Shown here piece after piece: positions 1 to 27,995 of a stretch of DNA of 27,995 nt. Location of the stretch: positions 1-27,995 of the IMG/VR virus record IMGVR_UViG_3300042467_001217. The stretch is one strand, 5' to 3'. The stretch is from a virus. Position 1 is the first letter of the stretch, and each line of letters begins with the position of its first letter. The translations under genes and the position numbers were made by a program. The notes below the pieces were generated by a model. That model was not told the DNA's origin, did not search any database, and was given only the letters and a program-made list of their open reading frames with translations.

Positions 1-16
1 ACTGAAGGAATATAAT

Positions 17-292
17 ATGTATAATCGTGATACTATTCTTAAAGATTTGAGAGAAAATGTTGTTGAGGTTTCTTTCAATAAAATCAATGGTGAACAAAGG
101 CTTATGCGTTGCACTTTGATGCCAGGTCATTTACCAAAATCCTACAACGAAAATATCCAAGAACAATCTGAAGAAAAAGAATTTCACCAACAGAATCCTA
201 ATGTAATTGCTGCATGGGATGTCCAAAAAGGTGGATGGCGTTCATTCAGAATAGACTCTGTAGAGTACCTACAGGTTATCGACGGTTATTGA
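17..292 (+). CDS. WYL_2-like small phage protein (Sm/SH3-like fold)
   Basis: 91 aa. The pattern of a short basic N-terminus, a VSFNKINGEQRLMRCTL-type strand pair, a central charged loop and the ending AAWDVQKGGWRSFRIDSV resembles the small T4-superfamily proteins grouped as WYL_2 (formerly DUF2693), predicted Sm-like or SH3-like barrels. The molecular role of the family is unknown to me. An AAGGAA ribosome site precedes the ATG. It lies 47 bp before speD on the same strand, so it may belong to the same transcription unit. The family call is from recalled pattern only. Confidence 0.7.
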   Translation: MYNRDTILKDLRENVVEVSFNKINGEQRLMRCTLMPGHLPKSYNENIQEQSEEKEFHQQNPNVIAAWDVQKGGWRSFRIDSVEYLQVIDGY

Positions 293-339
293 TCAAATTC
301 AATAACTATTTTTCAACAACTAATAGGAGTTAAAATGGT

Positions 340-693
340 ATGTCATACTGGGGTTATCACCTAATTCTCGATTGCGCTGGACTTAACCCAAAATCAATCA
401 GAAGCAAAGAAAACATTTATAATTTTGCCAAGCAGCTTGTCAAGGATATTGACATGGTTGCTTATGGTGAGCCACAGATCGTTAAGTTCGGTCATAGTGG
501 TAAGGAAGGGTATACATTAGTTCAGCTTATTGAGACCAGTAATATATGCGTCCATTTCGTTGAAGAAGATAACACTGCATACTTCGATATCTTCTCTTGC
601 AAGACTTATGATAATGATGTTGTTATTGGTCTTGTCGAGGAATATTTCGGAGCAACAAGCGTACGCCAAACATATCTAACTAGACAGGCATAA
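340..693 (+). CDS. speD: S-adenosylmethionine decarboxylase proenzyme (SpeD-like)
   Basis: 117 aa, the usual length of bacterial class 1 AdoMetDC. The enzyme makes decarboxylated SAM, the aminopropyl donor for spermidine. It self-cleaves at a serine to form the pyruvoyl cofactor. The catalytic spacing matches the Thermotoga enzyme exactly: cleavage Ser67, proton donor His72 (+5) and Cys87 (+20, in FDIFSC). The residue after the serine is Asn rather than the usual His. AGGAG lies about 10 nt upstream. A second, out-of-frame ATG at 335 opens a 9-codon ORF that overlaps the start. T4-like cyanophages also carry speD. It precedes the heptose operon by 1 nt. Confidence 0.85.
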   Translation: MSYWGYHLILDCAGLNPKSIRSKENIYNFAKQLVKDIDMVAYGEPQIVKFGHSGKEGYTLVQLIETSNICVHFVEEDNTAYFDIFSCKTYDNDVVIGLVEEYFGATSVRQTYLTRQA

Positions 694-694
694 T

Positions 695-1099
695 GTGTTG
701 GTAGTTGGCTTCACCTGCAGCACATTTGATCTATTACATGCTGGTCATGTAGCGATGCTTGCGGAGTGTAAGCAACACTGCGATTATCTAGTAGTTGGTC
801 TTCAGGTCGATCCATCAAAAGATCGACCTGAGAAAAACAAACCTGTTCAATCTGTATATGAAAGATATATACAGTTGAGGGGATGCACATACGTTGACGA
901 AGTGATTCCGTATGAAACCGAAGAAGATTTAATAAACCTTCTGGCTATAGAAGATATACATGTTAGATTCGTTGGCCAAGAATATGAAGGCACTTGTTTA
1001 ACAGGTGAAGATATTTGTGAACGAAGAGAAATCCGAATTCACTACAATAGCAGACTACATAATTATAGTTCAAGCGAATTGAGGAGAAGATTGAAATGA
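695..1099 (+). CDS. Cytidylyltransferase-fold nucleotidyltransferase (HldE-C/TagD-like)
   Basis: 134 aa, the size of a single nucleotidyltransferase domain. The N-terminal TFDLLHAGH carries the HxGH nucleotide-binding signature. KPVQSVYERY and the C-terminal SSSELRRR match the KxxxSxxxR and ISTTxLR-type motifs of glycerol-3-P cytidylyltransferase and of the HldE C-domain (ADP-heptose synthase). GTG is taken as start because the upstream stop leaves no ATG. Its 3' end overlaps the isomerase gene as ATGA. In this neighbourhood the likely job is activating heptose-1-P, but whether it uses CTP, ATP or GTP cannot be read from sequence. Known GDP-heptose pathways use a different (HddC) fold. Confidence 0.8.
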   Translation: MLVVGFTCSTFDLLHAGHVAMLAECKQHCDYLVVGLQVDPSKDRPEKNKPVQSVYERYIQLRGCTYVDEVIPYETEEDLINLLAIEDIHVRFVGQEYEGTCLTGEDICERREIRIHYNSRLHNYSSSELRRRLK

Positions 1100-1680
1100 G
1101 TTTCAGTGATCAATTTTTCGAAGAAGTTGTAAATATAGCATCGCAAATTAATAAGAACACAATTGAAAAGATTGTTACAGAATTAAATATTCTTAGAGAA
1201 AAAAATGGTCGTGTATTTGTTATTGGCGTAGGTGGTTCCGCTGGTAATGCTTCTCACATGGTCAATGACCTACGTAAGCTATGTAACATTGAAGCTTATT
1301 GTCCAACTGACAACGTGCCTGAGTTGACTGCTCGTACAAATGATGAAGGGTTTCATACTGTATTTGACAGATACCTTGCTGTCAGCAACTTTGGCGAAAA
1401 CGATGCTATCTTTGTTTTGTCAGTTGGTGGTGGTGATAAGGAAAAGAATGTTTCTGTTGGTATCATTAATGCTGCTCAATTTGCTAAGGCAAACAGAGGA
1501 CAGGTGTTTGGTATTGTTGGTAAAAAGGATGGTTACATTGCTAAGAATGCGGATCTTTGCGTAGTTGTGCCTGATGTTGAACCTAAACGAATTACTCCTC
1601 ATAGCGAAGCATTTCAAGCTGTTGTTTGGCATTGTATCGTTTCAAATCCTAAATTACAAGAAAACTCTACTAAATGGTAA
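1096..1680 (+). CDS. gmhA: SIS-domain phosphoheptose isomerase (GmhA-like)
   Basis: 194 aa, matching GmhA length. The family converts sedoheptulose-7-P to D-glycero-D-manno-heptose-7-P. Visible SIS features are the phosphosugar loop VGGSAGNASH (45-54), VLSVGGG (107-113) and a C-terminal helix ending VVWH with His179, where GmhA has its catalytic His. The helix that carries catalytic Glu65 in E. coli GmhA reads MVNDL here, so the acid is Asp or Asn. This is typical of the GSAGNASH subgroup. It is coupled by ATGA overlap to the upstream transferase and overlaps the phosphatase by 7 nt. The substrate is inferred from the operon. Confidence 0.85.
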   Translation: MSFSDQFFEEVVNIASQINKNTIEKIVTELNILREKNGRVFVIGVGGSAGNASHMVNDLRKLCNIEAYCPTDNVPELTARTNDEGFHTVFDRYLAVSNFGENDAIFVLSVGGGDKEKNVSVGIINAAQFAKANRGQVFGIVGKKDGYIAKNADLCVVVPDVEPKRITPHSEAFQAVVWHCIVSNPKLQENSTKW

Positions 1681-2222
1681 AAATTTGTTTCATTGATAGA
1701 GACGGTGTAATTAACAAGTTAATTCCTCGTGATGGTATAACTGCTTGTGCGCCATGGACCTTAGAACAGTTTGAATACCTACCTAAGGTTCAAGAAGCTT
1801 TTTATAATATTAAAAATAAAGGTTATATTATAATCATAGCAACTAATCAGCCAGACGTTAAAGATGGCTATATGACTTGGGATAATCTAAACGCAATCCA
1901 TAACAAGATCAGATCAGATTTTGAAATTGATGAATTGTACATGGCTCATACTAGAGGTGCACCAGACTACAAACCTAATCCTGGTATGTTGTTGGGAGGT
2001 TTGGAATATTACGATGCTGATCCTGTACAATGTTATTTTATTGGCGATAGTGACAAAGATATAATTGCTGGTAACAGGGCTGGTATAAATACAATATGGG
2101 TAAATGATAAGTGGTTAGAAAACAAAGAGTGGAATCTTAAACAAGATTACAAAGATAAGTATGGTGATATAAAGCCTGATTATATTACTGATAGTTTATG
2201 GCGGGCAAGCTTTTTAATTTAG
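1674..2222 (+). CDS. gmhB: HAD-family heptose-1,7-bisphosphate 7-phosphatase (GmhB-like)
   Basis: 182 aa, GmhB size. HAD motif I is FIDRDGVIN with nucleophile Asp8 and acid Asp10. Motif II is ATNQ (Thr57). Motif III is Lys100 in YKPNPGM. Motif IV is GDSDKD (Asp125, Asp129). GmhB removes the C7 phosphate of heptose-1,7-bisphosphate before nucleotidyl transfer. The Cys-rich zinc loop of E. coli GmhB, normally just before motif III, is missing and replaced by HTRGAPD, so this is a zinc-free variant. It overlaps gmhA and is followed after 9 nt by the transaldolase. Confidence 0.87.
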   Translation: MVKICFIDRDGVINKLIPRDGITACAPWTLEQFEYLPKVQEAFYNIKNKGYIIIIATNQPDVKDGYMTWDNLNAIHNKIRSDFEIDELYMAHTRGAPDYKPNPGMLLGGLEYYDADPVQCYFIGDSDKDIIAGNRAGINTIWVNDKWLENKEWNLKQDYKDKYGDIKPDYITDSLWRASFLI

Positions 2223-2231
2223 GAGTTATGA

Positions 2232-2951
2232 ATGATTGATGTGTACGCCGATGGCGCAGATTATAATGGTATTATAGATGCAGCAATGAACAAGAACATC
2301 AAGGGATTTACTACCAATCCTACCTTGATGAAGGCTGCTGGAGTCACAGACTTTTCAAAGTTTGCCAACGATATTATCCCTCACTTAAAAGATATTAGAC
2401 CTGATACAAACATCAGCTTAGAAGTTTTTGCTGACGAGCAAGACGAAATGCTTCGTCAGGCAAAGATTATTGCAGGTTGGGGAGACAAGTACGACTTCAA
2501 GGTATATGTTAAGATTCCTGTAATGAACACCAAGGGAGTTTCTAACTACAATCTTATTGGCGATCTTGCTAGAGACGGCATCAACGTAAATGTTACTGCT
2601 GTGTTTACAGAGCATCAGACAATGGATATTCTAGAGCAAATTCAAGATGTAACTGGTTCAGTAATTATTTCTATTTTCGCTGGTAGAATTGCTGACACTT
2701 TACGTGATCCAGAAAAGATCGTTACTAAGTGTTTGAGTTTAGACAGAGACGCAAAGGCTAATTTCCTTTGGGCTTCTTGTCGCGAAGTGTTTAATTACAC
2801 TCAAGCTTACCGTTCTGGTTGTGACATCATTACGATGACTCCTGATCAGATCAAGAAGTTTTCATTACAGAACAAGAACCTCGAAGAATACTCGATGGAA
2901 ACTGTTCAAATGTTTTACAATGATGCACAAAAGTCGGGATATGTTCTATGA
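2232..2951 (+). CDS. tal: Transaldolase (TalC/fructose-6-P aldolase-like)
   Basis: 239 aa, slightly longer than small transaldolases (about 220). GFTTNPTLM (25-33) is the conserved substrate loop, and Lys94 in VYVKIPV is the expected Schiff-base lysine. Further landmarks are NVTAVFT (120-126) and SIFAGRIADT. Transaldolases move dihydroxyacetone units. Beside a sedoheptulose-7-P isomerase the natural role is to make sedoheptulose-7-P from fructose-6-P and erythrose-4-P. Cyanophages carry a related talC for host pentose metabolism, an alternative reading. AGGAG sits 7 nt before the ATG. The stop overlaps the next gene as ATGA. Confidence 0.88.
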   Translation: MIDVYADGADYNGIIDAAMNKNIKGFTTNPTLMKAAGVTDFSKFANDIIPHLKDIRPDTNISLEVFADEQDEMLRQAKIIAGWGDKYDFKVYVKIPVMNTKGVSNYNLIGDLARDGINVNVTAVFTEHQTMDILEQIQDVTGSVIISIFAGRIADTLRDPEKIVTKCLSLDRDAKANFLWASCREVFNYTQAYRSGCDIITMTPDQIKKFSLQNKNLEEYSMETVQMFYNDAQKSGYVL

Positions 2952-3961
2952 GTGGATTTGAAGAAAACGAAATTTCCAAGAATGCTAATGGCGGAACTGA
3001 AATCGCCAAGCGCAGACTAGCTGAGTTAATCAACCCAGAACTTCTACAGGAAAGTCAGATTATTTGTTCTCGGCTTAGAGAATATCAGCCAGAAAAGCTT
3101 CGAGTGTTTTGGTGTCATGATTTGCCTGAAGATCCTGAGTCAGCCAAGTTTAAAGATGCTGAGTTCCAAAGAAATATACACAAGTACATTTTTATTTCAA
3201 ACTGGCAGTTTCAACGTTATCAGCTATTTCATGGCGTTAAGTATGATGGTAAGTCAGACGTTATTGAATCTGGTATTGAACCCGCTCCACAATCAGCATT
3301 AAATAAACCTGATGATGGTAAAATTCACATTGTGTACACTTCTACACCACAGAGAGGTTTAGAGATTCTTGTACCTGTGTTTAAGTTCTTGGCGCAAAAT
3401 AATCCCAACATTCACTTGCATGTTTTCTCTAGCTTTAAGATTTATGGTTGGGATCAGATGGACAAGCAGTACGAACCATTGTATAATGAAATTCGTAACC
3501 ATCCGCAAATGACGTATCATGGCTATAAACCTAATGCGGAACTGAAAGAGTTTATCAACAAGTGTCACATTTTCGCTTATCCTTCTATTTGGCAGGAAAC
3601 TAGCTGTCGTGCTATGCTAGAAGCTATGTCTGCTGGTTTGGTTTGCGTCCATACAAGCTATGGTGCATTGCCTGAAACTTCTGGTATGTTGAATATCATG
3701 TATCGCGGCGACATGGAAGACAGAAATCATCATGGACAAATTTTGGTACAGCATTTGGGTGCTGCTATTCAAATGATTAATTCTGACAATTATGAAAACA
3801 TGATCAACTTTAACAAGATCTATGTTGATAGTAGATATAATATCAACAGAATTGTTGGGCAGTGGGAAACAATGCTTGGCGATTTAAAGTGGAGATACCC
3901 TACTGTCGACAGCCGAAAGGCAAAGAAGGAAATGTTTATTTACAGGACTAACCATCTATGA
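2948..3961 (+). CDS. GT4-type glycosyltransferase
   Basis: 337 aa. The N-terminal NANGGTEIAKRRL (12-24) and the C-terminal ETSCRAMLEAMSAG (217-230), carrying the EX7E-type nucleotide-sugar site, place it among GT-B, family-4-like transferases. The spacing suggests a soluble cytoplasmic enzyme; no membrane segment is seen. It lies inside the putative heptose operon, overlapping tal upstream and the kinase downstream by ATGA, so a nucleotide-heptose donor is the simplest inference. The acceptor could be DNA base, LPS or protein. Similar NGGTE-type transferases occur in T4-like phages. Confidence 0.85.
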   Translation: MSGFEENEISKNANGGTEIAKRRLAELINPELLQESQIICSRLREYQPEKLRVFWCHDLPEDPESAKFKDAEFQRNIHKYIFISNWQFQRYQLFHGVKYDGKSDVIESGIEPAPQSALNKPDDGKIHIVYTSTPQRGLEILVPVFKFLAQNNPNIHLHVFSSFKIYGWDQMDKQYEPLYNEIRNHPQMTYHGYKPNAELKEFINKCHIFAYPSIWQETSCRAMLEAMSAGLVCVHTSYGALPETSGMLNIMYRGDMEDRNHHGQILVQHLGAAIQMINSDNYENMINFNKIYVDSRYNINRIVGQWETMLGDLKWRYPTVDSRKAKKEMFIYRTNHL

Positions 3962-4935
3962 TTATTTCCAGAACTCCTCTACGTATCAGCTTCTTCAGCG
4001 GTGGTAGTGATATGCCCTCGTTCTTTCTTAGAGAACGAGGTGCTGCTCTGTCAGTTACAATCAACAAGTACATATATGTTATGATGCACAAAACTCCACA
4101 CCTTGGTATCAAAACAATGTATGATACAATTGAGCAAACAGCTGACATTGAACTTATGCAGCATGCTATTACAAGAGAAAGCTTGAAGCATTTTAATATC
4201 GACAACGATGTAACAATTGCTTCTATCTCTGATATTTTGTCGAGGGGTTCTGGTCTTGGTTCTTCTTCAGCCTTTACTACAGGATTGCTAAATTGTTTGG
4301 CTGAAGGTAACTACACCAGAGAACATTTAGCACAAACAGCATATCATATTGAAAGAAATATGTGTAAGTTTCCTGTTGGTAAACAGGATCAATATGCAGC
4401 AGCTTATGGTGGGTTAAACGTTTTTCAATTTGAAACAGATGATGTGGTAACTGTTAAACCTGTTGTTAACAATAATGAAAGTTGGAACAAGTTACAGAAC
4501 AATCTCCTGCTTATCTATAGTGGTCGTGGTAGATCAGCTAATAGTATTTTACAAAAACAAGCTGCAGCTATGGACGAAAAAGATAAATTCAAGCTAGTAG
4601 CACGAAACAGAGATAGAGCTTTCGTTGGGGCTAATCTTTTCTCTGCTTGTTTGATTGACGATTTCGGAGAATTGTTTCATGATGCTTGGATGGACAAAAA
4701 GGGATTGGCAAAAGAGATCACCAACGATTATTTCGATGTTATCTACGACAAAGCTTTGAAGGCTGGAGCTATTGGCGGCAAACTGCTTGGCGCTGGCGGT
4801 GGAGGATTCTTTTTATTCTATGTGAAACCTGACCACAGAGAAAAAGTTATCCATGCTGTTACTCACGAATCTAGCTGTAAGGTTTATGACTTCAAATTCG
4901 TTGAACAAGGATCGACGATTATATCTAGTTGCTAA
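3958..4935 (+). CDS. hddA: GHMP kinase, heptose-7-phosphate 1-kinase (HddA-like)
   Basis: 325 aa, GHMP-kinase size. N-terminal RTPLRISFFSGGSD is the substrate motif of the HddA/FKP subgroup. The ATP loop is SRGSGLGSSSA (95-105). GKQDQYAAAYGG lies at 141-152, and the glycine-rich motif 3 GAGGGGFFLFY lies near residue 280. HddA phosphorylates C1 of D-glycero-D-manno-heptose-7-P with the alpha configuration used for GDP-heptose. The bacterial HldE route instead uses a ribokinase-fold enzyme giving the beta anomer. The anomer and the HldE-like transferase therefore do not obviously match, which makes the final nucleotide sugar uncertain. Last gene of the operon. Confidence 0.87.
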   Translation: MIISRTPLRISFFSGGSDMPSFFLRERGAALSVTINKYIYVMMHKTPHLGIKTMYDTIEQTADIELMQHAITRESLKHFNIDNDVTIASISDILSRGSGLGSSSAFTTGLLNCLAEGNYTREHLAQTAYHIERNMCKFPVGKQDQYAAAYGGLNVFQFETDDVVTVKPVVNNNESWNKLQNNLLLIYSGRGRSANSILQKQAAAMDEKDKFKLVARNRDRAFVGANLFSACLIDDFGELFHDAWMDKKGLAKEITNDYFDVIYDKALKAGAIGGKLLGAGGGGFFLFYVKPDHREKVIHAVTHESSCKVYDFKFVEQGSTIISSC

Positions 4936-4948
4936 ATTAATAAATACA

Positions 4949-4977
4949 TTGACAAATATACAAAAGGATGGTATAAT
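4949..4977 (+). promoter_or_regulatory. Sigma70-type promoter
   Basis: TTGACA (4949-4954), 17-bp spacer, TATAAT (4972-4977): a perfect consensus in a 67-bp gap. The predicted start is near 4984, giving a leader of about 19 nt before the gene at 5003. It should drive the 5003-8508 gene run. Confidence 0.85.
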
Positions 4978-5002
4978 AACAATGTATAAGACTGGATTAT
5001 AA

Positions 5003-5383
5003 ATGATTAGCAACAATGTAGTAACCTTCCCGAAACCTTACTCTGGCCCTAAACAAAATGTCACACCGGAAAATATATCACACAATTTGGACATGATGAA
5101 ACAATTTCATATTCAAGAAACATTGACGAATGTTATTCCAATGATATTCAACCAGTTAGATATTTCCGGATTTTCGCTTGATGAAGAAGATCCATCAGAA
5201 GATGAATCAATAAAGGATGGTGCTTTGATTGTAGAATCGATTAGATCTTTTATGTGTAAGTTTTATGGAATCGAACATCCTTTTCAAACATTAGCTAAGA
5301 ATGTTTTCGAAGCCGATGATAAAGAGCCTGAAACACTAAATATAGTTAACAGCTTAAATATTAAATTGAAAGAAGAAGATTAA
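5003..5383 (+). CDS. Acidic hypothetical protein
   Basis: 126 aa, not recognised. A Pro-rich N-terminus (FPKPYSGPKQ) is followed by a helical segment and an acidic linker (DEEDPSEDES). A second helical part, RSFMCKFYGIEHPFQ, has the look of small T4-type cyanophage proteins of unknown function. No catalytic motif, signal peptide or membrane segment is visible. It is the first gene after the consensus promoter and lies 17 nt before the RNase H gene. A regulatory or scaffolding role is possible but unsupported. Confidence 0.65.
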   Translation: MISNNVVTFPKPYSGPKQNVTPENISHNLDMMKQFHIQETLTNVIPMIFNQLDISGFSLDEEDPSEDESIKDGALIVESIRSFMCKFYGIEHPFQTLAKNVFEADDKEPETLNIVNSLNIKLKEED

Positions 5384-5400
5384 TCTTCATAGGTGATATT

Positions 5401-6261
5401 ATGATTATTGTTGACCTTAATCAAGTTATGCTTTCGAATCTATTAATGCAACTTGGCAACCATACTAACGCACAGATAGAAGAAAATATGGTAAGACATA
5501 TGATTCTAAATTCCTTGCGTTCATACAGAACTAAATTTTTCTCAGAGTACGGAGAATTAGTTATCGCTTGCGATAATACGAATTATTGGCGCAGGAAAGT
5601 ATTTCCTTACTATAAGGCCAATAGAAAGAAAGCTCAAGAAAAGTCAGAAGTTGACTGGAAGGCAGTATTCGAATGCCTGAATAAGATTCGTTCTGAGCTA
5701 AAAGAATATTTCCCTTACAGAGTAATTGATATTGAGTCTGCCGAAGCAGATGACGTCATTGCTACACTGGTATTCTCAGCAGCATTGCAGGATGCTCCCC
5801 AAGAAAGTAAGGTATTAATTCTTTCTGGCGACAAAGATTTTATTCAACTGCATTCCTACGGCAACGTCAAGCAGTATGATCCTACTCGCAAAAAGTGGAT
5901 CGTTCACCCTGATCCTTTCTCGTACAAGAGAGAACATATCTTGAAGGGAGATTCTAGTGATGGTGTTCCCAACATTCTTTCTTCTGACAACTGTTTTGTT
6001 ATCGGTGAGCGTCAGCGTCCGCTTACTGCTAAGAAAATCGAATACTATCTCAAGATTCAACCAAATGAGATGGAAACTAACATTGCTCGTAATTACTTCC
6101 GTAACGAACAGCTTATCGACTTGGACCATGTTCCAGAAGATATTCGTTTGAAGGTAATGGAATCTTATTACTCGCAGGATAATAAAGATCGTTCAAAGCT
6201 GATGAATTATTTTATCGCGAATAGACTTCGCAATTTAACTGAACATATTGGAGAATTTTAA
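5401..6261 (+). CDS. rnh: T4-type RNase H / 5'-3' flap exonuclease (FEN family)
   Basis: 286 aa, close to T4 RNase H (305). The FEN/PIN acidic cluster is present: Asp5, Asp58 (ACDN), Glu115, Asp117 and Asp118 (ESAEADDV), Asp144 and Asp146 (LSGDKDF), and Asp184 and Asp187 (GDSSDGVPN). The family removes RNA primers and flaps from lagging-strand fragments with two metal ions. AGGTGA precedes the ATG, and the stop overlaps the next gene by one base. The DNA-processing role fits the downstream PhoH and exonuclease genes and the clamp/loader block on the other strand. Confidence 0.9.
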   Translation: MIIVDLNQVMLSNLLMQLGNHTNAQIEENMVRHMILNSLRSYRTKFFSEYGELVIACDNTNYWRRKVFPYYKANRKKAQEKSEVDWKAVFECLNKIRSELKEYFPYRVIDIESAEADDVIATLVFSAALQDAPQESKVLILSGDKDFIQLHSYGNVKQYDPTRKKWIVHPDPFSYKREHILKGDSSDGVPNILSSDNCFVIGERQRPLTAKKIEYYLKIQPNEMETNIARNYFRNEQLIDLDHVPEDIRLKVMESYYSQDNKDRSKLMNYFIANRLRNLTEHIGEF

Positions 6262-6692
6262 TGGTAATTGGTGTAGCTGAGTTCCTAGAAAAAGTAGGTA
6301 AGTTAAAGAGAACTCAAGAAAAGATTGATGCTATCAGAGCAAATGATAGTCTTGTTTTGAGAATTGTACTCCAAGCAGGATATGATCCTAATGTACAGTG
6401 GGAGTTACCAGAAGGAACACCACCATACAAACCCAATGATTTAGTAGACCAAGAGCACGTTCTTATTAAAGATTGTGAAAAGCTAAGGTACTTTATCAAA
6501 GGATTTCACGATAATCTCCCTTCGATGAAGCGCGAAACTATGTTCGTAGAATTTCTAGAACGTATAGCGCCAAAGGATGCAGAGATGATTTGCCTTTTCA
6601 AGGACAAGAAGCCTATGAAGGGCATTACAATTCAACACGTAACAGAGGCATTACCGGGACTTATTCTAAATGAGCAAACAAACGCTGCGTAA
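6261..6692 (+). CDS. DUF6433-like conserved T4-superfamily protein
   Basis: 143 aa. VQWELPEGTPPYKPND, the FIKGFHDN stretch and the closing TEALPGLI reproduce the layout of a family conserved in cyanophages and other T4-like phages (I recall it as DUF6433). The function is unknown. The pattern is helical, with no enzyme motif that I recognise. It overlaps rnh by 1 nt and the next small gene by 23 nt, so it is part of the same translationally coupled unit. Family recall is good; function is open. Confidence 0.8.
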   Translation: MVIGVAEFLEKVGKLKRTQEKIDAIRANDSLVLRIVLQAGYDPNVQWELPEGTPPYKPNDLVDQEHVLIKDCEKLRYFIKGFHDNLPSMKRETMFVEFLERIAPKDAEMICLFKDKKPMKGITIQHVTEALPGLILNEQTNAA

Positions 6693-6849
6693 ATTTAAAA
6701 AGAACGATTATTCTTACGACGATGAAGATGAATACATAGATCATAAGAATAAAGTAGATAAACGTAAGCAACGAAGAATTGAGCGTGCACTAAGAACTAA
6801 AGACATTAGTGTACTAATTGAAAATGACGAAAATAATGATTGGGAATGA
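6670..6849 (+). CDS. Small highly charged protein (59 aa)
   Basis: 59 aa beginning MSKQTLRKFKKND and ending ENNDWE. It starts inside the 3' end of the DUF6433-like gene and its stop TGA overlaps the next start as ATGA, a sign of real coupling. It alternates a basic start, an acidic DDEDEY patch, a strongly basic KRKQRRIERALR helix and an acidic tail. Short T4-like phage proteins of this form are common and mostly uncharacterised. No function can be assigned. Confidence 0.65.
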   Translation: MSKQTLRKFKKNDYSYDDEDEYIDHKNKVDKRKQRRIERALRTKDISVLIENDENNDWE

Positions 6850-7091
6850 TGCCAACATATAGATTCATAAACAATGATACTGGCGAAGAGTTTGAAGACT
6901 TTATGACCATATCTGATCTTGATGAATACCTCAAGAGCAATCAAAACATAACACAATTAGTTAACGGTGCTCCGTTAATCCATTCAGGCAGAGGATTGGG
7001 AAAGCCGGATAACGGTTTCCGAGACTTGCTGAAAGATATTAAAAGAAGAAATTCTAGAGGTATCACAAGGAGTACAGTTAATACTTTTTAG
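6846..7091 (+). CDS. FmdB-like small phage protein
   Basis: 81 aa. MPTYRFINNDTGEEFEDFM matches the N-terminal strand pattern of FmdB-type regulatory domains, but the usual zinc Cys residues are absent. The ending KPDNGFRDLLKDIKRRN followed by NTF matches cyanophage and T4-like relatives I recall. The start is set at the ATG in the ATGA overlap (6846) rather than an in-frame TTG at 6840. The role is unknown. It is encoded 9 nt before phoH. Confidence 0.7.
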   Translation: MMPTYRFINNDTGEEFEDFMTISDLDEYLKSNQNITQLVNGAPLIHSGRGLGKPDNGFRDLLKDIKRRNSRGITRSTVNTF

Positions 7092-7100
7092 TAGGACAAA

Positions 7101-7856
7101 ATGGAAGAAAAGAAAAAGCTATCAAGAAAAGAAAAAAGACTTATTAGGCAAAATAATAATAACAATAATGATAACAGCTATCAAGAAAAGCTAAACTTCC
7201 AATTAAAAAAAATAGAACCACTAACTAAACACCAAAGAGAATCTTTTGAAGCCTATGATGCAGGCAAAAACCTAATGCTTCATGGTATAGCAGGTACTGG
7301 TAAAAGTTTTATTTCCATGTATCTTGCGCTCCAACAAATTATAACTGAGGTGGATGGTCCGTATAAAAAAGTTATAATTGTTAGAAGTGTTGTGCCTACT
7401 AGAGATATGGGATTTCTTCCAGGCAATTCTAAAGAAAAAGCCAAGGTGTATGAAGCTCCGTACTATGCAATATGTACAGAACTGTTTGGGCGTGGAGATT
7501 CATATGAATACCTCAAGCAAAAGGGGTTGGTTGATTTTATTTCTACCTCTTTTATACGTGGTATCACTCTCAACAATTGCATTATTATTGTTGATGAAAT
7601 CGCTAACATGACACTACATGAACTTGATTCAGTAATTACTCGCGTAGGTAAGAACTGTAAGATTATATTCTCAGGCGACTTTAGGCAATCTGATTTTACT
7701 AAAGATCATGAAAAAAATGGATTGCCTCAGTTTATGAGAATTGTTGACAAAATGAAATCTTTTGCTTTTATAGACTTTGATGAAAATGATATAGTCCGTA
7801 GTTCCATGGTGAAAGATTATATTATATGGAAGGACAGATTAGGAATTGTCGCGTAA
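7101..7856 (+). CDS. phoH: PhoH-like P-loop ATPase
   Basis: 251 aa, typical for phage PhoH. Walker A is GIAGTGKS (62-69), Walker B is IIIVDE (161-166), and a helicase-like motif GDFRQ lies at 192-196. The N-terminal 30 residues are basic and then Asn-rich (six Asn in a row), probably a disordered tag. PhoH ATPases are common in phages of marine and alphaproteobacterial hosts. RNA-binding or helicase roles are proposed, but the phage function is not settled. AGGA precedes the ATG. The 3' end overlaps the exonuclease by 11 nt. Confidence 0.88.
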   Translation: MEEKKKLSRKEKRLIRQNNNNNNDNSYQEKLNFQLKKIEPLTKHQRESFEAYDAGKNLMLHGIAGTGKSFISMYLALQQIITEVDGPYKKVIIVRSVVPTRDMGFLPGNSKEKAKVYEAPYYAICTELFGRGDSYEYLKQKGLVDFISTSFIRGITLNNCIIIVDEIANMTLHELDSVITRVGKNCKIIFSGDFRQSDFTKDHEKNGLPQFMRIVDKMKSFAFIDFDENDIVRSSMVKDYIIWKDRLGIVA

Positions 7857-8508
7857 AGAATTTAAACATACACTGGTCCCTCAGATCAGTTTGACAACAC
7901 AAACAATCAACGGGCAGCGCTACTATGTGCTGCCCGATGGCGTAACTAAGCTCAAGTCAGTCACTACAATTTTATCAGAGAAACTCGATAAAACTGCTTT
8001 GTTAGAATGGCGCAAGAGGGTTGGTGAGGAAGAAGCTAACAGGATCTCTGCGCAATCAACACGTAGGGGAAACTCTATTCACAAGATAGCAGAGCGTTAT
8101 GTTCTCAATGAAGAGAACATTTATCAAAATGAGATGCCTGTTAATGTCGAGTCGTTCCAACCTATCAAGTCCGCGCTGGACGCCCATGTAGATAATATTC
8201 TCGGAGTAGAACTACCGTTGTGTTCTAAGGCACTTGGTTGCGCTGGTAGAACAGACTTGGTAGCTGAATATGACGGAAAAGTTTCTATCATTGATTTTAA
8301 AACATCGAAAAAGTTAAAGAAAGAGGAATGGATTGAAAGCTATTTCCTACAGTCAACTGTATACTCAATGATGTTTGAACGCATCTACAGCATATCTGTT
8401 CCTCAAATTGTAATTATTTTAACTGTAGATAACGAAAGAACGCCCCAGACTTTCGTCATGGAGCGTTCTCGGTATGTTAATAGAGTGATAGAATTATTTA
8501 CTTCTTAA
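7846..8508 (+). CDS. PD-(D/E)XK exonuclease (RecB/MGME1-like)
   Basis: 220 aa. A single-domain nuclease with RGNSIHK (His79), GRTDLVAE (Asp137), the core IIDFKTSKK (Asp150, Lys152) and Gln169, in the order seen in RecB-type and mitochondrial MGME1-like exonucleases. The likely role is single-strand DNA trimming in recombination or replication. The start is TTG: no ATG is available, and GGAAGGA lies 11 nt upstream inside phoH. It is the last gene of the plus-strand block and converges on the oxygenase gene, with only 7 bp between the stop codons. Confidence 0.85.
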   Translation: MSRKEFKHTLVPQISLTTQTINGQRYYVLPDGVTKLKSVTTILSEKLDKTALLEWRKRVGEEEANRISAQSTRRGNSIHKIAERYVLNEENIYQNEMPVNVESFQPIKSALDAHVDNILGVELPLCSKALGCAGRTDLVAEYDGKVSIIDFKTSKKLKKEEWIESYFLQSTVYSMMFERIYSISVPQIVIILTVDNERTPQTFVMERSRYVNRVIELFTS

Positions 8509-8515
8509 AAAGGTT

Positions 8516-9118
8516 TCACATATATGGCCTTTCTCCGTACACCCAAGTTCCTAGCATCATTCTTGTTCCAGAGGTAATAGGTGTAACTTCGTGTAACATA
8601 TATCCAGGATAAAAAACTAGAGAGCCTTTTTTCATATCAAGTTTATGTCTGCCGTTATTCGCAGTGATCGGTCTGTTACCATCATATAATATGAAGTCGC
8701 CGCCTTCGTAATCAATTCCTTGATTGGTTAAGGGTATTATACACGAAAGCTTTACTGTAGAATTGAACGGAGAATCGATATGGGTTGCCATGTGTCCACC
8801 CTTATTATACCTAAGCAATTCGAGCTTCTCGAATTTTGAGATCAAATAGTTATAATGTTTAGAATTTATTAACTGTACTGTTTTCTCTAGTTTGTTGTAA
8901 ATGTCTTCAAACCCTTCGACATTTAGCCTTGCACTGTCTGCTATCTTGAGATCGAAGTTAAACCTTCCATTTCCCATAGTTGAAGGGGACAAATTATCTT
9001 GCCCCCATTCAATTAAACGATTTATCTCTTCATCAGTTAAAAAATCGTCAACAGCTGTTACAACATTTCTTTTGGGAACATCGAAAACCCAATACCAATT
9101 ATCTATAAGTTTACCCAT
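8516..9118 (-). CDS. 2OG-Fe(II) dioxygenase, prolyl-hydroxylase-like
   Basis: 200 aa. The double-stranded beta-helix shows iron ligands His113 and Asp115 (ATHID), distal His176 (MLHEV) and the 2-oxoglutarate Arg186 (SGTRMM). EGGDF (138-142) is the usual connecting strand. This matches PKHD-type oxygenases common in T4-like phages, whose substrates are mostly unknown; protein or nucleic-acid hydroxylation are both possible. GGAG lies upstream of the ATG. It is the last gene of the minus-strand tRNA region, 16 bp past tRNA-Ser. Do not confuse it with the TET-like enzyme at 25864. Confidence 0.85.
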   Translation of the reverse strand: MGKLIDNWYWVFDVPKRNVVTAVDDFLTDEEINRLIEWGQDNLSPSTMGNGRFNFDLKIADSARLNVEGFEDIYNKLEKTVQLINSKHYNYLISKFEKLELLRYNKGGHMATHIDSPFNSTVKLSCIIPLTNQGIDYEGGDFILYDGNRPITANNGRHKLDMKKGSLVFYPGYMLHEVTPITSGTRMMLGTWVYGERPYM

Positions 9119-9134
9119 AATAACTCCACATTAA

Positions 9135-9226
9135 TGGCGGAAGGTAAGGGATTTGAACCCTTGGTACCTCTAGCGAAGTACGACGGTTTAGCAAACCGCT
9201 GCTTTCGACCGCTCAGCCAACCTTCC
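9135..9226 (-). tRNA. tRNA-Ser (GCT)
   Basis: 92 nt with encoded CCA. Acceptor GGAAGGT/ACCTTCC, anticodon loop TTGCTAA, a long class II variable arm, T-loop TTCAAAT, discriminator G. Decodes AGC/AGU. Its first base overlaps the stop codon of the L,D-transpeptidase gene. Confidence 0.97.
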
Positions 9227-9657
9227 TAATCTTGAATATAAATCGTAGTATTATCTGCGCCATAGTCCTTAACAAGTCGGAAAAGCCAACGAGCGTTTCT
9301 CGGATGCAAACGAATACAACCATGAGAAGCAGGACGACCCAACTTATTTATGGCGTCTGTTGCATGGATAGCATATCCTCCATGGAAGAAAATAGAGTGA
9401 GGCATTGGGGCATTGTTGTACTTGCTGGAGTAGTGCATCTTGGTAAGATAATATGGCTGATAGATGCCACGAGGCGTAGAGAAACCCTTACGACCTGTAG
9501 AAACATCCCACTCAAAATAATCGGTTGGAGTCTCCACATACATTGTTTGTTCTGAGATATCTACTACGATTGTTACCTCTTCAGCCTTTGCTCCAGTAAC
9601 AAGCATAAAGATCGCTGCAATTACAATAGAAACATAAACAAAAAACTTGGCCATCAT
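9226..9657 (-). CDS. Secreted L,D-transpeptidase (YkuD domain)
   Basis: 143 aa. A signal peptide is clear: short basic start, hydrophobic VYVSIVIAAIFMLV, then AKA before a likely cut at 25/26. The mature part is a minimal YkuD domain with IHAT (His98) and the active-site motif SHGCIRL (111-117; His112, catalytic Cys114, Arg116). These enzymes make 3-3 peptidoglycan cross-links or attach proteins to the wall, in the periplasm. Phage copies are unusual. It has its own consensus promoter, and AAGGA precedes two tandem ATGs. Its stop codon shares one base with tRNA-Ser. Confidence 0.9.
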   Translation of the reverse strand: MMAKFFVYVSIVIAAIFMLVTGAKAEEVTIVVDISEQTMYVETPTDYFEWDVSTGRKGFSTPRGIYQPYYLTKMHYSSKYNNAPMPHSIFFHGGYAIHATDAINKLGRPASHGCIRLHPRNARWLFRLVKDYGADNTTIYIQD

Positions 9658-9686
9658 ATATCCTTTGTTATCTCTTCAACTATTAT

Positions 9687-9715
9687 ATTATAGCTTATTT
9701 GATATTAAAAGTCAA
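9687..9715 (-). promoter_or_regulatory. Sigma70-type promoter for the L,D-transpeptidase gene
   Basis: On the minus strand TTGACT (9715-9710), 17-bp spacer, TATAAT (9692-9687). The start is predicted near 9680, giving a leader of about 23 nt. It fills the gap between tRNA-Leu(CAA) and the gene. tRNA-Ser and the oxygenase downstream may be on the same transcript. Confidence 0.82.
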
Positions 9716-9716
9716 A

Positions 9717-9793
9717 TGGTGCCTGAGGTGGGACTCGAACCCACAACACTCGGTTTTTGAGACCGATGCGTCTACCGATTGCGCCACTCAGGC
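9717..9793 (-). tRNA. tRNA-Leu (CAA) without a long variable arm
   Basis: 77 nt with CCA. Acceptor GCCTGAG/CTCAGGC, D-arm of the Leu type (TGGCGCAATCGGTAGACGC), anticodon loop CTCAAAA, T-stem GTGGG/CCCAC, discriminator A. The variable region is only GTGTT (5 nt), whereas Leu tRNAs normally carry 10 or more. Confidence 0.9.
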
Positions 9794-9794
9794 A

Positions 9795-9870
9795 TGGTGC
9801 TGCCAGAGAGATTCGAACTCCCGACCTGATGATTACTAATCAACTGCTCTACCAACTGAGCTATGGCAGC
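9795..9870 (-). tRNA. tRNA-Thr (AGT)
   Basis: 76 nt with CCA. Acceptor GCTGCCA/TGGCAGC, anticodon loop TTAGTAA, variable AGGTC, T-loop TTCGAAT. The body resembles bacterial Thr tRNA. A T-T mismatch sits at 28-42. A34 in a bacterial Thr tRNA is rare. One base separates it from tRNA-Leu(CAA). Confidence 0.88.
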
Positions 9871-10018
9871 TTCTAAAGTATTCTAACATCTCTTCAAATG
9901 TTTTTGGACCTAATGGTTTCCAATTAAGACCAAAGCATTCTTCACAACCTGCACAACATTTGGGAGAACCACAGGGTTTCTTAGTGCACTTTCCATAAAA
10001 GTATTCCCAATATGTCAT
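9836..10018 (-). CDS. Cys-rich small protein overlapping tRNA-Thr
   Basis: 60 aa. Six cysteines (11, 16, 21, 22, 25, 28) in CTKKPCGSPKCCAGCEEC suggest a small metal-binding knot. AGGAA lies 7 nt before the ATG, supporting translation. The last 35 nt run into the tRNA-Thr gene, and the TAG stop is read from its anticodon loop, so the C-terminal residues (SSVGRAVD) are tRNA sequence read as protein. Not recognised. A shorter ancestral gene whose stop was lost is one explanation. Confidence 0.6.
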   Translation of the reverse strand: MTYWEYFYGKCTKKPCGSPKCCAGCEECFGLNWKPLGPKTFEEMLEYFRSCHSSVGRAVD

Positions 10019-10032
10019 AACAAGTTCCTAAA

Positions 10033-10116
10033 TGGTGCGGATGGAGGGACTTGAACCCCCACTCCTTCCAGAACTGGTTTCTAAGACCAGCGCGGCTACC
10101 GTTACGCCACATCCGC
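10033..10116 (-). tRNA. tRNA-Leu (TAG)
   Basis: 84 nt with CCA. Acceptor GCGGATG/CATCCGC, anticodon stem CTGGT/ACCAG with loop CTTAGAA, a 13-nt variable region, discriminator A. Decodes CUA and likely other CUN codons. Confidence 0.95.
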
Positions 10117-10121
10117 ATTAT

Positions 10122-10196
10122 TGGTAGCCGATGAGAGATTCGAACTCCCGACAGCCTCGGTGTAAACGAGATACTCTACCGCTGAGTTAATCGGCC
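10122..10196 (-). tRNA. tRNA-Val (TAC)
   Basis: 75 nt with CCA. Acceptor GGCCGAT/ATCGGCT (G-U at 1-72), anticodon loop TTTACAC, T-loop TTCGAAT, discriminator A. Confidence 0.95.
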
Positions 10197-10202
10197 ATAA
10201 AT

Positions 10203-10276
10203 TGGAGCGGGTAGCGGGAATCGAACCCGCGCACTCTCCTTGGCAAGGAGAAAGGCTACCATTACATCATACCAGC
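10203..10276 (-). tRNA. tRNA-Gly (GCC)
   Basis: 74 nt with CCA. Anticodon loop TTGCCAA on stem TCTCC/GGAGA, discriminator T as in bacterial Gly tRNA. The acceptor GCTGGTA/TACCCGC has one T-C mismatch at 3-70. Confidence 0.93.
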
Positions 10277-10284
10277 ATTTTATT

Positions 10285-10659
10285 CTATTTAGTTCTAGAA
10301 ACTCTATGGTCTTCTACCATTTTATATAGGAAACGATGATCATAAATTTCAAGATCAGCGTCGCATTCTTTCATATCCCATACGATATCCCAAACATCTT
10401 TGGCGTTCATATCGTGTCCGTTTTCAATCGCGTTATTATAGCTTTCAACAACTCGATTGTATATTACCTTCTTGTCGTACTCTGTCATTTCCTCAAAGTT
10501 GTGACAGCCGCAATACTTACAACCAACGTTACTCATTTCTTCGTAAGTATCAAAGTGACGATAGTAAGCATGAGAACACTTACAGATACGATCATCACCG
10601 TAACTTGGGTTGTATACCCATTCGACTTTCATAATTTTAAGATATGGTTCATCACTCAT
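10285..10659 (-). CDS. Small zinc-binding protein (Cys/His cluster)
   Basis: 124 aa. The segment ICKCSHAYYRHF (Cys26, Cys28, His30, His35) and GCKYCGC (Cys47, Cys50, Cys52) forms a likely zinc site. The rest is acidic and helical (WDIVWDMKECDAD). I recall similar CxCxH...GCxxCxC modules in phage proteins of unknown function. An AGGATAA site precedes the ATG. It lies between tRNA-Gly and tRNA-Met and is probably co-transcribed with them. No enzymatic function can be assigned. Confidence 0.7.
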   Translation of the reverse strand: MSDEPYLKIMKVEWVYNPSYGDDRICKCSHAYYRHFDTYEEMSNVGCKYCGCHNFEEMTEYDKKVIYNRVVESYNNAIENGHDMNAKDVWDIVWDMKECDADLEIYDHRFLYKMVEDHRVSRTK

Positions 10660-10676
10660 TTCATTATCCTATAAAT

Positions 10677-10752
10677 TGGTGCGTCATGGTAGAATCGAAC
10701 TACCTTTTCCGGCTTATGAGACCAGCGAGATGCCCATCACCTCCCAAGACGC
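10677..10752 (-). tRNA. tRNA-Met (CAT), elongator type
   Basis: 76 nt with CCA. Acceptor GCGTCTT/ATGACGC with G1-C72 and a T-T mismatch at 6-67. Anticodon loop CTCATAA. The paired 1-72 argues against an initiator. A lysidine-modified Ile tRNA cannot be excluded from sequence. Confidence 0.9.
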
Positions 10753-10753
10753 A

Positions 10754-10939
10754 TTATAGTTTCTTCTCAATCTTTTTCCAAAGACGATCATATTCTTCAT
10801 TGAGTTTCAAGAATTTCCAGAGAGTATCATCATACTCTGGATAACGCCACTGTCCGAGAACAGGTTTCTTGTTCCTCATCTTTTCAACAAGAACATCAAT
10901 TCTCTGAGCTACGGCAGTTACTTTAGCGAACTCTTTCAT
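10754..10939 (-). CDS. Small basic hypothetical protein
   Basis: 61 aa, not recognised. Amphipathic helices (FAKVTAVAQRIDVLVEKM and LNEEYDRLWKKIEKKL) flank a Pro/Trp/Tyr-rich turn (LGQWRYPEYDD). The ATG has an AGAGAG site. The gene exactly fills the space between tRNA-Phe and tRNA-Met, ending 2 bp from the latter. Net basic charge would suit nucleic-acid binding, but nothing specific supports that. Confidence 0.55.
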   Translation of the reverse strand: MKEFAKVTAVAQRIDVLVEKMRNKKPVLGQWRYPEYDDTLWKFLKLNEEYDRLWKKIEKKL

Positions 10940-10953
10940 CTTTACTCTCTAAA

Positions 10954-11029
10954 TGGTGCAACCTCTCTGGATCGAACAGAGTTCTTCCGCTCTTCAGGCG
11001 GACGTGAGCACCAGCTTCACCAAGGTTGC
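10954..11029 (-). tRNA. tRNA-Phe (GAA)
   Basis: 76 nt with CCA. Acceptor GCAACCT/AGGTTGC, anticodon stem TCCGC/GCGGA with loop CTGAAGA, T-loop TTCGATC, discriminator A. Confidence 0.95.
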
Positions 11030-11035
11030 TTTAAT

Positions 11036-11533
11036 TTAAAATTCTAAGGAAGAAAGAACTATCTTCCCATTTTCTCTTTCTTGATTTCCTAACCTAATAT
11101 GTTTTTCTTTATGAAACTCATCATAAAATATATCGTTCATGATAAGAACATCATATTCGATAGTATCGAGGTACTTTTCATCACCAAGAATTATTTCATA
11201 GAAAATTTGATTGAGGTTCATCGTGTAAACAGCACCATCATAACCTCTTTCTCTGTTCTCTATACCTATTACATTAAAATTGTTTTTTGTTAAAAGTAAT
11301 GGTATAAGTCCTGTGCCAGTACCAAGATCAACTATCTTTTTATTACGATAAAGATCCGGATCAGAAATAATGTCTAAGGCTATCTTAGGGTTTGCATAAT
11401 GAGGATCAGGAAACCGATCATAACCGTATATGTGTTTCCCACTAGCATATCCTGGGATATTAATCCCCTCTATGACCAAATGAACTCTTTCTGACCAAAT
11501 CTTTTCGTTATCTGCGTTTAGATAAGACTTCAT
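11036..11533 (-). CDS. Class I SAM-dependent methyltransferase-like protein
   Basis: 165 aa. KKIVDLGTGTGLIPLLL is a clear motif I of Rossmann methyltransferases, followed by the acidic end of strand 2 (VIGIENRE) and a YDVLIMND strand-4 motif. It resembles small PrmA/L11-type or CheR-like domains and is short, so it may be a minimal catalytic core. The substrate is unknown. AGGT precedes the ATG. It sits between tRNA-Phe and the aberrant tRNA-Arg, and a tRNA-modifying role is a loose inference from location only. Confidence 0.75.
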   Translation of the reverse strand: MKSYLNADNEKIWSERVHLVIEGINIPGYASGKHIYGYDRFPDPHYANPKIALDIISDPDLYRNKKIVDLGTGTGLIPLLLTKNNFNVIGIENRERGYDGAVYTMNLNQIFYEIILGDEKYLDTIEYDVLIMNDIFYDEFHKEKHIRLGNQERENGKIVLSSLEF

Positions 11534-11548
11534 ATTGAGAACCTAAAA

Positions 11549-11642
11549 TGGAGCACCCGACAGGATTCGAACCTGCATCAGCCATCGCTGGCCACTTCCA
11601 GTTACCTTACTCTTGGTTCGTAGCCAAGGTGGATACGGATGC
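11549..11642 (-). tRNA. Aberrant tRNA-Arg (ACG): no D-arm, 35-nt variable region
   Basis: 94 nt with CCA. The 5' end GCATCCGTA and the anticodon arm CTTGG-CTACGAA-CCAAG closely follow E. coli tRNA-Arg(ACG). The acceptor pairs with CGGGTGC and the T-arm is GCAGG-TTCGAAT-CCTGT. Only 7 nt (TATCCAC) lie between acceptor and anticodon stem, so there is no room for a D-arm. Between anticodon stem and T-arm are 35 nt containing GCCA-GCGA-TGGC, a tetraloop hairpin, and a GTGG that could pair with CCAC of the 7-nt linker. The discriminator is T. Whether it is charged is unknown. Confidence 0.7.
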
Positions 11643-11647
11643 ATAAT

Positions 11648-11723
11648 TGGAGTAACTGGCCAGATTCGAACTGGCACCTCAAGGATTTGCAGTCCCGCGC
11701 ATTAACCGTTTTGCTACAGTCAC
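11648..11723 (-). tRNA. tRNA-Cys (GCA)
   Basis: 76 nt with CCA. Acceptor GTGACTG/CAGTTAC, anticodon loop CTGCAAA, discriminator T as in bacterial Cys tRNA. The anticodon stem CGGGA/TCCTT has a C-T mismatch at its base. Confidence 0.93.
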
Positions 11724-11728
11724 AATTT

Positions 11729-11802
11729 TGGCGATCCTAACGGGACTCGAACCCGCCTTTCCGGATAGACAGTCCGGAGCCTTCCCTGACGGCAATAGGA
11801 CC
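11729..11802 (-). tRNA. tRNA-Asp (GTC)
   Basis: 74 nt with CCA. Acceptor GGTCCTA/TAGGATC, anticodon stem CCGGA/TCCGG with loop CTGTCTA, T-loop TTCGAGT, discriminator G. Confidence 0.96.
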
Positions 11803-11804
11803 AA

Positions 11805-11881
11805 TGGATGCGTGGGGTAGGATTCGAACCTACGACCTTCTGCTTATGAGACAGACGAGCTGACCACTGCTCCACCCCGCA
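11805..11881 (-). tRNA. Initiator-like tRNA-Met (CAT) with acceptor bulge
   Basis: 77 nt with CCA. The body TGCGGGGTGGAGCAG...AGCTCGTC closely follows bacterial tRNA-fMet. Anticodon loop CTCATAA. Position 1 is T opposite A72, and the 3' acceptor strand CCC-A-CGCA has an extra A bulged between two paired blocks. The three G-C pairs of initiator anticodon stems are absent (TCTGT/GCAGA). Confidence 0.85.
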
Positions 11882-11908
11882 ACATTATTTTTGTAATATA
11901 CTATATCT

Positions 11909-12505
11909 TTAGATATTAATCAAGTCTTTTGTTGTCTTAGTAAAGAACCAACAAGTAGAAGGCGTGACACCAACCTTCTCATGAGAACAATGATCCTTGA
12001 TCGCTTTAACGATTCCAGGATATGGATCGGCGAAGTCATGACCTGCGAACAATCCACCAACCTTAACCTTTGGATGCCAAGCTAGGAGATCCTTACGGAA
12101 GGACTCGTAGTCGTGAGAAGCATCGATAAACACAAAGTCAAGAGACTCATCTTCATACAGAGCAGCAGACTCGGCGCTGTCTCCCTTGATGCCCTTGACC
12201 ATTCCTGGACGTTCCTGCTCAACAGGCTTCATGTTATTTGTAAAAACCTCGAACAAACGACCAGCCTGATTGTCGCGATCGTGCATCTGTCCAGGTTCAA
12301 TAGGCGAACCAGTGAAGTTGTCAATACAATCGAGCGTGATTTCCTTACCGCTATTGATAATCTCAACAGCGAGGAACGAAGAACTTTGACCCTTCCAAGG
12401 ACCAACCTCTACAAACTTGCCCTTCTGGGGAGCATTAGCTACCGCATAAGCATAAATGTCTGCGAAGTTAAACCAGCCTTCAACCTTTTGAAAATAATGT
12501 TCCAT
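11909..12505 (-). CDS. Class I methyltransferase (Methyltransf_24-like)
   Basis: 198 aa. GKFVEVGPWKGQSSSFLA is the motif I region in its E-x-G-x-x-x-G form, then LDCIDNF (strand 2 acid) and DFVFIDASHDYESFRKDL with the metal-site-like DASH motif, and a closing GGLFAGHDF. This is the pattern of the Methyltransf_24 / cephalosporin-hydroxylase-like group often found in sugar-modification clusters. A possible substrate is a sugar hydroxyl, but no target can be read. GGAGG precedes the ATG. It shares a tight cassette with the oxygenase gene upstream (11-bp gap). Confidence 0.8.
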   Translation of the reverse strand: MEHYFQKVEGWFNFADIYAYAVANAPQKGKFVEVGPWKGQSSSFLAVEIINSGKEITLDCIDNFTGSPIEPGQMHDRDNQAGRLFEVFTNNMKPVEQERPGMVKGIKGDSAESAALYEDESLDFVFIDASHDYESFRKDLLAWHPKVKVGGLFAGHDFADPYPGIVKAIKDHCSHEKVGVTPSTCWFFTKTTKDLINI

Positions 12506-12516
12506 AGTTCCTCCAA

Positions 12517-13188
12517 TTAATCAGTATCAATAACAAGATCGCCAGAAAGCGAGACTCTATAACCATCAGAAGTATAGAATGGGTTTACAGAGTGACCAAG
12601 CTTGGCTGGGAACAAACAAATAATTCCTTCATACTCATTATCAACTGGGAACGGGAAGCTACGGGTTTGTCCGAGAATGTCAGTGTAATAGGCTACAAAA
12701 TTACCAGCTATAGGCAGCGTAGACTCTGGATACAGAGCTCGCTCGTCGGCAGCGTGATAAGGAACCTTGGCCCAAAGAGCGAACGAATAAACACCACCAT
12801 GGATATGGTGCGGATGGAATTCATTCTTTGCCTGGAAGTTTACCCAGATATCCTTGAACTTAAACTTAGTAACCTTTGAGGCAACTTCTGTTACGTTACG
12901 AATATGATGCGGCTGGGACATCTGATCATGAGCCTGTGCTAGACCAACAATATACTCAAGCATTACAGGAATCAGTTCTTCACTAAGGTCAAACTCCTTG
13001 GCGATGTTCGCTGTCAGCTTATAGTTTGCCTTCTTACCTTCCTTAAAGTCTGTGTCCATAAGCTTTTGGACAACCTTGTTAACAGGGTCCATAATTTCCT
13101 TTGGAACTCTTTGAAATAAGACACCTGAGTTTGGGAAAGTGAAGAATAATCCTTGGCCTTCTTCGAGCCTTGTAATCTGATCCGCCAT
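12517..13188 (-). CDS. 2OG-Fe(II) oxygenase-like protein
   Basis: 223 aa from the ATG with AGAGGT 6 nt upstream; an ATG 15 nt earlier lacks a ribosome site. The core region NEFHPHHIHGGVYSFALW has the His cluster and the SGVYxL-like strand of phage 2OG-FeII_Oxy_5-type oxygenases. LGHSVNPFYTSDGYRVSLSGDL supplies a distal His and the Arg/Ser 2-oxoglutarate motif. Such enzymes are common in T4-like phages with unknown targets. The neighbouring methyltransferase suggests a two-step modification cassette, an inference from order only. Confidence 0.8.
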   Translation of the reverse strand: MADQITRLEEGQGLFFTFPNSGVLFQRVPKEIMDPVNKVVQKLMDTDFKEGKKANYKLTANIAKEFDLSEELIPVMLEYIVGLAQAHDQMSQPHHIRNVTEVASKVTKFKFKDIWVNFQAKNEFHPHHIHGGVYSFALWAKVPYHAADERALYPESTLPIAGNFVAYYTDILGQTRSFPFPVDNEYEGIICLFPAKLGHSVNPFYTSDGYRVSLSGDLVIDTD

Positions 13189-13252
13189 AATAATACCTCT
13201 CATTTAAGCATAAAGTAAACCACTTGTCTACACAAGTATTTAGTAGTGGAAT

Positions 13253-13341
13253 TGGCGGAAGGCTGGCAGAATCGAACTCCATACCGGTCAAGGTACCACT
13301 CGTTTTCAAGACGAGGTTGCTCCCAGAGCAATTAACCTTCC
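13253..13341 (-). tRNA. tRNA-Ser (TGA) with T-stem bulge
   Basis: 89 nt with CCA. Acceptor GGAAGGT/GCCTTCC, anticodon stem CTCGT/ACGAG with loop CTTGAAA, long class II variable arm, discriminator G. The T-stem TGGAG pairs with CT(G)CCA only if one G is bulged. Confidence 0.92.
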
Positions 13342-13346
13342 ATTAT

Positions 13347-13423
13347 TGGCTCCCGTAGTAGGATTCGAACCTACCGCATAGTGATTAACAGTCACTCCTC
13401 TCCACCTAGGACAGTTCACGGGA
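13347..13423 (-). tRNA. tRNA-Asn (GTT)
   Basis: 77 nt with CCA. Acceptor TCCCGTG/TACGGGA, anticodon stem AGTGA/TCACT with loop CTGTTAA, discriminator G. First tRNA downstream of the promoter at 13481. Confidence 0.95.
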
Positions 13424-13480
13424 ATAAACTCGATGCGATTTCTTATAGTGGTTACGCCCTCCACTCTTCGTAGTATAGCT

Positions 13481-13509
13481 AGTATACCTAGATCTATTTA
13501 TAAAGTCAA
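13481..13509 (-). promoter_or_regulatory. Promoter for the second half of the tRNA array, with an embedded late-promoter motif
   Basis: Minus strand TTGACT (13509-13504), 17-bp spacer, TATACT (13486-13481), start predicted near 13474. Inside the spacer is TATAAATA (13502-13495), identical to the T4 late-promoter box. It lies at the 3' edge of the 77-aa gene, and about 50 nt of leader separate it from tRNA-Asn. Confidence 0.75.
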
Positions 13510-13731
13510 GGACTTAATTTGATTCCAACGCCAGATTAAACGCCATCTTAACCAAAACTTCTCGCGTCTATACAAGACAAAAAGATTCCTCCACCAGAGA
13601 GGGAAGGCGTAATCTTTAAATCTTCCAGTGTAAAAAGGATTATGAATAGCAAGGTACAAAGATCTAATTTTTCTTCTATGTCCTTTTGGCCATTCAGGAA
13701 TAGCTTCCCAGTTTTTATTCATGTTATTCAT
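13498..13731 (-). CDS. Small basic Trp/Arg-rich protein
   Basis: 77 aa, not recognised. It is strongly basic and aromatic (WPKGHRRKIRSLY, FWLRWRLIWRWNQIK). The FPLWWRNLFVLYRREKFWLRWRLIW stretch (split here as FPLWWRNLFVLY then RREKFWLRWRLIW) could be membrane-surface or nucleic-acid binding. AAGGA lies 7 nt before the ATG. The last codons overlap the promoter for the downstream tRNAs. It lies between tRNA-Gln(CTG) and tRNA-Asn. Confidence 0.6.
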   Translation of the reverse strand: MNNMNKNWEAIPEWPKGHRRKIRSLYLAIHNPFYTGRFKDYAFPLWWRNLFVLYRREKFWLRWRLIWRWNQIKSLTL

Positions 13732-13745
13732 AACAAATCCTTAAT

Positions 13746-13819
13746 TGGCTGCCCTTCGTGGATTCGAACCACAATTGCTGGAGTCAGAGGCCAGAGTCCT
13801 GCCGTTAGACGAAAGGGCA
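13746..13819 (-). tRNA. tRNA-Gln (CTG)
   Basis: 74 nt with CCA. Acceptor TGCCCTT/AAGGGCA, anticodon CTG in a CTCTGAC loop above stem CTGG/CCAG with a C-T top mismatch, T-loop TTCGAAT, discriminator G as in bacterial Gln tRNA. Confidence 0.92.
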
Positions 13820-13828
13820 ATAATAAAT

Positions 13829-13902
13829 TGGTCCCTGATGGTAGAATCGAACTACCGTAACTGGCTCCACAAACCAGCGTTCTACCATTGAACTAAACAG
13901 GG
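13829..13902 (-). tRNA. tRNA-His (GTG), alphaproteobacterial type
   Basis: 74 nt with CCA. Anticodon stem CTGGT/GCCAG with loop TTGTGGA. Acceptor CCCTGTT/ATCAGGG has a T-T mismatch at 6-67. The base before +1 is A, so there is no encoded G-1, and position 73 is A rather than C. It follows tRNA-Glu after one base. Confidence 0.94.
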
Positions 13903-13903
13903 T

Positions 13904-13978
13904 TGGCAGCGCATAAGGGAATTGAACCCTTCTCCCCGGATTGAAAGCCCAGTATTCTAACCACTAAACTAATGCGCC
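13904..13978 (-). tRNA. tRNA-Glu (TTC)
   Basis: 75 nt with CCA. Acceptor GGCGCAT/ATGCGCT, anticodon loop CTTTCAA, T-arm AAGGG-TTCAATT-CCCTT, discriminator G. Confidence 0.95.
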
Positions 13979-13983
13979 ATAAT

Positions 13984-14066
13984 TGGAGGACTGGGTGGGA
14001 CTCGAACCCACGATGTTGTATAGCAGATTAAAAGTCTGCGCCGTTCGCCACTACGGTAACCAGTCC
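13984..14066 (-). tRNA. tRNA-Lys (TTT) with Tyr-like body
   Basis: 83 nt with CCA. Acceptor GGACTGG/CCAGTCC, anticodon stem GCAGA/TCTGC with loop CTTTTAA. The 11-nt variable region, the CCG/CGG D-stem and the anticodon stem resemble bacterial tRNA-Tyr more than tRNA-Lys. Discriminator T instead of A. Confidence 0.85.
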
Positions 14067-14259
14067 GTATACTTTGTAGTGCGGCTACTTCTATAGACTA
14101 TAAGCTATTACAACAACAATTACTGCCGCCCTTATTCATTACCCAGTAAACTGGCAGTCTATATCGGACGGTATCCCGCTGGAGGGACTCAGTATATAAC
14201 AGGATCCGCTTGGTTTTCTATCATGCAAGAAAGTTAATTGCTGCAAGGATCCTTAAACT
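14067..14259 (-). other. Structured gap without a gene
   Basis: 193 bp with no ORF of note and no canonical T-arm. Inverted repeats are frequent: CCAGT-AA-ACTGG (14143-14154), ACTGCC/GGCAGT (14122-14158), TCCC/GGGA (14174-14187), and AGGATCC-GC-TTG against CAAGGATCCT (14201-14212 and 14244-14253). It may be a small structured RNA or decayed tRNA sequence. A 13-codon Cys-rich ORF within it lacks a convincing ribosome site. Confidence 0.4.
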
Positions 14260-14333
14260 TGGCTGGAAGACTAGGGATCGAACCTAGATTCGTGGTTTCA
14301 AAGACCACCGTCCTACCGTTAGACGATCTTCCA
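14260..14333 (-). tRNA. tRNA-Gln (TTG)
   Basis: 74 nt with CCA. Acceptor TGGAAGA/TCTTCCA, anticodon stem GTGGT/ACCAC with loop CTTTGAA, T-loop TTCGATC, discriminator G. Confidence 0.95.
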
Positions 14334-14339
14334 ATAAAC

Positions 14340-14405
14340 TGGTTCCAGCGACGGATTCGAACCGTACTTTGGTAGTGTGCACCTACCGCCCCAGGCTATG
14401 CTAGA
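14340..14405 (-). tRNA. Miniature tRNA-Cys-like (GCA), 66 nt
   Basis: 66 nt with CCA. Anticodon arm GGTAG-GTGCACA-CTACC is perfect, and the T-loop is TTCGAAT. The D-arm is reduced to GCC-TGG-GGC (3-bp stem, 3-nt loop) and the variable region to 4 nt. The acceptor TCTAGCA/CGCTGGA has an A-C mismatch at 7-66, and the T-stem has a T-C mismatch at 49-65. A normal tRNA-Cys(GCA) exists at 11648. Confidence 0.65.
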
Positions 14406-14447
14406 AATAAACTAAATACTCCGTCAACTCATAATATGGAGTATACT

Positions 14448-14732
14448 ATGGAAACTTATATAAGTCAAGTCATTTATTTACCCTTTTCTTGGGACACAAC
14501 ACAAACTATGCCGTGCCGTGGGCAAATTTTAGACATTCATCATTACCAAGCTTTGTTCTCTCTATTGGGAACTCGCTTTGGCGGCGATGGACAAAGAACA
14601 TTCGCATTACCTGATCTAAGACCTTGGAACGATGTAGGACCAGATTATGGTCATCGCACTCGTCGCGAATGGCACGAAGATGAGTTGGTCGCTCATATGG
14701 TAATGAACGGGGTTTATCCTTCACACGGATAA
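14448..14732 (+). CDS. Short tail-collar (MDL-like) domain protein
   Basis: 94 aa from the ATG with GGAG 6 nt upstream; an ATG 12 nt earlier has no site. The pattern IYLPFSWDTTQTMPCRGQIL, HYQALFSLLGTRFGGDGQ and TFALPDLRPW is the Phage_Tail_Collar domain, in which the single domain makes up almost the whole protein. Longer relatives continue into a tail or fibre region. It is the only plus-strand gene in about 12 kb and lies inside the minus-strand tRNA array, between the mini tRNA-Cys and tRNA-Ile. Possible upstream late box CTAAATAC at 14413-14420 (weak). Confidence 0.8.
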   Translation: METYISQVIYLPFSWDTTQTMPCRGQILDIHHYQALFSLLGTRFGGDGQRTFALPDLRPWNDVGPDYGHRTRREWHEDELVAHMVMNGVYPSHG

Positions 14733-14733
14733 T

Positions 14734-14808
14734 TGGTTGGCACAGAAGGTAACGATCCTTCCACCCCTGTCTTATCAGGACAGTGCTCTACCTCTGAGCT
14801 ATGCGCCA
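14734..14808 (-). tRNA. tRNA-Ile (GAT) with unusual T-loop
   Basis: 75 nt with CCA. Acceptor TGGCGCA/TGTGCCA, anticodon stem CTGTC/GACAG with loop CTGATAA, discriminator A. The T-arm is GAAGG-ATCGTTA-CCTTC: position 54 is A and 58 is T, the reverse of the near-universal T54/A58 pair. Confidence 0.9.
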
Positions 14809-14933
14809 ATGATTCGTTACACCTTACAGGTTTAGCCCTTTCGCGAACAGAGTCAGCAATCCTGTATTCGTAAGCTTTCCCTCATGTTGGGCTTACTAGG
14901 TCTCCCCTGTCTTATCTAGAAAAACGGGTAATT
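14809..14933 (-). other. Gap with tRNA-Ile remnant and hairpins
   Basis: 125 bp without a gene. The 13-bp CCCCTGTCTTATC at 14904-14916 duplicates the anticodon-side part of tRNA-Ile at 14764-14776, suggesting a decayed or copied tRNA piece. GTAAGC/GCTTAC (14870-14875 and 14891-14896) can form a stem. Confidence 0.45.
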
Positions 14934-15019
14934 TGGTGGGTGAGAAAGGATTCGAACCTTCTAAGTCATAGACAACGGATTTACAGTCCGCCGCAACACG
15001 CCGTCGTTGCCGCTCACCC
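14934..15019 (-). tRNA. tRNA-Tyr (GTA)
   Basis: 86 nt with CCA. Acceptor GGGTGAG/CTCACCC, anticodon stem GCGGA/TCCGT with loop CTGTAAA, a 13-nt class II variable region, discriminator A. It follows the S4-domain gene on the same strand after 9 bp. Confidence 0.96.
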
Positions 15020-15028
15020 GAACAAGTA

Positions 15029-15205
15029 TTATTCTTTTTCTGGCCACTGAACTATTAAGTTTGGGTCAGTAACCTTTACATCATTAATACGAATGCCACC
15101 CTGTTCAATCAATCGTCTAGCTGCACTCTTGCTTTTTGCAAATCCAGCAGCAATGACTATTTCGACTAACGAAACAGTTCTTGGTACAGTTATTTCAGGT
15201 AACAT
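15029..15205 (-). CDS. S4 RNA-binding microprotein resembling the TyrRS C-terminal domain
   Basis: 58 aa, MLPEITVPRT to VQWPEKE. The core LVEIVIAAGFAKSKSAARR then LIEQGGIRINDVKVTD is an S4 domain with the alpha-L RNA-binding pattern (AGxAxSKSxARRLIxQGGVxxN) found at the C-terminus of bacterial tyrosyl-tRNA synthetases, where it grips the tRNA-Tyr variable arm. No catalytic domain is attached. AGGAG lies 6 nt before the ATG. It is transcribed just ahead of tRNA-Tyr. Other stand-alone S4 proteins (RNA-binding heat-shock types) are alternatives. Confidence 0.8.
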   Translation of the reverse strand: MLPEITVPRTVSLVEIVIAAGFAKSKSAARRLIEQGGIRINDVKVTDPNLIVQWPEKE

Positions 15206-15216
15206 TGTATTCTCCT

Positions 15217-15249
15217 AAAAAGCGCCAACCTCACAGTTATTCGGCTGGC
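15217..15249 (-). terminator. Attenuator-like hairpin before the S4 gene
   Basis: RNA stem GCCAGCC/GGTTGGC (7 bp, one G-U; 15249-15243 and 15230-15224), then GC and TTTTT, immediately before the AGGAG of the S4 gene. It has the form of an intrinsic terminator. Upstream CTGAC/GTCAG and TGATGCGCGTCA can form other folds. Regulation is inference. Confidence 0.5.
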
Positions 15250-15296
15250 TGTCTGACATTCATGACGCGCATCACTGCTACGTAGTCAGATCAAAT

Positions 15297-15370
15297 TGGT
15301 GCCGCATGAGAGAATCGAACTCCCATCAGAGGATTACAAAGCCCCTGTACTGCCATTGTACTAATGCGGC
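15297..15370 (-). tRNA. tRNA-Thr (TGT)
   Basis: 74 nt with CCA. Acceptor GCCGCAT/ATGCGGC, anticodon loop TTTGTAA above GGGG/CCTC with a C-T top mismatch, discriminator A. Confidence 0.93.
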
Positions 15371-15375
15371 ATTAA

Positions 15376-15450
15376 TGGTGGACCTGTGGAGAATCGAACT
15401 CCATTCATCCCGGTGCAAGCGGGATATAATACCCATTATACTACAAGCCC
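15376..15450 (-). tRNA. tRNA-Ala (TGC)
   Basis: 75 nt with CCA. Acceptor GGGCTTG/CAGGTCC with two G-U pairs (3-70 and 5-68), anticodon stem TCCCG/CGGGA with loop CTTGCAC, T-loop TTCGATT, discriminator A. The Ala identity pair G3-U70 is present. Confidence 0.95.
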
Positions 15451-15457
15451 AATAATT

Positions 15458-15532
15458 TGGCGAAGGTCCTAGGAATCGAACCTAGTTCTCAAGGTTTTGG
15501 AGACCTGCGGATTGCCATCTTCCTCGACCAAC
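15458..15532 (-). tRNA. tRNA-Trp (CCA) with mismatched acceptor
   Basis: 75 nt with CCA. Anticodon loop CTCCAAA on stem CAGGT/ACCTT, D-arm GGA-AGATGGCAA-TCC, T-arm CTAGG-TTCGATT-CCTAG, discriminator G. Acceptor GTTGGTC/GACCTTC has two adjacent T-T mismatches at 2-71 and 3-70. Confidence 0.88.
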
Positions 15533-15541
15533 GCACTTAAA

Positions 15542-15579
15542 TGGAGCGGAGCGAATCACTCATACAAGTTTCTACTCCA
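15542..15579 (-). other. Small inverted-repeat segment, possible tRNA remnant
   Basis: TGGAG and CTCCA bound 38 bp, with an inner GAG-TGATTCG-CTC that looks like a shrunken T-arm and CCA at the RNA 3' end. It has no anticodon arm. Probably a decayed tRNA end. Confidence 0.3.
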
Positions 15580-15587
15580 CATAAATT

Positions 15588-15676
15588 GCTGGCGCGTTTT
15601 TATAGAGGTGTCAGCCCGTCCTCTACTGGTACGCACAAGAGACAGAGTGCACCTACCATCTCTATAGTAGTCCAGC
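15588..15676 (-). ncRNA. Candidate structured RNA of about 89 nt
   Basis: Closed by GCTGG/CCAGC (15676-15672 and 15592-15588), with an inner TATAGAG/CTCTATA helix (15666-15660 and 15607-15601) and an arm GGTA-GGT-GCAC...GTGC-G-TACC. It has no T-loop or CCA, so it is not a normal tRNA. It lies between tRNA-Pro and tRNA-Trp in the same transcript. Function unknown. Confidence 0.45.
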
Positions 15677-15684
15677 GATTAAAT

Positions 15685-15761
15685 TGGTCGGAGTAGTAGG
15701 ATTCGAACCCACGACCCTCTGCTCCCAAAGCAGATGCGCTACCAGACTGCGCTATACTCCG
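15685..15761 (-). tRNA. tRNA-Pro (TGG)
   Basis: 77 nt with CCA. Acceptor CGGAGTA/TACTCCG, anticodon stem TCTGC/GCAGA with loop TTTGGGA, discriminator A. Confidence 0.96.
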
Positions 15762-15766
15762 TTAAT

Positions 15767-15841
15767 TGGAGGACCACCGGGAAGTCGAATCCCGACCTGA
15801 AGGATTAAGAGTCCTTTGCACTACCATTATGCTAGTGGTCC
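15767..15841 (-). tRNA. tRNA-Lys (CTT)
   Basis: 75 nt with CCA. Acceptor GGACCAC/GTGGTCC, anticodon stem AAGGA/TCCTT with loop CTCTTAA, T-loop TTCGACT. Discriminator T, as in the other Lys tRNA here, instead of the usual A. Confidence 0.94.
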
Positions 15842-15844
15842 AAT

Positions 15845-15965
15845 GTTATCACTTCAGAAACCCACCAACGGATTCGAACCGTCCATCTTGAACGCCACAA
15901 GGCGCGACTGTGTCCACCACAAAGGCAGTAGCTACAATGCCTCGGTGGGTTTCTGAAGAGATAAC
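15845..15965 (-). ncRNA. tRNA-like element closed by a 22-bp stem
   Basis: The arms 15845-15866 and 15944-15965 are complementary over 22 bp with one A-A mismatch. The top 7 bp (ACCCACC/GGTGGGT) act as an acceptor for a tRNA-like core: D-arm GGCA/TGCC, a hairpin with loop GTGGA, a variable hairpin CGCC-TTGT-GGCG, and T-arm GACGG-TTCGAAT-CCGTT. No CCA is encoded, the D-loop lacks GG, and the anticodon is ambiguous. It is the first element after the array promoter. Confidence 0.65.
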
Positions 15966-15977
15966 TTTCGTTATCTC
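15958..15977 (-). promoter_or_regulatory. GAAA-tetraloop hairpin competing with the tRNA-like stem
   Basis: In RNA, GAGATAAC-GAAA-GTTATCTC is a perfect 8-bp hairpin. Its GTTATC half is also the outer 5' arm of the 22-bp stem at 15845-15965, so the two folds exclude each other in part. Confidence 0.5.
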
Positions 15978-16020
15978 AGATCAACAATTTCAATCAGCAG
16001 CTTTATCATTCACTTTACAC

Positions 16021-16049
16021 ACTATACTTTAGACAGTATTTAAAGTCAA
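16021..16049 (-). promoter_or_regulatory. Main promoter of the tRNA array
   Basis: Minus strand TTGACT (16049-16044), 17-bp spacer, TATAGT (16026-16021). Start predicted near 16014, about 50 nt before the tRNA-like element. It sits just beyond the terminator of the winged-helix gene, so the array has its own transcription start. Confidence 0.82.
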
Positions 16050-16053
16050 CAAT

Positions 16054-16083
16054 AAAAAAAGGCGGGAGTTTCGTCCCGCCTTT
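16054..16083 (-). terminator. Intrinsic terminator of the winged-helix gene
   Basis: Stem AAAGGCGGGA/TCCCGCCTTT (10 bp) with a 6-nt loop, followed on the minus strand by seven T. It lies 21 bp past the stop codon of the gene at 16104. Confidence 0.93.
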
Positions 16084-16103
16084 AAGAACCTATTTAAGAT
16101 CCT

Positions 16104-16373
16104 TTATTCGACGAGACCTGCGGCAAGAGCCTTGTATCCTGCAGCAATTAGTTTACGTGATGGTGTACCAAAGCGATACTTCTGAGTCACGCGACCCTTT
16201 GAATCTGTATGTTGATTCAAGTAAATCGGGTAGCCTTCCATACGGAGAGTATAGACAGTATTATAAGGATTGGCTACATTATAGCGAGCAGAGATCTGCT
16301 TGGCTGTGAGTTCCTCACCCTTTAGAACAAGGGCTTCGTAAACTCGATCAGTAGCTGTAGAAGTCATATTCAT
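16104..16373 (-). CDS. Winged-helix DNA-binding protein
   Basis: 89 aa from the ATG with GGAG 6 nt upstream; an ATG 12 nt earlier lacks a site and is close to the predicted transcript start. EELTAKQISARYNVANPYN is a helix-turn-helix, and RMEGYPIYLNQHTDSKGRV forms the wing. The family is familiar from T4-like and cyanophages. It is monocistronic, with its own promoter and strong terminator, between the tRNA array and the replication block. A transcription regulator of phage genes is the natural guess, but targets are unknown. Confidence 0.8.
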   Translation of the reverse strand: MNMTSTATDRVYEALVLKGEELTAKQISARYNVANPYNTVYTLRMEGYPIYLNQHTDSKGRVTQKYRFGTPSRKLIAAGYKALAAGLVE

Positions 16374-16402
16374 TCGTTTCTCCATTTCAACATTATTTAG
16401 TC

Positions 16403-16431
16403 ATTATAAACTAAAGACGAATTAAAATCAA
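16403..16431 (-). promoter_or_regulatory. Promoter of the winged-helix gene
   Basis: Minus strand TTGATT (16431-16426), 17-bp spacer, TATAAT (16408-16403). Start predicted near 16396, about 23 nt before the preferred ATG. Confidence 0.82.
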
Positions 16432-16439
16432 GCTCTTTT

Positions 16440-16706
16440 TTAGAGCATATCAATTAATCGTCCTTCACTATTCACAGCACGCACCCGCTTTCCAGGATAT
16501 TGAGAAGCAAGCTGTTCCATCGCAGCGACAATCATCGCTGGGATATTGCGTGTAACATGACCAGTTCGCCAGTTACCAGTATCGTCCTGGAGCTGGATTT
16601 CGATATTACCGAAATCAGTTGTCCCGATCGATGCTGAAGCATTGGTCGAGTAGTGCGTTGAGCTCAGCTCGATTCGAGCAAGCCAACTTAACAGTTTTCC
16701 AATCAT
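16440..16706 (-). CDS. Hypothetical T4-like protein with long overlap
   Basis: 88 aa. The C-terminal half (GNIEIQLQDDTGNWRTG and YPGKRVRAVNSEGRLIDML) matches a small T4-like/cyanophage family I recall without function. The N-terminal 30 residues overlap the next gene by 92 nt in another frame and look less protein-like. The true start may lie inside the overlap at a non-ATG codon, or expression may use a frameshift. No good ribosome site precedes the ATG. Confidence 0.6.
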   Translation of the reverse strand: MIGKLLSWLARIELSSTHYSTNASASIGTTDFGNIEIQLQDDTGNWRTGHVTRNIPAMIVAAMEQLASQYPGKRVRAVNSEGRLIDML

Positions 16707-16812
16707 CGTTAGTATTTCTACCGCTTATCTCTATAAGAAATCCGTTATCAATCATCTTTATGTTTATATCTTCGCCTATCTTACAAATAAAGTCAACAAC
16801 TAATTTACTCAT
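16615..16812 (-). CDS. Small hypothetical protein
   Basis: 65 aa. FICKIGEDINIKMIDNGFLIEISG suggests a beta-rich small domain, followed by an acidic helix ending ALLDQCFSIDRDN. Its start overlaps the upstream gene as ATGA, and it runs 92 nt into the next gene. Similar short proteins exist in T4-like phages, to my recollection without function. The coding character in the overlap looks better in this frame. Confidence 0.6.
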   Translation of the reverse strand: MSKLVVDFICKIGEDINIKMIDNGFLIEISGRNTNDDWKTVKLACSNRAELNALLDQCFSIDRDN

Positions 16813-17213
16813 CCGCGCCTCGATTTTGTTCCAACAGTTTTTATATCAGTTTCAGGAGTACAATACTGCAAGCCACCCTTATTATAGAGGGGCATAACAC
16901 GAGAAGCTTTATCTAGAATCTCTTTGCGAACATGTTCCGGCTCTTTATGGAGCCGAGTCATAATATCTTTCTTCGCGCAAGAATCTCTAGATCCAGACAT
17001 CTCGACAGATTCGTACTTTCTTTCAACCTTTATAGTCTTAGTATACTCTTCTTGCCAATTAATGTCAAGCTTTTTCTTTGCTTTCAACTGATTGGGGGAA
17101 AGTCCGCGCTTTTCCAACCATTTCTGATGTTCGACATCAGACTTACTGGGCTTGCTCTTACGTTTCTTAGAGTTCGTAGTCGTGTAATATGCAGGAAGTA
17201 GATGCATAGTCAT
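16809..17213 (-). CDS. Conserved T4-like hypothetical protein
   Basis: 134 aa. The start MHLLPAYYTTTNSKKRK followed by a long basic linker and YKTIKVERKYES-like strands (here YTKTIKVERKYES) resembles a protein family common in cyanophages. Cys residues are few and no catalytic motif is visible. The C-terminal part SRVMPLYNKGGLQYCTPETD fits an unassigned small domain. It has its own promoter at 17239 and, unusually, carries a second full promoter inside its coding sequence (17040). Confidence 0.7.
   Translation of the reverse strand: MTMHLLPAYYTTTNSKKRKSKPSKSDVEHQKWLEKRGLSPNQLKAKKKLDINWQEEYTKTIKVERKYESVEMSGSRDSCAKKDIMTRLHKEPEHVRKEILDKASRVMPLYNKGGLQYCTPETDIKTVGTKSRRG
17040..17068 (-). promoter_or_regulatory. 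Promoter inside a coding sequence
   Basis: Minus strand TTGACA (17068-17063), 17-bp spacer, TATACT (17045-17040), inside the gene at 16809. It would drive the two overlapping small genes at 16440-16812. It shares the exact format of the intergenic promoters. Confidence 0.6.
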
Positions 17214-17238
17214 ACATTTAATCTCCTATCGTAGGAGT

Positions 17239-17267
17239 AGTATACTATGGTTCCGAATTATTGTCAA
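17239..17267 (-). promoter_or_regulatory. Sigma70-type promoter
   Basis: Minus strand TTGACA (17267-17262), 17-bp spacer, TATACT (17244-17239), start near 17232. CTCCTA-TCG-TAGGAG (17223-17237) contains the ribosome site of the gene at 17213, but most of its 5' arm would lie at or before the start, so sequestration is doubtful. Confidence 0.82.
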
Positions 17268-17445
17268 GCAGATCTTTTATAGCTTCTTCTAGAGCAGTTT
17301 TTTGCAACCCGTATATCGGGTTTAAATTTTTAATGACGTAAGTGTGGTTACAAAGATCGGTTTCTTTATTGATCTTATATCGAATATCGATAACCTTTTG
17401 TAAGGATAAAACGAATTCGTCAATCTTCTCTTGCTTCGACTTCAT
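17245..17445 (-). CDS. Small hypothetical protein
   Basis: 66 aa from the ATG with GGAA 7 nt upstream; other in-frame ATGs lie 18 nt earlier. Helical and charged: QEKIDEFVLSLQKVIDIRYK then LQKTALEEAIKDLLD. It overlaps the preceding gene's end and runs up to the promoter at 17239. No family is recognised and no motif is visible. Confidence 0.5.
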   Translation of the reverse strand: MKSKQEKIDEFVLSLQKVIDIRYKINKETDLCNHTYVIKNLNPIYGLQKTALEEAIKDLLDNNSEP

Positions 17446-17776
17446 CGTCTTTTCCATCATCAACGATTATGTATTTGGCATCTTTGTCAAAGACGGCATA
17501 TGCTTCTAACAATTTTCTAACTTTATGAAGTCTAGAAATAGACTTGTTTAATGTTTCTTGAACAATTGGATCGTTCTCTCCACCATACAAATCCATTAAA
17601 GCAGCATCAATATTAGAGTCCACTGAGTAGTCTATATGATACTTAATAATGTCTCCATCAGGAGTAACTTCTTCTCGAAGTTCTAGAGGGGGAAATAATA
17701 TTTCTTTAATTTCTTCTAACTTTTGTTCTGCAGTAGTCTGAGGTTTCTTTTCAACTTTCCATGGCATTTTCATCAT
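17420..17776 (-). CDS. Conserved T4-superfamily hypothetical protein
   Basis: 118 aa from the ATG that overlaps the upstream stop as ATGA. The core EEIKEILFPPLELREEV, YHIDYSVDSNIDAALMDL and ISRLHKVRKLLEAYAV matches a protein widely conserved near regA in cyanophages. The function is unknown. The C-terminus is acidic (VDDGKDDEVEARED). Its position after regA in the minus-strand transcript keeps it with the replication block. An alternative start 30 nt upstream would add MLEKCERKSY. Confidence 0.75.
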   Translation of the reverse strand: MMKMPWKVEKKPQTTAEQKLEEIKEILFPPLELREEVTPDGDIIKYHIDYSVDSNIDAALMDLYGGENDPIVQETLNKSISRLHKVRKLLEAYAVFDKDAKYIIVDDGKDDEVEARED

Positions 17777-17958
17777 ATACGATTTTCTCTCACACTTTTC
17801 CAACAATTACAATTTAAACACGTTTCTGTGGCACTATTAGATAGACACTTTTTCCTCTCAAAGAAATCAACTAAAGCCATTTCAACCAAACGATTTTGTT
17901 GGAGTTTGCGTTTCAACTCTTCAATGTCTCTAGCTATTTCTTTGCAAGTTTTAGTCAT
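17773..17958 (-). CDS. Small Cys-containing protein
   Basis: 61 aa. An N-terminal helix (EIARDIEELKRKLQQNRL) is followed by a Cys-rich tail, KKCLSNSATETC then LNCNCW, with Cys38, Cys47, Cys50 and Cys52, a possible metal site. It overlaps regA by 8 nt and the next gene by 4 nt, in a tightly coupled run. Not recognised; no function assigned. Confidence 0.6.
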   Translation of the reverse strand: MTKTCKEIARDIEELKRKLQQNRLVEMALVDFFERKKCLSNSATETCLNCNCWKSVRENRI

Positions 17959-18358
17959 TACGCTTCTTTCGTCCCATGTTGTATTTTGCTTCTAGAATCC
18001 AATCAGACTTATCTTTGTGACTGATAATCTTAATTTGACTTATAGAGGCTAATGGATCTTTAATATTTTCGGAATCGACTACTTTAAGTAAACCCCAATC
18101 CTGTAACAACTCAATAATTTTATTTCTGCGACCCTTGTCTTCGTCGGAGAAATTAGAGGGTTTACCATCAATTATAAACATCTCTTTGAAGTGTACGATA
18201 TAATACTTTCCTTGTTTATGGAAAATATGACAAGACTGATATAACTTATTTTCTTTTCTAGAAGCTACACCGATGCGAGTTAAGGTTTCTTTAATCTTTA
18301 GAAAATCTTCTTCTTCGCCTATCTTCACCTCAATTAATTTTTCAAGTAATTCATTCAT
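17951..18358 (-). CDS. regA: RegA translational repressor
   Basis: 135 aa against 122 in T4. DFLKIKETLTRIGVAS, the block KLYQSCHIFHKQGKYYIVH (followed by FKEMF) and LLQDWGLLKVV reproduce the T4 RegA core almost position by position. RegA binds mRNA at or near start codons of early genes and represses their translation. The extra residues are at the N-terminus and the C-terminal tail (NMGRKKRND). It overlaps gene 62 as in T4 gene order (45-44-62-regA) and is followed by small genes, not by DNA polymerase within this window. Confidence 0.95.
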   Translation of the reverse strand: MNELLEKLIEVKIGEEEDFLKIKETLTRIGVASRKENKLYQSCHIFHKQGKYYIVHFKEMFIIDGKPSNFSDEDKGRRNKIIELLQDWGLLKVVDSENIKDPLASISQIKIISHKDKSDWILEAKYNMGRKKRND

Positions 18359-18828
18359 TTAACTCCACCTTTTTCTAATCTTTTTCTTATTATATCAAGT
18401 TGAGCTTCTGTTAAAACTCTTAGTACAGCTTTAGATTTGGCTGTATTATATTTATAATACTCTTGAATTAGGGAAAGGTTTTGTTCTTCCTCTTTCTGTA
18501 GCTTCTCAAGCCTCTTGTCTAACTCTTTCTTTTTGTTAAACCTTTTAGTCTTTCTGATACTATGAAAAAGATAGTCGTAATGCATCTGATCTGTTATATG
18601 ATAGTTCATATTCATCTCGTTAGCATAGAACACCGTATCTAAAAAATTAGAAAGAGAACCATTGGTTCTCCATTTATTATATTTGTATTCTTGACTCTTT
18701 ACATCTAGATGCACTTTACCGAAATTGACGCTGTTTTCATAACACCAATCATATTTGGCCTCGGTAAGTTTTTCCTCAATAGGCTCTGGGTCCTTTCTTT
18801 GCTGCAAAGTTACATCTAAAAATTTCAT
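18355..18828 (-). CDS. 62: Clamp-loader small subunit (gp62-like)
   Basis: 157 aa against 187 in T4. It was identified mainly by position between 44 and regA and by its helical, charged pattern (FHSIRKTKRFNKKKELDKRL, then EEEQNLSLIQEYYKYN). gp62 is the single non-ATPase subunit of the 44/62 loader that opens the sliding clamp on primed DNA. It overlaps gene 44 by 4 nt (ATGA) and regA by 4 nt, implying coupled translation and fixed stoichiometry. Sequence similarity to T4 is weak and unverified. Confidence 0.85.
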   Translation of the reverse strand: MKFLDVTLQQRKDPEPIEEKLTEAKYDWCYENSVNFGKVHLDVKSQEYKYNKWRTNGSLSNFLDTVFYANEMNMNYHITDQMHYDYLFHSIRKTKRFNKKKELDKRLEKLQKEEEQNLSLIQEYYKYNTAKSKAVLRVLTEAQLDIIRKRLEKGGVK

Positions 18829-19763
18829 ACGAATTCCGCCTCTATAATAACTTCCGCAAGGAAAGCAGCAAAGTTGATTTCAGCATTGGCTGCAAATGCA
18901 TTTTGATATTGATACTTGGCAATCAAAGTAACCAAGAGAGGAATGCTCTTCGGCGTAAAGAACTGAGAAGCATTATCATAGAACTCATTATACAGAACGT
19001 TAACGTCTGTATCAATGTTGTTCTTGACCCACCTACGCACTTCGGTGTAATTCTTTCCCTTCATCATATCGATTAATTCGCGGATGCTAGTCTGCTGAAG
19101 GTTAGCAAGAATGCCACTGTCAATCTTGCCTGTAGCAGCATAACGCTGGAGTTCATTGAGAACTCGACGCCAATCGGGGAAAAACTTCTGAATGATCTCA
19201 GCTACAGCTGGCTTGTCGTAAGAGACATTCTCGTTTGTGAGAATTGTCTCAACCCGCTTAAAGAATTGTCCGGCAAGCTTTGCCATATCCTTCTTGCCGA
19301 TCTTAAAGTCTACGACAGAGCACCGAGAATGTAGCGGTTCAATGATTCGGTTCTTAAAGTTGCATGTAAGGATAAACCCGCAGTTTCTGCTAAATTCTTC
19401 CATGAAATTTCTAAGGGCTGGCTGGGTTGAATTGGCATTGAGGTAATCTGCCTCATCAAGGATAACGTACTTTCGTCCACCACTGAGAGATACACTTGAG
19501 GCAAAGTTGAGAATCTCATTACGAAGTGTGTCGATGTTACCATTCATAGATCCGTTAATTACAATATAATCACAACCCAACTGCTCAAGCATAGCACGAG
19601 CCACCGTTGTTTTACCAACTCCAGCTGTACCAGATAGAATCAGATTTGGGATATTCTTTTGATCAACAAATTGTTGAAAGGTTGCCTTCAGGTCAACCGG
19701 AAGGATAGTGTCCTCAATAGTCTTAGGACGATACTTTTCTACCCACAAAAATTCTTCGTTCAT
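18825..19763 (-). CDS. 44: Clamp-loader ATPase subunit (gp44-like)
   Basis: 312 aa, matching T4 gp44 (319). An AAA+ ATPase: WVEKYRPKTIEDTILP at the N-terminus, Walker A GTAGVGKT (45-52), Walker B ILDEAD (101-106), sensor 1 ILTCN (131-135) and the SRC arginine finger at 146-148. Four copies with gp62 load the clamp. The C-terminal helical domain ends with FAAFLAEVIIEAEFV. It starts at the stop of the zinc protein gene and is coupled to gene 62. Confidence 0.95.
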   Translation of the reverse strand: MNEEFLWVEKYRPKTIEDTILPVDLKATFQQFVDQKNIPNLILSGTAGVGKTTVARAMLEQLGCDYIVINGSMNGNIDTLRNEILNFASSVSLSGGRKYVILDEADYLNANSTQPALRNFMEEFSRNCGFILTCNFKNRIIEPLHSRCSVVDFKIGKKDMAKLAGQFFKRVETILTNENVSYDKPAVAEIIQKFFPDWRRVLNELQRYAATGKIDSGILANLQQTSIRELIDMMKGKNYTEVRRWVKNNIDTDVNVLYNEFYDNASQFFTPKSIPLLVTLIAKYQYQNAFAANAEINFAAFLAEVIIEAEFV

Positions 19764-20023
19764 TAGTTTTTCCTTCCCGAATGATATTCGTCATAACAAG
19801 GTATACAATATCCTCTAAGATCTTTAGCTTGGATATTGTCAGGATGAATATGTTGTCTGTTTGACTTAACATAAAAATCGCTGTATATTTTGTGTTCACC
19901 ACAGTAAGTACAAGGTTTCAGCTTATACCCCTTGCCCTCGAGACCAAGAGCGGAAAAGATAGTATTAGTTACGTTGTTCGAAACATGCCTAGTAACTCTA
20001 GGCACAACACGGTCACGCTTCAT
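19763..20023 (-). CDS. Small zinc-finger protein between genes 44 and 45
   Basis: 86 aa from the ATG with GGAG 6 nt upstream; an ATG 12 nt earlier overlaps that site. CTYCGEHKIYSDFY (Cys38, Cys41) and GYCIPCYDEYH (Cys73, Cys76) form a four-Cys zinc site like that of small HNH/endonuclease-VII-type modules (CTKCGE...F...CKxCH), but no HNH catalytic set is visible. It lies after the clamp terminator and its stop meets the gp44 start. A DNA- or RNA-binding role is plausible. Confidence 0.7.
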   Translation of the reverse strand: MKRDRVVPRVTRHVSNNVTNTIFSALGLEGKGYKLKPCTYCGEHKIYSDFYVKSNRQHIHPDNIQAKDLRGYCIPCYDEYHSGRKN

Positions 20024-20042
20024 CGAAATCTCCATAATATAA

Positions 20043-20068
20043 CAAAAGTAGGGGAGCCGAAGCTCCCC
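20043..20068 (-). terminator. Intrinsic terminator after the clamp gene
   Basis: Minus-strand GGGGAGC-TTCG-GCTCCCC (7-bp stem, stable UUCG loop) followed by TACTTTTG, 8 bp past the clamp stop. Genes 44-62-regA downstream would then need read-through, which could set clamp above loader levels. Confidence 0.8.
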
Positions 20069-20075
20069 AATTCAT

Positions 20076-20729
20076 TTAGAATGTTGAGCTTTGCTCAACC
20101 GCGATCCAGTATTCAACTTCCTTACCAGAGAAGTGAGAGATACCACGAGAACTGATAGTTACCTCATAATCTCCAGGGATAATCTTAATGTTTTCGGACT
20201 TAAAGATAGCTCTGAAAGTCTTATCAGTATCGCCGATATTGATAGAATAAATGTTTCCTGTCACATTCTTAGTGTCAGCTGCCTGAAGGAAAACATTGCG
20301 TCCATCGCCAAAGACTACAATTTCAGGAAGTGAAAGAACACCAGCAGCCTTCTCAACATCCCTCAAATGTTCATTGGTCAAAGTAAAACTGACATCAACT
20401 GATGGAAGATTGATCTCCTTATCAGGAGCCTTTGTGATAGTGCTTTCTTCAGCATAGGTATACTGAGACTTCTTGTTTCCGTCAAAGATCTCAACCGACT
20501 TGTCGCCAAACCTCAACTCAGGATCGTTGAAAAGGCTCACAGTTGAAATGAACTGGTCAAGGTCATAGATAGCAAACTTCTTGCTGAAGTCAGTGTCAAC
20601 CTTACCCTTTGCCATGATTGTCTTTGAAGGAGAAATGGTCTTCAAAACATTTCCTTCTTGTACAACAATTGATGGGTTAATCTTTGCGAAGTTCTTAAGA
20701 ACATTCAGCGTATTAGTCGAAATCTTCAT
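20076..20729 (-). CDS. 45: DNA polymerase sliding clamp (gp45-like)
   Basis: 217 aa against 228 in T4. The start is the ATG with GGAG 6 nt upstream, giving MKISTNTLNVLKNFAKINPSI (N-terminus similar to T4 MKLSKDTTALLKNFATI); upstream ATGs lack a site. The protein forms a trimeric ring that tethers the polymerase and, in T4, also activates late transcription. AIYDLDQFISTVSLFND and the C-terminal YWIAVEQSSTF follow the T4 pattern. A possible promoter -10 TATAGT (20765-20770) lies upstream with a poor -35. Confidence 0.93.
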   Translation of the reverse strand: MKISTNTLNVLKNFAKINPSIVVQEGNVLKTISPSKTIMAKGKVDTDFSKKFAIYDLDQFISTVSLFNDPELRFGDKSVEIFDGNKKSQYTYAEESTITKAPDKEINLPSVDVSFTLTNEHLRDVEKAAGVLSLPEIVVFGDGRNVFLQAADTKNVTGNIYSINIGDTDKTFRAIFKSENIKIIPGDYEVTISSRGISHFSGKEVEYWIAVEQSSTF

Positions 20730-20788
20730 ATTATTCTCCATAATGTTTATCACAATAAAATCATACTATAAAAGCTATTAAATAGCAA

Positions 20789-21697
20789 TCACAAATACTT
20801 CGCTTCAAGTTTTCCCTGTCTTGCATTCTCAACTGCTTCATCTTGCTTTGGTGCCTTCTTTCTTAAAGCTCCTGGATCAGCAGTTGCGCTTGCACCAATA
20901 GCAGCAAGATCAGCAAGAGAGCCACCAAAGATGTAAGTACCAACGTGCTGCATCTTCATCCATGGACAGAACCAAGTTTTAAGACCAGCTTCCTGCGCCT
21001 TCTGACAGAACCAATAATCTTCAGACAAATAACGCTTAGACTTAGGATCAATTTCTGCCTGGAAAAACTGCATAATTTCGCGGCTTCCATCGAAAGCCTC
21101 AGTGCGAACATGGTCAGGACGATACATCATTTCCTTATATGTATCAGCAAACTTCTGCATTGCAGCCTTTGTGACCATCATGAAGCCTGTGCCGATTTCA
21201 AGAACTTCACAAGGTTCAGAAATTTGAATAGATCCTTGACCGTTCTTTGGGTTGAACACATAATCACCAACGAACTTTTCAAGAACTCCAGGATCTTCGT
21301 CGGCAACACCCTTATCAACAGCCATCTTAATCTTTTCCCAGCTGATGCACTTCTTGGGATAAGGTCCACCAACAATGTCATACTTCTCTGGTTCGTTTGC
21401 TTGTAGAGCCATGAGAGCAATGACATCATGAGGATTAAATCCGATGTCAGAGTCGATAAACATGAGATGCTGTGAAGGCGATCTCATAAACTCGTCGCAA
21501 CAATAGTTACGAGCGCGAGTAATCAACGACTCGTTAAACAAGAAATACATCTGAAGGGGAATACCGTTCTGAGAACAGATAGCAGCTAGATCTGCCACCG
21601 ATCTAGCAAACATACCAGCGCACTGGCCACCATACATCGGTGTTGCTAGAAACAGTCCGTTCTTTCTTAGAGTTTCTATTTCAATCTTAATTTCCAT
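20789..21697 (-). CDS. GT-A-fold glycosyltransferase
   Basis: 302 aa. HLMFIDSDIGF (DSD at 82-84) is the DxD metal/nucleotide-sugar motif, preceded by FLFNESLITRARNYCCDEF (54-72), typical of GT-A enzymes of the Anp1-like group common in T4-type phages. EDYWFCQKAQEAGLKTWFCP is the acceptor-side ED motif. It begins at the stop of the DUF3310 gene. In this setting a DNA-base sugar transferase is possible, the donor perhaps being the heptose made at 695-4935; this is inference. Soluble, no membrane segment. Confidence 0.85.
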   Translation of the reverse strand: MEIKIEIETLRKNGLFLATPMYGGQCAGMFARSVADLAAICSQNGIPLQMYFLFNESLITRARNYCCDEFMRSPSQHLMFIDSDIGFNPHDVIALMALQANEPEKYDIVGGPYPKKCISWEKIKMAVDKGVADEDPGVLEKFVGDYVFNPKNGQGSIQISEPCEVLEIGTGFMMVTKAAMQKFADTYKEMMYRPDHVRTEAFDGSREIMQFFQAEIDPKSKRYLSEDYWFCQKAQEAGLKTWFCPWMKMQHVGTYIFGGSLADLAAIGASATADPGALRKKAPKQDEAVENARQGKLEAKYL

Positions 21698-22110
21698 TAT
21701 TTACCATCCTTATAATGATCTACGTATAGACACATGAATATATAGTGCAAAGCCTTCATCAAGTCTTTCTTATTGCTTCCGTTCTTCTTACCATAACGCC
21801 AAAGATACTTAATAGCAGTGTTGCGAAATGTTGGAGTTGAATCTCCAAGAGCAATCCAGGCATCAAAACATTCAATAGACTTATCTTCTGTCATATAGTG
21901 TTCAGAATACGTTGCGTCTAAATGTGCTTTGAGGTCAGCTAGAATCTTATCCTCAGCGTATTTATACGACAAAGAGTTCAATTCACTGTTTTTTCCATCA
22001 AAAATATATTCTTTGACTGGAGCAGCCTTACCTATAATAAACCCACTCTCGTCAAAGATATATTCATTATCACTATCACAATCACAATTGCAATTACCAG
22101 TACAAATCAT
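21697..22110 (-). CDS. DUF3310 protein with Cys-rich N-terminus
   Basis: 137 aa from the ATG; a GTG codon just upstream is a weaker start. The C-terminal half (SIECFDAWIALG, FRNTAIKYLWRYGKKN, DLMKALHYIFMCLY) is DUF3310, a phage family often linked to nucleotide metabolism (predicted, not shown). The N-terminal TGNCNCDCDSD is a Cys/Asp run, followed by a repeated EYIFD (in NEYIFDESG and KEYIFDGKN), which suggests an added binding segment. It overlaps the kinase gene as TGATG. Confidence 0.8.
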   Translation of the reverse strand: MICTGNCNCDCDSDNEYIFDESGFIIGKAAPVKEYIFDGKNSELNSLSYKYAEDKILADLKAHLDATYSEHYMTEDKSIECFDAWIALGDSTPTFRNTAIKYLWRYGKKNGSNKKDLMKALHYIFMCLYVDHYKDGK

Positions 22111-22646
22111 CACTTACCTACCATTTCATAAACTATGTCTAAAATATGATTTTGTTCTTCAAGAGTATTATTAACATACTTGAAGGTGTTGAACATCAAT
22201 GTCATATTAGACATGATGTTTGAGATCTTTGTTTCTCTCCCTTGTAACCACGTTTCATTCTGATTGCTTCCACGTTCCTTATATCTTTCTTCGCGAATTT
22301 GCTTTGTTGTTGAAAGATAAATGATACTAAGATCATATTTGTCTAAACAATGCTCAAGGAAAGAAGCAGTGAACAAGCGATCGCCTTCGAACAATACAAC
22401 TGAATTTGACGGGATTGAAGAAAGAAACTTAATAGCTTCTGGCTGAACAGCCATGCTCATACGATCTGTCCCAGAAAATACTTCGCCTTCTTCGTACTTT
22501 CCTAGGATATAGATATTATCTTTTTGTAAGTAGGGAACAAGCTTGAAAGCATCATAGTTTGGTGTAACTTGGTAATGCTTAATAATTTCTTTCATCAAGG
22601 TAGTTTTGCCTGATCCAGGCTCGCCACCAATAGCAATTACTTTCAT
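22110..22646 (-). CDS. P-loop kinase, possible 5-hydroxymethyl-dU DNA kinase
   Basis: 178 aa. Walker A GGEPGSGKTT (7-16), VVLFEGDR (83-90) as a Walker-B-type strand, and FSGTDRMSM (57-65), a signature I associate with P-loop kinases in phage thymine-hypermodification clusters. The lid RERYKERGSNQNETWLQGRETK is basic. Such kinases phosphorylate 5-hydroxymethyluracil in DNA to prepare it for substitution. The next gene downstream encodes the transferase-like partner. A generic nucleoside kinase is the alternative. Confidence 0.7.
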   Translation of the reverse strand: MKVIAIGGEPGSGKTTLMKEIIKHYQVTPNYDAFKLVPYLQKDNIYILGKYEEGEVFSGTDRMSMAVQPEAIKFLSSIPSNSVVLFEGDRLFTASFLEHCLDKYDLSIIYLSTTKQIREERYKERGSNQNETWLQGRETKISNIMSNMTLMFNTFKYVNNTLEEQNHILDIVYEMVGK

Positions 22647-22652
22647 AATACC

Positions 22653-23642
22653 TCACATAAATTCTTCAAGACCAATTTTATTTTGTACGAACAAACCTGT
22701 CGCGTCTAATATATTATTTTGGCTATACAGAGCCATTTTACTATCATCAATCTTATTAGTCAACAGTTTATTATTTAGTGTTTCTTTACGAGCGTCCCAC
22801 ATTGGTTGCCAATCAATACCAAACCAATCATCGTTTTCGCACTGTTTAATTTCTTCAGCTTGACGATCAAGGTAATAACCAAGGTAACGCCCACGACTGA
22901 CACGAAATAGCTTCTTGAATGAACAAAGACAAGTTTCCATATCAAAGTAATCAGTGTTTGGAAACTCTTCTCTAACTTCCTGCAAAATATAATATGCTTG
23001 ACCATCAAGATAGTTAATCTCTTGATCGGTAAGTTTCTTATCATACCAATCGTCAAGCCCAAGAGCCATAACAAGACCGTTACGATGAGAACGACTTCCA
23101 TCATAATCGTCAAGCATCAAATGTGGAGGTTCAATGGGAACACCACAACACTGTTTGAGTGTTTGCATATAAAACCAAGTTGAGTAACGACCAAACTTAT
23201 GGAACTTTGTTTTTACTTCTGACCAAAGTCCGTCGAAGTTTTCTCTTGCTGATCCTTCAAGGAAGGGATCGAAGGTTTCTTTTTGAGTGCGATCACCAAC
23301 CCATTGCTTGTAACTTTCGAACTGGGCTGGAAGATGACCTTTGTTCCACTTGGTGTCAGTTTGATAACGGAGCCGTTTGTAATTGTTATTATTCCATTCG
23401 CGGAGGCGTTCGACTCCAACGAGTTCCATGTCGGGGAACTCATTCCAAATCACCCAAGTTGTTGGGAGATAATAGGTTGTGCCATAAATCCAAGAGATCC
23501 ATAGTTTTTGCTCCGTATTATGTTCGAAACGATCGAACAAATAGTTAGTCATGAAGATAGCAGGGTCGCAATCCTTAATAGATAAGGACCACTTATACCA
23601 TTTAATAAAGTCTTGCTTACGTTGTGATTGTATTTTTGTCAT
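22653..23642 (-). CDS. Putative thymine-pyrophosphorylase-like base hypermodification protein
   Basis: 329 aa from the ATG; the TTG just before it is less likely. No catalytic motif is certain. The N-terminal FIKWYKWSLS and DPAIFMTNYLFDRFEHNTEQKL, the block YYLPTTWVIWNEFPD, and the C-terminal FRVSRGRYLGYYLDRQ recall the aGPT-PPlase/putrescinyl-thymine families (clade 2/3), which swap the phosphorylated hydroxymethyl group for an amino acid or polyamine. It is clustered with a kinase and a TET/JBP enzyme. Function by family recall and neighbours only. Confidence 0.55.
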   Translation of the reverse strand: MTKIQSQRKQDFIKWYKWSLSIKDCDPAIFMTNYLFDRFEHNTEQKLWISWIYGTTYYLPTTWVIWNEFPDMELVGVERLREWNNNNYKRLRYQTDTKWNKGHLPAQFESYKQWVGDRTQKETFDPFLEGSARENFDGLWSEVKTKFHKFGRYSTWFYMQTLKQCCGVPIEPPHLMLDDYDGSRSHRNGLVMALGLDDWYDKKLTDQEINYLDGQAYYILQEVREEFPNTDYFDMETCLCSFKKLFRVSRGRYLGYYLDRQAEEIKQCENDDWFGIDWQPMWDARKETLNNKLLTNKIDDSKMALYSQNNILDATGLFVQNKIGLEEFM

Positions 23643-24246
23643 CAAAAAAGCATTTCATAAATTCATTATATCTAGAAGGATGCTCAAAATCAAACTCTTT
23701 ATGTTTCTTTACTTTCTTCATAATCCACTTTATCTTAGCATTACGCAATTCTTGCGGATATGAATTAAGTATTTCTAAAGAACTCATATTTGTAGTTTGT
23801 TTAAAACATTCAACGCCTTTATCATTGATTGGCAAATCACAAAACATCGAATGACTGATGGTTGTTCCCCAATAAGTCATTCCAAGTTTATCATAAAAAC
23901 CAAGAGCAGATTTATTACAATCTAAACGAATGCTAGTTGCGCCAGCTTCTACAGCCTCTAGTATGTTACGATGTAACATTTCTCGTGCAGAACCTTTACC
24001 CCTGCCAGAAGCAGGAGTAAAGATATTTGATATAAAAAGAACTTTTGACTTTGCTTGGCCTGAAATCTTCATAAAACAAACAGAAAGAATATTTCCGTTT
24101 AGTTCTAATACTCTCGGAGGCCAATCTTCCCAAGCTTTCATAAAGTCCCACATTCCTATAGCAACTTTAGAGAACTTGAAATCTTTTCCTATAAGAGTAT
24201 TATGATACTTTAAATAATCGTTTTTGTCAAGCGTTTTGTAGATCAT
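23617..24246 (-). CDS. GNAT acetyltransferase
   Basis: 209 aa. TPASGRGKGSAREML (77-91) is the acetyl-CoA pyrophosphate loop (R-G-x-G-S/A), and SALGFYDKLGMTYWG is the C-terminal GNAT motif B. The segment after residue 140 is helical and specific to this phage type. Substrates of phage GNATs vary; in DNA-modification clusters they may acylate the modified base. It overlaps the amidoligase gene (ATGA) upstream and the transferase-like gene by 26 nt downstream. An internal promoter lies near its start. Confidence 0.8.
   Translation of the reverse strand: MIYKTLDKNDYLKYHNTLIGKDFKFSKVAIGMWDFMKAWEDWPPRVLELNGNILSVCFMKISGQAKSKVLFISNIFTPASGRGKGSAREMLHRNILEAVEAGATSIRLDCNKSALGFYDKLGMTYWGTTISHSMFCDLPINDKGVECFKQTTNMSSLEILNSYPQELRNAKIKWIMKKVKKHKEFDFEHPSRYNEFMKCFFDDKNTITT
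24202..24230 (-). promoter_or_regulatory. Promoter inside the start of the GNAT gene
   Basis: Minus strand TTGACA (24230-24225), 17-bp spacer, TATCAT (24207-24202). It would allow the GNAT-to-glycosyltransferase half of the cluster to be transcribed without the TET half, although it begins within GNAT. The -10 is weaker. Confidence 0.5.
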
Positions 24247-25166
24247 ATTGCTTCTAAAAATCTGCGCTGTTTACCAAGAACATTCAGACCGAGCTTTTCA
24301 GCCGTTTCATTGTCTAGATTACGATCAGTTCTTTCATACTTGGTCTTTTCCCAACCCATGTACAATTCGTGATCATATGTAAATGGAGGGAACTTGTAAT
24401 CATAAGAAAAAAGGATTTCCTGCACATCAGGTCCGTTGTTAAGCGCAGCATCCATAAAGGCAGTGGCGAAACGGAAGCTGTCTTCAATTTCGCGGCGATC
24501 AATAGAGCTACGGAAACAACGAAACTCTACAGTCTTTGAGTTCTTCAAAGCATAGGTATGAATACCATAGCGGAAAGGACGAGATTGAATTTTAGCATCC
24601 TTACCACAACAATGAACACGAAGCCAATCTTCAAAGTCAACAGGAACAGTTGCAAGATTTTCAAGCAACCAATTAGGGGCAATACGACCACCATCATGCT
24701 TCAAATAAGTCTTTGCAGTCTTTGTCTGTGTCATATTAGGATAGACTCTAAACTGATAAACACGATCCATAGTGATGTGCTGATTTTCCTTGATGTAACG
24801 CATCAAACGCTTTAGAGCGTCAATATCTTCAATCAAACCTGGAACGTGAATATGAAGATGACCGTGATTAACACAACCAGCAGTAGGAGAAGTTCCATGC
24901 GCATCAAATAGCTCCTTAACCTTCATGATGTTATCAACTTGATGCTGCCAAGTCTTTGTAGGTTTCATATTAATTTCGCCGCCGACTGGCGGATTAATTC
25001 CTTTCGGGTCTGAACCAAGACCACGATAAGGTTCTCTTTCATTAATAATATCTGTTTCGCAATATTCCCAAGAACCAAGTTCTTCAGGAATTTGCATCTT
25101 GCGATCTATATCGCCCCACTCGATTTCGAAACCATAGGTAAATGTATTTGGGTGATAATACTTCAT
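24243..25166 (-). CDS. Amidoligase (GS-like COOH-NH2 ligase)
   Basis: 307 aa. The glutamine-synthetase-fold amidoligase signature is clear: TYGFEIEWGD (10-19) with the metal-binding Glu pair, GGEINMK (62-68), HGHLHIH (101-107) and KTVEFRCFRSS (211-221). These enzymes form an amide between a carboxyl and an amine using ATP. In phages they occur with class II glutamine amidotransferases, and the next gene upstream is one. Together they could attach an amino acid or make an amide on a modified base or metabolite. The 4-nt ATGA overlap with the amidotransferase argues for a complex. Confidence 0.85.
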   Translation of the reverse strand: MKYYHPNTFTYGFEIEWGDIDRKMQIPEELGSWEYCETDIINEREPYRGLGSDPKGINPPVGGEINMKPTKTWQHQVDNIMKVKELFDAHGTSPTAGCVNHGHLHIHVPGLIEDIDALKRLMRYIKENQHITMDRVYQFRVYPNMTQTKTAKTYLKHDGGRIAPNWLLENLATVPVDFEDWLRVHCCGKDAKIQSRPFRYGIHTYALKNSKTVEFRCFRSSIDRREIEDSFRFATAFMDAALNNGPDVQEILFSYDYKFPPFTYDHELYMGWEKTKYERTDRNLDNETAEKLGLNVLGKQRRFLEAI

Positions 25167-25864
25167 TGTAAATCCTCAATATTGAATGTTTCTTTAAGCC
25201 ACTTATCATCAGCCACTTCAAAATGACTGAGCTTAAAGTTATTTACATTATAAATTTCGAACATTCTAGTTTTTTCTGAACTAGGGATACCGCTGCGCTT
25301 TAAAATGTCTTTTGTAGATGCAAAGATCGTTACACGATCATCAGAATAATAGTATAGCGGTCTTTCATGATTTCGGAAAGCTGTTAATCTTTTATCGGCA
25401 AACAGCGCACAGACCGCCATACTAGCTGGGTGAAACACAGCTAGTGGATTTTCGTCTTTTTCCATTGCTCGCAGAACAAGCTCGGAGTCGTTTGCTGTTT
25501 CTGTTTCATAGCCAAATAGCTGACGCCATGTGCTAGGAGGTTCTTGGGATATGACTCCGTTATGCACAACGCCCAACTCATCAGTTGCAAAAGGCTGATT
25601 GTAACGTAGGTCAGAAGTGCTATAGCGAATGTGACCAATACAATAGAGATTACCATCTTCGTTTCTCCAAGTTTCTAAGTTTTGTTTTTGTATAAACTTA
25701 TCAGCCGGAATTGGTTCTTTAATTGTGTGAACTTTACCATTCTTTACATAAGAAACACCAGTAGCATGCTTGCCACGAATCATTGACTGTTGAAAAAGAC
25801 TACGGATAATTCCGTAGTCTCTCTCGTTAAAATCAGCAATTGTTATGCCAAGGACTCCACACAT
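25163..25864 (-). CDS. Class II glutamine amidotransferase
   Basis: 233 aa. The start MCGVLG puts the N-terminal nucleophile at Cys2. GKHATGVSY, IGHIRYSTSD and VVHNGVIS followed by NDSELVLRAM are the conserved glutaminase pocket (Arg, Asn, Gly, Asp) of GATase II enzymes such as GlmS, PurF and AsnB. No synthetase domain is attached, so ammonia would be delivered to the amidoligase partner. It starts at the TET-like stop (1-nt overlap) and is coupled to the amidoligase. Similar stand-alone pairs are known from phage and bacterial modification operons. Confidence 0.88.
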   Translation of the reverse strand: MCGVLGITIADFNERDYGIIRSLFQQSMIRGKHATGVSYVKNGKVHTIKEPIPADKFIQKQNLETWRNEDGNLYCIGHIRYSTSDLRYNQPFATDELGVVHNGVISQEPPSTWRQLFGYETETANDSELVLRAMEKDENPLAVFHPASMAVCALFADKRLTAFRNHERPLYYYSDDRVTIFASTKDILKRSGIPSSEKTRMFEIYNVNNFKLSHFEVADDKWLKETFNIEDLQ

Positions 25865-27168
25865 TAAAAGAATGCATCCAAGCTCGCTGCTGCTTCCTTT
25901 GCGTATGGATCTGTAATGTTGTGCTTCTTCATATAATCAAACCACTCTTGATCATCCCACATTCCGGGAGAAACACCATTCCATAATGGTCTTTGTAACT
26001 TGTGATCCTTATTAAGGCGGCGCTCCTCAACAAACTGTTTACGAAGCATCTCGTAATCCCAAGATTTCAATTCAACCATCTTTTCACGGAAATAACAAAC
26101 AAGTGTCAACCGATCATTATCGTCACCAATAAGAGCGTCATTACCATGAATACCACCATGGTTGTTAACGAGCAACATATCTCCAGGTAGAAGATTGATA
26201 CCTATACGATATTCAGGGAGAATAAACTCAGCACCTTTCCAACCCTTACCTTCAGGACCAGTGATGCCACAGATGTTAGAAAACCCTTCATGCAAATCAC
26301 CAGCGTCTCGGTGACAAGCTGTACGCCAGTTATGATTAACTGTCAGTGTTGTGAAAACTGTCTCATCAACAAGGAATCTCGTGTCAAGCTTGTCAGCTTC
26401 GCGGCGCTGATTGCCCCAGCGAATAGGTAAAAGTTCTCTAAACTGGTCATTTAACTTACGAAGATAAGGGAAAGCAAGCTTAAACTTTTCTGGATTTTTT
26501 TCATTATAAGAACAAACACGACCATGAGGGATGCGGGGATATCTGTCAAAATATCCAGCAATGCCAGACATTACAGATTGAGCATAATTAGTATCAGAAA
26601 TATAATTATTGATTACGTAATTAGCTTCTTTGATTTGTTCTTCACGAGAAAGATTATGAGTGCCAGTAAGCCACTTTTCAAACCAACCGTGGTACTCAGG
26701 ATACTTTTTTGTAACTGCAGAACGTAACCAAACCTGACCACGAGTTTCTTCTTTTGAGCCCTTCTTATGGCTTTCACGAATTGATTCGATAGTTGTGCCA
26801 TCATCAAATGTATTAGTAGGTCTTGCCAAGAAAGAAAGAATCTCAAGGTGTTCAGCAGTCACCCAATCGCGGTTGCCACGACCTTCCTGACCTAACTGAT
26901 CGCCACGTGGACCAGCCGCCATGCCACGATTTTGCGACTCAGTTGCAGCATCTCTAAGACCAGCATACGCCATGTCCATTTCTTCTTTGGTAAATACGTT
27001 CTTCCTGAACTTAAAAATGATATTCTCTTCAGAAAGTTTACCATCAATAGATTCAGCATAAAGATCACAATCTTCAGTTATGATCCTATCCGTATAATCT
27101 TTACAAGTAATAAAAGAACCAAGAGTTTCTTCTGAACTAATCTTCTTTCTTACAAGAACCTCAACCAT
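25864..27168 (-). CDS. TET/JBP-family 2OG-Fe(II) DNA-base dioxygenase
   Basis: 434 aa. The C-terminal catalytic core carries TVNHNWRTACHRDAGD with iron ligands His286 and Asp288, then GAEFILPEYRIGINLLPGDML, distal His341 in GGIHGN, and Arg353 in DRLTLVCYFR for 2-oxoglutarate. This order matches TET/JBP enzymes, which hydroxylate the methyl of 5-methylcytosine or thymine in DNA. Phage TETs are known to start cytosine hypermodification; JBP acts on thymine. Which base applies here is not visible. The helical 200-residue N-terminus is a likely DNA-binding part. It leads the modification operon. Confidence 0.85.
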   Translation of the reverse strand: MVEVLVRKKISSEETLGSFITCKDYTDRIITEDCDLYAESIDGKLSEENIIFKFRKNVFTKEEMDMAYAGLRDAATESQNRGMAAGPRGDQLGQEGRGNRDWVTAEHLEILSFLARPTNTFDDGTTIESIRESHKKGSKEETRGQVWLRSAVTKKYPEYHGWFEKWLTGTHNLSREEQIKEANYVINNYISDTNYAQSVMSGIAGYFDRYPRIPHGRVCSYNEKNPEKFKLAFPYLRKLNDQFRELLPIRWGNQRREADKLDTRFLVDETVFTTLTVNHNWRTACHRDAGDLHEGFSNICGITGPEGKGWKGAEFILPEYRIGINLLPGDMLLVNNHGGIHGNDALIGDDNDRLTLVCYFREKMVELKSWDYEMLRKQFVEERRLNKDHKLQRPLWNGVSPGMWDDQEWFDYMKKHNITDPYAKEAAASLDAFF

Positions 27169-27199
27169 TTACTTCTCCATGTTTGTATATGTACGATAC

Positions 27200-27215
27200 T
27201 TCGTATATATACGAA
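27200..27215 (-). promoter_or_regulatory. Palindromic operator-like site at the TET promoter
   Basis: TTCGTATATATACGAA is a perfect 16-bp palindrome directly downstream of the -10 box, covering the predicted start (about 27208). It is a good place for a repressor dimer. No protein is assigned. Confidence 0.5.
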
Positions 27216-27243
27216 TCATAATTCAAAATTGAATTAATGTCAA
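27215..27243 (-). promoter_or_regulatory. Promoter of the modification operon
   Basis: Minus strand TTGACA (27243-27238), 17-bp spacer, TATGAT (27220-27215). It precedes the TET-like gene by about 47 nt. Confidence 0.82.
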
Positions 27244-27246
27244 GCA

Positions 27247-27627
27247 TTAGCTATACTTTTTAAGAATACCTTCTATGTCAGCAGGTTGCCAACCTTCGGG
27301 CTTCTTAATTTTTCCATCTTCGCGACGGATGACCTTACCATCAACGAGCTTGTTCATGTTCGCTGAATGAATCGCATTGAATACTTCATCAAGAGGAATG
27401 CCGTAAGAAACAGCAGTACCGCAAGCGATGTAGATAATATCGGCAAGCTCAACAGCAAGATTAGTAATATCGCTATTATCTTCTGCCTTGTTATACTCGT
27501 TGAACTCTTCCTTCATTAATCTCATGCGAAGTTCGCGTTCTTCATAAGAAGGAAGCTCTGGCTTCTCGCCAACACGCTGCCCAAACGCTGCATGGAAATC
27601 ACGAACTTTTTCAAACATAGTTGCCAT
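27247..27627 (-). CDS. MazG-like nucleotide pyrophosphohydrolase
   Basis: 126 aa. MKEEFNEYNKAE and VELADIIYIACGTAV give the EExxE...E(L)xD metal motif of all-alpha NTP-PPases of the PRA-PH/MazG superfamily, the size of single-domain phage MazG proteins. They hydrolyse NTPs or dNTPs. A house-cleaning or pool-shaping job fits a phage with modified bases, but substrate preference is unknown. It ends just before the -35 of the TET promoter and is preceded by the small gene at 27629. Confidence 0.8.
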   Translation of the reverse strand: MATMFEKVRDFHAAFGQRVGEKPELPSYEERELRMRLMKEEFNEYNKAEDNSDITNLAVELADIIYIACGTAVSYGIPLDEVFNAIHSANMNKLVDGKVIRREDGKIKKPEGWQPADIEGILKKYS

Positions 27628-27628
27628 A

Positions 27629-27892
27629 TTAATCTCTTACTCCTAAAATTTTACGAATTTCTTTCTTTGCGTTAAACTCACCAGAGTGATAAACACACTC
27701 AAGCAATCCAACAATACCATAATATAAATGCTTATCTTTTATAGTAACATCAAGTGCACCACCTGAAGACCAACAGGAAAGATTGCAACTATCCCAGTCA
27801 TCGTTCACGCCGCACGCTGTATTCTTCTTGAAGAAAGAAACCATGTATCCTGACTGGTGAAGAGTATGAGGGTTGTTTTGGTCGTCAATCAT
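27629..27892 (-). CDS. Small hypothetical protein with Cys/Trp motif
   Basis: 87 aa from the ATG with GGAG 7 nt upstream. A TTG farther upstream would extend it to 105 aa but lies before the predicted transcript start. ACGVNDDWDSCNLSCWSSGG holds three Cys and two Trp residues close together. LYYGIVGLLECVYHSGEF suggests a helix. Not recognised. It is preceded by its own promoter and followed after 1 bp by the MazG-like gene. Confidence 0.6.
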   Translation of the reverse strand: MIDDQNNPHTLHQSGYMVSFFKKNTACGVNDDWDSCNLSCWSSGGALDVTIKDKHLYYGIVGLLECVYHSGEFNAKKEIRKILGVRD

Positions 27893-27945
27893 TAATCCAC
27901 TCCGGAGGTTGCCTGTTGGTCCACTTGTGCATTTTAGCCTTGCCA

Positions 27946-27974
27946 ATCTTATAATAATTCCGATAATTAGTCAA
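27946..27974 (-). promoter_or_regulatory. Sigma70-type promoter
   Basis: Minus strand TTGACT (27974-27969), 17-bp spacer, TAAGAT (27951-27946). It should drive the gene at 27629 and the MazG-like gene. The rest of the right end (27975-27995) shows nothing further. Confidence 0.7.
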
Positions 27975-27995
27975 GGGGTCATTTGAAATTTTATA

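Follow-up and report, generated by a model that had tools for sequence, protein, structure and literature searches.

A conserved directional word on the core promoter of phage TET operons, of which a perfect palindrome is one form

What is a perfect 16-bp palindrome doing at the very start of a phage operon headed by a TET/JBP dioxygenase gene, and could a repressor use it to hold this operon off? The window in which we have examined this question is the entire record IMGVR_UViG_3300042467_001217 (27,995 nucleotides). The palindrome (TTCGTATATATACGAA) had been claimed at 27200-27215 by an earlier note and was confirmed exactly. It is the longest perfect palindrome within the window and adjoins the -10 box of the TET promoter. 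This promoter (minus strand, 27243-27215) is made up of a -35 box TTGACA (27238-27243) and, after 17 bp, a -10 box TATGAT (27215-27220), matching the consensus at 11 of 12 positions. Its last base is the first of the palindrome on the minus strand, the only base that palindrome and -10 box have in common, and the centre of the palindrome falls therefore at about +1 (the start site is predicted). More copies had also been proposed as worth looking for; no other exact one exists in the window, and a mismatch search revealed a second imperfect copy at 27182-27197 (3 mismatches), in a register of 18 bp. A stretch similar to this second copy can be recognized by eye in the close relative L006.

The first gene of the operon (25864-27168, minus strand) encodes a protein whose Tet_JBP domain (Pfam PF12851) scores 54.4 bits over a cut-off of 34.9 and whose predicted fold matches those of TET2, CcTet and NgTET, so that domain and fold together identify it as a TET/JBP dioxygenase. 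It is followed on the same strand by a closely packed run of genes, namely a glutamine amidotransferase-like protein (25163-25864, with a 1-base overlap with TET), a protein that matches amidoligases weakly, a GNAT acetyltransferase, an amino acid:DNA transferase-like protein (PF18724, 22653-23645), a P-loop kinase, a DUF3310 protein, a phrog_1574 protein and, after a gap of 35 bp, a gp45-like sliding clamp (20076-20753). The clamp gene stands just before a hairpin (GGGGAGCTTCGGCTCCCC followed by TACTTTTG) at 20051-20068 on the minus strand that looks like a terminator by eye; its position was counted by hand and the terminator scan did not include this stretch. Upstream of the TET promoter lies the gene for a MazG-like/PRA-PH pyrophosphohydrolase (27247-27627, minus strand), and many relatives have a similar C-terminal coding stretch ahead of TET.

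Other regions of the window have features of their own. An inverted repeat (CTCCTACGATAGGAG) at 17223-17237 on the minus strand is located right behind a TTGACA-17-TATACT promoter and covers the ribosome-binding site of a gene that begins at 17213; it might act as an operator or as an RNA switch. The minus strand also carries 27 predicted tRNA genes in a single stretch (9135-15951), and the plus strand has a set of sugar-nucleotide and glycosyl transfer genes (340-4935; heptose kinase/adenylyltransferase-like, glycosyltransferase, GHMP kinase) that might supply the glycosylation of DNA or of the surface.

Symmetry by itself is weak evidence. After dinucleotide shuffling of the whole window, 87 of 200 sequences had a perfect palindrome of at least 16 bp (mean 0.53), that is, nearly half of them. 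When the 78-bp gap between mazG and TET was shuffled, a perfect 16-bp palindrome was obtained in 11 of 2000 cases. In a separate set of 100 shuffles, two matches to the palindrome at up to 3 mismatches were found in none. Of 31 promoters of the TTGAC type that come with a ribosome-binding site (from the window, G001 and G051), the one at TET carries the 16-bp dyad, and the perfect dyads near +1 of the remaining 30 span 2-10 bp. What is unusual about the palindrome is thus its place, not its existence, and its significance depends on conservation. Chance and shared ancestry acting on functionless AT-rich promoter DNA might account for it, and the shuffled windows point in this direction, as do the common ancestry of the sites described below and the distribution of the exact 16-mer, found in nine viral contigs of which only four are TET loci. 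The absence of such a dyad from the 30 other promoters speaks against this explanation, and the comparison with related phages, where the evidence is strong, makes it very improbable.

TET loci in viral contigs were gathered by searches with TET proteins and with an alignment (three of the five lists being limited to the best 80), and their upstream stretches display a recurrent word adjoining the -10 box. An 80% identity filter reduced the 235 TET upstreams among the matches listed to 88 non-redundant ones, and the word (TYGYATAYATAC) is present in 61 of these 88. The motif search itself was made over a smaller, earlier set of 61 non-redundant upstream stretches (the input being shortened; longer stretches yield the coding end of mazG). 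It returned T[CT]G[TC]ATA[TC]ATAC, whose log-likelihood ratio was 241, while 20 shuffled sets averaged 53 and did not exceed 62; this control refers to the 61-sequence set and not to the 88-sequence set. A statistic so far over the shuffles, obtained from upstream stretches less than 80% alike, argues against chance, and so does the retention of the word through the changes of position described below. We conclude that there is a real conserved promoter element here, well above chance, kept in dozens of distinct phage contigs. Such conservation over background among relatives is what one would look for in an operator.

In the window, the motif search over the TET relatives places the word at 27201-27214 on the minus strand (TCGTATATATACGA, centre at about +1). 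Its presence in relatives is connected to the room available between mazG and TET, measured by a rough reading-frame rule: it occurs in 54 of 61 upstreams with a gap of at least 35 bp and in 7 of 27 with a smaller one (five of the seven at 27-34 bp). Being common where there is room and rarer where there is not, the word thus accompanies a private TET promoter. It is absent from 27 of the 88 upstreams, seven of them with a gap of at least 35 bp, which counts against an operator.

The conserved element is not the palindrome as such. Perfect symmetry over 14 bp is found in only 5 of the 61 sites, and the paired positions of the dyad match no more often than permuted pairs, although a strict dimer operator might show covariation; dyad symmetry under selection, as would be expected of an operator, was not detected. 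The right arm retains a trace of the left, with C at position 12 in 53% of the sites. Given the few symmetric sites and arms without covariation, the conserved element is directional, and the perfect palindrome of the window is one of its forms, the tidiest. TYGYATAYATAC recurs among the relatives as a directional word, keeping in mind that the orientation counts lean forward because the profile was trained on the forward strand (one site, L031, scored higher reversed).

The left arm has a peculiar base pattern. At positions 2-4 the triplet is CGT in 19 sites, TGC in 17, TGT in two and CGC in one, other triplets being found in 22 of the 61. With G at position 3, there is a strong anticorrelation between positions 2 and 4 (Fisher p ~6e-8, ancestry ignored); the 80% identity filter leaves shared ancestry, so the Fisher value is too strong. 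Nearly all pyrimidine-G-pyrimidine left arms have therefore exactly one cytosine beside the central G, and 8 switches between CGT and TGC are needed on the TET tree. One far-fetched possibility suggested by this pattern is that the modification of the phage's own DNA is read by the operator: repressor binding could become weaker or stronger when the cytosine there is methylated or hypermodified, and the TET pathway could in this way shut its own operon once the genome had been modified.

The place of the word relative to the promoter boxes is variable. It could be placed in 59 of the 61 sites (L045 and L353 being the exceptions), 40 of them after the -10 box, 14 in the spacer between -35 and -10 (for example TTGACTTTTCCATATATACGTAGTATAAT in L104 and TTGACAAATCGTATACATACTAGTATACT in L043) and 5 over the -10 box; 15 of these 59 assignments were made by hand, and the site of L011, which overlaps the -35 box, is doubtful for that reason. 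All 59 placed sites lie on a core promoter as predicted (in some cases from a weak match) and overlap the region of RNA polymerase as an operator would. A quick tree of 57 TET proteins, with long branches for L044 and L390, implies 12 changes of position class, and its starred branches force at least 7 for class A. The word has thus been relocated repeatedly within the core promoter, even if the position classes cluster on the tree and the sites are consequently not independent. The word stays while the promoter boxes shift about it. The distance from the word to the ATG is steadier (sd 4.3) than that to the -10 box (sd 9.8, a value that rests on automatic promoter calls, some of them overruled by hand), as if the word were anchored to the gene and not to the promoter, which counts against the operator.

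A steady distance to the ATG would also suit a role in RNA, as a leader hairpin or a processing site of the mazG-TET message. The whole leader is predicted to fold at -15.6 kcal/mol (without shuffle control) and the hairpin of the 16-mer is weak, at -3.3 kcal/mol. This explanation seems improbable to us, since the 14 spacer sites are upstream of the predicted start of their own promoter, the arms do not covary, and the predicted start in the window splits the palindrome. With these 14 sites outside the predicted transcript, an RNA hairpin was rejected as the main explanation.

If the word were read by a regulator with many targets, it should recur along the genomes. In the 141-kb relative G001 (140 kb scanned), [TC][CG][GC][TC]ATA[TC]ATA matches at the TET promoter and once elsewhere, the TET match being both strands of a single near-palindrome. 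When 11 records were scanned with a profile, the TET site came out on top in the window, G001, G009 and G012 and in second place in G002 and G003; in G008 it was outside the six best, and in G010, G011, G013 and G014 no such site was seen at TET. The exact pattern TYGYATAYATA gave 17 rows in 24 long records, six of them at the TET promoters of five records, and 27 rows when written backwards; it misses many TET sites, and besides the five records that matched at TET, others of the 24 have a weaker form. The word is not enriched elsewhere in these long relatives, so there is no sign of a regulon, and a genome-wide phage regulon was rejected. The earlier note named a unique motif, together with the lack of any protein that binds it, as what would refute a regulatory role. 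The motif is unique within the window and not enriched in the long relatives, but it is conserved between phages, and its uniqueness is consequently no refutation. A possible second copy, reversed, was seen at ~7190 of G053, just past a TATAAT box upstream of another gene; among the seven homologues shown, four had a promoter recognizable by eye and none had the word.

The same scans bear on the participation of the host. A host regulator or a xenogeneic silencer, with nucleation on TpA-rich DNA of the H-NS type, might read the word and silence the operon, a possibility to be considered although we believe it unlikely. Silencers act across broad AT-rich DNA. Broad AT-rich targets would then be expected, yet the word is not enriched outside the TET promoter, and a purely harmful site should disappear, yet this one is retained. 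In favor of a host protein, the phage protein families do not track the word (best 25 rows, reading frames of G001 and G053). There is also some resemblance to the nucleation sites of H-NS and Ler, since the published high-affinity H-NS site TCGATATATT is near TCGTATATAT (PMC3219716). The phage word differs from these sites in being single and confined to one promoter, and the same paper reports that TpA steps within the AT tract weaken the binding of Ler and H-NS (PMC3219716), which again speaks against a silencer.

We have also looked at the exact 16-mer in bacterial and archaeal genomes, where there were 93 matches, of which 80 loci (L514-L593) were listed. Judging from their titles, 44 of these 80 belong to Methanoperedens-like archaea, and in 27 of the 44 the 16-mer comes after a AAACTATAAATA-like box, something seen in none of the other 36. 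The Methanoperedens-like copies are a promoter or mobile element repeated in these archaea and have probably nothing to do with the phage word. Inspected by eye, the other 36 listed loci (one of which, L532, is from Methanomassiliicoccus) do not indicate any bacterial regulator; nor do they have a context common to many bacteria, a further point against a host silencer. Shared contexts among them are those of near relatives (three Paenibacillus, two Syntrophomonadaceae and two Bacteroidetes).

Another known site with this appearance is the NrdR box. The NrdR consensus is a 16-bp palindrome with an alternating AT centre, and in this the TET site is alike. It is unlike in being single, or two copies 2 bp apart, and in its outer bases, which differ from the consensus. 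NrdR binds two boxes that are usually 15-16 bp apart (PMC12051234). The genes that follow the TET site (TET, amidotransferase, transferases, kinase and clamp) are not ribonucleotide reductase, and with the wrong target genes and a second copy 2 bp on instead of 15-16 bp, an NrdR box was rejected. Two viral contigs, L058 (7862-7909) and L062 (3111-3158), do have the 16-mer and a near copy 16 bp apart, which is the spacing of NrdR boxes, and the pair in L062 is close to genes that, by eye, resemble ThyX and ribonucleotide reductase.

The candidate repressor put forward by the earlier note was the phage's own winged-helix protein (16104-16385, minus strand). In this view, as we have weighed it, the protein would bind the palindrome as a dimer. 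A winged helix is indeed predicted, with weak structural matches that include PadR and MarR types, and all 10 of the long TET phage records searched have the protein, its gene lying in nine of them on the strand of TET and ~7-12 kb downstream of it (in a set of 40 mostly shorter records, many ending before its position, it was found in 16). However, it is equally present in records without the word at TET (G010, G011, G013 and G014), and its recognition region is near-identical between G053, which has the word, and G058 and G010, which do not; in this comparison the rows of G012, G014, G002 and G013 are out of register and that of G008 derives from a longer frame. The family reaches phage contigs of 331-367 kb, and its model has no structure match at E <=0.001. 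The gene is located beyond the terminator-like hairpin and has its own promoter, TTGATT-17-TATAAT (both recognized by eye), for which reason we rejected it as the last gene of the TET transcript. We regard this protein as a rather improbable and weakly supported repressor of the TET operon. Past the -10 region of its gene (16394-16401, minus strand) there is a CTAAATA, resembling a T4-type late promoter, that was seen by eye in 6 of 10 word-bearing and 0 of 7 word-less records.

Among the reading frames of G001 and G053, the only queries used, no protein family (best 25 rows) was present in all word-bearing and no word-less records, fragmentary records blurring absence in this analysis. The family that best tracked the word (7 of 10) looks like a spurious frame, and several other rows are probably spurious too.

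Taken with the weighing of alternatives above, we favor, with a probability of about 0.6 and on the basis of sequence comparison, an operator that is conserved and serves the TET operon alone; the palindrome would be one version of it, and a repressor bound there would block RNA polymerase. A sequence-specific DNA-binding protein would bind TYGYATAYATAC across the core promoter and compete with RNA polymerase of the sigma-70 type. A promoter that is otherwise good (TTGACA/TATAAT) could in this way be kept off, or be closed down at some point in the infection. Protein binding, repression and the timing of DNA modification as the purpose are what we infer from the element, and occlusion of RNA polymerase by a dedicated repressor would be the mechanism most consistent with its place. 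Classical repressor operators of the lac/LexA type overlap the -10/+1 region. Like them, the phage element is short, nearly palindromic and situated on an operon's core promoter, where it is found at several places; unlike them, its conserved part is asymmetric and no further targets were seen in the phage. The initial idea of a repressor controlling this operon survives, then, in that the conserved element overlaps the promoter start and is consistent with repression, but what is conserved is a directional word and not a palindrome.

The titles and beginnings of abstracts that were searched, a set that did not include the main study (Burke 2021), made no mention of the control of phage TET operons, and we make no claim that the TET promoter element is undescribed. 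If the proposed operator is real, it would regulate in cis a phage operon for TET hypermodification, one that includes a replication clamp gene. A 14-bp word and one promoter would then provide a handle for finding the protein that times DNA modification in infection, and would allow one to test whether the modification feeds back on its own expression.
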